Below the pieces are notes generated by a model that ran no database searches, was not told the DNA's origin, and saw only the letters and a list, made by a program, of their open reading frames with translations. DNA of 64,000 nt from a virus, in IMG/VR virus record IMGVR_UViG_3300030060_003910, positions 30,355-94,354 of that record; one strand, 5' to 3'. Below are positions 1 to 64,000 of this stretch, piece by piece. The translations under genes were made by a program, and so were the position numbers. How positions within the stretch are numbered: position 1 is the first letter of the stretch; every line of letters starts with the position of its first letter.

Positions 1-2
1 AG

Positions 3-98
3 AAATTGAAGGAGTTTTACAAAACTCATGTTTATACTTGGGTTTCCGAAACTAACCGAGCATGGGTAGCAATTCCACAATTGGAGGAAGAAGAATGA
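3..98 (+). CDS. C-terminal fragment of an upstream gene (left edge)
   Basis: An open frame enters from the left edge and ends at the TGA at 96-98, giving 31 residues that finish in a run of Glu. The stop overlaps the ATG of the next gene (ATGA at 95-98), the same coupling used throughout this arm, so this is very likely the tail of a real gene. Too little is present to assign a function. Confidence 0.6.
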   Translation, partial: KLKEFYKTHVYTWVSETNRAWVAIPQLEEEE

Positions 99-454
99 AC
101 ATTATTATACCCGACCATGCAATACACCGAACAGAATTGAGAATGAAAACTCCTGATATGGAAATGTCAGAAGAAGAAAAACTTGTTGAGCAACACAAAG
201 AAAAGTTTCCCAACCAACATTACATTGTCTATTCTAATTGGACTGATGCTATGCTTTGTTTGAAGCAGAAAGTTTTTATCACCCCAAAATGTCTGGGTGA
301 GTTTAACTACAGCGAAAAGGGTCAAACTCCCACTTGCGATTATTGCGATGAAAGAAACACTTGGATTTTGAAAGAGTTTCACTACGATTTGGAGGATTTG
401 GACTGGTTGATGGAGAACGGCCCATTCGCCCCAAATAAGGAGGTGAAAGAATGA
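95..454 (+). CDS. hypothetical protein, 119 aa
   Basis: The frame is open from position 62, but the start is better placed at ATG 95: it follows GGAGGAAG by a good spacing and overlaps the previous stop. The protein is acidic and has a Cys pair (CDYC) in its second half with another Cys about 30 residues earlier (TPKC), so a small metal site is possible. I do not recognise the family. It is the first full gene of the tightly coupled early operon. Confidence 0.7.
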   Translation: MNIIIPDHAIHRTELRMKTPDMEMSEEEKLVEQHKEKFPNQHYIVYSNWTDAMLCLKQKVFITPKCLGEFNYSEKGQTPTCDYCDERNTWILKEFHYDLEDLDWLMENGPFAPNKEVKE

Positions 455-690
455 AGGTTGAAATTAACGGAATGGATTTCAAAGAATGGATGGTTGCCTT
501 TGAAAAGCAAAGGAACCATATGAACCAAATTATTGCAGAAACTCTTGGTGAAAGTGTTGAAAAAGTCAAGAATGATATGGATAATATGACTCATATTGCT
601 CTTTTATATCATGAAGGGAAAATTTCAGAAGAGGAATTTACTCGTCTAATGACCCAAGAGTTTCCTGAATTAATGGAGGAAGAAGAATGA
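451..690 (+). CDS. hypothetical protein, 79 aa
   Basis: Small acidic, probably all-helical protein. It starts with an ATGA overlap on the preceding gene and ends in a Glu-rich tail that also encodes the ribosome-binding site (GGAGGAAG) of the next gene. No motif recognised. Confidence 0.7.
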   Translation: MKVEINGMDFKEWMVAFEKQRNHMNQIIAETLGESVEKVKNDMDNMTHIALLYHEGKISEEEFTRLMTQEFPELMEEEE

Positions 691-1001
691 CGGAAGAAAA
701 GAAAGACTTTTGGTGGAGAATACCGTGGAATGTTTTAGCAAAAAGACCTGGAGGAATTAGGTATAATCAAGTTTTGACTTGGTTAGAAAATGAACACAAT
801 GAAGCGTATAATCATTGGGTTTCAATTGAAAATGATTATCGTAAAGACTTCACTTTTGGAAATTATGCTCGTATTTTGACTTGGCTAGAAGAGGAATATA
901 TTGAACTATTTATTCAATGGAAGCCAGTCCTTAAACAAATTGAGGTTGAATCGGAAAAATCGGCAAGAGAATTAGCGAGAAAGAGAGGTTGGGTAAAATG
1001 A
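687..1001 (+). CDS. hypothetical protein with an internal duplication, 104 aa
   Basis: The protein contains two copies of a short helical unit: one around residues 28-45 (VLTWLENEHNEAYNHW) and one around residues 61-78 (ILTWLEEEYIELFIQW). The shared pattern is (V/I)LTWLE-E----(A/L)---W, which suggests a two-repeat helical hairpin. It starts with an ATGA overlap and lies directly upstream of the GroES-GroEL pair. Function unknown. Confidence 0.7.
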   Translation: MTEEKKDFWWRIPWNVLAKRPGGIRYNQVLTWLENEHNEAYNHWVSIENDYRKDFTFGNYARILTWLEEEYIELFIQWKPVLKQIEVESEKSARELARKRGWVK

Positions 1002-1216
1002 AGGCTTTAGGTAAATATGCAATAATTAAACTAGAAAACTCTACCTCTAAATCAGGTATTCAGGTTAGGATTGATAGCACAGGTATTGTGCATTCATGTC
1101 CTTCAATGCCTGAAATTGAAGGTAAATTGGTTTTGTTTGATGATAGACACCGTTTCGTATCTCACGATGATATGATTATTGTTTCTACTGAACACTTATT
1201 GGGAGTGATTGAATGA
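998..1216 (+). CDS. GroES-like co-chaperonin, 72 aa
   Basis: This should be the lid of the chaperonin encoded directly downstream. Visible similarities to bacterial GroES (about 97 aa) are an N-terminal strand 'YAIIKLEN', a short KSGIQV segment where the GroES mobile loop carries its GIVL-type hydrophobic tripeptide, a middle 'GKLVLFDD' strand, and a C-terminal 'VSTEHLLGVIE' matching the GroES ending 'MSESDILAIVE'. The roof region is shortened, as in other phage GroES analogues such as T4 gp31-type lids. A TTG at 989 is in frame, but ATG 998 overlaps the previous stop and is preferred. The groES-groEL order and the 4-base overlap with the next gene support the assignment. Confidence 0.72.
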   Translation: MKALGKYAIIKLENSTSKSGIQVRIDSTGIVHSCPSMPEIEGKLVLFDDRHRFVSHDDMIIVSTEHLLGVIE

Positions 1217-2736
1217 TTTTGAATGGAGAAGAAGTAAAGCAAAAGTTGCTACAAGGCATCAATCTGGTTGCTGATACAGTTAAACCAACATTAGGCCCAC
1301 AAGCAAAGACTGTAATTTTGCAGGGTAATCCTCCAATTGTGATTAATGATGGAGTGACGATTACGAAATATATTTCCCATGACGACCCTTATGTTCAAAT
1401 GGGAGTTCAATTAGTTCAAAATTTAGCAAGTAAAGCCCAAGAAGGTTCAGGCGATGGAACAACAACCGCCTGTATTCTTGCACAGGCTTTTTGTAATGAA
1501 TTAATGAGTAATGAAGAACAAATGACCACGCATGACTTTAACCTTCTAATGGACTCTCTTCGTGAGCAAACAATTAATTTCTTAGACGGTATCTCTATGA
1601 CTGTTGATGATTCGGATATTCTAAATGTTGCTACAATTGCGGCAAACAATGATGCTTCTCTTGGCTATTTGATTCAAGAAGCGTTTAATACGGTTGGTCG
1701 TGATGGTGTGATTACTGTTGAGGAATCTAATGATTATCAAACTCAATTGATTCTTCGTGAAGGTATGGAAATCCAAGAAGGATATTTGAGTCATCTTATG
1801 TGCAATACGGAAAGTGGAAAGGTTGAGTTTAATAATCCCGTTGTTTTCATGTCAAATATGGGCCTTCGTCATTTTAAAGACATCATGCCTTTGCTTGAAT
1901 ATTCAGCGAGTCAAAGCCGACCTCTTTTGATTATGTGCAAAGGTATGGATGGTTCAGCACTTAACAATTTGATTATGAATCTAATCAATAAGACTGTTGA
2001 ATGTGCAGTAGTGATGGCTCCTAATTTCGGAGATGCTCAGATTGATGAATTGTCGGATATTCAATCATTAATTGGTGGTAAAGTCTTTGTTGAAGAAAGC
2101 AAAGACGATTCAAAACTCTTTACTGAAACCGATTTGGGAACCTGTTCCAAGGTCATTATCACAAAAGAAACTACGACTTTTATTGGCGGAGAAGGCAAAA
2201 CCGAAGATAGAATTAAAGCCCTGAAAGAACAGGCACTTGATTTGAAAGGACATGACTTGGCTCGGATTAAATCAAGAGTAGCCCGCCTCAAAGGTGGAAT
2301 TGCTACTATCAAGGTTGGTGCATCTTCATCAATTGAAATGCGAGAAAAGAAAGAACGACTTGATGATGCACTTCACGCAACAAAGGCCGCTTTGGAAGAA
2401 GGTATTGTTGTTGGTGGTGGTGTCCCATTTATTCGTCTTGCTTATGCAATTGAAGCACCCGAATGGTTCAGAAAGTCTGTTGTAAAACCTTATCGTGTTT
2501 TGATGGATAATGCAAACTACACCGAGCAAACAAGGGTTGTAGGGTTTGAAATTGAAAAGACAATTGATGGAACAAATCCTAATTGGGGATTCAATGCAGT
2601 TTCATGTCAGCATGAAGATTTGTTTAAGGCAGGAGTCTTTGACCCCGTGAAGGTTTCCAAGAATAGTTTCTTGGCGGCATTGTCAATTGCTCAGTTGTTT
2701 TATTCAACAGATGTTGCAGTATTAGTGGAGGAATAA
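1213..2736 (+). CDS. groEL: Group I chaperonin (GroEL/Hsp60-like), 507 aa
   Basis: ATP-driven folding chamber, cytoplasmic, probably for viral structural or replication proteins. It is clearly group I and not the archaeal thermosome. The ATP site motif GDGTTT is intact, preceded by a TLGP segment and DGVTI. The C-terminal equatorial part carries RVARLKGG, IKVGA, MREKKERLDDALHATKAA and EEGIVVGGG, which line up with GroEL. It is shorter than E. coli GroEL (548 aa) and lacks the GGM-repeat tail. The start ATG at 1213 overlaps the stop of the GroES-like gene. Chaperonins are reported in magrovirus-like genomes; the pairing with a matching lid gene is the notable point here. Confidence 0.95.
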   Translation: MILNGEEVKQKLLQGINLVADTVKPTLGPQAKTVILQGNPPIVINDGVTITKYISHDDPYVQMGVQLVQNLASKAQEGSGDGTTTACILAQAFCNELMSNEEQMTTHDFNLLMDSLREQTINFLDGISMTVDDSDILNVATIAANNDASLGYLIQEAFNTVGRDGVITVEESNDYQTQLILREGMEIQEGYLSHLMCNTESGKVEFNNPVVFMSNMGLRHFKDIMPLLEYSASQSRPLLIMCKGMDGSALNNLIMNLINKTVECAVVMAPNFGDAQIDELSDIQSLIGGKVFVEESKDDSKLFTETDLGTCSKVIITKETTTFIGGEGKTEDRIKALKEQALDLKGHDLARIKSRVARLKGGIATIKVGASSSIEMREKKERLDDALHATKAALEEGIVVGGGVPFIRLAYAIEAPEWFRKSVVKPYRVLMDNANYTEQTRVVGFEIEKTIDGTNPNWGFNAVSCQHEDLFKAGVFDPVKVSKNSFLAALSIAQLFYSTDVAVLVEE

Positions 2737-2738
2737 AA

Positions 2739-2906
2739 ATGGATAAAGTAACATTAGAAGAACTTAGAGAGTTAAGAGATGAAGGGATGCTACCGTTTAT
2801 GATGTATGGTTGGGCTATACGCAAAGGAATTCCCAAAGATAAAATTGATGAAGAAGTCGCTAAATTAGAAAAAGCGATTAATGAAATGCTTGAACAGGAG
2901 GAATAA
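2739..2906 (+). CDS. hypothetical protein, 55 aa
   Basis: Short frame with GGAGGAA just upstream of its ATG. The translation is charged and helical, with a central Met/aromatic patch (LPFMMYGWAIRKG) and an acidic C-terminus. Spacing to both neighbours is 2 bases. Function unknown. Confidence 0.6.
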   Translation: MDKVTLEELRELRDEGMLPFMMYGWAIRKGIPKDKIDEEVAKLEKAINEMLEQEE

Positions 2907-2908
2907 AC

Positions 2909-3130
2909 ATGGTTAAAAAATTAGAAGATATGGGTTATGTTAAAATTTCCGAGTATGAGAAAATACAATTATTTAACAAAGATGCTGATTTTGACGAACT
3001 AGACGCTATTTTATATCTTACTGACGGTATTTCTCGTGAGAGTTTTAATATTCTTGATGAATTTGTGGAAGTTTGGCTACCAAGAGAGTATTTCTTTCCA
3101 AATAATGTGGAAGAACTAAAGGAGGATTAA
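2909..3130 (+). CDS. hypothetical protein, 73 aa
   Basis: Preceded by CAGGAGGAATAAAC. Small acidic protein, no recognised motif, ending in KED followed by the ribosome-binding site of the next small gene. Confidence 0.6.
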   Translation: MVKKLEDMGYVKISEYEKIQLFNKDADFDELDAILYLTDGISRESFNILDEFVEVWLPREYFFPNNVEELKED

Positions 3131-3132
3131 AT

Positions 3133-3264
3133 ATGTTAGATGCTTTAAATATTTTACTAGATAGCGAAATTGTGAGAATGACTGTTGTTTATGCTGATGG
3201 TTCACTAGATATTTTAATTAGGCAAAAAGACGGGACATTTAGTGTAGAAAGGAGGAATCGTTGA
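3133..3264 (+). CDS. hypothetical protein, 43 aa
   Basis: ATG two bases after the previous stop, preceded by AAAGGAGGATT. The product looks like a small beta-rich peptide (alternating VRMTVVYADGSLDILIRQ). Its stop overlaps the next ATG (TGATG). Function unknown. Confidence 0.5.
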   Translation: MLDALNILLDSEIVRMTVVYADGSLDILIRQKDGTFSVERRNR

Positions 3265-3380
3265 TGGAATGTCCAAATTGTAAGAGAAGTATTATTCCTC
3301 ATTTTGGTGGGTATCATATGCGAAGATATGGTATGTGTCAGGATTGTTGGGAATTAAAACTCAAGGAGACTAAGAAATGA
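3264..3380 (+). CDS. zinc-ribbon microprotein, 38 aa
   Basis: Contains two CxxC knuckles (CPNC near residue 3 and CQDC near residue 25), the arrangement of a small zinc ribbon. An AGGAGG lies upstream. It overlaps the next gene by ATGA. Such proteins are often nucleic-acid or protein adaptors, but no specific role can be read. Confidence 0.55.
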   Translation: MECPNCKRSIIPHFGGYHMRRYGMCQDCWELKLKETKK

Positions 3381-3775
3381 AAGAGAAAGCAATTACTGTT
3401 GTTTTACCTGCGCCACACAAGCAAAGGATAAAATGCCCTATTTGTGAAGGAAATAAATGTAAAGTCTGCAATATGTCTGGGGAACTAGGTATTAATGTAG
3501 CACCAAAGATTCCGATTCAAAGGGCGCATATTATCAAATATGTTGCTGAAAATATGCACGAAGTAGCAAAGGAAATTACTCGCAAATATGGTTTAGTGCC
3601 TGAAGTTAATACGGCTGAAGTGATAGAAGTAAATGGAGGACAATTTGAAGTTGTTCAGATTTCTAGTCTTGGTGGTGTTTGCTGGGTTGTAAATCGCTTG
3701 GATGATTTAGATACTCCAAGATACTTTACATCAAAACAGGAACTTGACAAGTTTAAACAGGGGTGGATGAATTGA
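3377..3775 (+). CDS. zinc-finger hypothetical protein, 132 aa
   Basis: N-terminal half of a DnaJ-like zinc finger: CPIC followed closely by CKVCNMSGE (about residues 20-36). The rest is a mixed alpha/beta domain without a motif I recognise. Four Cys in CxxC pairs would hold one zinc. Confidence 0.65.
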   Translation: MKEKAITVVLPAPHKQRIKCPICEGNKCKVCNMSGELGINVAPKIPIQRAHIIKYVAENMHEVAKEITRKYGLVPEVNTAEVIEVNGGQFEVVQISSLGGVCWVVNRLDDLDTPRYFTSKQELDKFKQGWMN

Positions 3776-3789
3776 TAGAAGGAGATGAA

Positions 3790-3912
3790 TTGATAGACTT
3801 TGATAGATGGTTTTTAAAAACCTATCCTCCCAAAAACATTAGAGACATTATTATGGAAAAAGGATTCTTTCATAAGATACTATTTCCTATTTATTCGGAG
3901 GAAGAGGAATGA
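3790..3912 (+). CDS. hypothetical protein, 40 aa, TTG start
   Basis: No ATG start is available in this frame. A TTG at 3790 follows GGAG at 3781 with normal spacing; a second TTG at 3772 overlaps the previous stop and would add six residues. The product is a short aromatic/basic peptide ending EEEE, and its stop overlaps the next ATG. It fills an otherwise empty 130-base gap in a gapless operon, which is the main support. Confidence 0.4.
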   Translation: MIDFDRWFLKTYPPKNIRDIIMEKGFFHKILFPIYSEEEE

Positions 3913-4121
3913 CAGATGAATTAGAAGTAAAAGGAACCATAGTCCGTAATGCTGAACTGGACTGTAAAATAAAGCGTGGTGTCTATTGGAACATAGATGT
4001 CATGGATATTCGTTGGTATCGTAATGACAAGCCAACAAATAAAGGCATTCGTTTGAATGTTGATGAAGCAAAATTGTTATTACAAATTTTAAGGAGAGAA
4101 TTAGATGAAGAGAGTAAGTGA
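3909..4121 (+). CDS. PC4-like single-stranded DNA-binding protein, 70 aa
   Basis: The second half reads 'IDVMDIRWYRNDKPTNKGI' followed by LNVDEAKLLLQIL. This matches the PC4/p15 (transcriptional coactivator) fold: an IR-x-(W/Y)Y strand, a P-(T)-x-KGI turn and a C-terminal helix. PC4-family proteins bind ssDNA as dimers and in phages act in replication or recombination. The assignment is by pattern only. It sits in an operon of small early genes. Confidence 0.55.
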   Translation: MTDELEVKGTIVRNAELDCKIKRGVYWNIDVMDIRWYRNDKPTNKGIRLNVDEAKLLLQILRRELDEESK

Positions 4122-4365
4122 TGTTCAATCAAAGAAAAGCCTACGGGCGGCAAATGAAGAAAGACAATATGGGCATAATGCTGTTCCTCGGTTTGGAAAC
4201 TGTGCTGGAAAAATTATTGATTTGTTTGCTATTTATGTTGAAGAAAGTATGACTGTTCCGCCTAAAGGTGGAAGAGGTTGTCGTGTTCAAAAAGAACATA
4301 TTGATTTGTGTTTCGGTAAGTTTTATCAGGCTATGAGAGAATTTATGGATGGTGAAAAAGAATGA
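4105..4365 (+). CDS. hypothetical protein, 86 aa
   Basis: Overlaps the preceding gene by 17 bases; an AAGGAGAG ribosome-binding site lies inside the preceding gene. Basic N-terminus and a Gly-rich centre with two Cys. Family not recognised. Confidence 0.6.
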   Translation: MKRVSDVQSKKSLRAANEERQYGHNAVPRFGNCAGKIIDLFAIYVEESMTVPPKGGRGCRVQKEHIDLCFGKFYQAMREFMDGEKE

Positions 4366-4517
4366 CTGAGAAATTTAAAAAAGGAGAGTTTTTGTATATG
4401 GAATTGACAACATGGTTATTAGAACACTTTAAAGATGTTTATGATGATTATCAATTAAATGCTGCTGAAGCACACATTCAAAAGTGGAGAAAATACATAA
4501 AGGGTGATAAAGAATGA
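4362..4517 (+). CDS. hypothetical protein, 51 aa
   Basis: Short frame joined by ATGA overlaps at both ends. An internal ATG at codon 13 has the better ribosome-binding site (AAAGGAGAG), so the product may be only 39 aa. Predicted helical, with Trp and Tyr. Confidence 0.5.
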   Translation: MTEKFKKGEFLYMELTTWLLEHFKDVYDDYQLNAAEAHIQKWRKYIKGDKE

Positions 4518-4867
4518 ATAAACTTTACTTGATTACAACCAACAATAAGAAGTTTGATTCTTGGGCTAAACAATTGAAGAAGAACCTCAAGGGACTAGCC
4601 CTTGACCACTTCAATTCAGGATATAATGATGTAGTTAATGGAAACTATTTGGCGAGAGCCTCTTTTGTTTGTTATTGGGAAATCTATTCAAATGATTCTC
4701 TAGCAAGATTAGCACCAGCCATTACCCAAGCATCATTTATTCATATGTTGCATAGGTTCATGGAAATGGAAATGCACGAAGAAGTGAGAGTTGTTGAGCA
4801 ATTAATGATGAATTTCTTGCGGCTCCTTCAAAGACTAGAAGGAGAGGAAAATAATGAAGAAGAGTGA
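4514..4867 (+). CDS. hypothetical protein, 117 aa
   Basis: Helical protein with an acidic C-terminus. Coupled to the previous gene by ATGA; the next gene starts inside its last 14 bases. No motif recognised. Confidence 0.65.
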   Translation: MNKLYLITTNNKKFDSWAKQLKKNLKGLALDHFNSGYNDVVNGNYLARASFVCYWEIYSNDSLARLAPAITQASFIHMLHRFMEMEMHEEVRVVEQLMMNFLRLLQRLEGEENNEEE

Positions 4868-5096
4868 TTGGGTCTATCTAGCAAACGCTATGTGGACTTA
4901 TTCAGAAAGAAATGAAGGAAAAATCAGTATACTTCTAAAACAACTGATTAAAGAAATAAATAATAATAAGGAGATGATTGAAAATGACATGGGAAAATAT
5001 GAGCAGAATGCTACAAGCAACAGACCAATTGACACCGACTCAACAAATAAGTCGGATTTCAAGAGACTTGGAAACATTCACGACGGAGAAGAATAG
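4854..5096 (+). CDS. hypothetical protein, 80 aa, long overlap with ligase
   Basis: Starts after AGAAGGAGAGG within the end of the preceding gene. Its last ~113 bases overlap the N-terminal codons of the DNA ligase in another frame. Only the first ~45 residues look like an ordinary helical protein; the overlapping part is low-complexity and polar. Either the gene really overlaps, or the ligase starts further downstream than annotated here. Confidence 0.45.
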   Translation: MKKSDWVYLANAMWTYSERNEGKISILLKQLIKEINNNKEMIENDMGKYEQNATSNRPIDTDSTNKSDFKRLGNIHDGEE

Positions 5097-6525
5097 CCCT
5101 TCTTTGGTTTTGCAGATTCTTGACAAAGATAAACTGGAAGCAAATAGCCTCGGTTTAGCAAAGGCAAAGAAATGGATGGCTAAAATCTTTGATGTTTTTG
5201 ATGATGAAATTGATGGATTGATGTATGCCCACGATGATTTGGGCGAAGCAATTTATCACCTTGACCCATCAGCAGAAAAACAACGAACCATTTCTGTTCA
5301 GTATGTTCATCGTATTTTGAACATGAACTGCGGAAAGATTGATTCTAACGAGTTTTCTATTCTTGAGGAATCAATTTTGGCTATGTCTGCAAATGCACGA
5401 CGCTGGTTCATTCGGTATATGCTAAGAACGCCACGAAATGGAATCAATGAAGGAACCGTTGCGAAGATTATCGCCAAGCACTACAATAAGAAGCAAGCAG
5501 ATGTTAAGAAACATTTGAACTTCAATTCTGTTGAGGTGGTTTGTTATCACTATAATGCTGGTTCCAATCCTCCATGTAATCTAACCTATGGAAAATTCAT
5601 CAAACCAATGCTTGCTAAGGAAGTTCCGATGAATAAGTGGCCTACTAACTTTGTTGTTGATTACAAATACGATGGAAACAGATACCAAATTCATATTGAT
5701 GGCGACAAAACTATGATTTTTAATCGTAAAGGTAAAATCGTAACTCAGCAATTCCCTGATGTTGTTGAATTGGTTCAAGAGTATGATGTTGAAAATGCTA
5801 TTCTTGATGGTGAAATCTATCCTATCTTGGAAAATGGCGCACCTGCACCTCATAAGCAAATGGGAACAAGGGTTCATTCAAAGAATATTCAAGAGGCTAT
5901 GGAAAGAGTCAAGGTTGAATGGGTCATTTTTGATTGTCTCATGTTGAACAACGAAACAGTCATGGATTTGTCATATACGGAACGGTTGGAGAAGATGAAA
6001 GACCTGCCGAATCAAGCACACCGAATCACCGAGGGCGACATTATGGCCTTTTACCATGAAGCAATCAACGAAGGGTTTGAAGGAATCATCGTTAAGGATG
6101 CAAGCCAACCTTATCAATCAGGAAAACGCTCCGTTTTCTGGGCTAAATATAAACCTCCGCAGATTAATCTTGATGTTGTTATCCTCTCCGCAAAATATGG
6201 GGAAGGTAAGCGGTCAAATGTTTTCGGCACTTACGAGTTAGGCGTGAGGGCTAATAATGGTTATCACAGCGTCGGATGGTGTGGAACAGGCTTCTCGGAT
6301 AGCGATTTAATCAACCTCACGAACACGCTACGGCGTAATGTTGAATCCTTTGACAACGGGCGATTCTTTGTTTCGCCTGTTGTTATTCTTGAAGTTAAGG
6401 CTGATTTGGTTAGCCGTGATGAAAAAGGCAACTTGGGTCTAAGGTTCCCAAGATGTGTCCGTATTCGTGATGATAAATTTGTTGCGGATATTAATACCTT
6501 GAATGATGTGGAGAGATTAGAATGA
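4984..6525 (+). CDS. lig: ATP-dependent DNA ligase (early, replication type), 513 aa
   Basis: Seals nicks in DNA using ATP through an enzyme-AMP intermediate; probably joins Okazaki fragments or repairs replicating viral DNA. Nucleotidyltransferase motifs are intact: motif I KYDGNR (Lys near residue 228), motif III LDGEIYP, motif IIIa WVIFDCLML, motif IV EGIIVKD and motif V WAKYKPP, followed by an OB domain. About 200 N-terminal residues form the helical DNA-binding domain typical of archaeal/eukaryotic ligases. ATG 4984 is preferred over an in-frame TTG at 4978 (GGAG lies near 4970). A second, different ligase lies in the late arm. Confidence 0.95.
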   Translation: MTWENMSRMLQATDQLTPTQQISRISRDLETFTTEKNSPSLVLQILDKDKLEANSLGLAKAKKWMAKIFDVFDDEIDGLMYAHDDLGEAIYHLDPSAEKQRTISVQYVHRILNMNCGKIDSNEFSILEESILAMSANARRWFIRYMLRTPRNGINEGTVAKIIAKHYNKKQADVKKHLNFNSVEVVCYHYNAGSNPPCNLTYGKFIKPMLAKEVPMNKWPTNFVVDYKYDGNRYQIHIDGDKTMIFNRKGKIVTQQFPDVVELVQEYDVENAILDGEIYPILENGAPAPHKQMGTRVHSKNIQEAMERVKVEWVIFDCLMLNNETVMDLSYTERLEKMKDLPNQAHRITEGDIMAFYHEAINEGFEGIIVKDASQPYQSGKRSVFWAKYKPPQINLDVVILSAKYGEGKRSNVFGTYELGVRANNGYHSVGWCGTGFSDSDLINLTNTLRRNVESFDNGRFFVSPVVILEVKADLVSRDEKGNLGLRFPRCVRIRDDKFVADINTLNDVERLE

Positions 6526-6896
6526 AAGAAGAATCAGCAGTATGGAATACAAAGTATTTTGCAGACCAACATGGGCGTTGTAGGAAAATTTCTGAAATGA
6601 GTATGAAACAAACAGATATAGCAATTAGGTCTTCATTTACAAGAATGAAGACCTCTATGCTACATTTAGAAAGACTTTACCATAGAAGATTTGTTTTGAA
6701 GCAGAAATTAGGAGAAGAAGATTACATGGTGAGAAACCATAAGCAAAAGATTATTCAAAATCTTGGTCTGAAATCGGAACTTGAAAAGAATGAACATATG
6801 CAACAGATTCTTCTAACTGCTCTCACTTTCATTGAAAGCGGAAAGGATATTTCTTTGATTAAGGCTGTTCTTGAACAAGCGAGGGATGATGAATGA
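6522..6896 (+). CDS. hypothetical helical protein, 124 aa
   Basis: ATGA overlap with the ligase gene at its start and with the histone-fold gene at its end. Basic N-terminal half and coiled-coil-like stretches; no recognised domain. Its position between ligase and a histone-like protein suggests a DNA-associated role, but that is inference. Confidence 0.65.
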   Translation: MKEESAVWNTKYFADQHGRCRKISEMSMKQTDIAIRSSFTRMKTSMLHLERLYHRRFVLKQKLGEEDYMVRNHKQKIIQNLGLKSELEKNEHMQQILLTALTFIESGKDISLIKAVLEQARDDE

Positions 6897-7336
6897 TTCA
6901 ACAAGGAGAAATGACAATTATTGATGCAATTACTTACAGGTGTTTAAAAATTGATGAAGATGGCTATGCTCATCTAAAAAATATTCTGCATGAACAAGGC
7001 CGACCTAAGTTAGTTTTACAGAAGTATTGTCCTTATATTAAGGATAATCAAATCATTGTTCCTGAAAAGCCTGCCTATAAGAAACCAAAACCTACCACTA
7101 AAATTAATGTAACTCAGTTAATTAAAGAAACAACCGACCTTCAAGTTTCAAATGAGGCAAAATATTTTATTACTCAATGGGTTGAAACAGCGATTGCCAA
7201 CCTTATTAGCAACGCAGAAGAAAACGCAATTGAAAGGGGAGAGTCTCGCTTAACGGCCGCTCACTTCTTTTGGCTTGAAACAAATACTGCACCTAATGGT
7301 TATTGGCCTTCAAATACACAATATATGCAGGACTGA
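6893..7336 (+). CDS. protein with a C-terminal histone fold, 147 aa
   Basis: Residues about 70-130 align without gaps through helices 1 and 2 with archaeal histones of the HMfB type: LIKETTDLQVSNEAK corresponds to IIKDAGAERVSDDAR, then a long amphipathic helix of the same length. The loop and third helix follow as GESRLTAAHFF against GRKTIKAEDIE, one residue shorter in the loop. The first ~65 residues are a separate unknown domain joined by a Pro/Lys linker (KPAYKKPKPTTK). Archaeal histones wrap DNA as dimers and multimers; here it could compact viral DNA or act as a transcription factor of the NF-Y/HMf class. Identification is by eye and needs a profile search. Confidence 0.55.
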   Translation: MIQQGEMTIIDAITYRCLKIDEDGYAHLKNILHEQGRPKLVLQKYCPYIKDNQIIVPEKPAYKKPKPTTKINVTQLIKETTDLQVSNEAKYFITQWVETAIANLISNAEENAIERGESRLTAAHFFWLETNTAPNGYWPSNTQYMQD

Positions 7337-7341
7337 TATTT

Positions 7342-7737
7342 ATGTATAGTAAAGATATGCTAATTGGTATCTTACTAACTGCTGGTAAGTTGGATTTTAA
7401 TATTGAAAGAGCAAGTGATTCTCAAATTGGTTATCGTGTAAGAGTGAAAATTATCCTTCGTGCTGAAGAATCATTTCTTAGGGCCGTTGAAAGAACGCTT
7501 TTTCAACATGAGATTACTTCTTCTTACAAAGAAAAAGAGTCAAAGACAAGACCAAAGCCCATTCTAAAGATTGGCGGAATCAAAAATCTGTATAAATTGA
7601 CAGAATTGGTTCCTGTATTACCTGACGCAAAAGGAGACTGGGGAACATTTAGAGAACTGGTTGAATTAATATCAGAGAATAAACATAGAACATCAAGTGG
7701 ACTTGATAGAATATTTGAATTGAAAGGGGTCATTTAA
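7342..7737 (+). CDS. degenerate LAGLIDADG-fold protein, 131 aa
   Basis: The N-terminal 'MLIGILLTAGKLDFNI' sits where a LAGLIDADG helix would be, followed by the beta-rich half-domain and the C-terminal pattern KIGGIKNLYKLTELV with 'FRELVELISENKHRTSSGL'. These are typical of single-motif LAGLIDADG proteins. The catalytic acidic residue (penultimate D of LAGLIDADG) is Ala here, so cleavage activity is unlikely and a DNA-binding or structural role is more plausible. ATG 7342 is used: the frame is open further upstream, but that would overlap the histone-fold gene. Its stop overlaps the next start (TAATG). Confidence 0.5.
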   Translation: MYSKDMLIGILLTAGKLDFNIERASDSQIGYRVRVKIILRAEESFLRAVERTLFQHEITSSYKEKESKTRPKPILKIGGIKNLYKLTELVPVLPDAKGDWGTFRELVELISENKHRTSSGLDRIFELKGVI

Positions 7738-8591
7738 TGGGACTAACAAATAGAAATAATGATAATAGAACAATCCTACTAACAGGCAAAACTGGAACTG
7801 GAAAATCAATAAAGGCACTTACTTTCGTAAATGACCCAATCGTTCTATATGCAAACGACATTGATTTTGATGTAGGTTCATTTCCTGTGGAGAACGGAAT
7901 CGTTATTGAAGATGTGCATTACAAACCTGATAAGTCAGCAATCTTGCACATCATACGCAATTATCGTGGTCAAGTAGTATTGACTTCTATTAACCAAAAG
8001 TCTGTTCCCAAAGAAATTAAGGATATGTGTAAAATCAAAAGAGCAGGTTCTCATAATTTCCTTGAGGAAGAAATTAAAGCAATTGCTCCAAATAGCGAAA
8101 GTCCTTTCTCTTTAGATAGAGATACTTATTCTATTGTGAACGGTTTTCTTAAGGAGAGAAATAGAGATTTGGTCGCTGAAATTTTACTGTTTAACAAACC
8201 ATCAGATACACAGATTCTATCGTGGTTGTCTGAAAATATGCACCCTAACAGATTAATTTTTGTTGATGGAAGAGTTAAGCGAAGATGGAGTCAAAGATAC
8301 TTTTATGAGATGCTTGCCTATTCTCATACAGGTTCTTTTGTTGGACAATTAAATATGCCAAAAAGAAGAGCATATTCACAAATACCAAAACTAGCAAGAA
8401 GACTTGGTGTTAAGAACCAAAGACTTCTTCCTGCTTTATTGAAAGATGAAGCGTTTAAAGAACAGGCAAAAAAGAAACTTAACAATGCCGAATGCCGATT
8501 GCTTAAAATCGGTGAGAAACGGCGTAGAAAGAAAACTACACCTATTGTAATAACACAAACATCATTAGGTGATTTTATGAAGGATGGATAA
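7737..8591 (+). CDS. RFC large-subunit-like AAA+ ATPase with C-terminal PIP box, 284 aa
   Basis: Likely the large subunit of the viral clamp loader. Walker A is GKTGTGKS near residues 17-24. The protein ends in a basic region and then QTSLGDFM, a good PCNA-interacting peptide (Q-x-x-L-x-x-F), as found at the C-terminus of archaeal RFC large subunits. The RFC small subunit gene follows 240 bases downstream. It is shorter than cellular RFC-L (usually 400-500 aa), and the AAA+ core is divergent; I see no clear DEAD/DE-x-D Walker B. An alternative is another clamp-associated AAA+ ATPase. Confidence 0.55.
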   Translation: MGLTNRNNDNRTILLTGKTGTGKSIKALTFVNDPIVLYANDIDFDVGSFPVENGIVIEDVHYKPDKSAILHIIRNYRGQVVLTSINQKSVPKEIKDMCKIKRAGSHNFLEEEIKAIAPNSESPFSLDRDTYSIVNGFLKERNRDLVAEILLFNKPSDTQILSWLSENMHPNRLIFVDGRVKRRWSQRYFYEMLAYSHTGSFVGQLNMPKRRAYSQIPKLARRLGVKNQRLLPALLKDEAFKEQAKKKLNNAECRLLKIGEKRRRKKTTPIVITQTSLGDFMKDG

Positions 8592-8593
8592 AT

Positions 8594-8827
8594 ATGCCAA
8601 GAGGAACTCACGGATTTAGCATGGCTATAGAAGAAATAATTAAATTGATTAAGAAAGAGGGGCCACTACCCACCGAAGCAATAAAGATTAAAATTGAAAA
8701 TATTCCTAGACTCAAAAATACTAGAATAACTTCAAATCGTATTGGTCAGTATCTTCGTAGAATGCCCTTTTTTGTTGTTGAAAAACAGCCAAACGGAACA
8801 AAAATATATGGAATAATGGAGGAATAA
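8594..8827 (+). CDS. small winged-helix-like protein, 77 aa
   Basis: A predicted wHTH: a helix 'MAIEEIIKLIKKEGPLPTEA', a recognition-like helix ending ITSNRIGQYLRR, and a short wing 'VVEKQPNGTKIYGI'. It resembles the product of 14620-14829 (similar T-x(n)-IG-YLRR pattern). An alternative ATG at 8621 (residue 10) is possible. Wedged between the two clamp-loader genes. Confidence 0.5.
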   Translation: MPRGTHGFSMAIEEIIKLIKKEGPLPTEAIKIKIENIPRLKNTRITSNRIGQYLRRMPFFVVEKQPNGTKIYGIMEE

Positions 8828-8829
8828 AA

Positions 8830-9738
8830 ATGCTATGGACAGAAAAATATAGACCTAAAAATTTAAATGAAGTAATTGGACAAGAACACTTTGTATCTGA
8901 TGCAAGAGGTTGGGTTGAAGAAAACAATATGCCTAATATTTTGTTATACGGAAATCCTGGAAATGGTAAAACAGGCGCAGGATTAGTGATTGGAAGAGAA
9001 ATCTTGGGTGATTCCTTTCAAGATAATTTTGTTGAAGTGAATGCTTCGGATGATAGGCGATTAGAAAATGTGCGAACTACGATTAAGAATATCGCACAAA
9101 GCGGAACAATTGGGGATGCACCTTTTAGAATCGTATTATTAGATGAGATGGATGGTATGACCACCGATGCTCAAAATGCACTAAAGCGTATCATGGAACG
9201 ATATGCAAGCAATATTCGTTTTATTATTACCTGCAACGACAGAAATAAGATTATCTTTGCATTACAAAGTCGCTGTGCAAATTATCATTTTAAGCCACTC
9301 TCTAATGAGGCGGTCTTGGAAGTTTTAACTTCAATTCTCAAGGCTGAAGAAATAACCCGATTCTCCCAAGATGAATTGGACTCCTTTATATATGCGATGA
9401 ATGGTGATATGCGGAGGGCGATTACGGAACTCCAAGCGGCAAAGGCAAGCAATTCCACCCTCAAAACGCAAATTGATGCAGGATTAAATGAATACAAAAA
9501 ATTGTTAATGAAAATCGTCAATAAAGATAACTTCGCATTAAGCACGATACATGATTTCTTACACAACGGATTTACTATCCGTGAAATCTGTATTGGCTTA
9601 CATGATGCAGTTATTCAAACTGAATTAGAAAGTAATGTCAAATTCAAAATTTTAAGAACCATAGGAGAAAGCGAATGGCGTTCAACCACTATGACTCCAA
9701 AGGTTTTAGCATCTTGGCTAGTTAGCCAACTATCATAG
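8830..9738 (+). CDS. rfcS: Replication factor C small subunit, 302 aa
   Basis: AAA+ clamp-loader subunit that opens the PCNA ring and places it on primer-template DNA. Motifs: N-terminal WTEKYRPKNLNEVIGQ box, Walker A GNPGNGKT near residue 40, Walker B LLDEMDGM near residue 102, sensor/arginine-finger box QSRCANY near residue 146. Length is close to archaeal RFC-S (about 320 aa). ATG preceded by GGAGGAATAAAA. It works with the RFC-L-like gene upstream and the clamp gene at 12146. Confidence 0.95.
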   Translation: MLWTEKYRPKNLNEVIGQEHFVSDARGWVEENNMPNILLYGNPGNGKTGAGLVIGREILGDSFQDNFVEVNASDDRRLENVRTTIKNIAQSGTIGDAPFRIVLLDEMDGMTTDAQNALKRIMERYASNIRFIITCNDRNKIIFALQSRCANYHFKPLSNEAVLEVLTSILKAEEITRFSQDELDSFIYAMNGDMRRAITELQAAKASNSTLKTQIDAGLNEYKKLLMKIVNKDNFALSTIHDFLHNGFTIREICIGLHDAVIQTELESNVKFKILRTIGESEWRSTTMTPKVLASWLVSQLS

Positions 9739-9776
9739 AATTGAACAAAGAAAAAATAAATATGGAAGTGAAGAAC

Positions 9777-10997
9777 ATGGACGAAAACATGAAAGCAGAA
9801 ATTGAAAAAGGCGCACAGGCTATCGGCTTGAGCGTTGAAGAAGCGAAGAACAAGTTTGAAGAGATTTGTTCCGAAAACAACATTGAAACCACAAACCCTA
9901 TCGCAAAGGGTCTTTGGCGAAACTTTGTTGCGAATGTAAAGCGAACACAGAACAATGATGGTGCTGAACAGAAAGACAATGATTCTTTCTACAAAGCAGC
10001 CTTTGGTTTCTTTGTGTCGTTAGATGCACCAAGAGATATGATGGCTTGGAACAGAATGAAAGCAAAAGAAGAGTTTATGCGTGATTCTGACAATGCTCTT
10101 GAACAGGGTATTGTGGCTATTGCTTCACAGAATGCTCTTGGAAAGTGGGTTGTTTCCCGCTATCACAACGGAGAATATAATGAAAAGACCATTTCAACTC
10201 TCCCTTCGGGTGCAGAAGAAACAGAAGATGGTCGTTTCTTTATCCCATTGGATAACACCCCTACCTACATGAATGGTGGTAGAAACAACAATTACGGTAA
10301 GCCTCTTCCCGCAGAACAAATGCGACGAAGTGGTATTTTCTTTGGTTCCGTTGGAACGGGAGAAATGAAGCCGTATTATTTCTCTTACAAAAATCAAGGT
10401 GGTGTGGACTTTGCACCAAATACTTTTGAGTGGGTGCATTTCCTTTGTGTTGCCAATGACAATGGAACTGACATTTATGGTGCTAAGGATTTGACTTTCA
10501 ACAGTCTTTCTCTTAACTCTGAAATGAATCCTGATAACGAACTTTATCGTGATATGTCCACCTTTGACTTTGAGGATTGCTTGCGTGAAAACTTTTCATC
10601 GCATCTTGTTCCTCTTGTTGATATGGATAAAGCGCACATTGAACGCCAAGCACTTCCTTCAAAGGAACGCTATGTCATTACTGACGGAACGGTGTGCAAT
10701 ATGAACATGACTCCAACAAAGAACGGAAACAGAATCATCAATCTAACTGACTTGAATGCAGAAATGGATTATGATTCTAATGAATCCGGTATTACTACTT
10801 GCTGGATTCCTGAGCATTTAACGCTTGACTTTGGCATTGGTTCTTCTGTCGTTGTTATTGGCCGAACAAGCCAAAGAACAACTGATGAAGGTGTTGAACC
10901 AACAACAATTAATGTTGCTGGCCTTTACTGCACAGTTCGTCATGGTTCAGCCGTTGAGGTTTCTGTTCCTGTTGAAGAGGACTTTGACTGGTTTTGA
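9777..10997 (+). CDS. single-stranded DNA-binding (SSB/RPA-like) protein, 406 aa
   Basis: Probable ssDNA-binding protein of the replisome. The strongest clue is the C-terminus, VPVEEDFDWF: an acidic tail with an aromatic tip, like bacterial SSB and T7/T4 SSB tails that recruit partner enzymes. A beta-rich stretch near the end (VVVIGRTSQ, then INVAGLYCT) could be an OB fold. The N-terminus (residues 1-45) is a charged helix. ATG 9777 follows GGAAGTGA, a near-perfect ribosome-binding site; in-frame TTG 9741 and ATG 9762 lack one. Position between RFC and the clamp fits. Confidence 0.55.
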   Translation: MDENMKAEIEKGAQAIGLSVEEAKNKFEEICSENNIETTNPIAKGLWRNFVANVKRTQNNDGAEQKDNDSFYKAAFGFFVSLDAPRDMMAWNRMKAKEEFMRDSDNALEQGIVAIASQNALGKWVVSRYHNGEYNEKTISTLPSGAEETEDGRFFIPLDNTPTYMNGGRNNNYGKPLPAEQMRRSGIFFGSVGTGEMKPYYFSYKNQGGVDFAPNTFEWVHFLCVANDNGTDIYGAKDLTFNSLSLNSEMNPDNELYRDMSTFDFEDCLRENFSSHLVPLVDMDKAHIERQALPSKERYVITDGTVCNMNMTPTKNGNRIINLTDLNAEMDYDSNESGITTCWIPEHLTLDFGIGSSVVVIGRTSQRTTDEGVEPTTINVAGLYCTVRHGSAVEVSVPVEEDFDWF

Positions 10998-11077
10998 TTA
11001 AAAACCATTCATTGTGTAGTCGTTGGCGTTAATGACGGCCATAGGGGTGCGAAGCCTTTCCCTTTGGAGGGAAAAAC
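10998..11077 (+). promoter_or_regulatory. 80-base intergenic leader with a ribosome-site hairpin
   Basis: One of the few non-coding gaps in the early arm. At 11057-11074 a perfect 6-bp stem (TTTCCC / GGGAAA) with loop TTTGGA places the Shine-Dalgarno GGAGGG of the next gene partly in the loop and partly in the stem, three bases before ATG 11078. This could limit translation of 11078-11329. The upstream part is mixed sequence; I see no clear TATA box. Confidence 0.4.
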
Positions 11078-11329
11078 ATGGATGATATAAAGAACGAAAG
11101 ATTTTTAATTAAAGAAACAAGTTATCTCGTTGATTTGAAAGATGTAGATTTTATCACTTGGAGCGAAAATGAAAGAGACTTAGGTAAGTATTTGGCTAAG
11201 TTGCATATTGGTTCTAAGGAAACAAGATATATGTGTCAATCAGCAGAAGAACTAAAGACTTTACTTCAAACTTGGTCGGAAGTGAAGGGAGAAAAATTAG
11301 ACCTTGATATAGATGAATTAGCATGGTGA
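11078..11329 (+). CDS. hypothetical protein, 83 aa
   Basis: Small acidic mixed alpha/beta protein preceded by GGAGGG inside a hairpin. No motif recognised. It lies just upstream of the RecA-like ATPase. Confidence 0.65.
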   Translation: MDDIKNERFLIKETSYLVDLKDVDFITWSENERDLGKYLAKLHIGSKETRYMCQSAEELKTLLQTWSEVKGEKLDLDIDELAW

Positions 11330-11333
11330 TAAC

Positions 11334-12149
11334 ATGGGATTAACAAATGGAAAAACGAAAATTGATGAAGGAATGGCACAAAACGCAAGAGTTGTGGCTT
11401 TTAAGGATAAACTGGCAAAACAAACGGCAGGGCGATTGGCTCGTAAAAATCGTTTAATTTGTGGTATTTGGGGAGAACCAAAGACCGTTAAAAGCGGTTT
11501 GGCTCTTGATTTTCCAGATAAGCAAATTTATGTTCTTGACTGGGATGATGGTTGTGAACCAACATGGCGACAAAACCATGAAATGACTGATAGGATTACT
11601 CTTTGGAATCCTGAAGTGCGAAACAAAAACGGTGAATTGGATATTCAAAAGTCTGAAGCCAATTCGGAAGATTTTGTTCTCTTTGTTAAATCAAAGATTG
11701 AAGAAGGCGAAGATTGTCTTTTTGTCTTTGACGGTGTAGATAAGTGGCTTGATTGTTGCACATTAAATGTAACTGGCTCTTCAAAAATTGGAAAGCCACA
11801 AAAGATGAAGTTTGAGTGGGGCAAGAGAAACGCTCCATTTTATTCTCTTTTGATGATGTGTAAGAATCTTGATTGCGACCAAATCTACATTACACACGCA
11901 AAGGCTGATTATGGAGCAACAGGTGAAGTTATTGGTTCTAAACCAAACTGGCACAACTGGGGCGATTATCTGTATCAAATCATTTCAACAAGAAGAACAC
12001 GCAAAAAGAACGATGTTGTGTATAAGTCTGAATTAATCAGCAGTAAAACCAACACCGAGTTAGTGGGCAAATCTTGGGAAACATTGACTGTTGGTAGCGG
12101 TAAAGTTTCTTGGGGAGGAATGCCTGAATTGCGTGAGGGATTGATTTGA
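11334..12149 (+). CDS. RecA/Sak4-like ATPase, 271 aa
   Basis: Resembles the phage AAA_24/Sak4 group of RecA-fold ATPases used in strand annealing and recombination. A P-loop-like segment GEPKTVKS (near residue 47) is followed by 'YVLDWDDGCEPT', a Walker-B-like 'LFVFDGVDKWLD' and 'YITHAKADYG', in the usual order. The glycine before the Lys of Walker A is Val, which is unusual and may affect ATP binding. Located between the SSB-like protein and the sliding clamp, where recombination ATPases often sit in phages. Confidence 0.6.
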   Translation: MGLTNGKTKIDEGMAQNARVVAFKDKLAKQTAGRLARKNRLICGIWGEPKTVKSGLALDFPDKQIYVLDWDDGCEPTWRQNHEMTDRITLWNPEVRNKNGELDIQKSEANSEDFVLFVKSKIEEGEDCLFVFDGVDKWLDCCTLNVTGSSKIGKPQKMKFEWGKRNAPFYSLLMMCKNLDCDQIYITHAKADYGATGEVIGSKPNWHNWGDYLYQIISTRRTRKKNDVVYKSELISSKTNTELVGKSWETLTVGSGKVSWGGMPELREGLI

Positions 12150-12913
12150 AGTTCACAATTGATAGTGATACTCTAAAGAAAGCATTAGAAAGTGTTCAAG
12201 TAAGAGGCAAAGGAACAACGAATAGTGGTTTTGGCTCAACTAATTTTGGCACTTATGCTTATTTAGTGGCTGATACTGCTTCCATTGAAATTTGGAATGG
12301 GAATGCTACTTTTTGTGTTAAAATTAGCCTTGATGCTACTGTTGAAGAACAGGGTAGAGTTTGTTTTGATAGCGCAACTGTTATTCCTTATTTAAAGAAT
12401 TTTAGCGGAGAAGATATAGTTTTCTCGGTTAGGGATTTTATTGTCATCAATTGCGGAACAAAGAAGGCTTCTATTCCTTTAGTAGTTAATCACCCGAATG
12501 CTGATGCTATCGCAAGAATCCAGAATATGTTGAATCCAGTTTCATACGAGATTCAGCCGCAGACTCTTTATAACTTCGGTAAATCTAAGTTTGAAGGAGC
12601 ATTTACTCTTACACAACGACAATTACAGGATGCAATTAAAGCCTGTGAATTAGTCAAAAGTGGAGTGTATAAGTTTGATTTCAATAATGGTGTGTTGAAT
12701 GTTTCAACCCGCCAAAATGTTACGAATAAATACGAAGAAACGATAACTCCTGCTTTTCCTACGGGAGAACCTGCTACGGTGGAGTTTAGTTCACCAATCT
12801 ATGCTTTCTTTAAGAAAGACCAGATGTTGAACTTTTACCTAAAAGATGACTTTCCTCTTTTAGTAGTAGCAAATGATAGAATACTGTTGAAAGCACCACA
12901 TATTTCGGGGTGA
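12146..12913 (+). CDS. sliding clamp (PCNA-like), 255 aa, TTG start
   Basis: DNA polymerase processivity ring. The N-terminus 'MKFTIDSDTLKKALESV' is a characteristic clamp beginning, the length fits PCNA (about 247 aa), and the protein ends in a beta-rich stretch 'FPLLVVANDRILLKAPH' like other clamps. The start codon is TTG at 12146, which overlaps the previous stop (TTGA) and follows GAGGGA with good spacing; no ATG is available upstream. Partners within the window: RFC subunits, and PIP-box ends of PolB (16209) and the RFC-L-like protein (8591). Confidence 0.75.
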   Translation: MKFTIDSDTLKKALESVQVRGKGTTNSGFGSTNFGTYAYLVADTASIEIWNGNATFCVKISLDATVEEQGRVCFDSATVIPYLKNFSGEDIVFSVRDFIVINCGTKKASIPLVVNHPNADAIARIQNMLNPVSYEIQPQTLYNFGKSKFEGAFTLTQRQLQDAIKACELVKSGVYKFDFNNGVLNVSTRQNVTNKYEETITPAFPTGEPATVEFSSPIYAFFKKDQMLNFYLKDDFPLLVVANDRILLKAPHISG

Positions 12914-12919
12914 ATAATA

Positions 12920-14623
12920 ATGATAATTAGCAGAATGAATGATGGAAATAGAATATATAAATCTTGGAGAGAAAACGGAGAGAAGAAACACGAGATTGTT
13001 CCCTTTCGGCCTTATTTTTATGTTAAGGAAGATAGCGCAGAACCATTTGAATATAGACCTTCTAAATATATTAGTCGGGAGTTTGAGTATATTCGTGGTG
13101 ATTGGGTTAATCTTGACAACGAGCCATTGAAGAAAGTCATTGTTGAAACTTCTCACGATATGCGAAAAGCAAAGGATATGTTCGGTGAAACCTATGAAGC
13201 CGATGTTCCCTTTCACTTTCGGTATTGTGTTGATGAGTTAGATGAAATGCCAGAATACAAACTGCGTAAGTGGTATTGGGATATGGAATGGCAACAAGGT
13301 GGTGATTATCACGACCAATTGACTACAATCGTTGTTTATGATAATTATGACGAAGAATACATTCAATGGGTTTGGTGGCCTAATTTCCCATTCAAGGAAG
13401 AAACCACCCAAAAAGATTTGGCTGATGTTATTTTAGAAGGAGATATTTGCCCACCCTCTAACTGTGCTGTGCGTTTTTTCTCATCAGAAAAAGATATGAT
13501 TGAGGATTTTATGAACACCATGATTGTAAAAGACCCCGATATGCTAATTGCTTGGTTTGGTCATTTTGCTGATTTACCAAAGTTATTTGAACGGGCTTGT
13601 GCGGTGGGTCTTGACCCTCGCATTATTTCACCAACGGCAACAGTTAAGGGAGTAAAGTCTGTAAAAGATGGCTTTGAGTTTAAATATTCCGAAAAAGGTT
13701 TTTCACCAATTGAACAACCTATTGGTGGACGAATTACACTTTCTTTGGACTTGGCCTTTGAAAGACAATGGAATGATTCTCAAAGAGGAACATTACCTTC
13801 TCTTTCTCTTGATTATATCGGTGAAACTGTTCTTGATAAGAAGAAGTTAGTATCGGAAAAATTTCCTGATACTAACGAATTTTATCGTAGGGGTTGGTTA
13901 GAAGATACAGCAACTTATCTTCAATATGCTTTAAGAGATGTTGAATTGATGGTTGAGATTGATGAAACTAATTTTTGTAGTGAAGCAATTGTTTCTCTTC
14001 AACGACTACTGAAAGCACCATTTGATGCTTGTTTCTATGCTTCTCACATGGGTTCTATTTACTTTATGAGAAATGCTTGGTGGAAAGCACCAACGGGTAG
14101 CAAAGTGGATAAAAGACAAGAATATGAAGGTGCTATGATTTATGACCCATTAAGTGAAGAAACAAACGGACTACATTTGAATGTAGCCGCTTTTGATTTT
14201 GCTGGTCTATACCCTTCAATGATGATTGCTCGCAATATCAGTTGGGAAACCAAATCTCAAGAACCAACAGAATTTGCAGTTAATATTCTAACTCCTAGAG
14301 ACTTTAGCGAAACCAAGCATGAACAGATGCTCTATTACAAAACAGATGAACTCGGCCTACTACCAAGAGCCGTCCTTGAATTGAAGGAGTTGCGAAATGA
14401 ATATAAACGACTGATGCGAGAGGCAAGAGAAACGGATAATGGCGAGTATGTAAAGTGGTATAACAATCAAATGGCAGTAAAGCGATTAATGGCCTCTTTT
14501 TACGGCATTGTTGCTTTTCAAGGATTTGGATGGGCTGATGTAGATTTAGCAGCATCTATTACCGCAAGTGCAAGAGAAGCAATTAGATTAGCGGCGTTTG
14601 CTGCAAAGGAGATGGAAGTATGA
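12920..14623 (+). CDS. polB: DNA polymerase B, N-terminal part (exonuclease and palm motifs A, B), 567 aa
   Basis: Replicative family B DNA polymerase, first of two genes. Proofreading exonuclease motifs: ExoI WDMEW (Asp-x-Glu, near residue 120), ExoII GHFADLP, ExoIII YALRDVEL. Polymerase motif A is DFAGLYPS (near residue 426) and motif B KRLMASFYG (near residue 520), with the usual Asn of KxxxNSxYG replaced by Ala. The protein stops at '...FAAKEMEV', in the segment just before motif C. The missing catalytic part is encoded at 15316-16209. The frame ends cleanly, with the next gene starting by ATGA overlap, so this looks like an established split and not a sequencing error. Confidence 0.95.
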   Translation: MIISRMNDGNRIYKSWRENGEKKHEIVPFRPYFYVKEDSAEPFEYRPSKYISREFEYIRGDWVNLDNEPLKKVIVETSHDMRKAKDMFGETYEADVPFHFRYCVDELDEMPEYKLRKWYWDMEWQQGGDYHDQLTTIVVYDNYDEEYIQWVWWPNFPFKEETTQKDLADVILEGDICPPSNCAVRFFSSEKDMIEDFMNTMIVKDPDMLIAWFGHFADLPKLFERACAVGLDPRIISPTATVKGVKSVKDGFEFKYSEKGFSPIEQPIGGRITLSLDLAFERQWNDSQRGTLPSLSLDYIGETVLDKKKLVSEKFPDTNEFYRRGWLEDTATYLQYALRDVELMVEIDETNFCSEAIVSLQRLLKAPFDACFYASHMGSIYFMRNAWWKAPTGSKVDKRQEYEGAMIYDPLSEETNGLHLNVAAFDFAGLYPSMMIARNISWETKSQEPTEFAVNILTPRDFSETKHEQMLYYKTDELGLLPRAVLELKELRNEYKRLMREARETDNGEYVKWYNNQMAVKRLMASFYGIVAFQGFGWADVDLAASITASAREAIRLAAFAAKEMEV

Positions 14624-14829
14624 ATAGTTTTTGTAAAAATTGGATTAATCAAGAAATACCTAAAATGCCAGATGGATTTACTGCATCACAAATGCACAGT
14701 AGGCTATCTAATTTAGGTAAAACTTTAAAGTATCTTGAGAATACGACTAGCATTGGGGTTTATCTCAAAAGACACGAAGCCTTAAATATGAATGATTCAT
14801 CGGGAATTAGAACCTATTGGAGGAAATAA
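14620..14829 (+). CDS. small helical/wHTH-like protein inside the PolB split, 69 aa
   Basis: Starts by ATGA overlap with the first PolB gene. The pattern FTASQMHSRLSN, then TTSIGVYLKR and IRTYWR is similar to the small winged-helix-like protein at 8594-8827, so the two may be related. One of four small genes that separate the polymerase halves. Confidence 0.5.
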   Translation: MNSFCKNWINQEIPKMPDGFTASQMHSRLSNLGKTLKYLENTTSIGVYLKRHEALNMNDSSGIRTYWRK

Positions 14830-14831
14830 AT

Positions 14832-15005
14832 ATGAAAACAAAATATATTACAGTTAAATTATCTTATGATACAGAAGAAACCTATGATATTACAATGCAG
14901 GAAGTCAAAGAGATTTTTCAAATGATGAATAATCTCAAGAGACACGCTATCATTGTAGATGTTGAACAAGGTGTGAATGAAAATGATGATGGACAGGACG
15001 AATGA
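14832..15005 (+). CDS. hypothetical protein, 57 aa
   Basis: ATG 14832 after TGGAGGAAATAAAT. A short beta-alpha peptide with an acidic tail (NENDDGQDE). An in-frame TTG at 14817 is less likely. Function unknown. Confidence 0.5.
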   Translation: MKTKYITVKLSYDTEETYDITMQEVKEIFQMMNNLKRHAIIVDVEQGVNENDDGQDE

Positions 15006-15024
15006 ATTGCTGGAGGAATTATTG

Positions 15025-15114
15025 ATGATGATTAACAGAAGCAACAAAATTCTAATGATGGTAAATGTCGTCAATATCGCAACAATTATTACATTACTGG
15101 TGGTGGTATTATGA
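15025..15114 (+). CDS. single-pass membrane microprotein, 29 aa
   Basis: Preceded by TGGAGGAATTATTG. The product is a basic start (MMINRSNK) and then a run of about 20 hydrophobic residues, enough for one membrane helix. It ends by ATGA overlap with the next gene. Support is the ribosome-binding site and the coupling; the small size limits confidence. Confidence 0.4.
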   Translation: MMINRSNKILMMVNVVNIATIITLLVVVL

Positions 15115-15311
15115 AAGAAGAAAAACTATATTTAGAAACATTGAAAGAAATAAGAGACATGAAAGAATATGTAAAGGACGAGATTGATTCCCTGTTTGTG
15201 GAATTACAAAAACTTCGTGATATGCGAGGAGCAATTGAAGAATTACAAGAAGAAGTGGCGAAACTTGCAGGTGAACCTGTTGGTATGCTCTTTACTAATT
15301 ATTGGGCGTGA
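15111..15311 (+). CDS. coiled-coil protein, 66 aa
   Basis: Heptad-like helix through most of its length (LKEIRDMKEYVKDEIDSLF followed by LQKLRDMRGAIEELQEEV). May form a complex with the membrane microprotein upstream or lie between the polymerase halves by chance. No family recognised. Confidence 0.55.
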   Translation: MKEEKLYLETLKEIRDMKEYVKDEIDSLFVELQKLRDMRGAIEELQEEVAKLAGEPVGMLFTNYWA

Positions 15312-15315
15312 TTGA

Positions 15316-16209
15316 ATGAAAGTGGTTTATGGACATACTGATTCTATCTATGTGCAAATTGATTCCGTAGAAGCCGCACAAAAAGCAATTAAGGTGATTG
15401 AAGATGAAGTCAAAAAAAGTTTCCCGAATATTCTCGGACTTGAACAGCATCCCGTTAGTCTGGAGTTTGAGAAGTATTATTCGGCGTTGGGTGTTGGAAC
15501 AACCAAAAACAGAAACGCAGGGTTAGTATCTTGGGAAGATGGAGAATGGTTAGAAAAGCCCAAGTTTAGTATGACTGGATTTACGGCAAAGCGTGTTAGT
15601 GAAACTAAATTGGCTAAACATATTCAAACTGAAACTCTCAAAATGTGGGTTGAAGGTAAAACACAAGCAGAAATTGTGCATTATCTACACCGACAATATA
15701 CAATGGTTCTTGATGGAGAATTGAGTATAATGCCTCTTATCAAAAGAAGCCGTCTGAGGGAAAATAGGTTCATGGTAAAATGCCCCGAATGTAATACAAA
15801 GTATCATGTTCGTGATTGTATTAACTTGAAACATAAGGTATGTGAAAAGTGTGCAACAGAAACGACTAGATTTACAACCCTTGATGGAAAGAAACCCACA
15901 TTTGGTGCTGGTATTGCAGGTGTTTTGTATGCTTGGGAAAAGAAAGACACTAATTTTGATGATTCTTATATTTATTTAAAAGTAAAGGGCGTAAATGATT
16001 TTTATACTCATCCTTTAACGCAAGAAAGGCGAGAAGTTGAATACTTATCAGGCACAACCGCTAAGGATTTTAGCGGTTATCGTCCAGACCTTGCGTTCTA
16101 TGCCTCGCAGGTGGTAAAGAAGGCCGAACCGATTTTCAAGGCGATGGATTGGGATATATCGGCCATACGGACGGGGAGATTACAGGCAAGCCTTGATGAA
16201 TGGTGGTGA
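15316..16209 (+). CDS. polB: DNA polymerase B, C-terminal part (motif C, thumb, PIP box), 297 aa
   Basis: Second half of the split polymerase. It begins MKVVYGHTDS, so motif C lies at residues 5-10. The first Asp of the canonical YxDTD is His; the second, essential catalytic Asp is retained. A KxxxTGFTAKR segment follows, then an unusual Cys cluster (CPEC, later C, then CEKC, about residues 155-180) that should bind zinc in the thumb. The last residues, QASLDEWW, fit a PCNA-interacting peptide. Joined to the first half the chain reads through motif C with no residues missing. Confidence 0.93.
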   Translation: MKVVYGHTDSIYVQIDSVEAAQKAIKVIEDEVKKSFPNILGLEQHPVSLEFEKYYSALGVGTTKNRNAGLVSWEDGEWLEKPKFSMTGFTAKRVSETKLAKHIQTETLKMWVEGKTQAEIVHYLHRQYTMVLDGELSIMPLIKRSRLRENRFMVKCPECNTKYHVRDCINLKHKVCEKCATETTRFTTLDGKKPTFGAGIAGVLYAWEKKDTNFDDSYIYLKVKGVNDFYTHPLTQERREVEYLSGTTAKDFSGYRPDLAFYASQVVKKAEPIFKAMDWDISAIRTGRLQASLDEWW

Positions 16210-16213
16210 AAAT

Positions 16214-16390
16214 ATGAAAAAAGATACATTAAATAAAATAAGAGAAAAATGGATTTATGAATTTGGTAAATTTCAATTAACTGTCAAAGAAGATATGTCC
16301 TTTGAGGATTTTCTTCTTTGGTATGTTGATATGTTAGATGGAGAATATAGAGCATTTGTTGATGAGGTGAAAAGAAATGAACACAGATGA
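16214..16390 (+). CDS. hypothetical protein, 58 aa
   Basis: ATG 16214 is preferred because GGTGGTGA lies five bases upstream; ATG 16196 is in frame but overlaps the polymerase end. Helical, acidic and aromatic. Ends 14 bases inside the Cas4-like gene. Confidence 0.5.
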   Translation: MKKDTLNKIREKWIYEFGKFQLTVKEDMSFEDFLLWYVDMLDGEYRAFVDEVKRNEHR

Positions 16391-17288
16391 AAAATATGAA
16401 GCAAGAATTAACTCAATGAGGCCATTTACTTACGATTGGCAACCAGAAAATTATGACGACCCATCAAAGCCAATTTTGAAGATTAGTAAATCTTCTCTTG
16501 TTGGTGCATTTGCTTGGTGCAACAAGAAATATGAATTTTCATATATCCAAAGATTACCTCAAGACCAAACAGAAGCCATGAGAAAGGGAACGGTTCTTCA
16601 CAATAACCGTGAAGAATTTTTTGATGTTTTTGATATTAAGAAAGCAGAAACTATGAATAACTCCGAAGTGCTTGAATACTGCACTTCGCTTATGCCTATT
16701 GATGATTATTTTGATATTTCTTTAACAGTCGCCGCATTTGAAGCACAGCGATTTATTGAAGCGAGAAGTGAGGGTAGAGTTGAAGAATACTTACCCGTCA
16801 TTAATGAGCGAATGTTTGATTGTGAAATTACTGTTCCTCAAAATGTAAGTAAGAAATATCCTTTACAGCGAGATTATGTAGTAAGGCTTCAAGGCATCAT
16901 TGACCGTGTGTTTATTGAGAACGGCAAACTTATTCCGTTTGAATATAAGACAGGCGGTTGGAAAGATTCAAAGTTTAGTAGTATGCGGCAAGAAATGGCT
17001 TTTTATCAATTGATGATTGAAAATGCTCCCGAAGAAGTGCTTGAAAAGCATGGATTGACAAAAGACATGGAGGTTAGTCATTGGGGTTGGTATTATCCTG
17101 TTGCTAACCATATCACAGTTGAACCTGTTAAGAAGCGTTCAATGACAGCACTTTGGGATAATATTGCTAAACTAATTTATACATATGAACAGGGAGAATT
17201 TCCGACTAGTTTTTGGAGAAGCACCTGTTCACAATATTGTTCGTATTACGGTATTTGTCCTGCGGCACAAGAGGATGCGTGGCTATAA
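16377..17288 (+). CDS. Cas4/RecB-family PD-(D/E)XK nuclease with Fe-S cysteines, 303 aa
   Basis: DNA nuclease of the Cas4/AddB type, likely for end processing in replication or recombination. The core is GIIDRVF with IPFEYKTGG (about residues 172-192): Asp, then Glu-x-Lys. Four cysteines are placed like those that hold a 4Fe-4S cluster: one early (FAWCNKKYEF, near residue 47) and three near the end (CSQYCSYYGIC). A QxxxY-type helix follows the core (RQEMAFYQLMI). Its stop overlaps the next ATG (TAATG). Confidence 0.85.
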   Translation: MNTDEKYEARINSMRPFTYDWQPENYDDPSKPILKISKSSLVGAFAWCNKKYEFSYIQRLPQDQTEAMRKGTVLHNNREEFFDVFDIKKAETMNNSEVLEYCTSLMPIDDYFDISLTVAAFEAQRFIEARSEGRVEEYLPVINERMFDCEITVPQNVSKKYPLQRDYVVRLQGIIDRVFIENGKLIPFEYKTGGWKDSKFSSMRQEMAFYQLMIENAPEEVLEKHGLTKDMEVSHWGWYYPVANHITVEPVKKRSMTALWDNIAKLIYTYEQGEFPTSFWRSTCSQYCSYYGICPAAQEDAWL

Positions 17289-17461
17289 TGATAGATGAGT
17301 TTATGAATTGTATTTATGATTTATTACTGATATATTGGCCTAATATAAACCCAGTAATATTACATGACGCTTTATTTGACCCTATGAATGTAATTAAACT
17401 AGACCAACTTTTGAGTAATTTATATACAATAACGGAGGAATTAGATGAAAGATTTAATTGA
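17288..17461 (+). CDS. hypothetical protein, 57 aa
   Basis: Helical, Leu/Ile-rich, mildly amphipathic. TAATG overlap with the nuclease. Frames open further upstream are shadows of that gene. Ends 17 bases inside the following gene. Confidence 0.45.
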   Translation: MIDEFMNCIYDLLLIYWPNINPVILHDALFDPMNVIKLDQLLSNLYTITEELDERFN

Positions 17462-17816
17462 AAGAAAAGTGCTTGGAAGAAATTGGACATTCAATGAGAT
17501 TTCTAATCTCAATGATACGGTAGCCAATCTATCGCAAGATATTTACTCAGAAATGACTCTTATTGAAAAATTTAAACTGGTTCAGGATTTGAGAATCAAA
17601 GAAGATTATGTAGGAGCATATTTTGAAGATGTGCTTAAATTAACAGTAATGACCGTCTTAAACGGCGAGATTGCTATGACAATAAAACAGTTGCTCAATG
17701 GAGCAACAATTAATTTTGGAGGTAATACAAATGAAGTTTCCGAGGGAAGTATGGGCGGGGAGCCACATAAAGAACGCCCCGCAAATGAAAAGAAAAGTCG
17801 TCTTAGCGAGGAATGA
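17445..17816 (+). CDS. hypothetical protein, 123 aa
   Basis: Starts after ACGGAGGAATTAG. The first ~95 residues look like a helical domain; the tail is polar and overlaps the N-terminal codons of the primase by about 86 bases. No recognised family. Confidence 0.5.
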   Translation: MKDLIERKVLGRNWTFNEISNLNDTVANLSQDIYSEMTLIEKFKLVQDLRIKEDYVGAYFEDVLKLTVMTVLNGEIAMTIKQLLNGATINFGGNTNEVSEGSMGGEPHKERPANEKKSRLSEE

Positions 17817-18771
17817 TTATGCTAACTTTATTAATGCTCAAAATAACAGGACGAATGTATATACTACGGTCTATGATTTCCAGCATTTTTCAGAGAAAGC
17901 GAAGGTAGAATCCTCAGTAATTATTGATAGAATTTTTCTTGATTTTGATGCACACGAAGATAAATTAGATTTGGCTTGGAGGGATGTTAAAGTGGTAATG
18001 CAATTAGTTCATCAAAAAGATTATCTACATACGCTTTTCTTTTCGGGTCGTGGCTTTCATCTATTTTTGTTCGGTAAGAAAACAAATAATATGAGAAATG
18101 TTCAAACTCTTTTCCGAGAGATTAAAGCATATCTCTCATCAAAAGTTGGTAGTAAAAATACACTTGATGATAGGGTAGGACAAACAACAAGATTACGCCG
18201 TATTCCTAATACGGTAAATATGTCATCTTCTGACGAAAACGGCAAACCCTATTATTGCATACCCTTGACACAGTTTGACCTTATGTGTGAACTTGAAGAT
18301 ATTCTTGAGATTGCGAAAGAACCCCGCCTTATCCCCTTCCAAAAGGGTGGAAAAAACGAGGTGTTGTTTCCCGATGCACCCCCCATTGAGGCGATAGAGG
18401 GCGAGGTTTCCGTTCCTGATACGGTAGGAAAACTCCCAATGTTGCCCTGTTTGCATAATGCGGTAATGACGGAGAATCCTTCACATATGGCGAGAGCATA
18501 CCTTGTTTCTTGGTATCGTGATTTGCTTTCGGGCTATCGTGATTTATCTTCGGGACAAGAAAAAATGAAAGTGCTGAACTTAGTGGTTGAAGAACTTGAA
18601 AGAGTATTTTCTGAATCTGATTCGGTATGGCTTGATTGGGATAAAAACGAAACTAGAAAACACGCAAGATTTACAGTATTCAATAACTACAATACGCCTC
18701 ATTGTGATAAATTGATTAGTGATGGTTTTTGTGTTGGTAAATGTTGGAGGTATCACGGTGCTAGTAATTGA
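17731..18771 (+). CDS. archaeo-eukaryotic primase: PriS catalytic domain fused to a PriL-like Fe-S domain, 346 aa
   Basis: Makes primers for the viral polymerase. The AEP catalytic core shows LDFDAHED (Asp 71, Asp 73) and the SGRGFHLF motif (about residues 104-112), with TRLRRIPNTVN further on. The C-terminal third has four Cys: LPCLHNA (near 240), PHCDKL (near 323), FCVG and KCWRY (near 333-337), and an ARFTVFNNY segment like the PriL Fe-S domain. Both functional halves of cellular primase thus appear in one short chain. ATG 17731 follows GGAGGTAATACAA; the in-frame ATG at 17698 has no such site. Confidence 0.8.
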   Translation: MKFPREVWAGSHIKNAPQMKRKVVLARNDYANFINAQNNRTNVYTTVYDFQHFSEKAKVESSVIIDRIFLDFDAHEDKLDLAWRDVKVVMQLVHQKDYLHTLFFSGRGFHLFLFGKKTNNMRNVQTLFREIKAYLSSKVGSKNTLDDRVGQTTRLRRIPNTVNMSSSDENGKPYYCIPLTQFDLMCELEDILEIAKEPRLIPFQKGGKNEVLFPDAPPIEAIEGEVSVPDTVGKLPMLPCLHNAVMTENPSHMARAYLVSWYRDLLSGYRDLSSGQEKMKVLNLVVEELERVFSESDSVWLDWDKNETRKHARFTVFNNYNTPHCDKLISDGFCVGKCWRYHGASN

Positions 18772-19447
18772 TTCAAGAGAGAAGTCCAAATTAGCCAAAC
18801 TGGTTATGCAAAAAGCAAAGGGCTTAAATATACAATACGAACAGCGTTGGATTGAGATAGGCGACTACATCTACGATGATGTTTGTTTTGAAGCAAAATC
18901 AACAACGGACTTTTTGGGTTCAGTAATGACAAAAAGATTATGGACGCAAATTGACAATATGGATAGACACTATAAAACAAATGTAGTGATTATTCATGGT
19001 AGTCTTGATGAAGCCATTATGAATGTAATTGAGAACTCTGGAAGCAATATGCCAATTGGAACAAGAAGTATAATGCTTAACAATAAATTTCTTGGTGCAA
19101 TTGGTAGACTTATTCTTGATACAGATGTAAAACCAGTATGGGTTGAAACAGAAGAAGAAGCGGCTTTGATTATTACAGCAGTATGTAAAATGAAACCAAT
19201 GACAAGAGATGTAATTGCGCCGCAAGTATTCAAGAGATTAACTACTGATGATTTGCGACTAGATTTGCTATCCAGCATTAAAGGCGTATCAATTAAGAAA
19301 GCAAAAGAATTAATAAAACAATTTGGTTCCATTATGGAAATAGGTGAGTGTTCAGAATATGAATTACAAGCCATTGAAGGAATCGGAGAAACCTTAGCCA
19401 AAAGAATACTCTCCACATTAAACTCGGAAGAGAAGGTGAAAATATGA
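18758..19447 (+). CDS. XPF/ERCC4-type nuclease with helix-hairpin-helix tail, 229 aa, GTG start
   Basis: Structure-specific endonuclease for branched DNA. The ERCC4 core is IDSREKSK (residues 3-10), GDYIYDD and FEAKSTTDF (near residue 44, equivalent to ERKxxxD, with the central Arg being Ala). A tandem (HhH)2 domain closes the protein: SSIKGVSIKKAKELIKQFGS and AIEGIGETLAKRI. GTG 18758 follows GGAGGTATCAC; an upstream in-frame ATG lies inside the primase. No helicase domain, so it is like archaeal short XPF. Confidence 0.9.
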   Translation: MLVIDSREKSKLAKLVMQKAKGLNIQYEQRWIEIGDYIYDDVCFEAKSTTDFLGSVMTKRLWTQIDNMDRHYKTNVVIIHGSLDEAIMNVIENSGSNMPIGTRSIMLNNKFLGAIGRLILDTDVKPVWVETEEEAALIITAVCKMKPMTRDVIAPQVFKRLTTDDLRLDLLSSIKGVSIKKAKELIKQFGSIMEIGECSEYELQAIEGIGETLAKRILSTLNSEEKVKI

Positions 19448-20907
19448 ATGAAGAATATAATGAAGAAGAATATATGGAAGCATTTGAAACAAACGCAGGT
19501 GTTTTTAGCGAAGCCTTGCCCAAAGTCGTTAGAGACTTTCAATCATCAGCAGTTGAGGTATCACACTACAATGATATTCCTGCTGGTATTAGTTTCTTTA
19601 ACATTCTTGGTCAAGTGGTAAAAGATTTTATTACAATTCCTAACGGAAGAAACCATGAAGATACGCGAATCCATTTCTGTTGGGTTCAAACAAGTGGAAC
19701 TGGTAAATCTACTATGTGGAACTTTGTTGGGCCAGTTGCGGAAAAAACATTTGGTATGATTAATTCTGCAAACAATCACCCTCCGTTTGTTCGTAATAAC
19801 TTACCAATGAATCGTATTTTCAATACATTCGGTGTAACTGATTATACAGATTCAGTTCTTATTGGTGGTTATGATAAAGAAGTGGACGATGATGGAGAAA
19901 TTGAATATCAAAGAAGGCCAGGAGTTTTAGAAGGAAATGGTCTTGCTCATTGGGATGAGTTTGAATATTCAGGTATCTTCAAACAAAGCCAGCACAAAGA
20001 AAACTCTATCGTTTATCTCAATACTTTGATGAACTCCTTAGCAGGTGAGTCTTGGATTATTTCTAAGGCTTTGACTTCTTTTGGTGGCATGATTATGGAA
20101 TGTTTCTGTGAGCGTTCTGTTTTGGCTATGACTTATCCACCTAATAATCTAAACGATGTTATGGCTGAGAAGGGCGTTCTTCAAAGAATGCTTTTGTATG
20201 TTTGGGAAGTGCCTGAGTTTATTCAACACAAGATGCGTCTTGAACAAATTGACAAAGCAGGAACGGTTGAAGAAGTTAATCAACCTATTGATAAATACGC
20301 AAATGCTTTGTATAAGATTTATGAATTAACTCGCGAAAGGTTCAATCAAGTGGGAGGCGACCCACTTAAAACCATGAAATATACTCAAGACTTTAATCAA
20401 GTTCTAAGACTTGAATATGAAAGTATGCGTATGTATCTTCAAAACACCCGGCCCGATGTTGCTAAAATTGCGGGTAATTTTACCACCCGTTTGATGAAGA
20501 TTCTGTATAAAATGTCTGTTCTTTGTAGTGTTGCATCTGCGCCTTCAATTAAAGATAAAGACCAACAATTCGTAGTTACTGGGCATAATGTCCGTCAAGC
20601 GGCAACAATCGTCCGACAATGTTATATGACATTGGTTGATTGGCTAGAGCGAAGCCTACGGGCGAAGCGCAAGAGCATAGCCGAGAACTCGCTTGAGTCG
20701 GTGTTTATGGACATTTATAACAAAATGAAGAAAGACGATGATGGTTTCGTCAATAAGACTACTCTCTTAACGGAAGTCCGAACAAAGGCTAAAAAATCAA
20801 GAGCGCAAGTGTATAGGCACTTTGATGTTATTAGACATAAGTTTGAAGAACAAAAAGGGCCAAGCAATAGGACTTACATTAAGTTGATAAGGAGTGATGA
20901 AGAATGA
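19444..20907 (+). CDS. P-loop helicase-like ATPase with C-terminal wHTH, 487 aa
   Basis: Candidate replicative helicase or loader. Walker A QTSGTGKST (near residue 82), Walker-B-like LAHWDEFEYS (near residue 167), then ERSVLAMTYPPNNLN and VLQRMLLYVW, which sit like the sensor-1 and arginine-finger boxes of MCM. The C-terminal ~80 residues resemble a winged helix (NKTTLLTEVRTKAKKSRAQVYRHFDVI). The N-terminal MCM zinc domain is missing. It could belong to the DUF3987/primase-helicase group instead of MCM. It follows primase and nuclease and precedes the exonuclease. Confidence 0.6.
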   Translation: MNEEYNEEEYMEAFETNAGVFSEALPKVVRDFQSSAVEVSHYNDIPAGISFFNILGQVVKDFITIPNGRNHEDTRIHFCWVQTSGTGKSTMWNFVGPVAEKTFGMINSANNHPPFVRNNLPMNRIFNTFGVTDYTDSVLIGGYDKEVDDDGEIEYQRRPGVLEGNGLAHWDEFEYSGIFKQSQHKENSIVYLNTLMNSLAGESWIISKALTSFGGMIMECFCERSVLAMTYPPNNLNDVMAEKGVLQRMLLYVWEVPEFIQHKMRLEQIDKAGTVEEVNQPIDKYANALYKIYELTRERFNQVGGDPLKTMKYTQDFNQVLRLEYESMRMYLQNTRPDVAKIAGNFTTRLMKILYKMSVLCSVASAPSIKDKDQQFVVTGHNVRQAATIVRQCYMTLVDWLERSLRAKRKSIAENSLESVFMDIYNKMKKDDDGFVNKTTLLTEVRTKAKKSRAQVYRHFDVIRHKFEEQKGPSNRTYIKLIRSDEE

Positions 20908-21131
20908 AGTGGGAAAACACATACCTAGTGTTTCAAGTTGAAAAAGGGCCAAAAGTGATTATTGATACTCTAAACACTTACGGCGATGATGGATGGGAAT
21001 GTTGTTCGCAATTAATTGTTGCGAATAAGCAAATCGTCTGCTTTTTAAAGCGACGAACTGACATTGACGAGGAACCAAAGGTGAACAAGGAAGAAGAAAA
21101 GATTAGCAAACTTTGGTCTAACGGTGAATGA
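20904..21131 (+). CDS. DUF4177-like small protein, 75 aa
   Basis: Matches the DUF4177 pattern: an N-terminal W-E-x-x-x-x strand, LNTYGDDGWECCSQL (typical LNxxGxxGWE) and a closing CFLKRR strand. The function of the family is unknown. ATGA overlap with the helicase-like gene. It begins MKWENT, but this is part of the DUF4177 strand and not the late-arm Trp motif. Confidence 0.6.
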   Translation: MKWENTYLVFQVEKGPKVIIDTLNTYGDDGWECCSQLIVANKQIVCFLKRRTDIDEEPKVNKEEEKISKLWSNGE

Positions 21132-21132
21132 T

Positions 21133-21726
21133 ATGTCTGTATTGGCTATTGATTTAGAAACCAAAAATATGTCCTATGACATTGGTGGTTTTGGTAATAC
21201 CCATATGTTTCAGGTTTCAACCGTAGCAACATGGGATGGAAACAACGGAACTGTTTATGTTGATGAACCTGTTGAATCTTTTGCTAAATCAGGCCACACC
21301 ATTAAGCCTTTGTCCGAACTTAAATATGATTTAGATAATCATTTTCAAAAGGGAGGATTATTGTTGGGACACAACATTAAGGCTTTTGATTTGCCTGTTC
21401 TTAGAGATGCGATGGATATTTATTGCATTAATAAGTATATTAAAGAAGAACAATTTATTGATACTTCAAGAATCCTGCTGAAAGAACATGGTGAGAGATT
21501 TCAACTAAAAAATCTTGTTAAATGCACCATGAATGATGCAAAATTAATGGAAAGTGCTGATGCACCTAAATTATGGAAGATGGGTCAATTTGATGATGTG
21601 GTTGAGTATTGTATGAAAGATACCCAATTAGTCTATGACCTTTGGAAGTATGGGCAAAATAATGGTATTGTTAAGGCTTTTTCCTTAGAAAAAGGAGAAC
21701 ATAAAGAATTAGAGGTGATGTGGTAA
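21133..21726 (+). CDS. DnaQ-like DEDDy 3'-5' exonuclease, 197 aa
   Basis: RNase-H-fold exonuclease, separate from the PolB proofreading domain. Motif I AIDLETKN (Asp-x-Glu, residues 6-8), motif II GHNIKAFDLPVL, motif III YCMKDTQLVYDLW (Tyr-x3-Asp). It could trim primers or supplement proofreading. ATG 21133 follows GGTGA; an in-frame GTG at 21124 would overlap the previous gene. Confidence 0.85.
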   Translation: MSVLAIDLETKNMSYDIGGFGNTHMFQVSTVATWDGNNGTVYVDEPVESFAKSGHTIKPLSELKYDLDNHFQKGGLLLGHNIKAFDLPVLRDAMDIYCINKYIKEEQFIDTSRILLKEHGERFQLKNLVKCTMNDAKLMESADAPKLWKMGQFDDVVEYCMKDTQLVYDLWKYGQNNGIVKAFSLEKGEHKELEVMW

Positions 21727-21872
21727 TGACGACATGGGAATGGATTGGTTTATTCTTTTTCATCAGTATTCTAATGCTTCTATTCTTTGCCGCTTTCGGT
21801 GGAACTAATATCACCGATGAAAGCGTTGAAGAATACATGAAGCGGCTGATGGGCGAAGATAGCCAAAAGTGA
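21726..21872 (+). CDS. single-pass membrane protein, 48 aa
   Basis: TAATG overlap with the exonuclease. A Trp-rich N-terminus is followed by about 18 hydrophobic residues (IGLFFFISILMLLFFAAF) and a charged C-terminal tail. Predicted membrane anchor; role unknown. Confidence 0.55.
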   Translation: MTTWEWIGLFFFISILMLLFFAAFGGTNITDESVEEYMKRLMGEDSQK

Positions 21873-21876
21873 TGAT

Positions 21877-22020
21877 ATGGGATTAAAGCAAGAGTGTTTT
21901 TACTGTAAAGAAAAGACAGTAGCAAGACGATTACTTGGCTTTTATGTCGGTTCTACTGAACAGACAAAATTATGGGAATGCCGAGCCTGTAATGCCATTT
22001 GGTCGGAAAAAACAAATTGA
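21877..22020 (+). CDS. zinc-ribbon microprotein, 47 aa (last gene of the early arm)
   Basis: Two CxxC knuckles (CFYC near residue 7, CRAC near residue 35) separated by about 25 residues, a classic zinc ribbon. Its stop codon lies in the 5' side of the terminator stem. Confidence 0.55.
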   Translation: MGLKQECFYCKEKTVARRLLGFYVGSTEQTKLWECRACNAIWSEKTN

Positions 22021-22051
22021 GGGGGAGCGTATGCTCCCTCTCTTTTTTTTT
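22019..22051 (+). terminator. hairpin terminator between converging arms
   Basis: A stem of about ten pairs (22019-22028 with 22033-22042, core GGGAGC/GCTCCC, one G-T pair) with loop GTAT, followed on the + strand by nine T (22043-22051). On the - strand the same stem is followed by a T-rich run (TCAATTTGTTTTTT), so it may stop transcription from both sides. It marks the end of the early operon. Confidence 0.75.
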
Positions 22052-22217
22052 GGTTTTTCAACTTTTGTGAATTTTTTAAAAATTCATTAGGCCGTAATTT
22101 TTGTTTGGCTAAATGAGAGCATTTATGCTTTTTAAAAAGACGACCCCTGCATTCAATTCCTCCTGCGGCACGAATTGAATGCAACGCAAAAGTTGGTGTC
22201 TTTGGGCCAAAGCCTCA
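22052..22217. other. convergence zone with two further inverted repeats
   Basis: Non-coding on both strands as far as I can see. It contains an 8-bp A/T stem (22069-22085, GAATTTTT / AAAAATTC), a palindrome CTTTTTAAAAAG near 22130, and a 12-bp perfect inverted repeat described separately. It separates the last + gene from the last - gene. Confidence 0.5.
22148..22183. repeat. 12-bp perfect inverted repeat
   Basis: TGCATTCAATTC (22148-22159) and GAATTGAATGCA (22172-22183) are exact reverse complements around a 12-base loop CTCCTGCGGCAC. It lies 35 bases beyond the stop of the last late gene. It may end late transcripts, protect their 3' ends, or be a protein or recombination site. Confidence 0.7.
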
Positions 22218-23885
22218 TCAATTGAGTTGCATAAGCATCCACATATCAGCATCAACACAGGTAATATCATAAATTTTTCCAGCCGCCAAAGAATAAGGAA
22301 GGCTTAATACCGCACCCGTGGTATCTGTTATGGAATCGTCGCTTCCTGTTCTATTTATCTGTAAAGTATCACCAACAACCTTTGCTACAATTCTATATGT
22401 TCTTCCTATATCTACTGATTCTGCGTCAGGTAAATTAAGCATTAAATCTTGTGGTGGCTGTCCACCACCAGCCGCAGGTGCAGAAGCAATAATCAAATCA
22501 TCTGTTTTTAAAATATCATAAGCAGAAAGTGGTGGCCCCCCGCTTAAACCGTTATCACCGGCTTTGTGAACAACATTTTGTATTCTTCCTTTTGTATTTA
22601 TTGCTCCGCTTAGTGATAGAACTCCATCCCCTACTGTGCTTGTTCCTATTCCTACTTTATCTTGTCCAGCATCAGCAAAAATTAAATTTGCATTTGTATC
22701 GCCCTCTACTCTAAAATTTATATCTGCTCCGGCATCATTGAAAACTGTCTCATCGCTATCCAATTCAATTCTTGAAGTGATAGCGCCATTTTTCAAAGTT
22801 CTAAAGGTTATTCTTCCGTCTTCGCTTCCATCAGTAGGGTCTACGATTTCTGCAAAAATGTCCACATAATCTGCTGTGCTTCCTGCTGAATCTTTTCCTC
22901 TAAATCTTAAATGGGCTAAATCATCACCTGCGGCTGGACTTGCTGAATTACGATAATAAACAACATCGGGAGAAGCAGAACCGCCATCTTCTGCAACCTC
23001 AATTAAAAAGTCAATATCAGAAGAACTTGTTCCTTTAACATGTAAAATACCAGTTGGGTTGCCTGTCCCTATCCCTACTTTCCCATCGGTTGTTATTCTT
23101 AATCTTTCTACTGCCGAACCAGTTTTGAAAACCATAGGTTCTGAACTAGAATATGCTTGTATTTCTGCTAAACCGCTTGTTGGCGAATTTGCATATCCTA
23201 GGGAAATTTTATTCGCTTGAATGTCTTCTGTGACTAGTAAAGAACCTTCAATCTTTACTTCTGTATTTGGAAATGATGGGTCATTGTCGCCATACAGAAC
23301 CAACCTATCTACAACGCTAGAACCGTCTTTTACCTTAAAAATAATATCTTTGTCTGTTTCTAAAGACTCAAATTCAACATCTCCGGCGTTGCTTTTTATT
23401 GTAGCACTTTCAGTATATCCTGAATCATCTCTACCGATGCTCAAACTGTTTTCAGTTTTATTAACAGTAAGATACTGAATACCTACATTTGCAGTTCCGT
23501 TATGAGTAATAACTGCAATAATAGTATCTCCTGCCGTATATTGGGCAACCTTATCAGCCGCAGTAGGGTTTCTTATGGTTAAAACTGGAGAAGAAGCACT
23601 ACTAGCAATTAATAAATGATAACCATTTGTATATGTTGAACTCAATGTTAAATTAGCAACTGCCGAAACCGCCACTCTTTTACCATCACGGAAAATAACT
23701 CCTGCGCCAACATCAATTTGTGTTGCGCTGTCAATAGTAATGTCAAAACCACTAATTGCATAGTTTTGACCTAAACCATCTGAAAGGGCTTTAATAATCC
23801 CGGTATGAGGAAAATCTACACCATCTTCAATTTGATTAGGCGTTCCAGTTGTGCTTTGTCCATAAAAGTTCGGATTACTTACCAT
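22218..23885 (-). CDS. tail fibre / receptor-binding protein, 555 aa
   Basis: Long beta-rich protein with repeats typical of phage fibre stems: RLRITTDGKVGIGT (near residue 270) and a second VGIGTSTVGDGVLSLSG (near 415). The N-terminus (FYGQSTTGTPNQIEDG) should attach to the tail and the C-terminal ~130 residues should form the distal, host-binding part. It is the last late gene. ATG 23885 follows GGAGGTTGAGTAAT; a TTG at 23894 is the alternative. Confidence 0.75.
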   Translation of the reverse strand: MVSNPNFYGQSTTGTPNQIEDGVDFPHTGIIKALSDGLGQNYAISGFDITIDSATQIDVGAGVIFRDGKRVAVSAVANLTLSSTYTNGYHLLIASSASSPVLTIRNPTAADKVAQYTAGDTIIAVITHNGTANVGIQYLTVNKTENSLSIGRDDSGYTESATIKSNAGDVEFESLETDKDIIFKVKDGSSVVDRLVLYGDNDPSFPNTEVKIEGSLLVTEDIQANKISLGYANSPTSGLAEIQAYSSSEPMVFKTGSAVERLRITTDGKVGIGTGNPTGILHVKGTSSSDIDFLIEVAEDGGSASPDVVYYRNSASPAAGDDLAHLRFRGKDSAGSTADYVDIFAEIVDPTDGSEDGRITFRTLKNGAITSRIELDSDETVFNDAGADINFRVEGDTNANLIFADAGQDKVGIGTSTVGDGVLSLSGAINTKGRIQNVVHKAGDNGLSGGPPLSAYDILKTDDLIIASAPAAGGGQPPQDLMLNLPDAESVDIGRTYRIVAKVVGDTLQINRTGSDDSITDTTGAVLSLPYSLAAGKIYDITCVDADMWMLMQLN

Positions 23886-23886
23886 A

Positions 23887-24225
23887 TTACTCAACCTCCA
23901 ACAAAATAAACAGTTCTAGTGTTTCTGTTGTGGAAAATGGGCCAACTCCTTCAAAATTGGTTCTATATACTAAATCGCTCCCGTTAAATAAACCTACTTC
24001 ACGAATAACTTGGCCTTGAATAGCACTACCCGCTACTGATACTTTTACCTCAATAACATTTAATGTAGAATTTGTAATTGTTAATGTTGTAGAAGCAGAT
24101 AATGGAACATCTAAATCGGTAGCAGTTGGGCTAGTAGAGTTTCCACCAAGACCAATTTTTGCAGTATCAAACAGATTATCTTTGATATGGGTAGCAATCA
24201 ATGTTTTTAATTCATCTGTAATCAT
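23887..24225 (-). CDS. tail fibre-associated protein, 112 aa
   Basis: Beta-rich small protein with Ser/Thr-rich strands and an Asn/Gly-rich 'EVGLFNGSDLVYRTNF' segment, resembling the minor attachment proteins that precede fibre genes in tailed phages. Overlaps its neighbours by a few bases. Function inferred from context. Confidence 0.55.
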   Translation of the reverse strand: MITDELKTLIATHIKDNLFDTAKIGLGGNSTSPTATDLDVPLSASTTLTITNSTLNVIEVKVSVAGSAIQGQVIREVGLFNGSDLVYRTNFEGVGPFSTTETLELFILLEVE

Positions 24226-27200
24226 GCTAAATCTTCCTCCACTAAATCAGTAATCGTGATTGCTCCACCTGTAAATCCTAAAGCAGTAGTAAATCCTAAC
24301 GCTGTTCCAAAGCCGAGAGTCCGACCTGCGCCTCCCGCACTTCTCTTCCGAACCAACAATTTAAGTTCTTTGGTGTTCAAGGTGTTTAAGAAATTGTAAG
24401 AAATCTCATTTGATTGTAAATTAGCACTTCTTAACGCTGCTTTTGTTTCTTTGCTTGAAATCAACAGTTCCGAGAAAACATCAGAAAGGTCTTTACTGTA
24501 TCGGCCAAGTTGTAATTTAATAAAACCAGTAAGTTGGTGTTCCATTTCTAATACGATAAACTCATTCATCTCAATATTCTCTCTCGGAATAAATACATTT
24601 ACAATATCGCCAACTCGTAATTGATTTATTCCTTTATTTTGCATAGTGAAAGATAATTTTTGATTAAGACGAGAATGAATCAGCAAAAGTTTAGTAGCCC
24701 TCTTATCTACTTCTTCTTGAGTTAATAGAGTATTATCTACCACTTCTAATGTCTTCCGCCCTCTTTTTTGTATTGAGCGCAAGTCTTTACGAATTGCTTT
24801 ATGTGCATTTCCATATACATTGATTTCGTTAAAGAAATCAAAGAGAGTTGAAACTTTATCAAATTCAGAAATTAAAAATTCTCCGCTATCATCAATGGTA
24901 ATATTCGTTTTTAAAGAATTTTCACTTTCAGGAAAAATCTTGAACACATTGTTTTCTTCAACAAGTTTCATTCCCTTTCTATCAAGAATATATTGTATTG
25001 CAGAATACAAATCTAATCCTTGATAATTAGGTGCTAAATACATAGGAGCATTAGTTGATGTTGTTTCAAATTCAATTCCTTCTTGTTCAAGTAATTCATT
25101 GATTAGGTCTTCACCTTCAAGACCAACGCTAACAGTAGAACCAATACAGGCTCTCGTTGGGTCAATTTTTAATTCTTCATTTGATGAAACAGTAAAGGTT
25201 TCGGAAACTGAAACAATTCCTTGTCTATTCAATTGCTTACCAAGATTAATAGAATCATATTTTAAGTTGGCTTTAGCCGTAAAAGTTACTTTTTCAGAAT
25301 TGATTCCATCACTAAAATTCATAGAGTATTCACCGTCAGGAAGATTACTTTCAAAGAAGTTAGAAGTAGAATGCAAAACCAAATTAGCGTCTGTGGATTG
25401 TTTGTCAGTATCAACCATAACAAACATGGATAGAACACCCTCATCTGAAAACTCATTATTGGTTCCTAAAACCTTCCCTTCTTTGTAAAAATAGCCATCT
25501 TTTATTTCTTCATATACTTCATTTTTATTAGATTTTTTAGTATAGGTTGAAGAAAGAATATTGAATTTTATTTCTTCTGGCATAAAATCATAGAGGCAAG
25601 TTTCATTTGGTTGTAAAATTCTATATGCTGTTTCATCAACCAAAGCGGCATCGCAAATTAAATGATGTTCTTCACTATCACTATTTGAAACTTCGTGTGA
25701 AATAACATAGATTAAAGTGTTTGAACTTGTATGTTGCGGTATCGCACCTTCCATACCTGCTCTTTTTTCTTTTCCTCCTTTTGTAAAAGCCGTTCCTTCC
25801 GCATTGACTCCATCTTCGGGAACCAAATAGCAACCAGTTAAATCCATAAATTTTAAAAAGGTATTGTAAAAAGTTGTTTGGCTATCATCAGGTCTTGTGG
25901 TTTTAATAACATTTTTCTTTAATGTTCCTGCTGAAGTTAAAATATCGGAAACAGAAAAATTACTCATATCATCGCCGTCGCCATCTACTGAATCGGCATC
26001 AATCCAAAGCCTAGGCTTAAAACACATAAATGCTCCATCTGCTTCATATGGTCTTGAACCTCCATAAGAAGCACTTGAATCGGAAACATTATCAAATCCT
26101 TTAAAATGATATAAAGAACCAATAACAGCATGATTATCGCTACCTACCACTACCTTTCTATTACCCATAAGAACCTGAGTTGTTGAGCCTTCTTCTGCTT
26201 TGTATTTTCCTCCATCTTCAATAGAAAATCTATCTAACACTACACCTATCAAAGAATTGTGCGCTCTCGCCGGAATAAAATTACCAGCAGAATGCTGTGT
26301 CATTTGTTGAATTACTGCAAAATTACCAACATCTCTATCGGCTGTGCCTAAATTGGTATCAAATGCAAGTGGCCCAATAATTTCTGACAGCCTATCTCCT
26401 GTTCCAAAACTTTCAAAACTTAATGCTCCGCTATTGGCAGTATGGGCATCATCTCCTGAATCATCACCATAATTGCTTCCATTAGGAATAATACAGCACT
26501 TTAGAGGATGAACATCATTATTATCTAATCTAGCAAAACTATCTTTTTTATTTCTGCCTTTCATAGTGATGGTATCAAAACTTATTTTAAAGCACCCATT
26601 AGTGGTTGTATCTGCACTTCCATCATTTGTTAAAAACCCGTCGCTAACTAAGTCGTAAGTATTTCCGCTAACTGGCGTTCCGCTTGATATTGTTCCGATA
26701 GTTCTTCCCTTACTATCAAATAAGAAATCATTTGTTGATAAACTAACACTTCCAGTAAATGTTATTTTATCACCTGTAATGTTGTCTATTGTTCCAACTA
26801 GTGTCTTTTCTCCATTTTTAACAGAAAGACCATAAGAATTGTCTCGGTATTTTATGATTGGTTTTTCTGGATTAATGGGATTAAAGAAAAAATCAACACA
26901 AACTTCTGTTAATCTCATAATTCCAAATCTATTTAGTTGAGAAATATCTTCCGAACTAGAAAAAGAGACGGTTTGATGATTAATGTCCTTTAATTGTATT
27001 CTGTTTCCTCCGTTTGTTGCGGAGTCTTTTTGATTTTTATTTTCCAATAAAAATAAATTATAGTTATTTATCTCTTTTGCGATACTACCAGAAGATTCAC
27101 TTAATAGGCTATCTTGTCTTAAACTAGTGTATGGTAAAATATCGCTATTAATATAGATAAATAATCTAGCGGCAGATTCGTCTGGATAAACAAAAGAAGC

Positions 27201-30200
27201 CTTTGTTCTCTGTTCTAATTCAGTCAATTGTGGAAAGGCACGATTAGATGTTTTATGAATGCGAATATCTGAAAAATTAGAGCCGAAGGGACTAGTTAAT
27301 CCCCTTTCTTCTGGCGGTAAGACTCTATAAGAAGAAGAGGTTGTGTGTGCATTTGTTAGATTAGTAGTAGAAATGTTAGGTTTAAAATTATAGGAATTTG
27401 CTAAATAGTTATATTTTCCTTTATTTGGGTAGGCAGGTCTAATGGCTTTTTCTGCTCCAGTAGAACCAGTATGAACTAAAGGAAGATTTAGTGAAAAGTT
27501 TCCAATAGATAGACCTGTAATTTTGTAATATGGTTGTCCGAACCGTGAAGAATAATCACCAGCAATTGTTGTGCTATCTACATTAAGTGGAACTAATCTT
27601 ACATTTGGCCCTAGTGTTGCGTATTGAAGATGAGGGCGAGTTAAAATTTTTCCTCCCCAAAGGTGCGCTCCATTAATCAAAAGTAATTCGTTTGTAGGTT
27701 TAGCGACAGTAAAGATAATATCATTCGTATCTAAATCAACAGGAAATCTGTCCAGCATAACTAATGTGTGATTAGCATTTGAGGTGGTTGCGGTGTGTAA
27801 AACATCAAATACTAAACCAATAAAAACTTTGTCAGCAGAAGTATCTTCGTTAGGAACAAAAAATAACGGGTCGCCAATATTTAAAGAATGAGCGTTTGCT
27901 GTTGTCATTTGAAAATGCAAATTTGTAATATTTCCAAAAGCAGTAATCGTTCCAACTTCAGTAAAAGTAAATTCACTTACATCATCATAAAAATGAACTT
28001 TTCTACCTAAAGTGATAGGAATATATGGAGCCAATTCAATTTCTGTAATGTTGTCTTTCTTTGAAGTAGAAACCACTTCAAAGTCAATTAAAGTATTTAC
28101 AGTATCAAAGGTTGATTCTCCTGCGCTCCCGTGTTCGTCTTTTAATTTTGATTGAAAAGCAAAGTCATTTGAAATAGATGATGGCTTATGAATTGCATAA
28201 CCAATTGCACCAGCACTTGCATTTGCGCTTGTTGAGACTAATGAAGTATCTTCAAGACCGCTTGACATCGTAATTTTATTTCCTGCTGTAAAAATTAATC
28301 CTTTATTAGCGGCTCCTGTAAGAGAAGAGGGTTTATTTGTAGCAAGATGGGATGAACTAAGTGCTTTTGAGAGAACATAATTTTTCTCTGTGTCAATGTA
28401 AATTTTTTCTGAATTTGCTTCTGTTAATGCTGCAGTAAAGGTAAGAACTACATTAGAAGTTCCAGAAACCCCAAGAATTTCTCCTATATATCCATTAACT
28501 GTAAAAATCTTATCTCCTTCTGTTGGAAGAATATCAAAGTCAGAGTCTGCAACTCCTGTTGTTAATGAACCAGCATTCAAAGGAACAGTAAAATTAGTAG
28601 AATCAATCTGCGATAATTTATTATATGGACTATTGCTAGAATAAATAATGTCTTCACTAAACAAAGTATTTAGATTCACAATTGGAGAAAGTAATTTACT
28701 AAACTTATCTCTTCCTTGAATTTCCATAATGGTTTGTCCATTCTCCTTTTTGTTTTCAATATTTTCAACTTCACCATTGAACCTTTCAATAAAGATTTGA
28801 TATTGTCCTTTAGCAAAACTCAACGGGTTAGTATGATATGAATCGGTATCAAATGATAAAGTAATCATTTCTTTTGTTGCATCACAGGCAGTAATGGTCG
28901 CAAATCTTTCATTATGGTTTAATGATGTAAAAGAGACATACATCTTGCTAAACCTGCCGTTTAGTAGTGAAATATCAAGCATAAGTGTCCCGTCAGTTGC
29001 GTTATATGCTCGCCTGTGAAGCACATCGCCGCTTGTCGGGGTCGTGGACTGTGCGGTAAAAGAAGCGTCGTTCTCCGTTCTCGCATAGGGGTGTGTGGAC
29101 GATTGGAAGGTTATCTCTTGGGTTGTTCCAGACAGGCTTCCAAAAGATTGAACAATTAAAATGTTATCTCCTAACTTGACCTCATCTCCTGCATTTAGAA
29201 CAGTATTTAAATTATACTCAGTATTGAAAGAAAATACTGCATTAGAAGTCTTTGAACTATATGTTGCGGCTAAAGCAAAAAATTCGTTCATATCACCACG
29301 ATGAATATTATGACGCACACGATATGCGTCAAACTCTTTCACCTTTCTGGGCATAATTCTGCCGTTATCAATAATAGATGTTTCTGCAAACCCGCCCTTT
29401 CCATCAATTGATTCAGTATTTGTGTGGTCATATACATTGTAAAGTAGATTAGATTTTGTTGGTGAAAAATCATAATGCAAATATCTTTTTGGGCCAGTAT
29501 ATGCAGGAGAGTTCTTCTCATCATCATCCATTCTTTTAGCATTCGGAAACATTTCATTATAATCACTATTATCAGCAGTAAGAGTTCCGCCTTCATTAAT
29601 AGTAATTGAATCACCCTCAGTAATAGTATTATCTAAATCTCTTAATTTATCTGTTAATGTGACTCTATGAGTAAATCTACTATAATCAATAACTACCTTG
29701 CCAAAGTCTTGAACAGTTCTAAATGTAATAGCATTTGTTGTATCAAAGGTATGAGAAGTGGTTGATATGCTGGCGTGTTTTTGCATAGCATAATATTTGG
29801 TATCGTGGTCTAATTCATTGTTTTTATCAAGCAATTCATTAAAGAAATAAAATAAAGGTCTAGCACAGGAAAGTTTATCTTCTAATGTAAGGCTTGAAGT
29901 GTTGTTTAAAATACCAGCAGAGAAAGCAAGAATGTTATTATTTGTTTTTACATGGCCCTTAAAAATCATAAACTTCGTATCTTTAGGAATCTCATTTCCT
30001 AATTTTGGTTCAAACTCAAAAGCATCTCCCGCCGAATCTTCTGTTAAAATTTCTGTAATTCTAGCAAAATGATGACGAGTATCTGTGTCTGAATATACTA
30101 AAACAAAGTAATAGTGAGTAGCAAAGGCGGCGGGATTAAATTGTATTCCATCTGTGGTGAGAGCATCATAACACTTAATCCTAAACCCTTTCGTTGTATT

Positions 30201-30407
30201 TAGATTAGAATATTGAGTAGTCCCTGTAAAGACTTCTGTTGTAAAGGTATTTGCTCCATCAGCCGCAATAGCCGTAAATATTCTTTCGTCATTATTTATA
30301 GATGTATCTGTGAATAAAGGATTTGTTGGTGCTTCTGCTAAAGAAATAGCCGCAGAAGAAGAAGGAGTTGGGGGTTCAACTGGAATATTGCCTAAAGTGA
30401 AGGTCAT
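24222..30407 (-). CDS. giant tail tip/hub protein, 2061 aa
   Basis: The largest gene of the window, in the position of the lambda gpJ-type central hub and fibre protein, after tape measure and distal tail genes. The N-terminal ~1500 residues are Ser/Thr/Asn-rich beta material. About residues 1740-1990 look like a hub core, including DLYSAIQYILDRKG and a LRVGDIVNVFIPRE segment typical of base-hub domains. The C-terminus has a Gly-Phe repeat (TLGFGTALGFTTALGFTGG). There is no frame break over 6.2 kb. Confidence 0.75.
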   Translation of the reverse strand: MTFTLGNIPVEPPTPSSSAAISLAEAPTNPLFTDTSINNDERIFTAIAADGANTFTTEVFTGTTQYSNLNTTKGFRIKCYDALTTDGIQFNPAAFATHYYFVLVYSDTDTRHHFARITEILTEDSAGDAFEFEPKLGNEIPKDTKFMIFKGHVKTNNNILAFSAGILNNTSSLTLEDKLSCARPLFYFFNELLDKNNELDHDTKYYAMQKHASISTTSHTFDTTNAITFRTVQDFGKVVIDYSRFTHRVTLTDKLRDLDNTITEGDSITINEGGTLTADNSDYNEMFPNAKRMDDDEKNSPAYTGPKRYLHYDFSPTKSNLLYNVYDHTNTESIDGKGGFAETSIIDNGRIMPRKVKEFDAYRVRHNIHRGDMNEFFALAATYSSKTSNAVFSFNTEYNLNTVLNAGDEVKLGDNILIVQSFGSLSGTTQEITFQSSTHPYARTENDASFTAQSTTPTSGDVLHRRAYNATDGTLMLDISLLNGRFSKMYVSFTSLNHNERFATITACDATKEMITLSFDTDSYHTNPLSFAKGQYQIFIERFNGEVENIENKKENGQTIMEIQGRDKFSKLLSPIVNLNTLFSEDIIYSSNSPYNKLSQIDSTNFTVPLNAGSLTTGVADSDFDILPTEGDKIFTVNGYIGEILGVSGTSNVVLTFTAALTEANSEKIYIDTEKNYVLSKALSSSHLATNKPSSLTGAANKGLIFTAGNKITMSSGLEDTSLVSTSANASAGAIGYAIHKPSSISNDFAFQSKLKDEHGSAGESTFDTVNTLIDFEVVSTSKKDNITEIELAPYIPITLGRKVHFYDDVSEFTFTEVGTITAFGNITNLHFQMTTANAHSLNIGDPLFFVPNEDTSADKVFIGLVFDVLHTATTSNANHTLVMLDRFPVDLDTNDIIFTVAKPTNELLLINGAHLWGGKILTRPHLQYATLGPNVRLVPLNVDSTTIAGDYSSRFGQPYYKITGLSIGNFSLNLPLVHTGSTGAEKAIRPAYPNKGKYNYLANSYNFKPNISTTNLTNAHTTSSSYRVLPPEERGLTSPFGSNFSDIRIHKTSNRAFPQLTELEQRTKASFVYPDESAARLFIYINSDILPYTSLRQDSLLSESSGSIAKEINNYNLFLLENKNQKDSATNGGNRIQLKDINHQTVSFSSSEDISQLNRFGIMRLTEVCVDFFFNPINPEKPIIKYRDNSYGLSVKNGEKTLVGTIDNITGDKITFTGSVSLSTNDFLFDSKGRTIGTISSGTPVSGNTYDLVSDGFLTNDGSADTTTNGCFKISFDTITMKGRNKKDSFARLDNNDVHPLKCCIIPNGSNYGDDSGDDAHTANSGALSFESFGTGDRLSEIIGPLAFDTNLGTADRDVGNFAVIQQMTQHSAGNFIPARAHNSLIGVVLDRFSIEDGGKYKAEEGSTTQVLMGNRKVVVGSDNHAVIGSLYHFKGFDNVSDSSASYGGSRPYEADGAFMCFKPRLWIDADSVDGDGDDMSNFSVSDILTSAGTLKKNVIKTTRPDDSQTTFYNTFLKFMDLTGCYLVPEDGVNAEGTAFTKGGKEKRAGMEGAIPQHTSSNTLIYVISHEVSNSDSEEHHLICDAALVDETAYRILQPNETCLYDFMPEEIKFNILSSTYTKKSNKNEVYEEIKDGYFYKEGKVLGTNNEFSDEGVLSMFVMVDTDKQSTDANLVLHSTSNFFESNLPDGEYSMNFSDGINSEKVTFTAKANLKYDSINLGKQLNRQGIVSVSETFTVSSNEELKIDPTRACIGSTVSVGLEGEDLINELLEQEGIEFETTSTNAPMYLAPNYQGLDLYSAIQYILDRKGMKLVEENNVFKIFPESENSLKTNITIDDSGEFLISEFDKVSTLFDFFNEINVYGNAHKAIRKDLRSIQKRGRKTLEVVDNTLLTQEEVDKRATKLLLIHSRLNQKLSFTMQNKGINQLRVGDIVNVFIPRENIEMNEFIVLEMEHQLTGFIKLQLGRYSKDLSDVFSELLISSKETKAALRSANLQSNEISYNFLNTLNTKELKLLVRKRSAGGAGRTLGFGTALGFTTALGFTGGAITITDLVEEDLA

Positions 30408-31567
30408 TCATCCACCTCCTCAAATCGTAAATATAAAACAGTATTATTTAAATTAGGCATTAGGTTATTAACTGCACTAAATTCAGTTTTTCTAATATTC
30501 ATGATACTTAACTCATGCAATTCTCCCATGAATTGATTATTTGTTGTAGCAGAATTAGCCCCCGTTGCACCTCCACCATTCGCCCCGATAAAAAAATCTT
30601 CTGCTTCCATTGTAAAGGAATCCGTTTGAGTATGCGTTCCTGTTTTAACCAGTCTTCCGTTTAAAAAGACTAGGACTTCTTTATTTTGATTATCCCATGA
30701 ACAAGCAACATGATAAGTATTATTTATGTAAGAAGGCTCAAAGAAATCGTCATGTATAAATATTTCACTACCCGAAGAAACAGAAACCGAAGGGTCTAAT
30801 TTCAAAGTAAGTGCGCTTGATGAAGCAGAATCTACTATACCAAAAGAAGTAAATGTAAAACCATCCCTAATGAATACTTCCTTGCCATCAAAAACATATT
30901 GATTGGCATTAGATAAATTAGCAGCCTTGCTTGAAAAAGCACTTGTAGTAGAACCGATTGATTTATATTTTACTTTTCCATCTTCTTCAAAACCCTTTTC
31001 TACAAAAGAATCATATTGGCTTCCAAGATTCGGGATAATCACGGCATCACTTGTAAAGTATTCCATTGATGCAGTTCCTAATTTGATTCCTACTTTGATT
31101 TTATATCTTGCTGGATTATTCTCATTGTGTAAAGTATCGTTCACTAAACTCACTTGAAAATTAGTGCTGTGAAAAATTCTCATTTCATGTGTAATTCTGC
31201 TGGCTCTTGGTAAATACAATTCACTTTCAAAATTATTTTGCTCAGTAGCAGTAAAGATTGCCTGTTCTAAACCTGGCATAATTTTTTTATTATGTGCATT
31301 AAAAGAAAAACCACTACCGATAGTAGTTTGAGTAATATTTGATGGTTTGGTTATGCTACCCGTGGTTCGGTGGATGCCATAGCCATTTATTTCATACGGT
31401 GTCAAAACACACTCAAAGGTAAAATTATCTTCTAAATCCCAAAGACCATAGGGAATACCCGTTCCTGTTGAAACGATATTGTCTGTATAATCTAAAGTCA
31501 AAAAACCATTACACATAATCGGAAAAACAAGCGAGCGTTGTTTTCCTGTAAAAATAGCATATGACAT
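30404..31567 (-). CDS. tail protein with LamG/concanavalin-like domain, 387 aa
   Basis: The C-terminal ~130 residues match a LamG-type jelly roll: NTYHVACSWDNQNKEVLVFLNGRLV, then FFIGANGGG, then FMGELHELSIMN. Such domains bind glycans, so the protein may help adsorb to the host cell surface. It overlaps the hub gene by ATGA. The N-terminal part is beta-rich and unassigned. Confidence 0.65.
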   Translation of the reverse strand: MSYAIFTGKQRSLVFPIMCNGFLTLDYTDNIVSTGTGIPYGLWDLEDNFTFECVLTPYEINGYGIHRTTGSITKPSNITQTTIGSGFSFNAHNKKIMPGLEQAIFTATEQNNFESELYLPRASRITHEMRIFHSTNFQVSLVNDTLHNENNPARYKIKVGIKLGTASMEYFTSDAVIIPNLGSQYDSFVEKGFEEDGKVKYKSIGSTTSAFSSKAANLSNANQYVFDGKEVFIRDGFTFTSFGIVDSASSSALTLKLDPSVSVSSGSEIFIHDDFFEPSYINNTYHVACSWDNQNKEVLVFLNGRLVKTGTHTQTDSFTMEAEDFFIGANGGGATGANSATTNNQFMGELHELSIMNIRKTEFSAVNNLMPNLNNTVLYLRFEEVDE

Positions 31568-31576
31568 AATAAAACC

Positions 31577-32191
31577 TCAAGGAAGAACATTTGCTACGAC
31601 AAATTCTAAATTAAATGAAATATCAATGCTTTCTCCAGTCATTTCGTATGAAAAACTTTGAATAAATCCACTTAACCCCTTTGATGTAGATGATGTAGGA
31701 AATGTTCCTGCTCTGACCACATTTGTATTATCCTTTTCTAAAGAATTTCCTCTTGATTTAAAGGTTAAAGGAATTTGAACAGTAGTTCCTCTATCTGCAT
31801 AATTTTCATCAACCTTTGAATCCATAAGAACAACTAATTCATTGATTGCTTGATAAGAAGCCAGACCTGTTGAATCAACACCAGATGCAATCATTTGAGC
31901 CACTTCTTGCGCTGTAAAGGTTAGGTTAGTAGCACTTCCACCCGATTTAGTGTGGCTTCTGCGTATTTCCGTATCAACGATAAAACCACTTAATGAAATT
32001 CTCTTATTAGACATCCCTAAATCTAAAGCAACCGTGGTAGATTCTCCTGTGGCTAAACCGCTTAAAGGAATGGGAATAGCAGGAATTGTTTTATCAACTG
32101 ATACGCTCACACTATTTACTTTTAATGGTATAGTATCAATAGATGAACTACTACCACTATGTTCTTGTAATTTAAGATAAACAAAACTCAT
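31577..32191 (-). CDS. distal tail-like protein, 204 aa
   Basis: Follows the tape measure, the usual place for the distal tail protein that connects tube and tip. Beta-rich, no cysteines. It ends in strands (FSYEMTGESIDISFNLEFVV) like tube-type folds. Assignment is mainly positional. Confidence 0.45.
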   Translation of the reverse strand: MSFVYLKLQEHSGSSSSIDTIPLKVNSVSVSVDKTIPAIPIPLSGLATGESTTVALDLGMSNKRISLSGFIVDTEIRRSHTKSGGSATNLTFTAQEVAQMIASGVDSTGLASYQAINELVVLMDSKVDENYADRGTTVQIPLTFKSRGNSLEKDNTNVVRAGTFPTSSTSKGLSGFIQSFSYEMTGESIDISFNLEFVVANVLP

Positions 32192-32196
32192 TTAAA

Positions 32197-33768
32197 TCAC
32201 CTAAATGTGCTTGAAGAGGTGCTTCTGTTAATTTTTGAATTAATCATTCGTCCAATTTCATCGGCCATTCTTCTCATTTCTGCCTTTGAAGTGTCTTTAG
32301 CATTAATAGTAATATTGAAATTATTTACTGTTCCACCTGCCATTTTTCTTGAATTAGTATTTGAATGAACTCTTGAACCTCTTGGTAATGAAACTAATTC
32401 TGGCCCTTTCTCTCCAACAACGGCAAGACCACCCGCCGAAACACCGCCGTTAGCAAAGAAAGGAATTTTATTTAATAACTTTTTAATACCTAATTTAACC
32501 AAAAGCGATGCTACTGCTCCGACAACAATTGCACCAATAATAACAGGAAGACCGAAGATAAAAGCAGATACAACGGTTGCTATCACTAAAATCCTAATAA
32601 TTTTCTCTTTTAAGGTAGTTGTTCCTGAAAGAATATTGAAAACATATCTAAGTCCTTGTTCAAGGGCTTTTCCTGCAATACCAACTAGAAAAGCGATAAC
32701 GGTAGATATTAGTCCCGTAAAGATACCAAATGAAATTTGAAGTAGGCCCCAAATAATTTCCCACATTCCGCCAAACATTTTAATAAAATCGCCTTGCATG
32801 AGTCCTTCATAGATTTCACTTATACCCTGCCAAACATCAGAGAAGCCCTCAATAATCATAGGTAAAAATGATGAAACTACCTTTGATGCAAATTCAAAGC
32901 CTTTCATAATAGGGCCTTTAAACATCCACAATAAACCAAAGAAAAGAGTAATGTAAATAGTTCCCATCACAACAAATTTAAACAATGCCTTGCCTAATCC
33001 TTTAGCAAATAATTTGAAAGACTGTCCTGCAAGTTTCCATTTAGGATTCTTAAAGAAAGCCACAACTCCTTCTCTTATATTTTTCATGGCTTGTTTTCTT
33101 TGAAGCATACCCTGTTTCATCATTCCTTTGAATCCTCGCTTTTTGCCTTTAAATTGGCCTTCCATTTCAAATCCTGTCGGGAACATTAACGGAGCCTTAT
33201 CAATTACTTCTCCATAGCGCAAATCCTGAATACTCTTAAAAGAAGGAAGGGCTTTTCCTATTTTTCCAATATTTCCTAAAAATGAACCTTCTTTTCCTTC
33301 TTTCATTTTTCTAGTTATGCTACCTAGAGTTCTAAAAGCAGTTGAAAGTTTATTTACCGCCCTAAACATTCCAGGCGGTAAAAACCCATACATAATTTTT
33401 CTAGCGTTTGCTGCTTCTAAACCAAAGATTTTTACTTGCTCATTAGTGCTAGATAAGGCTAAATCAAAGAATTCAAAGATGTTAGCACCTTTATTTGCTT
33501 CTAGAAATGCTTTTCTTGATGCTTTGTTTGTTAATTCAAATGCCTTTCCTTGACGATTTAAAAGTTTAATTGAATCAGTAAGTGCTTTGCTTCTTCTTTC
33601 AAAACTAACATCTAATTCCTTTTCAACTTTATTTAGTCTTTCATTTTCTCTTCTCTGCATATTAGCAGCAGTAGAGGCAATTTTTTGTTGCCTTGTCATT
33701 TCCGATAATGAAGCATTTAATTGATTAAATGTTTTTTTCAGGTCATCAAGTTGTTTCCTGTTCAACAT
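32197..33768 (-). CDS. tail tape measure protein, 523 aa
   Basis: Sets tail length. Coiled-coil N-terminus (residues 1-60), several hydrophobic segments in the middle (about residues 260-430, e.g. TLFFGLLWMF and an IGAIVVGAVASLLVK region), and the diagnostic C-terminal box 'AVVGEKGPELVSLPRGSRVH'. It directly follows the frameshifted tail chaperone pair. With the known ratio of about 0.15 nm per residue the tail would be only about 80 nm long (estimate). Confidence 0.88.
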   Translation of the reverse strand: MLNRKQLDDLKKTFNQLNASLSEMTRQQKIASTAANMQRRENERLNKVEKELDVSFERRSKALTDSIKLLNRQGKAFELTNKASRKAFLEANKGANIFEFFDLALSSTNEQVKIFGLEAANARKIMYGFLPPGMFRAVNKLSTAFRTLGSITRKMKEGKEGSFLGNIGKIGKALPSFKSIQDLRYGEVIDKAPLMFPTGFEMEGQFKGKKRGFKGMMKQGMLQRKQAMKNIREGVVAFFKNPKWKLAGQSFKLFAKGLGKALFKFVVMGTIYITLFFGLLWMFKGPIMKGFEFASKVVSSFLPMIIEGFSDVWQGISEIYEGLMQGDFIKMFGGMWEIIWGLLQISFGIFTGLISTVIAFLVGIAGKALEQGLRYVFNILSGTTTLKEKIIRILVIATVVSAFIFGLPVIIGAIVVGAVASLLVKLGIKKLLNKIPFFANGGVSAGGLAVVGEKGPELVSLPRGSRVHSNTNSRKMAGGTVNNFNITINAKDTSKAEMRRMADEIGRMINSKINRSTSSSTFR

Positions 33769-33775
33769 TATATCA

Positions 33776-33973
33776 TCACCGTTTAATTTGTTTTTCTGCT
33801 TTATCTAATTCTTCTTTTTCAATTTCTAAAACTACTCTATGAACTGATAATAAATCCATAACCATAGAATGCGGCATTTTGTATATTTCTAGGGGGCTTA
33901 TTGATAACGCTTTCGCTAAAGTATAAACGATTACCAAGGAAATATCAGAAGGAGAAGCCTGTCCTCCCTTCAA
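33776..33973 (-). CDS. tail assembly chaperone, T-part reached by -1 frameshift
   Basis: A 65-residue frame overlapping nothing of its own apart from a TTG, lying in the -1 frame of the gene upstream. It is most likely not translated alone: the slippery heptamer A AAA AAC at 33997-33991 lets ribosomes continue as ...KRRLKGV into LKGGQASPSD. The fusion (191 residues in all) would be the gpGT-type chaperone that bridges tail tube and tape measure. Confidence 0.7.
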   Translation of the reverse strand: MKGGQASPSDISLVIVYTLAKALSISPLEIYKMPHSMVMDLLSVHRVVLEIEKEELDKAEKQIKR

Positions 33974-33981
33974 TACCCCCT

Positions 33982-34350
33982 TTAGTCTTCGTTTTTTTCT
34001 TCATCCTCCTCTAAAGCCGAAAACGGGTTTGGGAGAATTTCTTTTAATTGATTGCCGATATACGGCGTGAGTCGTAAAATATCAATCGCAGAAAGACTTG
34101 GTTCTGTCTTTACTACGAAATTTTCAACCATGAATCTAAACATCGCGTTTAGGTCTAACTCCATGTCTTGACGCTTTGCATCAATTTTCATCATGGCGTT
34201 CATGGCCTTATCAACCTCAAGCCATGTGGGTTCTTTTACCCAGACTTTGAGGTATTCTTCTTTCTCAGGTGCTACACGAATATAGTGTAGTTTTGGCTCG
34301 GTTAGTGCAAATAGCACACTTTTATCTGATACAATTTTTTTGTTCAACAT
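33982..34350 (-). CDS. tail assembly chaperone, G-part, 122 aa
   Basis: Acts during tail assembly by binding the tape measure protein. ATG 34350 follows AAAGGTGGATAAT; the frame is open upstream to a TTG at 34377. The protein ends in an acidic run DEEKNED. The codons just before the stop contain the -1 slippery site. The gene order tube - G - GT - tape measure is the standard siphovirus arrangement. Confidence 0.75.
   Translation of the reverse strand: MLNKKIVSDKSVLFALTEPKLHYIRVAPEKEEYLKVWVKEPTWLEVDKAMNAMMKIDAKRQDMELDLNAMFRFMVENFVVKTEPSLSAIDILRLTPYIGNQLKEILPNPFSALEEDEEKNED
33991..33997 (-). promoter_or_regulatory. -1 ribosomal frameshift site (A AAA AAC)
   Basis: Read on the - strand the zero frame is GAA-GAA-AAA-AAC-GAA-GAC-TAA. 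The heptamer A-AAA-AAC is the best known -1 slippery sequence of this type. It lies two codons before the G stop, and the -1 frame is open into the 65-codon T part. A GGGGG run and a GGGAGG follow downstream; I could not identify a pseudoknot. Confidence 0.75.
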
Positions 34351-34398
34351 ATTATCCACCTTTATACCAACAAACAAACAAACGGTGTTGGTGGAATA

Positions 34399-34503
34399 TC
34401 ATTCTGCTAACTTAGACTTTTTGGGTGTTTCCTCTTTTTTCTTTTTCTTGTTAGTTTTACTTGCTTCAACGATTCTCAAATTCTTTTCGTATCTTGAAAC
34501 CAT
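34399..34503 (-). CDS. lysine-rich microprotein, 34 aa
   Basis: Short frame between tail tube and chaperone G, with a GGGGTGAT ribosome-binding site at 34514-34507. The product is MVSRYEKNLRIVEA followed by a very Lys-rich tail. No similarity recognised; it could be a leader or a minor tail factor. Confidence 0.4.
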   Translation of the reverse strand: MVSRYEKNLRIVEASKTNKKKKKEETPKKSKLAE

Positions 34504-34508
34504 GTAAA

Positions 34509-36131
34509 TCACCCCTGCAAAACCCAATGAGTCTTAACGGTGCAAAGACTTAAATTTCTTGGCATAACTGTTGCTTCAACAACAATTGGGCCTTTATCAT
34601 CAGCGATTGGGAAGTTATTTGAACTGATAAAATAGTCAGTAAATTTCAAAGTAATAGTTTCTCCACTTGGCTTTGTAAATAATAACTCAATTGTTTGAGT
34701 TGTATCTTCTGTATCATTTCTAAGAGCCTTATATAAAGCATTATCAGTCACATGGCCTGTAAATGAAATCTCATAAGTTCTTTGTGCAGGAATAGATTCT
34801 TGAACTTCTTTAGAAGAAACTCCTAAAAATCTTCTATCTTGTAGGTTGTTGTTCATTGTCAAAGTCAAGGTGTTAATCTTCAGGAAAGTTTCACCTAATA
34901 CCTTAAATGTTCCATCGGAGAAGAAGAAAGGCTCTCTAAATTCTTGAGGGTATGATATGGGAGAATTTGCATCAAAGTTGAAAAACTCCTTTTCGTCAGC
35001 CTGTCCTCTTCTAGCATCATAAAGAATATCTTCATCTAACTGATGAACATTTCTAGTATTTAGAGAAAGGCTCATTTTAACTTCTTCATTTTCGTTGGCT
35101 GACATAGTGAGAGTATTTACTCTTAATCCTCTAGCGATTTGAACAAAATTTAAGTCCTCATCAACGGAACTGGAAGAATTTGTTCTGTAAATGTTTGTTC
35201 CTGTTAATTTAGAATGATTGTATTCCATAGCAAAAGAAGGCAGTAGGTCGCTATTTTGCTCTTCAAATGTATAGGTAATTGGGTTGTTGATGCTTCCCGA
35301 AACAATATTAGGTCTTGTTAGCCTAAAAATATCGTCTAAAACTAAAACCTTTTGTTCATCAATTGGAGGACAAACATCGTTTCCTACATTTCTATAAAAG
35401 ATTGGGCCAGTTTCAACGAACCCATTAATTGTTTTTCCAGCACCAGCCGTTTGTCTTGTCCCTGATTCATCTACTGCTTCAATGAGAACTTGGTTGGTAT
35501 CATCGGAAGTGAATCTATCCGATGGACTGTTAATATCAACAATTGTGCATTCTAAGGTCGTGCATTTTCCTAAGAAATAATACAACCATGAGCCGTGATT
35601 AGCAACAATACTTAAATCAGCATTTCCAAAATTAGTAATACTTTTATACTGATATGTATAATTTCGTGAACCACCAAGACTCAAATTAACTTGCTTCAAT
35701 TCAGGTTCAACTGTTGGAAAGGTAGCACTTTCAAGAATACCTAACCATTGGTCAGAAAGTAGCCTTTTTGCTGTTCCATCAAAGGGCGCAGGAACAGGTG
35801 CGCCATAAGAATTAATTACAAAATAATCAGAATTATTATTTGGAGTGACTGTATCAGCAATAGTGATGCTATCTTCATCATTACTTTTAATCTTGTGAGA
35901 GGATAATAAACTGTGGTCGGACTTATATCTTTCCAAGGTGCAACCAACATACAAATTCTTTACTAATTTAAAATTACCAGCGAAACCAGCCGATACCTGA
36001 ATTACGCTTGTTTCGGTTGAACCATTAAATGTTCCGCCACCGTCAGCGAGTCCAACACCCAAATACAAATCGCATTCAGGTATAAAAGTTAAACTGGTTC
36101 CTGCTCCTAAAAAAATATCTTCGTTTGCCAT
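34509..36131 (-). CDS. major tail tube protein, 540 aa
   Basis: Forms the tail tube. The C-terminal ~130 residues follow the common tube-fold pattern (LKINTLTLTMNNNLQDRRF..., YEISFTGHVTDNALYKALRN, then TIELLFTKPSGETITLKF). It is longer than most siphovirus tube proteins and likely carries an extra surface domain. ATG 36131 follows GGGGGAG; an upstream GTG/TTG-type start at 36152 would add seven residues. Position between connector genes and tail chaperones supports the call. Confidence 0.75.
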   Translation of the reverse strand: MANEDIFLGAGTSLTFIPECDLYLGVGLADGGGTFNGSTETSVIQVSAGFAGNFKLVKNLYVGCTLERYKSDHSLLSSHKIKSNDEDSITIADTVTPNNNSDYFVINSYGAPVPAPFDGTAKRLLSDQWLGILESATFPTVEPELKQVNLSLGGSRNYTYQYKSITNFGNADLSIVANHGSWLYYFLGKCTTLECTIVDINSPSDRFTSDDTNQVLIEAVDESGTRQTAGAGKTINGFVETGPIFYRNVGNDVCPPIDEQKVLVLDDIFRLTRPNIVSGSINNPITYTFEEQNSDLLPSFAMEYNHSKLTGTNIYRTNSSSSVDEDLNFVQIARGLRVNTLTMSANENEEVKMSLSLNTRNVHQLDEDILYDARRGQADEKEFFNFDANSPISYPQEFREPFFFSDGTFKVLGETFLKINTLTLTMNNNLQDRRFLGVSSKEVQESIPAQRTYEISFTGHVTDNALYKALRNDTEDTTQTIELLFTKPSGETITLKFTDYFISSNNFPIADDKGPIVVEATVMPRNLSLCTVKTHWVLQG

Positions 36132-36160
36132 GCTATTCTCCCCCTTTTCCAACTAACTTA

Positions 36161-36673
36161 CTAGGGAATAGATAATGCGAATCTTTTTGCTTCTAAATTG
36201 ACTTTATATCCGAATAAACGCTTGGCTCTATCATTTGATTCGCTTCTTGAGCCAACAAATAACTGATTGAACTTTGAGCCATCACTTGCAGTATAACCCT
36301 TGCGCTTACCCTCAAGAACCCTACGAAGAACCAAGTATATAGCCCTTAGCCTGTCTTTTCCGTATGAGGCATCAGCACCCCCTCGCTCGTCATGCAGAAC
36401 CCGAATATGAAGGGTAAAAGAATAAGTTTCATTTCTCACATCATAATGAATTGTTGGGTATGTAATTGACTGTGAATCCTCAAAAACAACAATTGTTGCA
36501 GGGGTTCTGCTCAAATCAACACGAACACCTTTATTAGCAGATAATGTTCTAATATCAATAAAATCTGGAATAACGGCGTGGTCTGAACTGATTTCTCCTG
36601 CACTTACAAGAGCAGTAGCATTAGACGACCAATTGTTTGATAGCAAATCTATGAGAAGAGAGACTTCATCCAA
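36161..36673 (-). CDS. neck/tail terminator-like protein, 170 aa, TTG start
   Basis: Sits between connector and tail tube, where tail-terminator (gpU-like) proteins lie. Mixed alpha/beta with a long strand region (ITYPTIHYDVRNETYSFTLHIRVL) and a basic C-terminal part. The start is TTG 36673, preceded by GGAGGTGG. Overlaps the upstream small gene by 25 bases. Confidence 0.5.
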   Translation of the reverse strand: MDEVSLLIDLLSNNWSSNATALVSAGEISSDHAVIPDFIDIRTLSANKGVRVDLSRTPATIVVFEDSQSITYPTIHYDVRNETYSFTLHIRVLHDERGGADASYGKDRLRAIYLVLRRVLEGKRKGYTASDGSKFNQLFVGSRSESNDRAKRLFGYKVNLEAKRFALSIP

Positions 36674-36864
36674 TTTTCCACCTCCGTATTAATTTGTTTT
36701 TCAATTGATTTTTGATATTCTTCTAAAGCAAACTTCATTACTTCATCATCACTAAAACCAATATCAATTCCCAATGTTTCCGAAACGGCTTGCATGGCTA
36801 ATTGTCTTTCCTTTTGAATCTCAAGTAGTTGATTAAACTTGGAAAGGTCAATTTCAATCGCCAT
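36649..36864 (-). CDS. small head-tail joining protein, 71 aa
   Basis: Helical and acidic, between connector and tail terminator. ATG 36864 is chosen; the frame is open to a TTG at 36873. A role at the head-tail junction is suggested only by position. Confidence 0.45.
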   Translation of the reverse strand: MAIEIDLSKFNQLLEIQKERQLAMQAVSETLGIDIGFSDDEVMKFALEEYQKSIEKQINTEVENWMKSLFS

Positions 36865-36869
36865 GAAAA

Positions 36870-38186
36870 TCAATCCAAGAAATATACAATGTCGCCCTTT
36901 CCTTTCAAAATATCCATAGCCTCTTTACGAAGAATATCATATTTTTCTTTTGTAGAAATATTTCCGCCCGATTCTGTAATTAGAATGCTTTGGTCGTCGT
37001 GCCGAATAATTTCAGATGCGGCTAATTTGGTTGTGGCTTCATGAATTGCAGATGGAACTCTATTATCACCAGCGATATATGAAACAATAACTGAGTTATT
37101 TCTGTGATAGGGATAGTCCTTCAAAAAGAAAATACGACCTTCTTCGTTAATTGTCCAGAAATCACCAAGTCTTCTTAAGTCTTCTTTATCTGTAAATGCT
37201 TCTAATGTGCAAACAGTTGGGATTTCACTAGTAGTAGTAAATGTTAAAGAATTAGAACCACTTACTGAAAACGCACCACTAGTTGTTGCGCTACTTAAAA
37301 CAACAGTTGTTGAATCTGTAATAGAAGTAATTGTGCTTCCGCTAACAAGATTACTAATCCCACTTACAACCATTCCTACCGCTAATTTGCTAGAATCAGC
37401 AACGGTGAGATTAACTGAGTCATTACCTGAACAAGCCTGTTTTATGGTGGCCTTGATGGTGCAATCTGCCCCATCATCTCCCGAAAGTAGGGATGAGAAG
37501 AGGATTTGCTTCCCATTTGACTTGGCCTTCGCACCATAGAAAAAGTCAGAAATGGAAAGATTATTAGAAGTGAGGCTTTTTGGCGCAGTTGCACCAGTAA
37601 ATTGAGACATTGAAGGAAATGATTCATTCACCAAAGAGATAATTTCCTCGTTAGTTGTCTTGATACCAAAGGTATTATTGAATTCATCATTACCCAAGCC
37701 ATCCAAATTATTTTCTGCAATCATCTCAAAAGACACGCCGCTATTTGGCAATTGAAGGATAATAGAATTTAAGTCTCTAAAATTATCAAGCAAAGTAATT
37801 TTTGCTTGAGCCGATGCAATTTCAATATATTGGCTACCCTGCCACAAAAGAAGAGAAACAATCTTTCTTACTTTCATTTTTGCTAATTGCACAAAACCAA
37901 CATGACCGCCGTAATATGCCTTGTGTGGCAAGTGAGAAAATTCAAAGTTATGATACTCGTCCTTCGTGATAATTGGTCGGTATGAACGCTTTACCTTGTC
38001 GTCCACGATACCCTCTACTCTCTTTATGATTGACCCGATTTGGGCCAATGTAGGGTATGTGGTTGTTGAAAAAGCGGGAACCTGTAATAGATTCGCAACC
38101 TCGGTAGCATTGGTGTAAAACCCCCGACCTTGCGAATAATCAGGATTAATTTCCGTAAAATCGCTAGGCGAGATTGTTTGTCCCAT
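36870..38186 (-). CDS. head-tail connector/adaptor protein with inserted beta domain, 438 aa
   Basis: The N-terminal part resembles phage adaptor (gp6/gp15-like) helices: IGSIIKRVEGIVDDKVKRSYRP, and the C-terminus is helical again (AIHEATTKLAASEIIRHDD). Between them (about residues 225-320) lies a Ser/Thr/Val-rich beta insertion ('VVSGISNLVSGSTITSI', TTVVLSSATTSGAF) resembling an Ig-like or Big-type decoration. ATG 38186 follows the previous stop at two bases; TTG 38198 is the alternative start. Confidence 0.6.
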   Translation of the reverse strand: MGQTISPSDFTEINPDYSQGRGFYTNATEVANLLQVPAFSTTTYPTLAQIGSIIKRVEGIVDDKVKRSYRPIITKDEYHNFEFSHLPHKAYYGGHVGFVQLAKMKVRKIVSLLLWQGSQYIEIASAQAKITLLDNFRDLNSIILQLPNSGVSFEMIAENNLDGLGNDEFNNTFGIKTTNEEIISLVNESFPSMSQFTGATAPKSLTSNNLSISDFFYGAKAKSNGKQILFSSLLSGDDGADCTIKATIKQACSGNDSVNLTVADSSKLAVGMVVSGISNLVSGSTITSITDSTTVVLSSATTSGAFSVSGSNSLTFTTTSEIPTVCTLEAFTDKEDLRRLGDFWTINEEGRIFFLKDYPYHRNNSVIVSYIAGDNRVPSAIHEATTKLAASEIIRHDDQSILITESGGNISTKEKYDILRKEAMDILKGKGDIVYFLD

Positions 38187-38187
38187 T

Positions 38188-39894
38188 TTAAGCACCAATC
38201 ATTTTCTGCAAAGCCCTAATGTTTTTCTTTAACTTATTGATGTAATTAGCCATTGGTTTGTTTTGGCCTCTTCTTGCACCACTTAAGTTAAATTCACCAT
38301 GATTCGTTACTTCAAACTCTACTTCAACAATAGAGTTTTTGAATGCATCAATTAACCCCTCTTTCGGAATGGGAACCATTGAAACCTTTTCTGCTCCAAA
38401 ATCTCCAGCAGTTCTTGTTTTAAAACTTCTTTTAGTTTGGCCTTCGGCATCTTCTGTTTCATCAAATTCAAATACTGAAATTTCAGATTTATAGTTTTCT
38501 TTTTCATCTCGGCTAAGATTTTTATATTCTTCTTCCGAAATAAAAATCTTGCTTCCATCTTTATTTCTTTTAGTTTTATGACTAAATGCTTTTTGAGACT
38601 GTTCTTCAATTTGTTCAGGAGTTAAATTTTTACCGCCAAAATCTTCAAGATTTTTAATTGCGTCAAGAGCCATCTCTCTGTATGTTTGTTCTGTTTTTCT
38701 TGAATTTTTAATAGTAGCATAACATTTTACAGAATATACAACATCGGGAACAACTAAAAATTTGTCAAGTATTCTCATAATAGTTTCTTCGTTATCATAA
38801 AAGAACCCTTCAGGTGTTCCCGAACCGCCGTCAAATGGAAACTTAACTCTCACTTCTCTTGTTGTTTCAGCAAAAGTATAAAAATAATATTTATCGCCTA
38901 CTTGAACAATATCTTCTTCTCTCATCAAATCTGTTCTGTCTAAATCTAATCTAGCGGCTGAAATAACGGCAACATTCAAATCTTCGGTAAGGTTTGTTGG
39001 CATAGGCATTTGTTGTCCAACTTCCTCAAAAGTTTCATTACCGTCTTCATCTTCTACTAATTCCATTTCAGTAAGAGTATTTTTACTTTCAAGTTCTCCT
39101 GAAATTTGTTCAATGTGTTTTTCAGGCAAGTCAAAAGAATAATCAAAAGTTTCCTTTCCTACCATTGACTTGGAGTTTCTTTCTCTAAAGGCCGCTTCTT
39201 GTCCTGTTTCTTCTAGAATAAAATCAGTTTTTGCAGCAATTAAAGCCCCTTCATCAAAAAAGGGAAACCTTGCTTCCATGTGTGCTTTTAATCCACTTTT
39301 TTCGGATTGAAAACCATAAGTGTATTTTCCTTCCTGTCCAACCCCTTTATGTTGCCGAATAGTAATATCATAAGAAACATCAAAATCATCATATTCTAAT
39401 TCTTTACCCTCGGAGTTTTTTTCTATTTTCTTTAGTTTATTTTTAGCATACCAAGATTCAAAATTAAAATCAGGTAATTTAGTAATTCCGCCTTCAATAA
39501 AAGAAACATCTGTTCCCCTAAGCCTACCTAAAACTCTATTATTAGATAAGTCCTTTAGTTTTTTATCTTTGATAAATTCTAAATTTGCAGTATTTGGTTT
39601 AGGTGCCTGTCCCTGCTTTCTTCGCAGTTCGGAAAATCTACTCCAAGCCTTAGTATCTTTCTTTAATTCTTCTTGTAAAGATTCATCTAAAACATCTTCC
39701 AATACAGCACTTAACTCTTCATCTAGTTTTTGTGCATTAACTTCACTTTCTTCTACGCTTTCTCTAGCAATTCTTAATTTATTACGAAAAGACTTTTGTC
39801 CTTCTGTAATATAATCTCTCATTTGAGTAAAAATATAATCTTTAGATTTGGGCAGAGAAAGAGTTTGATTACCCCATCTAAAACTAACAGACAT
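38188..39894 (-). CDS. large virion-associated protein, 568 aa
   Basis: Acidic N-terminal coiled coil (residues 30-90), a central domain with many charged beta strands, and a basic C-terminal helix (YINKLKKNIRALQKMIGA). It lies between capsid-side proteins and the connector. I do not recognise the fold. A neck or baseplate-like collar role is possible. Confidence 0.6.
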   Translation of the reverse strand: MSVSFRWGNQTLSLPKSKDYIFTQMRDYITEGQKSFRNKLRIARESVEESEVNAQKLDEELSAVLEDVLDESLQEELKKDTKAWSRFSELRRKQGQAPKPNTANLEFIKDKKLKDLSNNRVLGRLRGTDVSFIEGGITKLPDFNFESWYAKNKLKKIEKNSEGKELEYDDFDVSYDITIRQHKGVGQEGKYTYGFQSEKSGLKAHMEARFPFFDEGALIAAKTDFILEETGQEAAFRERNSKSMVGKETFDYSFDLPEKHIEQISGELESKNTLTEMELVEDEDGNETFEEVGQQMPMPTNLTEDLNVAVISAARLDLDRTDLMREEDIVQVGDKYYFYTFAETTREVRVKFPFDGGSGTPEGFFYDNEETIMRILDKFLVVPDVVYSVKCYATIKNSRKTEQTYREMALDAIKNLEDFGGKNLTPEQIEEQSQKAFSHKTKRNKDGSKIFISEEEYKNLSRDEKENYKSEISVFEFDETEDAEGQTKRSFKTRTAGDFGAEKVSMVPIPKEGLIDAFKNSIVEVEFEVTNHGEFNLSGARRGQNKPMANYINKLKKNIRALQKMIGA

Positions 39895-39904
39895 TTATTT
39901 CACC

Positions 39905-40555
39905 TCACATTAACCATTTTGCCCAAGCCGCACCTTTTTGGATTGCTGCACCTAAATGTAATCCACTTGAAGGAGGCTCATAACTCATTTGACCTTGAGC
40001 ATCAATCCAATAAGGACGGCCATATCCGTCTGTTCCCGAAGGAGGAATGGGGTAGCCTGAACCGTTATTCATAGCACCTTGCATTTGGTTATATTGTTGA
40101 GTATTTCCAGTAACATTGGCTAAAGCCATACCTGCTGATGGTTGTTGCATACCTCCGCCATTAAAGCCCTGCGATTCAAGATATTGTTGTTTAGCCATCT
40201 TTCTTTGCATAACAACCTCAGTATTGATTGCAGATTGTAGTAATTTTTGAATATCCAAGTCAATGTTTTCCTGAGTAATTCTTTCATATTCACGAAGAGC
40301 ATCTCGGTTCACAGTAAGATTGCTACCGTTGGTGTCAAAACTCAACTTAGCAAGCATTTGGGAAACAACTCTCTCAACAACATCTTCCATCAACTTTTCA
40401 AGAGCAACTAAGAATTGTTCTCCGTGATACTGGAAGAACTCTTCAACATGGTTTTCCTGTAATGAAAGTAAATTGTTCACAGTTTTAAACTGTGTATCAC
40501 TTTGTGCCTGAACTGCACCTAACACGGTGCTATTGCTTGTTCCCAGTATTCCCAC
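39905..40555 (-). CDS. hypothetical virion protein, 216 aa, GTG start
   Basis: GTG 40555 follows GGAGGAATAGAA. Helical N-terminal two-thirds and a Gly/Gln/Asn/Met-rich linker (residues 130-175), ending in a Tyr/Pro-rich tail. It may be an internal or minor capsid protein; no homology recognised. Confidence 0.55.
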   Translation of the reverse strand: MGILGTSNSTVLGAVQAQSDTQFKTVNNLLSLQENHVEEFFQYHGEQFLVALEKLMEDVVERVVSQMLAKLSFDTNGSNLTVNRDALREYERITQENIDLDIQKLLQSAINTEVVMQRKMAKQQYLESQGFNGGGMQQPSAGMALANVTGNTQQYNQMQGAMNNGSGYPIPPSGTDGYGRPYWIDAQGQMSYEPPSSGLHLGAAIQKGAAWAKWLM

Positions 40556-40557
40556 TT

Positions 40558-41226
40558 CTATTCCTCCTTAATTTTTTCTTCTTTAGGTAATTCGTTCTGT
40601 GCTTGAACACCGTTCTTTAACATCAAATGGTTTAGCCGTTCAGTCATAATGTTCATTTCTGCAATCAAGCGAATGACTTCATCGGTGGCCGTCTTTGTGT
40701 CTGCTAAGGCGGGTGGGGTTATAAACCAACCTGCCGCCGTAAGGGACATAACATCATCCTTCGTTAATGTCTTAATTGGGCCACTCTTAAGCATTTTAGG
40801 CATTCGTGGTTTAAAGGCACTAAATTCAAGTCCATGTTTATCTGCAAGAATTTGTTGTTGTAGCATTTCTAATTGCATATACATAGAAGCGTGTTTAGGA
40901 CAATAAGTTCCCATTAGAGGCCGTCCTTTGACTACGCCATCTAAAGGCATAGGTGGACGCATATAATCTCCTTGTTCCCAAATGTGATGAAAACCACAGA
41001 CAACACACCTATCTTTGAGATTAAACTTCTTTCCATACTTAATGCCCAAAAACTTCTTTGGTTCTGCTTTTAAAACCAATTTAAGTTCTTTTAGTTGAGT
41101 CTTTGGCTTATACGAAATAAACTTGTATTCTTGCACAACACCGCTTGCTCTTGCCTGTTGAAGTGGCGAGAGAGCAGGGTTAAATTGTTGTGGTGCATTT
41201 TGTCCTATAATGTTGTTTTGATACAT
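40558..41226 (-). CDS. zinc-binding virion-cluster protein, 222 aa
   Basis: Contains RCVVCGFHHIWEQG followed about 25 residues later by TYCPKHASMYM: a Cys-x2-Cys, His and Cys-x2-His set that fits a treble-clef or FYVE-like zinc site. The C-terminal third is helical. It lies directly downstream of the GTPase and may be its partner. Confidence 0.55.
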   Translation of the reverse strand: MYQNNIIGQNAPQQFNPALSPLQQARASGVVQEYKFISYKPKTQLKELKLVLKAEPKKFLGIKYGKKFNLKDRCVVCGFHHIWEQGDYMRPPMPLDGVVKGRPLMGTYCPKHASMYMQLEMLQQQILADKHGLEFSAFKPRMPKMLKSGPIKTLTKDDVMSLTAAGWFITPPALADTKTATDEVIRLIAEMNIMTERLNHLMLKNGVQAQNELPKEEKIKEE

Positions 41227-41231
41227 AGCAA

Positions 41232-41900
41232 TCAATAATCCTTTATCATTGTAGTGATTCCTCTATAAACCATTTCGGGGTCAGACTTTGCAGATACAAT
41301 ATACTTGAAACAGGGTATTCCTTTATCATTTAACTTTCTCATACCGTATTTAAATGGTTCAAAAATTTCGTGTTTGTCAATAGATTGGCCTTCTTCTAAT
41401 GGGTATTTCTTTCCCCATATATCATATTTATTTGCCCAAATACCTACTGCCATTGGATAATCCGAGTCTCTTTTCTTTTTTCTATTTGACCATGTGCTTG
41501 AAATAATTGAATCTACTAAAAATTTCCATGCTAATTGGTGGTCTAAGTTTGCTTCACTATCTAAATGCCGGTGGTCAATCATAAAAATAACATATTTGAC
41601 TCTTCTATTTTGCATATCCTTTTCCCATTCTTTCCAGTAAATTGCTTCTCCACCAATATCTGCGCTCCTTACTGTATGTGAATCCCCATCAATTTTGACA
41701 TTTTTTCTCGTTGCTCTATGTCTTCCAACCGTTCTTTCCTGTATTTGTGGAACTTCTCCTCTCGTTCTTAATTGATGGCTTAGTGTTGTTTTTCCTACCA
41801 TTGTAGCCCCATAAACTCCAAAATTGATTGCGTGAATCTTTTTGTAAAATCCTATAATTGCCTCACCGACTAAAATAGCAAAGCCTGTCATTAATGACAT
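41232..41900 (-). CDS. Ras-like small GTPase with N-terminal membrane segment, 222 aa
   Basis: All guanine-nucleotide motifs are visible: G1 GATMVGKTT (near residue 31), G3 DIGG (near 83), G4 NKYD (near 152) and G5 VSAKS (near 198). The pattern resembles Arf/MglA/Gtr-type small GTPases. The first ~20 residues (SLMTGFAILVGEAIIGFY) are hydrophobic and should anchor it to a membrane. ATG 41900 follows GGGTGGGGGC and overlaps the previous stop; GTG 41912 is the alternative. GTPases of this type are not a standard part of tailed-virus structural clusters. Confidence 0.8.
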   Translation of the reverse strand: MSLMTGFAILVGEAIIGFYKKIHAINFGVYGATMVGKTTLSHQLRTRGEVPQIQERTVGRHRATRKNVKIDGDSHTVRSADIGGEAIYWKEWEKDMQNRRVKYVIFMIDHRHLDSEANLDHQLAWKFLVDSIISSTWSNRKKKRDSDYPMAVGIWANKYDIWGKKYPLEEGQSIDKHEIFEPFKYGMRKLNDKGIPCFKYIVSAKSDPEMVYRGITTMIKDY

Positions 41901-42118
41901 TAATGCCCCCACCCGTTTAACAAAGTGTCAAACAGGAAACCCATGATGTTTATATCAAAAACACCAAGAATGTTTCCAACAAGGAAACCAGAAAGACCGG
42001 CACAAAAGCCCCAAAACCACGCTCGCATTTTCAAAAAGAAAATGTCAGCAGAATGCGCTCTTTGTTGATTGTAAGCGTAGTCCGAATCGGAAAAGCCCAT
42101 TATGTCTCCAAAGACCAT
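41900..42118 (-). CDS. small membrane protein next to the GTPase, 72 aa
   Basis: Charged N-terminus, then WFWGFCAGLSGFLVGNILGVF and a second short hydrophobic stretch: one or two membrane helices. ATG follows GGCGGTGAAAG. Its stop overlaps the GTPase start codon, so the two should be made together. Confidence 0.6.
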   Translation of the reverse strand: MVFGDIMGFSDSDYAYNQQRAHSADIFFLKMRAWFWGFCAGLSGFLVGNILGVFDINIMGFLFDTLLNGWGH

Positions 42119-42129
42119 TCTTTCACCGC

Positions 42130-42513
42130 CTATTGTAGTGCGGCTAAGAACTCATTTCCTACGCTATTTTCTTCTTCCTGCTGAATAGGTTGATAGAAAG
42201 TAGTGTTGTATTGCTTTGCGCTTTCACGCATCTTTTGTCTTTGTTGTTCGTCCCTAGCCTTTCGTTCCCAGTAAGCCGCAATTTTACGGTCTAAGAGCCA
42301 AAGTTCAATTCTGTCATTAAGAGATAAATCAAAGATAGCCTTCATTACCATGATTGCTCCGATTGTTCCCAAGCCAAACAGAACAGAATGCGCTAATGGG
42401 CCATATGGAAAATTCATTCCAAAAGCCGCATATGCCCAAACATTTGTTCCGCTTAATGCGCCAACAAATAAAATTGTCATAATGAGTCTTGTGTCTTGAC
42501 TTAATGCCGCCAT
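42130..42513 (-). CDS. two-helix membrane protein, 127 aa
   Basis: Two hydrophobic helices in the first half (LIMTILFVGALSGTNVWAYAAFG and VLFGLGTIGAIMVMKAIFDL), then a long charged amphipathic helix and an acidic C-terminus ending 'EFLAALQ'. It sits between capsid decoration-type genes and the membrane-GTPase pair. Confidence 0.65.
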   Translation of the reverse strand: MAALSQDTRLIMTILFVGALSGTNVWAYAAFGMNFPYGPLAHSVLFGLGTIGAIMVMKAIFDLSLNDRIELWLLDRKIAAYWERKARDEQQRQKMRESAKQYNTTFYQPIQQEEENSVGNEFLAALQ

Positions 42514-42522
42514 TTTAACACC

Positions 42523-42807
42523 TCAAGCAAAGTGAATGAAAGTATTTGCGTTTCCACTAGTCTCTTCATAAAAGAGTCCAACAGAACAAATAACACCATG
42601 CATGTCAAATTCAAGATTTTGGGTTCCTGCACCATCTATGTTAATACGGGCTAATTCTTTACCCGTATTATCTGTTCCGTCAAATACTTTTATTTGAGAA
42701 GGCGCACCGCCACTATCATTATTAACATGGATAGAAATTAATTTGCATTTACCAGTAAAAACCTGTCCACTAGCCGTTAAAAGACCACTACTTCTGCAAC
42801 TCGGCAT
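42523..42807 (-). CDS. capsid surface-like beta protein, 94 aa
   Basis: Short beta sandwich-like sequence (LISIHVNNDSGGAPSQIKVF, 'GTQNLEFDMHGVICSVGLFY') resembling small phage head-surface or fibre proteins. Two or three Cys. The function is inferred from position after the capsid genes. Confidence 0.5.
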   Translation of the reverse strand: MPSCRSSGLLTASGQVFTGKCKLISIHVNNDSGGAPSQIKVFDGTDNTGKELARINIDGAGTQNLEFDMHGVICSVGLFYEETSGNANTFIHFA

Positions 42808-42868
42808 GATTCATCACTTCCGTTCAACCTGTCTATGAGGCATCACCCTCTTAACCCTATCGCTAGGA
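42808..42868 (-). other. 61-base gap between late genes
   Basis: Longest gap of the late arm apart from its end. On the - strand it ends with GGAAGTGATGA before the next ATG, so it supplies a ribosome-binding site. I see no hairpin with a T-run and no clear TATA box. Confidence 0.4.
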
Positions 42869-43189
42869 TTATTCAGTCAAAGACGACTTTTTGCTCTTAG
42901 CGGGGGCTTTCTTCACCTTTGCTTTAGCGGGGAGAAGATATGCACACAATTTGTCATGTGTGTCAAAATCTTCACCTAAAGCCCTACTTAAGCGAGTCAA
43001 GCGAGCAGGTTCTACTTGCTTCAATTCTTTCCTATCACTTTCAGCAAAGGAAATATCAAGGCATAAATCACCTAAATACCGCAAAGCGTCTTGAGCAGGA
43101 ACATCTAAGGTAATGTCCCTACTCAAGACTTCGCCATTAACCAAGAGGGTTTTTGACCTAGAACCCCAAGCAAGTTTAATTGTTGCCAA
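42869..43189 (-). CDS. small capsid-cluster protein with basic tail, 106 aa
   Basis: Globular N-terminal ~85 residues with a ubiquitin-like opening 'IKLAWGSRSKTLLVNGEVL', then a Lys/Ala/Ser tail (KAKVKKAPAKSKKSS). It may bind DNA or the inner shell with its tail. Function unknown. Confidence 0.5.
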   Translation of the reverse strand: MATIKLAWGSRSKTLLVNGEVLSRDITLDVPAQDALRYLGDLCLDISFAESDRKELKQVEPARLTRLSRALGEDFDTHDKLCAYLLPAKAKVKKAPAKSKKSSLTE

Positions 43190-43199
43190 TTAAACCACC

Positions 43200-43535
43200 T
43201 CAAAGGAGGCCAAAGACTCTTACACGAACCATTCCTTCATCAGCCGTTCCGCTTTGTTGAGCAGAACCAGTAGAAAGGATGATTTTAACGCTAGAAACGG
43301 ATTCATATGCACCTGCGGTTGAAATCACAGGTCTTGCTGAATGTCCAATTTCTTCAACGCCAGTAATCATAACTTGGGTAATTTGACTCAATCCTACTTC
43401 GGTGGCAGTTAAGGTAATACCGCCAGAAACATAATTAGTGATGTTAATGATTGCATCAACCATATATTCATCGCCATTCGCTCTTGGCTTGGTAAAACCT
43501 TTGTGGTCTGCCAATAATGTAACTGTATGTGCCAA
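43200..43535 (-). CDS. probable head decoration protein, 111 aa
   Basis: Directly follows the major capsid protein. All-beta sequence (ITNYVSGGITLTATEVGLSQ, VSSVKIILSTGSAQQ, 'MVRVRVFGLL') typical of cement or decoration proteins. Assignment by position and composition. Confidence 0.5.
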   Translation of the reverse strand: MAHTVTLLADHKGFTKPRANGDEYMVDAIINITNYVSGGITLTATEVGLSQITQVMITGVEEIGHSARPVISTAGAYESVSSVKIILSTGSAQQSGTADEGMVRVRVFGLL

Positions 43536-43545
43536 TTAAATCACC

Positions 43546-44898
43546 TCAAAGGAGATTGGTAATCTTTCCTTGACCCTTGAAGTAAGAACAGCCAGTCTCA
43601 GCCATTGTGCGGTAAAGAGCCTTGTTTCCAAGGTTGCCAACACCGAATGGGTTTCCGTTGCTGATACCGTCTTCAAAGTATTGTGTAGGCTTCATCACAG
43701 ATAGCCACAAATGGTCAGTATCAAGGAAAAGCATATCGCTGATTAAAGAACTGTTTGTTCCGGTAGAAGGCATAGCGGCAACAGGAATCAAAGGAATGTC
43801 GTAGTAGGTAGAAACACGGAAACCGACTTCTTGACCCTTAACACCACGAACACCGTTCACGGTTGGAACGATTTCCTTTCTATCCATAAATCGCTCTTGA
43901 GCCTGAAGCAAGTCAGAAAGCGTTTGAAGCGTATCATATCCCGTAAGAATGACCTTTGGCGAACCACCAGCAACACGGAGTCTGCGAACCATATCGTTGA
44001 TAACGGTAAGCGTTAATTGTCGTGCTTCTGCGGAGGTATAGCCAGCACCGAAAGAAACTTCTGCATCCAAATACTCGTTGCCCGAAGCACTTCGGAGTTT
44101 TCCGTAAAGAGTGTCAATTTGTTGGTCAGATGCACTATCAACGAGGTTTCCACCAGAATTGTCAGCCAATTCGGTAATCTCAGCCGAGTTAGAAACAATC
44201 TTCATAAGAGAAGTGTAGCCTCTATCAATGGCATTTGCCGTATTGTAAGCCGTTGTTGGAGAATAGTTCTCTAATGGCATAACAAGCATAGTGTTTTGAA
44301 CTTCAGCGTGATGCTTCCCCATATCCTCTCTCAATTGAGCGCGAATATCACCGATACCATCATCAATTTGAGCCATTTCCATAGCCAATTCGCTGAAAGC
44401 GAATTGATGAGCGATGATTTTTGGACTCGTAAAGAGCGTATCGTATTCGGGAGCAATTGATTGAAGACCATCCGAATCCGAATCTAATGATGCGTTTTCT
44501 GGAACACCACCAATTCGGTCTGCTCTTAAAGCATCAGCACCATAAAGTGCAGTATTAAGAGTAGTGTTGGAAGCGGCAGAAATGTCCAAAAAGTTTCCAG
44601 CACCACCAGCAGGACGCTTCTTGAGGATTCTCCAACCACTTGAAGAATAAGGTCGCTTTGCGATAACAGACAATGCGTTGCATTCTCGGTTTAGCATAGA
44701 CCAGACTTTTTGGCCGTAAATTTTGTTGTAAAGGTTTGCGTTAATACCCGTTGGGTCGCTTAACGAACCATCGTGAGCGACATGAATGCCGCTAACGGTT
44801 CCTGCGGCTTTTAGCAATTGATTGCTAATATGCCCGGTTGCGCCCGTTCCGTATGTTGCTGCTTCTAAATCTGCAATAGTGTTAATATATCCTACCAT
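43546..44898 (-). CDS. major capsid protein (HK97 fold), 450 aa
   Basis: Shell protein. Position after the protease-scaffold, length, and segments such as a long spine-type helix with SPKIIAHQFAFSELAMEMAQ and KVILTGYDTLQTLSDLL followed by PLIPVAAMP and LFLDTDHLWL are typical of HK97-type capsid proteins of archaeal and bacterial siphoviruses. Residues 1-60 may be a removable delta-like arm. Confidence 0.8.
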   Translation of the reverse strand: MVGYINTIADLEAATYGTGATGHISNQLLKAAGTVSGIHVAHDGSLSDPTGINANLYNKIYGQKVWSMLNRECNALSVIAKRPYSSSGWRILKKRPAGGAGNFLDISAASNTTLNTALYGADALRADRIGGVPENASLDSDSDGLQSIAPEYDTLFTSPKIIAHQFAFSELAMEMAQIDDGIGDIRAQLREDMGKHHAEVQNTMLVMPLENYSPTTAYNTANAIDRGYTSLMKIVSNSAEITELADNSGGNLVDSASDQQIDTLYGKLRSASGNEYLDAEVSFGAGYTSAEARQLTLTVINDMVRRLRVAGGSPKVILTGYDTLQTLSDLLQAQERFMDRKEIVPTVNGVRGVKGQEVGFRVSTYYDIPLIPVAAMPSTGTNSSLISDMLFLDTDHLWLSVMKPTQYFEDGISNGNPFGVGNLGNKALYRTMAETGCSYFKGQGKITNLL

Positions 44899-44909
44899 CT
44901 TAAATCACC

Positions 44910-46148
44910 TCAAAGGTTTCCTCCAACCATTTTATGAATGTCAGCCCAATCCATTTCGGCTAATTCTTCCATAGTAGGGAGTTTGATTTGGGCTTCTTCT
45001 TGAGCCTTAATAATGTTGTCTCTTTCAGTCGTCAAAGACTTTCGGAGGGAAGCAAATTCATTCTTAAGAGAAGCAATTTCGGAAGCCGCATCATATTGCG
45101 ACTTTGCGAGAATGTTCTCTCTTTGAGAAGTTTCAGCCTTAAAGCGAGCCTCAAACTGCTTTTGGAGGTTGTCGTAAGCCAACTTCTCCAATTGCTCTTG
45201 ACGGAAAGCATCGTAAGCCTTCTCAATGTTAGCAACGCTCAAATCAAGCGTTTCTAACTCATTGTTGTTAAATGCCTTAACAACGGGCAAGTCGGAAGCC
45301 TTTGGTCGGCCCCCTTCAATGATGATTCTGTCAGCAGGTTCTCCAATTTCAACACCTGCGCCATCAAGAGTAGGAACATAGGCTTTGGCTTCATCATCCA
45401 TGTATTCACCCATGCCTTTTTCTTCCATCATCTTGTCTTTTTCAGACATCATCTTGTCTTTTTCAGACATCATTTTGTCTTTATCCATTAACTTTTCCGA
45501 CATCATTTTTTCGTCGTCCATGTCCATGCTTTCTTCTTCTTCCTTTCTCAGCATATTGACTTCCTCCATAAGAGCGTCAAGTTCTGCCAATGCTTTTTCA
45601 ATTTTGGTCATATTTTTCACCTTTTTTGTTTTTTCTTGCTTTAAAATGTCAAACTTTGCTTCTGGATTAATTCCTTTTTCACAAATAGTGACTTCATGTA
45701 ATTCTAACTTTGAAATTTCGTTGTATTGTCCAAATTCATTATTGGTTTTCTTTACTTTTTCTAAAGCCTGTCCTCCAATACTAAAACTTCTTAATGAACC
45801 TTTTCTAATGCCTCGGTTAATTTCTTTGGCTTTTTCAATATCATCTCTTAATTTGATTACAACAAAGAATCCTACATCATCAACTTCTGTTTTGAATAGT
45901 CTCCCTGATTTATCTCGGTATGATTTAACGACTTCTCCGACTTGAACATTTGAATGATTTGTCATTACATTTCTAAACTTTGGGTTCTCCATGTATTTAT
46001 TTACCGCTTCTTTAAGGGCTTTGAGTGTGATTAAATCATTTTGCTTATCAACGATTTCAATGCTTGCATATCCTCCAATCATCAAGTCGTCTTGGCTTTT
46101 AAGAATCCTGAAATCGTGAGCGTTGTTCTTCATCACCGCAGAAGTCAT
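44910..46148 (-). CDS. prohead protease fused to scaffold, 412 aa, with C-terminal Trp motif
   Basis: N-terminal ~175 residues are an XkdF/S78-like serine protease: IGGYASIEIVDKQNDLI, a His in MTNHSNVQVGEV and the nucleophile box SLRSFSIGG. The remaining part is a scaffold: acidic Met/Lys/Asp/Glu-rich, with tandem SEKDKMM units (DNA repeat at 45429-45491) and long coiled coils. It ends EMDWADIHKMVGGNL, the C-terminal copy of the Trp motif seen in many late proteins. ATG 46148 follows GGGGTTGAGAAGA; TTG 46163 is the alternative start. Confidence 0.8.
   Translation of the reverse strand: MTSAVMKNNAHDFRILKSQDDLMIGGYASIEIVDKQNDLITLKALKEAVNKYMENPKFRNVMTNHSNVQVGEVVKSYRDKSGRLFKTEVDDVGFFVVIKLRDDIEKAKEINRGIRKGSLRSFSIGGQALEKVKKTNNEFGQYNEISKLELHEVTICEKGINPEAKFDILKQEKTKKVKNMTKIEKALAELDALMEEVNMLRKEEEESMDMDDEKMMSEKLMDKDKMMSEKDKMMSEKDKMMEEKGMGEYMDDEAKAYVPTLDGAGVEIGEPADRIIIEGGRPKASDLPVVKAFNNNELETLDLSVANIEKAYDAFRQEQLEKLAYDNLQKQFEARFKAETSQRENILAKSQYDAASEIASLKNEFASLRKSLTTERDNIIKAQEEAQIKLPTMEELAEMDWADIHKMVGGNL
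45429..45491 (-). repeat. 21-bp tandem repeat in the scaffold domain
   Basis: Two exact 21-bp units (45429-45449 and 45450-45470; CATCTTGTCTTTTTCAGACA plus T) and a degenerate third unit (45471-45491). In frame, coding for SEKDKMM repeats, so the repeat number can change without breaking the protein. Confidence 0.85.
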
Positions 46149-46192
46149 TCTTCTCAACCCCAACTACCTATTATCCAGTATATAAAGAACAC

Positions 46193-49189
46193 CTATTCTT
46201 CGGTGGGAAGGGGCAATTTATTATACCTATCCTCATAGATGTTCCACTTTCCTTCATCCCCTTCCTTATCAGCAGGGGTCTGTTTGTAGCCTGTCCAAGC
46301 AAGCCACATTTTTTCTCCGTCCACATCTAAGACTCTATAATGCATTTTTGTTTCAAACTTGTTGCCTTCTAAGAAATATTCATGGTAGCCATCTCTTTGA
46401 ATACCTAAACGAATTTTACCTGAATCTACTATTTTGCCTTTAGTTACTGTTTTTGCTACTTCTGCTGGATATTTACCAGCAGCCCCGAATAAGTCAAACA
46501 TCTCTTCTTCGTTTTCAATATCAATTGTCCAGAACATATTTTCTGTCTTTAGTTTGATTGCTAAGGTTAAGTTATCATCTTCTCTAGCATATAATTTAAA
46601 TTCTCCTTCTCTTAATTCAGGAGGTGTTTTATATTCTCCTTCAACAGCCTTAATATCTTCTTTAAGCATAGCGTATTTATCCGAAAAGCCTGAACCGAAA
46701 GAACTACAACTTTTGTATTCGTCTCTAATTGCGAGATATTCCTCATCATCATCATTATCGCCAATTACATCTTCAAGAAATTCAAGAACTTCTTCACAAG
46801 ACATTTCATTCAAAAAATTAGCATAGTTTTCTATTTCTTCTTCCATTGTATCAGCATACACTATATCGCTACCATAATTTATCTCATTAAAAATTTCATT
46901 CCATGAATTACCAGAATTTTCTAAAATGCTTTCATAGGTTCCTCTTGTTTTCCCAATTAACGCTTGCTTCATTTGTTCGCAACAATCTCCCGAAACATCA
47001 GCCTCCATTTCAACTTCTGCTACATTTTGATTTACATTAGGTTCTTCTTCTACTCTCATAGTAGGGTTATTCATTCTTTGTTTTACTTTTAATTGTTGAG
47101 CCATCATAGGCTTCATTGATTTTAAAATCTCTTCTTCTTGCATGATTTTATCATCATCAGCAGCAATTTTATCATTTTTTTCGCTGATGCCATCTCTAAG
47201 AATAGCCCATTTTTTTAACTTCTTTTCATCGGAATCAAGAACCTGTTCATACAAATCTTCATGTTTTTCTTTTAAGAAATTATGTATCTGCCTTGGAGTC
47301 TGTTCTCCGTTCATTTTTAGATATTGGAAAATAGCAACAGTTAATTCACTTTGCTTAGTCTTCATAATATCAATGGCTTGTTGTTTCCACATATCTATAT
47401 CCATTGTAGCATTCTTAGACATTAGATTATCTTCTTCATAACCATAAATAGCGAACCCTTCTAAATCATACTTAATGATAACATTTGCTTGTCCGTGAAT
47501 GTGGTCTGTAATTTTAACACCTTTCGTAAATGCTTCAACATTATAGTTAAGAGACTTCTTGGTGTCTTGTGAAAGTAATTCCAAAGTGATTAATTTATCG
47601 GGATGCTCAACTTCAGGTATTTCAATTGGTTTAGCAGAAAACAAACTAAATCCTTCTCCCTTCTTTTTGACTTCATCCACCTTAACTCGGATAATGTCTC
47701 CAACATCAACAGCAATTTTTGTATTCAAAGCCTTACCTACATTTAAATATTGTTTCTTATCAATTTCAACTGTCCCTTCCATTTCGTCAGTAATTGGCCC
47801 AACACCAACTGTATAAGAATATAAATTGCTTTTTGTCTTTTTCTTATCTAATACAATAACATCTAAATCAACAAACTTCTTTAACTTAATCCACTTTGGG
47901 TTTTTCTTTGTTCCAATATAATAAGTAGAAGTAGCGTCTTTGATAACGACTCCTTCCGAAGAAGGATTTTGCATAATTTCATCTGCATATTTTTGTATAT
48001 CCTTAAGATTGTCTGCTTGTCGCGTATCTTTCTTTGAAGGATAAGCAATTGCTTCACTAGATTTTGATGCATAATTATTGAATAAAATTGTCATTCTACT
48101 CTCTAATTCTTCATCCGCAAGAGTCTGAGACTCATGGCGGATAATATCAAAAACATGACATCTTAATGTAGCATCTTTGTATTTGCCTTTAAAAACATGA
48201 GCGATTGTATCTGCTCTATGAAGAGGGTCGTCGCCATCAAAGAGAACTAATTCTGCATCAAAGATACAGTCTCCATATTCTTTCTTCTTTAATTCTTCAG
48301 CCTGTGCTTTACATTTATCAGTAATGTCTTTTTCATTATAAGAATAAATTTTTACTTTATCATCAATTTTATGTAATTGAACTCTCATGCCGTCAAATTT
48401 TTCTTGAACATACCAATTGCCGCTAAATCCTTTTAACTCACTAATATCATCTACTTCAAAAATCCTATACATAGGTTTATTGGGAACAATGAACTGGGAA
48501 ATAGATTTTTTCTCGTCGCTTGGAACAGACTTTTGAACACCTTCAATATCGGTAATGTCTGTCCATTCTTCTTTACTATTCTTAGACAAGAAGATTAATT
48601 CTAACATATCCATAGCGGCCTTTACTTTAGATTCAACCTTCTTTGAGTCTTTTCCATCACCGTAATGCTCTATAATATAGAGGGCCACATCGTCCACTTC
48701 TAGGTCAAGTCCCATAAGACCCGCCGTAATTGTGTCGGGAGCCATGTCTTTAACGCTGTAAATGTCATCGGATAGGGCTTTATTGTCGTCCCTTATAGCA
48801 TAATGCACAAATTTAACCATGCTTTCGGGATTATCTAGTAATTCTTCAAGCACACTATCCTTGAACATGGCGGCGAAGGGGTCGGCCACAAGGGATGAAG
48901 AATATCGTAAAAGTTTAATATTCTCGTAAAGTTCTTTGGCTTGGCGTGAAGAGGGGTCTTTGACATCTTTATCGTCTAAATCCTTTTCATCAATGAAGTT
49001 TTTCATTTCTTTACCAGCCGCATCAGCCTCATTATACGATTCAATGATAGTATCAACTGCTTTACGCCAACGACCCGAATATTCTGTTGGGTCTTGTCTT
49101 GCAGATAAATAGGCCACTCTCGTCTTTTCAAAAAGACGCAATATTTCTTGAGAAGGCTGTTTATCCTTCTCAATAGAAGCCAATTTCAT
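46193..49189 (-). CDS. virion-cluster ATP-dependent DNA ligase, multidomain, 998 aa
   Basis: A second DNA ligase, placed among head genes. Nucleotidyltransferase motifs: I EKFDGMR (Lys near residue 261), III FDAELV, IIIa CHVFDII, IV EGVVIKD, V WIKLKK, followed by an OB-like domain. Before it is a ~230-residue helical region like a ligase N-terminal domain. After it are ~450 residues of unknown domains, with a Cys pair (GDCCEQ) and a final beta-rich module (FWTIDIENEEEMFDLFG, then 'KMWLAWTGYK'). It may travel in the capsid and close nicks after DNA entry; that is inference. ATG 49189 is preferred over GTG 49198. Confidence 0.88.
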   Translation of the reverse strand: MKLASIEKDKQPSQEILRLFEKTRVAYLSARQDPTEYSGRWRKAVDTIIESYNEADAAGKEMKNFIDEKDLDDKDVKDPSSRQAKELYENIKLLRYSSSLVADPFAAMFKDSVLEELLDNPESMVKFVHYAIRDDNKALSDDIYSVKDMAPDTITAGLMGLDLEVDDVALYIIEHYGDGKDSKKVESKVKAAMDMLELIFLSKNSKEEWTDITDIEGVQKSVPSDEKKSISQFIVPNKPMYRIFEVDDISELKGFSGNWYVQEKFDGMRVQLHKIDDKVKIYSYNEKDITDKCKAQAEELKKKEYGDCIFDAELVLFDGDDPLHRADTIAHVFKGKYKDATLRCHVFDIIRHESQTLADEELESRMTILFNNYASKSSEAIAYPSKKDTRQADNLKDIQKYADEIMQNPSSEGVVIKDATSTYYIGTKKNPKWIKLKKFVDLDVIVLDKKKTKSNLYSYTVGVGPITDEMEGTVEIDKKQYLNVGKALNTKIAVDVGDIIRVKVDEVKKKGEGFSLFSAKPIEIPEVEHPDKLITLELLSQDTKKSLNYNVEAFTKGVKITDHIHGQANVIIKYDLEGFAIYGYEEDNLMSKNATMDIDMWKQQAIDIMKTKQSELTVAIFQYLKMNGEQTPRQIHNFLKEKHEDLYEQVLDSDEKKLKKWAILRDGISEKNDKIAADDDKIMQEEEILKSMKPMMAQQLKVKQRMNNPTMRVEEEPNVNQNVAEVEMEADVSGDCCEQMKQALIGKTRGTYESILENSGNSWNEIFNEINYGSDIVYADTMEEEIENYANFLNEMSCEEVLEFLEDVIGDNDDDEEYLAIRDEYKSCSSFGSGFSDKYAMLKEDIKAVEGEYKTPPELREGEFKLYAREDDNLTLAIKLKTENMFWTIDIENEEEMFDLFGAAGKYPAEVAKTVTKGKIVDSGKIRLGIQRDGYHEYFLEGNKFETKMHYRVLDVDGEKMWLAWTGYKQTPADKEGDEGKWNIYEDRYNKLPLPTEE

Positions 49190-49203
49190 AGTAATCACTA
49201 TGC

Positions 49204-49758
49204 TTAGTTCCTAAATCGCGTAGACCTTCTTTCAAATTTAGGGTCTAAAGTTTCTCCTGAATAATCCGAATCGTATGCAATTGTTTGTTCAGCGATTTTA
49301 GATAATTGTTCTTCAAGTTCTCCTAATTGCTTAGTAATGTCTACAATATGTCGTTGCATAAATTGTTTCATATCCGGGTCTTTTACATCCTTTAAATCCC
49401 TTGCTAGACCTTGAAGCATTTTATCAAATCCATCAATTTGAGCAAGAATATTTCTTCTTTTTTCATCATCTAAAAAAGGATTTGTCTCAAAATCTTCGGG
49501 TAAAACAGCCTTTAATAATTCATACATTTTTGTAATCTCACCAGCATAAGCATGAAAAGTTGTTGGCCCATCATTTGATTCTGCCTTGTAGTTATAGTTT
49601 TCAGCCTTTGGTCGCTTCAATTTAACTGCTTCCGAATCATCATCCATAGGATTTCTGTTGTTATCCATCAAGGATTGATAAAGAATTTCCTTGGCTTCTC
49701 TTGCCTTTTGGATAATAATGCTAATTTGTCTTTCTTCTCTCGTTACTCTTTCAGGCAT
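49204..49758 (-). CDS. hypothetical coiled-coil head-cluster protein, 184 aa
   Basis: Helical and charged, with heptads near the C-terminus (IDGFDKMLQGLARDL, ITKQLGELEEQLSKIAEQ). ATG 49758 follows GGAGTGATTTAT; the frame is open further upstream. It may serve as scaffold or internal protein. Confidence 0.6.
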   Translation of the reverse strand: MPERVTREERQISIIIQKAREAKEILYQSLMDNNRNPMDDDSEAVKLKRPKAENYNYKAESNDGPTTFHAYAGEITKMYELLKAVLPEDFETNPFLDDEKRRNILAQIDGFDKMLQGLARDLKDVKDPDMKQFMQRHIVDITKQLGELEEQLSKIAEQTIAYDSDYSGETLDPKFERRSTRFRN

Positions 49759-49763
49759 ATAAA

Positions 49764-50009
49764 TCACTCCATCTTTGAAACCATCTTGTGAATATCCGAC
49801 CAATCCATGCTAGAAACATCAGTAGATGGTAATGTGTCAAAACCACCAACAGTATTATCCATAGCAGGTGTTGGGCTTTGTGAAACAACAAGACCAGCCT
49901 TCATCAAAAGACTGTCTTTTGCGTAGATTGTTTTTTCTAACGCTTCAACCTTTGCGGTTAAAGCCTTAATAATTTCTAAAACATCTTTGTTAATACTTTC
50001 TTCTGTCAT
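49764..50009 (-). CDS. small coiled-coil protein ending in the Trp motif, 81 aa
   Basis: N-terminal coiled coil (VLEIIKALTAKVEALEKTIYA), a flexible Pro/Thr/Ser middle, and the C-terminus SSMDWSDIHKMVSKME. That end is nearly identical to the end of the protease-scaffold (MDWADIHKMV). It may be a second, shorter scaffold. ATG 50009 follows GGAATGTGATATT. Confidence 0.65.
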   Translation of the reverse strand: MTEESINKDVLEIIKALTAKVEALEKTIYAKDSLLMKAGLVVSQSPTPAMDNTVGGFDTLPSTDVSSMDWSDIHKMVSKME

Positions 50010-50013
50010 AATA

Positions 50014-50268
50014 TCACATTCCAAATTTAGCCTTGCACTTATCTCTTTCTTTCATATATTCTTCTTCGGACATTCCGCCCATTCCAAATTTCTTATTCAA
50101 ACGGTCTATACAGGCAAGATAACTTTGAGCATCTAAAGTGCTTCCTCTCATAGGTTTTCTTCTGCTTTCGCCTCTAAATCCTGCTGAACTCATTCCCCTT
50201 GCTTTTGATACTTCATTACAGTCATTACAACCGCAACCGCATGCCTTTAAAATTGTTTTCCAACTCAT
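50014..50268 (-). CDS. Cys-rich cargo-like protein with N-terminal Trp motif, 84 aa
   Basis: Begins MSWKTILKA, then a Cys cluster CGCGCNDC and a basic/Gly-rich stretch, then a helical acidic C-terminal half with one more pair of Cys. Possible metal binding. Overlaps the neighbours by 4 and 11 bases. Confidence 0.65.
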   Translation of the reverse strand: MSWKTILKACGCGCNDCNEVSKARGMSSAGFRGESRRKPMRGSTLDAQSYLACIDRLNKKFGMGGMSEEEYMKERDKCKAKFGM

Positions 50269-50453
50269 TTCTTATCCTCTCCTTTGTAAAAAGACTGAAC
50301 TAATTTATTATATTCTTTTTGATATTTAGGAATTGTAGCAAAATCCATGCTTACTCCTGCCCTTCCTTCTGGATTATATTTATCCATCATTATTTGAGTA
50401 GCCTTAGTCTGTGCTTCGTCATAGGACATTTTAAGAATATTTTGCCAACTCAT
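50265..50453 (-). CDS. cargo-like protein with N-terminal Trp motif, 62 aa
   Basis: Begins MSWQNILKM, followed by a helical charged body. No other domain. Start and stop overlap both neighbours (ATGA). Confidence 0.6.
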   Translation of the reverse strand: MSWQNILKMSYDEAQTKATQIMMDKYNPEGRAGVSMDFATIPKYQKEYNKLVQSFYKGEDKK

Positions 50454-50815
50454 TGCTTTTTCTCTCCTTTTCCTCTTGGATGAATTAAATCTCGTAATTG
50501 ACGATAGAGCAATTCATACTCCTTACGCAACTTCGTAGCAGTAGCGACAATATCAATGTTGCGTTCATCCATTGACTTCATTTTCTTGTTTAACTTCTTA
50601 TCTGATTTAATTAGTTCTAATTCTCTAAGAGTAGAAATAAGTTCACCTAGTTTAGTAAAATCTTGACCAAAAAATTCGGTGGGTTCTGCGGCTTGAAGTG
50701 TTTTCTTTAACTTCTTTCTTCCTTTAGCATCCAAAGAATCAAGGAGTTTCTTAGGCTCCTGTTTTTTCTCTTTTAGAATAAAATCATTACCCTCTCCATA
50801 ATAGTCCCAAGTCAT
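50450..50815 (-). CDS. hypothetical basic helical protein, 121 aa
   Basis: Begins MTWDYYGEGNDFILK, which has the Trp at position 3 but not the exact spacing of the motif. The rest is Lys-rich and helical, with 'LRKEYELLYRQLRDLI' near the end. TGATG overlap with the upstream gene. Confidence 0.6.
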   Translation of the reverse strand: MTWDYYGEGNDFILKEKKQEPKKLLDSLDAKGRKKLKKTLQAAEPTEFFGQDFTKLGELISTLRELELIKSDKKLNKKMKSMDERNIDIVATATKLRKEYELLYRQLRDLIHPRGKGEKKQ

Positions 50816-52476
50816 CACTCTTCCTCCTTTGGTGGGTCTTTAAAAACCCTCTTGGATTCTTTTGTTCGTAATTCTTTCGGCTTTCTATCCTTAATTTTAC
50901 TCTCAATGAAATTAACAACTTCTTGTAGTTCTTCCGCTTTCTCTTCATATTTTTGAGATAATTCTTCAAACTTTCCTACGACATCTACATCAAGTGTAGG
51001 TGCGCCTTCAAAGAAACCTCCATCTGCTTCTATAACCAGTTTAGTATCAGGATTGCTTTCCAAATATCCCATTAATCCTTGTTCAATATCGCCTTCCGCT
51101 TTAGAACTAAGCCTTTCCATCTGTTTAGCATATCTACTTAAATCAAAAGCAATATTGGCTCCCTTAGTTAATTGTTCTTTAATTTCAGGTAGGGGGTCGC
51201 TTTGTTTAAATATGTTTAAAAGAGTGCTAAATTCTTTCAAAGTAGGGTTCAATCTATCAAAAGCATCCAAATCTACTTGAATCCTTTCTAATTTTCTTTC
51301 TTCAGCACGAAGTTCTTTTTGAAGTTCTTCCTTAGCATCTCTAATGTGCTTTTCTCTATTGCTATCAATATCTTTAATCATCGCACTAATCTCTTTAATT
51401 GAAGCAATTTTCTTTTCTCGGTTTCCCTTGCTTCCCGAAGCAATAACTCTTCGCAAGGCTTGATTTAATTTTTTAACCTGTCTAGCAACTAAATCATCTG
51501 GATTTTTGATAATCTCTCTAATGCTGTCTATTTTTTCTTCAATAAATACTTTTGTGTTCCTAATAGTAGCAGAATATTTTTGTGTAGCCTTAATTCTTCT
51601 TAATGCCCTTTCGTATTCTCTATTACCAGCCGCATCAGTTGTTCTCTTTTTGGCTCTTTGTAGCATACGAAGTCTTTCGTCTTTTACCTTCTTTCTAGGA
51701 ACTAAAGTTCTTGGCTCTCTCTTCCATCTTTGCTTATGAATAGTTCTAAAAACTTCTAAGAAACCAATCTTTTCCCCATCAACATCAAACTCAGTATTTA
51801 CAATATCGTTGAGTAATCCCTGTAAGTCTAATACATTAATATCTTCGCCCTTTTTAACTTGTTCTCTACCTTGTTTTGTATATTTATACATTGTTCCTGA
51901 AAGAACTCCATCAACTAAAAGCGACCCGTATTCATCTTCCAAAAAATTACTGTTGTCCTTCAGTCTAGTTAAGAAACCTAATAAACTGCTAGAATTAGTA
52001 GAAGTAGAACCTAATCTTGAATAACTTTGCATAACGCCTCTAACGACGAGTTTTCCATCTTTTCTTGATATTCTTGCATCAGAAGATATTTCCATCAAAA
52101 TATCTGCTTGGAAACTTAGATTTGATAAAATTTTGTAGGCGCTTTCTTCTTCAACAGACCTACTAAACTCTTCACCATATCTATTTTCTGCGATTCTAGC
52201 ATCTATTTGTGCCTGTTCATCAGCACTATCAACAGGAGCAGAATAACTTTCTTCTTCACTTGCTCTTGCAGAACCCGCTTCATCATCTTCTTGCTTGGCA
52301 ATAGCAATATATTTACGATAAGCAATCATATTTTGGGGATTCATATTCTCAATCAAAGATGCTTTGATTAAAGAGGCATTAGCCATTTCCTTAACCAACA
52401 TAGATGTATTTTCATCTAACTTTGCTTTGCTTAAAACATTAAGCAAAGATTTATCTTTGGCTAATTCAAAAAACAT
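50815..52476 (-). CDS. large coiled-coil head-cluster protein, 553 aa
   Basis: Acidic Ser/Glu-rich segment (about residues 65-105), a mixed domain (105-240), then about 250 residues of basic and acidic coiled coil (e.g. KKIASIKEISAMIKDIDSNR, then EELQKELRAEERKLERIQ). It ends in a Lys/Glu-rich tail. It may be an internal core or pilot protein. No family recognised. Confidence 0.6.
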   Translation of the reverse strand: MFFELAKDKSLLNVLSKAKLDENTSMLVKEMANASLIKASLIENMNPQNMIAYRKYIAIAKQEDDEAGSARASEEESYSAPVDSADEQAQIDARIAENRYGEEFSRSVEEESAYKILSNLSFQADILMEISSDARISRKDGKLVVRGVMQSYSRLGSTSTNSSSLLGFLTRLKDNSNFLEDEYGSLLVDGVLSGTMYKYTKQGREQVKKGEDINVLDLQGLLNDIVNTEFDVDGEKIGFLEVFRTIHKQRWKREPRTLVPRKKVKDERLRMLQRAKKRTTDAAGNREYERALRRIKATQKYSATIRNTKVFIEEKIDSIREIIKNPDDLVARQVKKLNQALRRVIASGSKGNREKKIASIKEISAMIKDIDSNREKHIRDAKEELQKELRAEERKLERIQVDLDAFDRLNPTLKEFSTLLNIFKQSDPLPEIKEQLTKGANIAFDLSRYAKQMERLSSKAEGDIEQGLMGYLESNPDTKLVIEADGGFFEGAPTLDVDVVGKFEELSQKYEEKAEELQEVVNFIESKIKDRKPKELRTKESKRVFKDPPKEEE

Positions 52477-52485
52477 TTAAAAACC

Positions 52486-52710
52486 TCAAAAAGGAATATT
52501 TTCTTTCTTTCCTCTTTTCTTTGATGGTAAAAGAATAACATCAGGATTATCAGCAGAAGAAGGTAATGTCTTGTGAGAAGTATCGGGAGGCAAACCAACA
52601 GACATATCTCTGTTCTTTTGCTTCTTATTGTTTTCTTGAGAAGTCAAAGCCTTAACTTTGGCTAACTCTTTTGTCAATCTTCTTTGCTTTTGGTGTAAAT
52701 CTTCACTCAT
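52486..52710 (-). CDS. hypothetical protein, 74 aa
   Basis: N-terminal basic coiled coil (QKQRRLTKELAKVKAL) and a polar Pro/Ser-rich C-terminal part. ATGA overlap with the upstream gene. Lacks the Trp motif. Confidence 0.55.
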   Translation of the reverse strand: MSEDLHQKQRRLTKELAKVKALTSQENNKKQKNRDMSVGLPPDTSHKTLPSSADNPDVILLPSKKRGKKENIPF

Positions 52711-53012
52711 ATTTTTTCCTCCAAACTTCCCTGTGTTCTTTCTAAAATAGCAAGTAATTCTTCTTTGGACATTTTACTGATTCTTTTAATGACCATAGGA
52801 AATAAATCCTTTCTTGTCATTTCAGCAAGATTAGCCATATCTTCATCAAACATAGTGTCTAAATCACCACTTTCACCCATAGATGGAGAAGGTTTCCCAC
52901 CTGCAATTTTAACAGGAGGCTTTCTTCTTTGCGGCTTTCTTGGGTTTCTACTAGGGTCTAATTCCCTAATAGGGCTTGTTCTTGCCTTAATAATTGCTTC
53001 CCATTCATTCAT
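52707..53012 (-). CDS. cargo-like protein with Trp-motif variant, 101 aa
   Basis: Begins MNEWEAIIKA, the W-x-x-I-I-K version of the motif. A basic Pro/Arg-rich linker follows (RNPRKPQRRKPPVK), then acidic helices with LFPMVIKRISKMSKEELLAIL. ATG 53012 chosen; the frame is open to a TTG at 53021. Lies directly downstream of the portal. Confidence 0.6.
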   Translation of the reverse strand: MNEWEAIIKARTSPIRELDPSRNPRKPQRRKPPVKIAGGKPSPSMGESGDLDTMFDEDMANLAEMTRKDLFPMVIKRISKMSKEELLAILERTQGSLEEKI

Positions 53013-53013
53013 T

Positions 53014-54654
53014 TTAACCAACTCTTCTTTCTGTCCTTGTGTCAGTATTTTGATTTCCAGCCTCTAAGGGCAAACCCGCCATTCTCTTATCTGGGCCTAC
53101 GCTCATTCTGCTTTTATTCCTTGTGGCGGGAGGGTTCTCTTGGGGCTTGCCTCCGCCTTGTATGGCCTGTTCTTGCATCTGGCCCAATTGTGAAGCATCA
53201 ATGTTTGTCCCTGCATACGGGTCAGGCGTTGCTTGCTCCCCCTCACCTTCTGCTGGTGGTTTTTCTTCGGGTTCAGGCTTTTTGAAAGTAAATTGTCCAT
53301 CTTCGTCCATATCAACCTCAAAGCCTAAGTTCTTTGTTGATGCAGCAATATTAACTTCAATTTCACGCTTACGAAGAACAGCAATTTCATCCTCTTCTTC
53401 GCTCGGTGGTAATTTCAAATTCCAATCGGTAATACCAAATTGCTTTACAAGGAATGGGAAAACATAATTGTTATAGACAGTTTGTGCTTTTTGAACGGCT
53501 CTATTTGTGACTAAAATCTGCATACCTTCATTGTTTAATCCACCGCTTGTAGTATTATCAGCCATGAATACTTTGCTTACACCATAAAAAGCAGAAATTC
53601 TATCTCTTAAATCGTCTTTCACAGAAACATAATCCATTTCCTTGAGACTATCCATGAACTTAATCCATTCAACAGCCCCTTTACCGCTTTCTGCTTCAAT
53701 TCCCATAACGGGGATGAAGTGGGGGTCGGCTTCCATCTTTTCTTTAACCGACCTCCAAAACGACCTCATAGAGTCCATGTTTCTTGTCTGAACTGCAAGC
53801 AAACCTCTCGGCATTCGGCTCTTTGTGTAGGATTGATTGACATAATTCTCCATAGCAATAAGTGTCATAATGTTGTTAAATAAAGTAATAACTGGAGACA
53901 TACCATAAAGACGAGAAGGACTATATTTACTAAAATGTAATACCTCTCCTTTTAAGAAATGCTGGTCTTCTCCTTTAACTCTATTAACATAATGAACAGG
54001 AAATAGACTACTACCACAAACTTCACATTTTTCATGTGGGTCTTTGTGAATAACACCACGATGATTTACACAGGTAAATCCTTTGGTTCCCCTTTGTCCG
54101 TTTTCATCACTATAAATAAACATTGTAACTGGGTCGCCACGATAAACTTCTTTGATACGATGCATTCTTATTTTACCATTACCGTCAATAAAGTATTCTT
54201 TAACAAGAACAATATAAGCATCATCCATAATATTTAAATCATCTTCAAGTTCCTGTAAAACATCAATAAACAACTGCTCAGACTTATTTACATAGCCTTC
54301 AATAAACTTCTCAGCATATTCTAATTGTTTAACATCAGGAATCTTAAGGTCAGCACTTTTACAACGAGAACATTCTTGAACAGGTCTTTTATGTTCTTTA
54401 CCACAATTATTACATCGTGCTTCATATGCTTTTTCCCAAATATAGCCTCTTCTAAATACTTCTTGCTTTAATTGAGTAATACAAGTTCTAGCAATAACTG
54501 ATTGATTGACAATATTATAGATGATTGGGCCAGTCATCATGTGATTGGTTTCTCTTTCTTGAATACCCATGTTATAGACTTTTCTATCAGCAGGTTTGGG
54601 AGTTTGTCTCCTAAACAGATTAGTAATGCTGAATCTTCTTTTTTCTTCAACCAT
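53014..54654 (-). CDS. portal protein with two zinc-ribbon insertions, 546 aa
   Basis: Dodecameric DNA gate of the capsid. HK97-type portal features: a LHFSKYSPSRLYGMSPV wing segment, MENYVNQSYTKSRMPRGLL, 'AFYGVSKVFMADNTTSGG'. Unusual are two Cys clusters in the N-terminal half: CNNCGKEH...CSRC (about residues 82-100) and CVNH...CEVCG (about residues 196-218). Each has four ligands and should bind zinc. The C-terminal ~100 residues are Pro/Gly/Glu-rich and flexible. ATG follows GGGGGTGTGATTC. Confidence 0.85.
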   Translation of the reverse strand: MVEEKRRFSITNLFRRQTPKPADRKVYNMGIQERETNHMMTGPIIYNIVNQSVIARTCITQLKQEVFRRGYIWEKAYEARCNNCGKEHKRPVQECSRCKSADLKIPDVKQLEYAEKFIEGYVNKSEQLFIDVLQELEDDLNIMDDAYIVLVKEYFIDGNGKIRMHRIKEVYRGDPVTMFIYSDENGQRGTKGFTCVNHRGVIHKDPHEKCEVCGSSLFPVHYVNRVKGEDQHFLKGEVLHFSKYSPSRLYGMSPVITLFNNIMTLIAMENYVNQSYTKSRMPRGLLAVQTRNMDSMRSFWRSVKEKMEADPHFIPVMGIEAESGKGAVEWIKFMDSLKEMDYVSVKDDLRDRISAFYGVSKVFMADNTTSGGLNNEGMQILVTNRAVQKAQTVYNNYVFPFLVKQFGITDWNLKLPPSEEEDEIAVLRKREIEVNIAASTKNLGFEVDMDEDGQFTFKKPEPEEKPPAEGEGEQATPDPYAGTNIDASQLGQMQEQAIQGGGKPQENPPATRNKSRMSVGPDKRMAGLPLEAGNQNTDTRTERRVG

Positions 54655-54707
54655 GAATCACACCCCCTGTTTTAATGCTACGCTATCCTCGCCTATGAAC
54701 GCTTCGG
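54655..54707 (-). other. 53-base intergenic spacer before portal
   Basis: Supplies the strong portal ribosome-binding site. The 10-base word CGCTATCCTC occurs here (near 54682) and again about 36 bases on (near 54719, within the preceding gene). No terminator seen. Confidence 0.35.
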
Positions 54708-54941
54708 TTATGGTTGCCCGCTATCCTCAATGTCATACCTTTCGTTGCTTGAACGCAACATTTCTTCTAAAATACCCTTTAAATAAGCCGCCCTATTTTC
54801 AGGTCGCTTAAATCCTAATTTTAAATAGTAAATAACCATTCTTTTATTAATGTCTGCTAAGTTGGAAAACTTAACATATTTTTTCCTATCTCTAGGTAAT
54901 TCATCATTTAAGATTCCACTTTTAAGTTGTTTCCAACTCAT
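54708..54941 (-). CDS. cargo-like protein with Trp-motif variant, 77 aa
   Basis: ATG 54941 gives MSWKQLKSGIL, a shortened form of the motif. The frame is open to an ATG at 54971, but that would overlap the upstream zinc protein and place the motif inside. The body is basic and helical (IYYLKLGFKRPENRAAYLKG) with an acidic tail. No clear ribosome-binding site for 54941. Confidence 0.55.
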   Translation of the reverse strand: MSWKQLKSGILNDELPRDRKKYVKFSNLADINKRMVIYYLKLGFKRPENRAAYLKGILEEMLRSSNERYDIEDSGQP

Positions 54942-54952
54942 TTTATTTTTAA

Positions 54953-55117
54953 TTAATAGGGTTTGGTCCATAGTAAAGCCTCATCAATTCTGCAAGTAAA
55001 ACATCTGTTGCTAATTGTTTCTGTTTTACACTTTCTACAAACAGTCGCGTATCTAATTTTTTTAGGTAGTTTAGTTCTTACTTTGTGTTTAAAAATATCG
55101 TAGTGCTTGCGAGGCAT
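54953..55117 (-). CDS. zinc-finger microprotein, 54 aa
   Basis: Starts by TAATG overlap with the upstream gene. A basic N-terminal half (HKVRTKLPKKIRY) is followed by CRKC and CFTC knuckles eight residues apart, a compact zinc ribbon. No Trp motif at either end. Confidence 0.55.
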   Translation of the reverse strand: MPRKHYDIFKHKVRTKLPKKIRYATVCRKCKTETISNRCFTCRIDEALLWTKPY

Positions 55118-55671
55118 TAGCAATTCCACCTTCTTCTTGCGGCTCTTGCTTTTTCGCTGTAAGTTCCATCTGCTCGCTTAAATCCTCTTGACCTTGCACA
55201 AAAAGATTTACGCCTCTTTGCTGCTTTGCTGCCTCTTTTTAACTTACTTGGTTTAGTAGTAACTGGTGGCTTTAAATTAGAACCCTGTTCACGCTTAAAC
55301 TTGGCACGACCTTTAGCACTTAATCCACCCGTTCTTGCGTGAATTTTTTTATTATAGCCCTTAAAGGGTTTCTTTTTCTTTTTAAGAATCTTTTCAATAT
55401 CTTCTGGTTTATGAGTGTAAATATCTCCATCTTCGTGCATAAAGATTTTACCTTCCTTTCTTAACTTAGATAGGGCTTGTTTAATTTCGGCTTCCTTACC
55501 AAACTGCTTTAGGTTTTTCATTCCTAATGCTCCGCCTTCTTTTTCAATTTCTCTAAGAATTTGACGCTCTAATTTTGACGCTTTCATTCTAGGACTAATA
55601 TTCATAAAATCAGTCATTTCATCAGGGTCTTGTTCAAATGGTTTTTTCAATATATCTTGCCAGTTAGTCAT
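55117..55671 (-). CDS. DNA-binding-like basic protein with N-terminal Trp motif, 184 aa
   Basis: Begins MTNWQDILKKPF. A winged-helix-like segment (residues 35-95: LERQILREIEKEGG, then LSKLRKEGKIFMHEDGDIYTH) is followed by a very basic C-terminal domain with SKAAKRRKSFCARSRG and KARAARRRWNC, a pattern I associate with small phage proteins of unknown function. Strong candidate for a DNA-binding internal protein. ATG 55671 chosen over an upstream GTG. Confidence 0.65.
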   Translation of the reverse strand: MTNWQDILKKPFEQDPDEMTDFMNISPRMKASKLERQILREIEKEGGALGMKNLKQFGKEAEIKQALSKLRKEGKIFMHEDGDIYTHKPEDIEKILKKKKKPFKGYNKKIHARTGGLSAKGRAKFKREQGSNLKPPVTTKPSKLKRGSKAAKRRKSFCARSRGFKRADGTYSEKARAARRRWNC

Positions 55672-56239
55672 ACTTATCACCTATCATATAGCCTAATTTT
55701 TTTCCTGCTTCAATGTCGCTTGGATAATGACTTCCCATTTGTATTCTTGATAAAGAAATTTTGTCAGCCATTTCTTTGAGTTCTTTCTTTTTATCTGGAT
55801 ATTTTTTTCCTAATACTTTTTCTAAACCATGAGCAAGCATTGAATGTCCACTTGGAAATGCAGGAGTATCGTCTGTTTTTGTTTTTGTTGTTTTTATTTT
55901 ATCAGATATTTGATGAGGTCGTGGTCTTTGATATTTCATTTTAAGCGTCATGGCATAATAGTTAATGTCCTTCATAAAGTCCATATAATTATTTTTATCT
56001 TCACCTACAATCTTAAACATTTCTACATCTGGTTTTAAATCAGAATCTTTCATTTGCTTAGGAGTTATCCTTTTCTTTCTCATTGTTGCTATTACAGAAG
56101 GTATTTCTTTTTCTTCTTGAGGGTAACTTAATTTAGGAATATCTATTTTCATTTTTGGACTTCTTTCTAATATTTTTCTTTTATCTTTTGAAAGTTTTCC
56201 TTGCCATTTTCTTTTCTTAAGAATAGAAAACCAAGTCAT
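55664..56239 (-). CDS. PAP2-type phosphatase with N-terminal Trp motif, 191 aa
   Basis: Three PAP2/acid phosphatase motifs are present in order: KYQRPRPHQ (near residue 100), PSGHS (near 129) and SRIQMGSHYPSD (near 164), including the two catalytic His. The family removes phosphate from lipids, nucleotides or other small esters. No membrane helices are seen, so it is a soluble form. It begins MTWFSILKKRKW, so it is a candidate for packaging in the capsid. The domain in between is helical and basic. Confidence 0.8.
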   Translation of the reverse strand: MTWFSILKKRKWQGKLSKDKRKILERSPKMKIDIPKLSYPQEEKEIPSVIATMRKKRITPKQMKDSDLKPDVEMFKIVGEDKNNYMDFMKDINYYAMTLKMKYQRPRPHQISDKIKTTKTKTDDTPAFPSGHSMLAHGLEKVLGKKYPDKKKELKEMADKISLSRIQMGSHYPSDIEAGKKLGYMIGDKYD

Positions 56240-56577
56240 TTTTTCATCCTCTCGGTTTTTCTTTTACTTGATTCTTTTCTTGATAATGCTACCTTGTGTG
56301 CCGCATTTAGTCTCTTTTTTGTTTCGGGGTCTTTTGCTCTTTTTGCTGCAACTCTTGCCCTTTGTTCAACTAAATTAATAATTTGTGATTGTCTTTTATG
56401 TGGCTTTGATTTGAATGATGAACTTGAAAATGTTTCTCTTACATCTTTTGCAGTTTTGAATTTAACAGGAACAGTATCTTTTGGATTTTCGTCTGTATAT
56501 AATCTTCTTGCTGAACCTTTAGGTTTCTTTCCCGTTCCTTTCTTTGGGTCTTTCTTTAGAATATTAACCCAATTCAA
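56236..56577 (-). CDS. basic cargo-like protein with N-terminal Trp motif, 113 aa
   Basis: Begins MNWVNILKKDPK. Extremely Lys/Arg-rich body with a short helix pair (QIINLVEQRARVAAKRAKD, LNAAHKVALSRKESSK). Composition suggests DNA binding in the capsid interior. Coupled to the neighbours by ATGA. Confidence 0.65.
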   Translation of the reverse strand: MNWVNILKKDPKKGTGKKPKGSARRLYTDENPKDTVPVKFKTAKDVRETFSSSSFKSKPHKRQSQIINLVEQRARVAAKRAKDPETKKRLNAAHKVALSRKESSKRKTERMKK

Positions 56578-57104
56578 GGTGAACCCTTCCTTCGTTTATA
56601 GGTCTTACAAGCAGCGCAAGTCGGCCTACATCTTCTTTTTGTTCCTTTAGATGCATCCTTTCTTCCGCAAGGCTTTGGCCCATCCTTTGAACCACATGAA
56701 CCACAATCAATCCACCCTCCTTGCGTTTTTCCTCCTTTAGATTCTTTTCCGCCTCTTCTTGAGAACCAACCATGAAGACCTTCACTTTTCTCTCTTTTGA
56801 AATTATCTCCACCTTTACGGAACATTTGTTCATATAAAAGGTCATTTTCTTTATAACAGTTCTCATTATTCTCTAAAATTCTATCTATTTCTTTTTCTTG
56901 CTCAGGAGTAAATTTTCCGTTGCGTATTACTTGACCAAAATAAAAGCCCATCTCGTCGCAACTTATTGTCGCAATTCTATTTAAAGCGAAGGTAGGGGCT
57001 GCTCTATAACTTTCCATAAAATCTAAAATATCTCGTCTATAATTATCACAACACAATTGACTAGCATCAAAAGTGAGACGCTTAAGAATTTTTTTCCAAG
57101 ACAA
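56574..57104 (-). CDS. Cys-rich basic protein with N-terminal Trp motif, 176 aa, TTG start
   Basis: TTG 57104 gives MSWKKILKR and follows AAGTGATT; GTG 57113 would add three residues before the motif. The N-terminal half is helical with scattered Cys (LCCDNYRRDILDFM); the C-terminal half is a Gly/Lys-rich linker and a Cys cluster (WIDCGSCG, PCGRKDASKG, RCRPTCAACK) that should bind zinc. Confidence 0.6.
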   Translation of the reverse strand: MSWKKILKRLTFDASQLCCDNYRRDILDFMESYRAAPTFALNRIATISCDEMGFYFGQVIRNGKFTPEQEKEIDRILENNENCYKENDLLYEQMFRKGGDNFKREKSEGLHGWFSRRGGKESKGGKTQGGWIDCGSCGSKDGPKPCGRKDASKGTKRRCRPTCAACKTYKRRKGSP

Positions 57105-57109
57105 GATAA

Positions 57110-57271
57110 TCACTTCTTTTTGGATTTATTTCCCCAATTTGCAGCACCGACTTTACGGCAACGGACAAGCGCACCTGAAGCGTATGCAGAAGGCCATTTC
57201 TTATAACGGCTTCGCACTTTATGATAACAGGCATCTTTTTCTTTCTTTAATTCTTCAAACCATAACGACAT
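57110..57271 (-). CDS. small conserved-type phage protein, 53 aa
   Basis: ATG 57271; the frame lies in an otherwise empty 160-base gap. The sequence opens MSLWFEELKKEKD and continues 'RYKKWPSAYASGALVRCRK' and GAANWGNKSKKK, a pattern I recall from small proteins of marine phages. The start is a loose variant of the Trp motif. The stop overlaps the next gene. Confidence 0.65.
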   Translation of the reverse strand: MSLWFEELKKEKDACYHKVRSRYKKWPSAYASGALVRCRKVGAANWGNKSKKK

Positions 57272-57275
57272 AATA

Positions 57276-58886
57276 TCACAACCCTATGTTTCCATATTTT
57301 TCAATATAATGCTTAATATATTTCTGCATTCTTCCAATTGCATAACTATAATTTTGACCAGACTCATACATCATATCAGCGAGTTTTAACTCTTTAAATA
57401 TTTTTTGACCTTCATTATCTAATTTTTCTGGTTTATTTTCTAAAAGTTTTTTAGTGGTTGAGATGATGTGGTCTACTTCTCTATCGCCTAAATTTTTCTT
57501 TTCTCTTAGATATGGATTTGAACTTTTAACAATTGTTCCAATGTTCTCTAAAGAGTCCATAACCGACATTTTACAATTGTCTTTGTATTTCTGTATATCA
57601 TCCAAGTAAATACCTTCCTTTAACCAATCAAAACCTACATGGTCTTTATGATTCTCCCACTTCATTAACTTGAAAATCTCATCACAACGGCCTTTATACC
57701 AATCGGCCTTCTTATATGACTTCTTCATGCGAATCAATTCAAGCAATAATTCAGCGTTGCCCTTTTTAAGACGAAAGTGAGGAAGACAATTCTTTAACAA
57801 TTTAGAAACATCATCCTGTGAATAAAAATTTAATCTATTAATTAAACGGGTTGCTTGTGGAGATTTCTGGTCTAAATGCATTCTACCGAAACCAAGAGAC
57901 TTATGCATTTCTTGCATAAAAGCCTTACCTCTTTCTCCCGTTGCGACTAATCCTACTCTTGGATTCATATTGCGGTCAAGTGTAATATAACCATCGGAGT
58001 CAATAAATGCAGCAGTATAAGCCCAAATGTTTTTCTTAATCATAGATGGAACTTTATAGTAAGAACCCTTAACTGAAGTAATGTCTAATTTCTTGATTGC
58101 CTTTGAGATTGAATTGGCACTTGATGACTTGTGTAAATCAGTAGGCATTCTTTCATGTATAGCAGAAGCATTAATTCCTGGATTTTCACAAACCATTTTT
58201 ACAATAAACTCTTGCTTTCTTTCCCTCTTTGATTTCGTAAGTGATTGGTCAGTAATCTTAGATATAACTTTTCTAAAATCTTTTTTAGCAGAAGACATGG
58301 TTTTGTGAAGTTCACTATACTTTTGGTTATAGGGCATTCCAGTCTGCTCTAATTCTGCTTCCCAGTATTTACAAAGAGCATCAATTGTTTCTCTTCTCAA
58401 TTCAGAACTCTTCATCTTGTGAAGTTTAGATAAATCTTTTTCATTATATCTCATTTTTCTTAAAGGAGCCTCATAATCATTTAACCAAGTAATAGAAGTA
58501 ATACACTTATTTAAATGGTCTGTATAAGCATCAATCATTGTATCAATTGCTTTAGACATTCGTGTTCGGTGTTCCCCCTTTAATGCACGACGAGACTTTC
58601 TCATCTTTCTAACTAAGTCTGGAATGGTGTGTTCTTGAACAATATATTCACTTGGAAAAGAGGCTAATTTTTTTCTTGCATCACTAGCATTAATATTGAA
58701 AGCAGAAGACAATTTGGTGATTTCTTCATGCTCAGACATTACATAAGAATTGCTAAAAATACTCTTCAATTCAGTATCTAACTGTTCCTCTATGGTATCT
58801 TTAACTTGTTCTTCTTCTTCATCTAAATCGGCTAAACGGTTCATTTGTTCAGCCGCTTGACGGTATTTATCTGCCTGTTCTGTCAT
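57276..58886 (-). CDS. LAGLIDADG-domain protein following terminase, 536 aa
   Basis: Three parts. Residues 1-270 are helical/coiled coil with a wHTH-like end ('NPGINASAIHERMP' to VKGSYYKV). Residues about 285-400 are a LAGLIDADG domain, with AYTAAFIDSDGYITL keeping the acidic residue, then RVGLVATGERGKAF and LRLKKGNAELLLELI-type segments. The remaining ~135 residues are helical. It may be a homing endonuclease next to terminase, or a domesticated one with a packaging role. ATG follows TTGAGGTATTTAT. Confidence 0.7.
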   Translation of the reverse strand: MTEQADKYRQAAEQMNRLADLDEEEEQVKDTIEEQLDTELKSIFSNSYVMSEHEEITKLSSAFNINASDARKKLASFPSEYIVQEHTIPDLVRKMRKSRRALKGEHRTRMSKAIDTMIDAYTDHLNKCITSITWLNDYEAPLRKMRYNEKDLSKLHKMKSSELRRETIDALCKYWEAELEQTGMPYNQKYSELHKTMSSAKKDFRKVISKITDQSLTKSKRERKQEFIVKMVCENPGINASAIHERMPTDLHKSSSANSISKAIKKLDITSVKGSYYKVPSMIKKNIWAYTAAFIDSDGYITLDRNMNPRVGLVATGERGKAFMQEMHKSLGFGRMHLDQKSPQATRLINRLNFYSQDDVSKLLKNCLPHFRLKKGNAELLLELIRMKKSYKKADWYKGRCDEIFKLMKWENHKDHVGFDWLKEGIYLDDIQKYKDNCKMSVMDSLENIGTIVKSSNPYLREKKNLGDREVDHIISTTKKLLENKPEKLDNEGQKIFKELKLADMMYESGQNYSYAIGRMQKYIKHYIEKYGNIGL

Positions 58887-58895
58887 ATAAATACC

Positions 58896-60326
58896 TCAAA
58901 AGTTCAAGCCTATGGTGGACGAATAACCCTGTTGTGGCCGTTGTGGAGCATCGCCAAACAGCCCTAAATCGTCAAGGAGTATGAAGTTATCCGTGGCTTG
59001 GTAAGTGGCCGCATTCGCTAAGGCAAGGCTCATCACCATATCGTCATGCGCCCCGATTCCCTCAAACTTCCCTCGTTCAGTAATCGCAAACATTGACATT
59101 TCTTCAATCAATAACGAAGAAACTTTTCTGCTCTCTTCGTTGCCGTATGGGAAGTTAATCTTCCCGTTTTCAAGAGTCATTTGTAAATTAAGAATAATCT
59201 CCTGTTTCTTTCTTCGGGTTGTATCAAAGTCGTGAACATTTACATCAGCAACTTGACGAAGTTCTTGAGTAAAGGATTTAGCGAATGTGTTTGTTTCAAA
59301 CAGGATAACCTCTGGTCTAAACACTTGATTTAGCAGTTTCACCTTTTGAATATTCTCACGGAACTGAACATTCTTTGCTCGGTCAATATACACAATAGAT
59401 TTATTTTCGTTCTCATCCATTTCAAGAACAGTAATCACATTGTAGTCTCCATCAGTAGAAATAGCAGGGTCTACGCCTATGAAGTATTTATACCCTTCAC
59501 GCTTTAGTGGCTTCAGCACTAAATCTTTATTCTTAGCATTGTCTAAATGTTCGGGATTAAAGAGAGAAGTTCCTGTTGAAATAGGCACACACATATATTC
59601 CCGTGTGAACATTAATGAACCGACTTCTGCCTTACGAGCCATCAACGCCTCATAGTTCCAACGGTCAGGCCACAACGGTTCGTTTAGTGCATTTAAACAA
59701 GGGTAGGTTCTAACAGTATATGCAGCGTTTTCTGACAATTGTTGGTAAATATCTGTATAACTGAACGGCGTTCCAATAACACGCAAAGATGCGGTATGGT
59801 GAAGTGTTGGAATCATATCGCCGTAAAACCAATCAGTCACTTTTTGAATACCTGTCATACTAAACTCTTTCAAAGGGTCGTCAATAACAATCTCTTGAGG
59901 GTGAAGTCCACGAATCTGTGAACCAACCGACCTCTCAAGGATTTGGTTTCCATTGGTCAATGTAATGTTTCCAATAGCCCAACCTCTTGCGGGTTTAAAT
60001 TTCTTGAGCATTGGGTGGGTGAACATCTTATCAATGTCTCTCATGTGAACGAGAGTCTGCTTTTGGTTAGAAGAAATGTAAAGCATTTGATATGGTGGCT
60101 CTTCAAAGATTAACTTCCATACGACCCAACTGTGCATGAATACAGATTTACCGTGGTCACGGGAACAGATAATAACTGTTCTTTGAGTAGTGTTCATTAA
60201 TTCGTGCCATTCTTGAATGTAGGAAGGAAAGTCAAAACCTAATACATTTTGAAAGAAGTATGGAAATGAATTGCGGGACAATTGCATATCCATTTCATGT
60301 TCAAAATTGAAGGCTTCTAATTCCAT
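58896..60326 (-). CDS. terL: terminase large subunit, 476 aa
   Basis: DNA-packaging motor. ATPase: Walker A CSRDHGKS (residues 54-61), Walker B EIVIDDPL (near 143), then RVIGTPF as coupling motif. Nuclease: GVDPAIS (near 287) with VILFETN and GAHDDMVMSLALAN further on, all RNase-H-fold positions. ATG 60326 follows GAGGGGTG; a GTG at 60341 overlaps the previous stop. No recognisable small terminase gene is next to it. Confidence 0.93.
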   Translation of the reverse strand: MELEAFNFEHEMDMQLSRNSFPYFFQNVLGFDFPSYIQEWHELMNTTQRTVIICSRDHGKSVFMHSWVVWKLIFEEPPYQMLYISSNQKQTLVHMRDIDKMFTHPMLKKFKPARGWAIGNITLTNGNQILERSVGSQIRGLHPQEIVIDDPLKEFSMTGIQKVTDWFYGDMIPTLHHTASLRVIGTPFSYTDIYQQLSENAAYTVRTYPCLNALNEPLWPDRWNYEALMARKAEVGSLMFTREYMCVPISTGTSLFNPEHLDNAKNKDLVLKPLKREGYKYFIGVDPAISTDGDYNVITVLEMDENENKSIVYIDRAKNVQFRENIQKVKLLNQVFRPEVILFETNTFAKSFTQELRQVADVNVHDFDTTRRKKQEIILNLQMTLENGKINFPYGNEESRKVSSLLIEEMSMFAITERGKFEGIGAHDDMVMSLALANAATYQATDNFILLDDLGLFGDAPQRPQQGYSSTIGLNF

Positions 60327-60337
60327 TATAACACCCC

Positions 60338-61720
60338 TCACTTTTCAGGCAGTTTCATCGCTGCGTTTTTATATTCTTGATATTTTCTTTTATATTCACT
60401 TTCTAATGACTGAATTTGAGAAGTTAGTTTATCTTTATCAGTAGGTCTTGTTTTCTTTTCTCTCTTAGTTTTAAGATTTTTAATTTTATTAAGAGTTCTC
60501 TTCCTATAACTCTTCCATGTTTCAAATGCTTGTTCTGCTGTTGTAGCAGCATCAAAGATAGTAGATGGGCCAGTTTTTGCTCTTTTTTGTTGTCCTATGT
60601 TAAAAACATTACGAGTATCTCCTGCTGGACTAATTGTTGTTTCTTCCTTTAAACCACTATCCCATATGTCAATAAATTGAGCATAAGAAGGTGGTTGCAT
60701 CCATGTATTTGTATTAGGGTCTTTGATTCTTATTGATTCAAGAATAAATCTCTTTTCTAGCATATCTCCTCTTGGCAAAATAACTTTTGCATCAACATGA
60801 GACAAATCGTTTTCATCTGAAACACAATAAAACCAGATTTTATTTTTTGGTTTAGCAGTTAATAGGTCGTCAGGTTGTTCTCTTAATAGAGAAATCCATT
60901 CTTCTATCATATTAGTTCTATTAAAGTGCAACCAAAGAAAATTTTTAAAACTACCTCTTTCTTCGCCTTTATCTTGATAATGGCCTGTTATCATAGTATT
61001 GTGAACAGAACTGTATTTTCCACCAGTTCCCGTTCTTTTGTCTGCTGGAACAAATTTTCCTGATGGCCCCTGTGAACTAAAACTGCCATCTGGCCTCCAC
61101 TTAAGAACCTCTTTCCAAGACTTTTCAAAGGTCGGGAATTTTTCTTTTTTCTTTTTGTTTCGCAATTTAAAAAGACTGAACCATGATGGAGTAGGGTCGT
61201 CAAGATAAACACACTTCGCAAACTCTCCCTTTCCACGAATATTACGAATAGCCCAATTGCCATTAGGGTATGCGCTATTCCATTCATTTACTACCGACTC
61301 AGGAAGTAATTGTTTCATTTGTTCCCAGTTCTCACTATCGGGGAAAGACCATCCGTTCTTTTTTGCAGTAGCAATCCAACGGGCATTATCTCCATCCCTA
61401 TGTCCAAAAGCGGCAACCAAGGGTTTAGATTGATTTAACTGTGGTTCTCTTGCATCCTGTAATGCGCGATTATTTCCACCAATTTGCCTTCCTTCTGCCG
61501 TAGCATACATTCCACCGACAACAGTATGTGATGGGTGTTCTTTGAAACCAACTGTTGATATTGCCTTATCTTCATCATTTACACGAATAAGCCAATTATC
61601 TAAAGCATAAAGACCAGTCTCTAAATCCTTTCTGCGAGTATAAGGGTCGTCAGGATTATCCTGAGCAAACCTTCTTTTCATATCTTCATATGAAAAGATA
61701 GCAGGAAGAACTTTAACCAT
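60338..61720 (-). CDS. hypothetical protein, possibly GNAT-like N-terminus, 460 aa
   Basis: The N-terminal ~130 residues (WLIRVNDEDKAISTVGF, 'GGMYATAEGRQIGGNNRALQ', FGHRDGDNARWIATAKKNGWSF) loosely resemble a phage GNAT acetyltransferase. At about residue 200 an internal SWKEVLKW resembles the Trp motif. The C-terminus is a Lys-rich coiled coil. ATG 61720 follows AGGTGATG. Function uncertain. Confidence 0.55.
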   Translation of the reverse strand: MVKVLPAIFSYEDMKRRFAQDNPDDPYTRRKDLETGLYALDNWLIRVNDEDKAISTVGFKEHPSHTVVGGMYATAEGRQIGGNNRALQDAREPQLNQSKPLVAAFGHRDGDNARWIATAKKNGWSFPDSENWEQMKQLLPESVVNEWNSAYPNGNWAIRNIRGKGEFAKCVYLDDPTPSWFSLFKLRNKKKKEKFPTFEKSWKEVLKWRPDGSFSSQGPSGKFVPADKRTGTGGKYSSVHNTMITGHYQDKGEERGSFKNFLWLHFNRTNMIEEWISLLREQPDDLLTAKPKNKIWFYCVSDENDLSHVDAKVILPRGDMLEKRFILESIRIKDPNTNTWMQPPSYAQFIDIWDSGLKEETTISPAGDTRNVFNIGQQKRAKTGPSTIFDAATTAEQAFETWKSYRKRTLNKIKNLKTKREKKTRPTDKDKLTSQIQSLESEYKRKYQEYKNAAMKLPEK

Positions 61721-61726
61721 CAAACA

Positions 61727-64000
61727 TCACCTAAACGATGCTTTAATTAGATAAACTTGTTCACTACTGATACCATATTCTCTTGAAATATTTTCGTGAG
61801 AATCAATGGCCTTAACGATTTGTTCAACCTCAAACGAAGTCAAGTCAATATTATCATCAATCTGCATCTTCGTAATCATTTTGTTAATACCATACTCATT
61901 CATAGGAATTTGACCATAGATTACTTTCTTTCCTAATTGTTGTCTAACAACATCGTGAGCCTTCAATAACTTATGGAGAAGAACAGGCAAGTCCACTTGG
62001 GCAGACTCAAAGATAGCCTTTAATCTGTTATATGCCGCTTTTTTAGCAGGAGAGCCTTTTGTTAAAATACCTTGATTCATGTCTAACCAATGAGGCAAAG
62101 CAAAAACAGCAAAAGGCTTTCTAGCGTAAAAATCTTTGAAGAATTTTTCGTTTCTTTCAACAATAGTTTTACCTGCAAATTTATTATTTGCTCTCTTCAT
62201 ATCGCCTGTTTCTTTCATATAGTGATAAAGTAATGCTGCGGCATAATTATCGTTTCTTTCTTCAGTAGAGTTTCCAAAAATATTAGTTAATCCATCAGCA
62301 AACTCTTCTGCATCGGTAATCAAATCAACATCAATTTTAACTTCTGGCATGAAAATGCTGTCTAAGAAATCAGCAATCTTATTCATATCACCGACATCAA
62401 TTTCTTCTCTTGAACCAGCAAATAAAGTATCATAAGCACCAGACATAACAGTATCTAATCCTAAATCCAGACTCAATGTTTGAAGCACCTTTGAACCAAT
62501 GCCTGATGCAAATGAAGGCATCTCAATAGGTAGCATACCGCTATAAATCGGGTCAAAATAATATTTGATTGCTGAATCCATCATCTTTTGAAGTTCTTCT
62601 TTAAATCCTTGAAGTTCTCCTCTCATCGTTCCTTTTTGATTCAATGATAGAGGAACAGCCCCTCCTTGGATTTGACCAACGGTTGAGCCTTTACCTTCAT
62701 AATAATCAAATTGGCTCCCTCTTCCTCTTCCTTTAGAACTTCTTGCATCAACTTCTGCAATAAAATCTTCATCTGATAAAATATCATATAAGTCATTAAA
62801 GAATTCTTTAATTGCAGGAACATTTTCCGAACCAATCATATCCCCTTCACCAACAGAAGGGAACTTATCTTTATTACCATACATTTGAGCAAATTTGGTA
62901 TTATCTAAAACAGAAATAGGTAATGCCAGAACAGGAGCATCCCCTTTATCAAGAATATGAGTATCTTCGGTTTGTTCTAACCATTCTTCAATATCAACCT
63001 GTGTCTCTAAGGAAACCCCTTCACCTTCATCTAAATATTCAATCATATCTTCAAGCATTTCCTTAATTTCGGATTCCATTCTTGAATTAATTGTAATTAA
63101 TTTTTCTCCTCTGTTATATTCATAAACTAAAAGAGGGTCTGCTTGACCGATAAGTTGGTCGTATTCATCAGCCCAAGTTGTTTTCTGTTGTAATTCTTCC
63201 TCCCATTCGGAAACATCAAGGTCAAGTGTTCCGCCTTCGGTGCTACTTCCTGACGCTAAGGAAGATTCAAGGTATCTCAACATTTGAGCATTTATATCTC
63301 CTTCCATTCCTGTATCATCAGCATATCCTAGTTGGGAAGTGTCTTTGTCCATCATTCGGTCAATAGCCAATTTATGAACAACGATATTAAAGAATCTGTG
63401 ATACCCAGATTCAAATGAACGAGTAATAACTTCAAACTTAGCAATATATTCTAAGTTCATCCTGCCATCAAGAATCTGTTTATACAATTTGTCAAATTTC
63501 TTTTGAATTTCTTCGGGAAAGTCAACATTTTCAACCTCAATAAAGAAATTAGCCATGTCTTCCTCAAATTGTTCATAAAGTTTTCCAATTTCTGCCCAGT
63601 AGTTATATACCTTTTTACGAACAGATTTCTTGGAAACATCAACAGCACCCAAGAAATCATTCATGTTAATTTTAAATTCTTTGTATTCTGCAACATCTAA
63701 TTTATTCTCAAGTGCTTCCTGAATTAGTTCTAAATTATGCCTAAAGTTTTCGGGCAACTTGGCGGCTTCATTCCCTAATACATTATTTATTTGATTTAAT
63801 ATATCTTTTCTAGGATTTCTAATATCAATTCTTCCCTTAATTTTATCGCTGGTTAATTGAACAGAAGTGACTCTTGCGCCTTGATTATACAAATTTAATC
63901 TCAAAAATGGCTTAACTACCTCTTCCATGCTGGTTGCGGCAACCTGTGTTTTCTTAGCCCTCTTGCCTTTAATTTGTTCATTAATATATTTTCTTGCCCC
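61727..64000 (-). CDS. large late protein, truncated by the right edge (at least 757 aa)
   Basis: An internal Met at 63928 looks like a start, but the same frame stays open through all 24 codons to the window edge, and that part (KYINEQIKGKRAKKTQV) reads like protein, so the gene continues outside. Mostly helical and acidic. The C-terminus resembles a helix-turn-helix (ISREYGISSEQVYLIKASF). It lies upstream of terminase in the late operon. No family recognised. Confidence 0.7.
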   Translation of the reverse strand, partial: GARKYINEQIKGKRAKKTQVAATSMEEVVKPFLRLNLYNQGARVTSVQLTSDKIKGRIDIRNPRKDILNQINNVLGNEAAKLPENFRHNLELIQEALENKLDVAEYKEFKINMNDFLGAVDVSKKSVRKKVYNYWAEIGKLYEQFEEDMANFFIEVENVDFPEEIQKKFDKLYKQILDGRMNLEYIAKFEVITRSFESGYHRFFNIVVHKLAIDRMMDKDTSQLGYADDTGMEGDINAQMLRYLESSLASGSSTEGGTLDLDVSEWEEELQQKTTWADEYDQLIGQADPLLVYEYNRGEKLITINSRMESEIKEMLEDMIEYLDEGEGVSLETQVDIEEWLEQTEDTHILDKGDAPVLALPISVLDNTKFAQMYGNKDKFPSVGEGDMIGSENVPAIKEFFNDLYDILSDEDFIAEVDARSSKGRGRGSQFDYYEGKGSTVGQIQGGAVPLSLNQKGTMRGELQGFKEELQKMMDSAIKYYFDPIYSGMLPIEMPSFASGIGSKVLQTLSLDLGLDTVMSGAYDTLFAGSREEIDVGDMNKIADFLDSIFMPEVKIDVDLITDAEEFADGLTNIFGNSTEERNDNYAAALLYHYMKETGDMKRANNKFAGKTIVERNEKFFKDFYARKPFAVFALPHWLDMNQGILTKGSPAKKAAYNRLKAIFESAQVDLPVLLHKLLKAHDVVRQQLGKKVIYGQIPMNEYGINKMITKMQIDDNIDLTSFEVEQIVKAIDSHENISREYGISSEQVYLIKASFR

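Follow-up and report, generated by a model that had tools for sequence, protein, structure and literature searches.

Our analysis revealed a short motif, W-x-x-I-L-K, at the N-termini of many otherwise unrelated late proteins of a putative archaeal virus and its relatives, and the sequences make it close to certain that this is a shared interaction motif. The reading that we favour, and consider probable, is that the tag acts as a portable helical docking motif that loads cargo into the head through the capsid-assembly contact of the scaffold, whose own C-terminus ends in a related motif. No earlier description of the tag was found in the literature searched.

The virus and the copies of the tag in the window

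The window analysed here covers positions 30355-94354 of a virus record of 94,354 bases, i.e. its final 64 kb. The right half of the window is a late minus-strand block, and in the left part the replication genes lie on the plus strand, among them those for PolB and a clamp-loader ATPase (RFC-like AAA). On the minus strand lie the terminase (TerL, 58896-60326), the portal protein (53014-54654), an S78 protease-scaffold (44910-46148; Peptidase_S78, E=6e-10) and the major capsid protein (MCP, 43546-44898; phrog_24667 major head protein, SU10_MCP), followed by the tail genes. Magrovirales have genomes of 90-100 kb in which replication and virion genes form two opposite clusters (PMC10768690), and their gene content comprises PolB, clamp loader, ATP ligase, HK97 MCP, protease, TerL and portal (PMC10768690). 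All of these features are present here (94,354 bases, opposite strands, PolB, RFC-like AAA, ligase, MCP, portal, TerL and S78 protease), and the size, the two opposed clusters and the gene content agree with the ICTV description of Magrovirales/Aoguangviridae (PMC10768690). We infer, with good support, that the virus is a magrovirus and that its host belongs to the Poseidoniales. The nearest named relatives of its capsid and portal proteins are the haloarchaeal viruses HVTV-1, HCTV-1 and HCTV-5 (24-31% identity), and the best Foldseek match of a low-confidence MCP model was the capsid of phage Mic1.

Some other genes of the window deserve mention. The family B DNA polymerase seems to be split in two genes (12920-14623 and 15316-16209), the second of which begins, by eye, near a YGHTDS motif; this arrangement agrees with the PolB-NTD/CTD split of the magrovirus profile. 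A 1001-aa ATP-dependent DNA ligase with a long, uncharacterised C-terminal region lies within the head-gene block (46193-49198). Between the terminase and the tagged cluster, the protein encoded at 57276-58886 contains a segment reminiscent of a LAGLIDADG homing endonuclease (AAFIDSDGYITL), for which no Pfam match was found at 1e-3.

A preliminary description of this DNA had listed seven N-terminal copies of the motif, every one of which proved real; these and all further copies named in this section lie on the minus strand. MSWKKILK (57081-57104) opens a 176-aa zinc/basic protein (56574-57104, TTG start) whose homologues are tagged or fused. MNWVNILK (56554-56577) stands at the TTG start of a basic protein (56236-56577) with a canonical N-terminal tag in 25 of 36 homologues and an internal one, directly before the body, in six more; HTVC033P gp40 is an untagged homologue. 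MTWFSILK (56216-56239) is carried by a PAP2/class A acid-phosphatase-like protein (55664-56239, E=1.6e-12) that resembles soluble class A acid phosphatases and not membrane PAP2 enzymes. The protein starting with MTNWQDILK (55645-55671) is composed of a winged-helix-like segment at its N-terminal side followed by DUF6321 (55117-55671, E=8e-15), and 76 of its 87 homologues are tagged. MNEWEAIIK (52986-53012) begins the product of 52707-53012, which adjoins the portal (homologues tagged 33/43). MSWQNILK (50430-50453) and MSWKTILK (50245-50268) begin a 62-aa protein (50265-50453) and an 84-aa Cys-rich protein (50014-50268; homologues tagged 13/13), respectively. The matches to PAP2, Peptidase_S78 and DUF6321 bear out what had been claimed of the protein bodies.

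The core protein encoded at 50450-50815, which had escaped the first listing, has the variant N-terminus MTWDYYGEGNDFILK (50771-50815); this start occurs near this virus, and orthologues in distant relatives carry the canonical MSWQDILK. Two starts had been put forward as variants. MSLWFEELKK (57242-57271), on a 53-aa basic unit (57110-57271, phrog_727), is indeed one, as several relatives have a canonical tag (MKWQDILK, MWFEVLK) at the same place. MSWKQLK (54921-54941, in 54708-54971) is real, but its family starts with [MT]-x-W-x-x-L-[KH] and is a non-canonical relative of the tag. The two reported C-terminal copies, MDWADIHKM and MDWSDIHKM, are also genuine: MDWADIHK (44931-44954) lies at the end of the protease-scaffold and MDWSDIHK (49785-49808) at that of an 81-aa coiled-coil-like protein (49764-50009). 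Finally, the internal SWKEVLK reported in 60338-61720 was confirmed (61097-61120, at about residue 202), but it is one of two internal copies, the other being SWFSLFK (61166-61186), which ends the first unit at about residue 180; both sit at a fusion joint. In relatives, the first part of this protein is a separate gene ending in a tag (locus L019: IPDWFNMLKRRN). By eye, its first ~170 residues are acetyltransferase-like, and no PHROGs or Pfam matches were found for the protein.

Distribution of the tag and turnover of the protein bodies

We fetched 188 related loci by their portal gene, together with whole records of ~91-97 kb from eight relatives, and defined a strict tag as W-x-x-[IV]-[LIV]-K within 14 residues of the protein start. 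In nine near-complete genomes, such an N-terminal tag is present on 113 of 596 late-strand genes (6 to 21 per genome) vs none of the 631 early-strand genes, in keeping with the expectation that the motif would mark late and not early genes. Composition-shuffled proteins yielded 0.095 tags on average, with a maximum of 2 in 200 shuffles, against the 113 observed. The tagged genes occupy a stretch that begins ~35 kb upstream of the capsid gene and reaches at most 5 kb past it, and on the tail side none of the 135 late genes starting at least 5 kb downstream of the capsid gene is tagged in the nine genomes, so the copies are confined to the head-gene side, as had been proposed. Six more strict-pattern tags occur on the same strand just outside the window (seven if K/R is allowed). 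Two loose matches within the MCP, WLSVMK and GWRILKK, were rejected as tags and left out of the counts because they belong to the conserved sequence of the capsid protein itself. Two of the fetched loci (L013 and L127) belong to one 184,733-base contig (IMGVR_UViG_3300021958_000021) with two different portal genes, which is therefore probably two genomes joined; another (L154) is a magrovirus contig filed under a Maricaulis metagenome-assembled genome, probably through contamination.

Of the 3548 genes in the 188 loci, 734 carry a tag. Grouped by their bodies, these form 164 clusters, and 43 of the clusters occur in at least three loci. When 121 of the proteins (mostly cluster representatives) were aligned, MxWxxILK was conserved and nothing else, and the cluster-weighted information falls from ~3 bits at position +5 (K, counted from W) to 0.4 at +6 and ~0.1 beyond. 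Our selection pattern fixes W, +3, +4 and +5 and leaves -1, +1 and +2 free; these free positions are nevertheless strongly biased (-1 to S/N/T, +1 to K/E/F/Q and +2 to D/N/E) and therefore provide independent evidence of one motif. The prediction that the motif would stay at the termini while the bodies change was thus clearly upheld in the 188 loci and nine near-complete genomes.

The bodies include small basic and zinc proteins, a winged-helix-like unit, a class A acid-phosphatase-like enzyme and large proteins of 600-870 aa, a range that, judged from sequence, would suit internal-protein roles; Pfam and PHROGs searches of the 121 bodies returned few functions. One tagged protein (L048, 828-1418) bears a HEETH zinc-metalloprotease-like motif. 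Untagged versions of some of the bodies occur in bacterial marine phages, found either by search (HTVC033P gp42 and gp40, HMO-2011 gene 63 and MEP402 gp49) or by eye among neighbouring genes (HTVC033P gp39, MEP402 gp48/gp50), and the similarity between phage and magrovirus bodies begins right after the tag. In the phages, HTVC033P gp39-42 (L235) and MEP402 gp48-50 (L240) form adjoining sets of small basic MAK... proteins. These sets correspond to several tagged magrovirus proteins, a gene set common across domains.

The tag is not restricted to N-termini. With one conserved capsid-protein stretch (109 hits) excluded, late genes contain 87 internal copies, of which 68 mark joints between units that are encoded by separate genes in relatives, and the unit downstream of the joint is often an N-tagged gene elsewhere. 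Examples are a basic unit fused to a PAP2 body (L004, 8109-8798) and the two joint tags of 60338-61720. Some families carry the tag at the C-terminus (PKWMGVLKWN, DFGIKKWFEVLK, IPDWFNMLKRRN).

Since most copies stand at gene starts, the conserved N-terminus could be read as a nucleotide-level signal for the translation or transcription of late mRNA; we rejected this reading, to which we assign a negligible probability, on the grounds that 20 distinct DNA sequences underlie the 35 WQDILK tags, that the starts of tagged genes as called include 31 TTG and 43 GTG codons and that C-terminal and internal copies exist. Codons for Ile, Leu and Lys in the tags are used roughly as in the genome background, and because codon choice varies freely, selection acts on the peptide. 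A capping box is present in 68% of weighted clusters, with an N-cap residue in 80% (vs 24% in the background) and an N3 residue in 85% (vs 36%). From this pattern we infer that the tag adopts a short, capped helical fold with S/D as N-cap and D/E at N3, in which W, I and L would share one face.

The scaffold C-terminus and the proposed role of the tag

Complete scaffolds have, with few exceptions, M-[DSE]-W-x-[DE]-I-[HN] at their end, and so does, again with few exceptions, the ~80-aa coiled-coil-like protein encoded between portal and scaffold. The W-x-x-I core as such closes both proteins at all complete loci that we examined. Among 68 aligned scaffolds, the W is invariant and I/H are conserved at 90% or more. 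When we scored windows with a profile built from N-terminal tags only, the scaffold end came 3rd-15th among ~26,500 windows in every one of the nine genomes, and the end of the ~80-aa protein came 8th-30th; many of the windows that outscored the scaffold end are themselves tags, located at fusion joints or downstream of starts that had been misplaced. The helix-capping box is found in both the N-terminal and the scaffold forms. From near to distant relatives, the residue before W shifts from D to S in the scaffold, and S at this position rises from 27% to 57% in the N-terminal tags, a parallel shift that hints at concordance between the two. A motif common to tags and scaffold C-terminus, as first suggested, is thus borne out, but the scaffold version is a related, distinct one: N-terminal tags end in I-L-K and scaffolds in I-[HN]-x, a difference that could mean separate binding partners.

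AlphaFold predicted a helix of ~80 residues in the scaffold, followed by short helices at 375-380 and 383-390, the last of which starts at W383; pLDDT was ~77-80 in the motif region of a model that is poor as a whole (mean 58). The scaffold thus has the conserved helical C-terminus after a long predicted helix that is looked for in a coat-binding scaffold domain. Known scaffolds have their coat-binding regions at their C-termini (PMC12005531), and the most straightforward interpretation is that the tag imitates this scaffold-coat contact.

In the mechanism that we propose, W-x-x-I-L-K would be a portable short linear docking motif whose helix binds a site on the assembling procapsid that is also bound by the C-terminal helix of the scaffold, most likely the inner face of the MCP as a direct or indirect partner. 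A protein that gained the tag would be co-assembled into the head beside the scaffold, would stay there with the DNA and would then probably be delivered to the next cell. Fast body turnover would arise because the tag makes cargo interchangeable, including the small proteins common to bacterial phages. Head loading of the tagged proteins is likely and their injection is plausible; for the complete scheme, an open cargo-loading system in which cargo with a scaffold-mimic helical tag is packaged, injected and exchanged by tag capture, we see even chances.

A different and rather unlikely, though still credible, explanation is that the tag brings late proteins, along with the scaffold, to one and the same non-capsid partner, e.g. 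to build an assembly site, without packaging; candidates would be a host factor (e.g. a chaperonin, RNA polymerase or a protein of a membrane site) or a viral hub, for instance the portal or the terminase. The tag is, after all, a short helical interaction motif on many proteins, and the MCP is a putative partner: a model of the scaffold tail joined to the MCP (L049 in its natural frame, with the TGA stop read as Gly) was poor, with a mean pLDDT of 54 and the tag near 45. However, the restriction to the head side, the absence from early and tail genes and the exact C-terminal placement in the scaffold favour a head-assembly partner, and portal or terminase as hub would still be compatible with head loading.

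It is improbable that the tag is instead a substrate or docking sequence of the S78 prohead protease, removed in maturation as a propeptide. The protease is fused to a scaffold bearing the C-terminal motif, which would suit such a role, but past +5 there are no conserved residues, variable residues follow the conserved K, and the prohead-protease site (L/I)xE is not enriched after the tag, occurring in 26% of clusters at +6 to +26 vs 28-29% further on; cleavage could still fall inside the tag. Less probable again is an amphipathic membrane anchor: W, I and L would lie on one helical face with a basic K at the end, but the tag has only ~8 residues, the scaffold version has acidic ones and the PAP2 cargo is like soluble class A acid phosphatases.

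Comparison with known systems

The loading reading of the tag is reminiscent of the capsid-targeting sequence (CTS) of phage T4: in IPIII, the first 10 residues suffice for packaging, and the cargo joins the scaffold core (PMC9026906). As in T4 IPI-III, a short N-terminal peptide is borne by unrelated, fast-changing cargo (PMC9026906), and here such a peptide is common to unrelated late head-region proteins. The analogy to T4 drawn in the preliminary description therefore holds for the logic of a shared tag and not for T4-like cleavage, a step that is not supported, as no enriched (L/I)xE site follows the tag. The tag also seems to differ in sequence from the T4 CTS, occurs at C-termini and fusion joints, is carried by 164 body clusters within a single group of archaeal viruses and has a counterpart at the end of the scaffold itself. 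We do not file it as a T4 CTS because the cleavage feature, when tested, was not found.

Encapsulin cargo-loading peptides are short, mostly C-terminal and sometimes N-terminal, and serve an HK97-fold shell (PMC8346489). The likeness lies in a terminal peptide at either end and would extend to cargo loading into an HK97-type shell. However, encapsulins lack terminase, portal and genome packaging, whereas this virus has portal and TerL; their peptide is unrelated (TVGSL), and they usually have one main cargo vs 6-21 here. The tag is not assigned to the encapsulin type because the shell here is not packaging-free.

Coat binding by the C-terminus is known for the P22 (hook), HK97, T7, SPP1 and 80alpha scaffolds (PMC12005531). 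In the scaffold studied here, a long helix is followed by two short predicted ones at the C-terminal end, and protease and scaffold form one polypeptide. In P22, cargo is not known to borrow the scaffold's short coat-binding motif. P1 DarA/Hdf and the SPN3US ejection proteins are reported to be packaged in the head and delivered to the host, as proposed for the tagged proteins.

If the loading reading is correct, one short pattern would predict virion-packaged, probably injected, proteins of widespread uncultured marine archaeal viruses and give a function to many 'hypothetical' genes, and the at least 164 tagged bodies would amount to a list of injected archaeal-virus proteins that could be recognised by their sequence alone. 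It would also point to an independent origin of T4-like cargo tagging in archaeal viruses, through copying of a scaffold contact, and would provide a small tag, usable at either end of a protein, for filling HK97-type shells with cargo.

HVTV-1 and its kin, the nearest named relatives found and distant in capsid and portal, are without the motif, which was absent from HVTV-1 when all frames of a 47-kb stretch were read. In HVTV-1 (L124), several head-region proteins (gp113, gp115 and gp116) repeat a stretch like VY[IV]xSPDEAPE, possibly another shared module.
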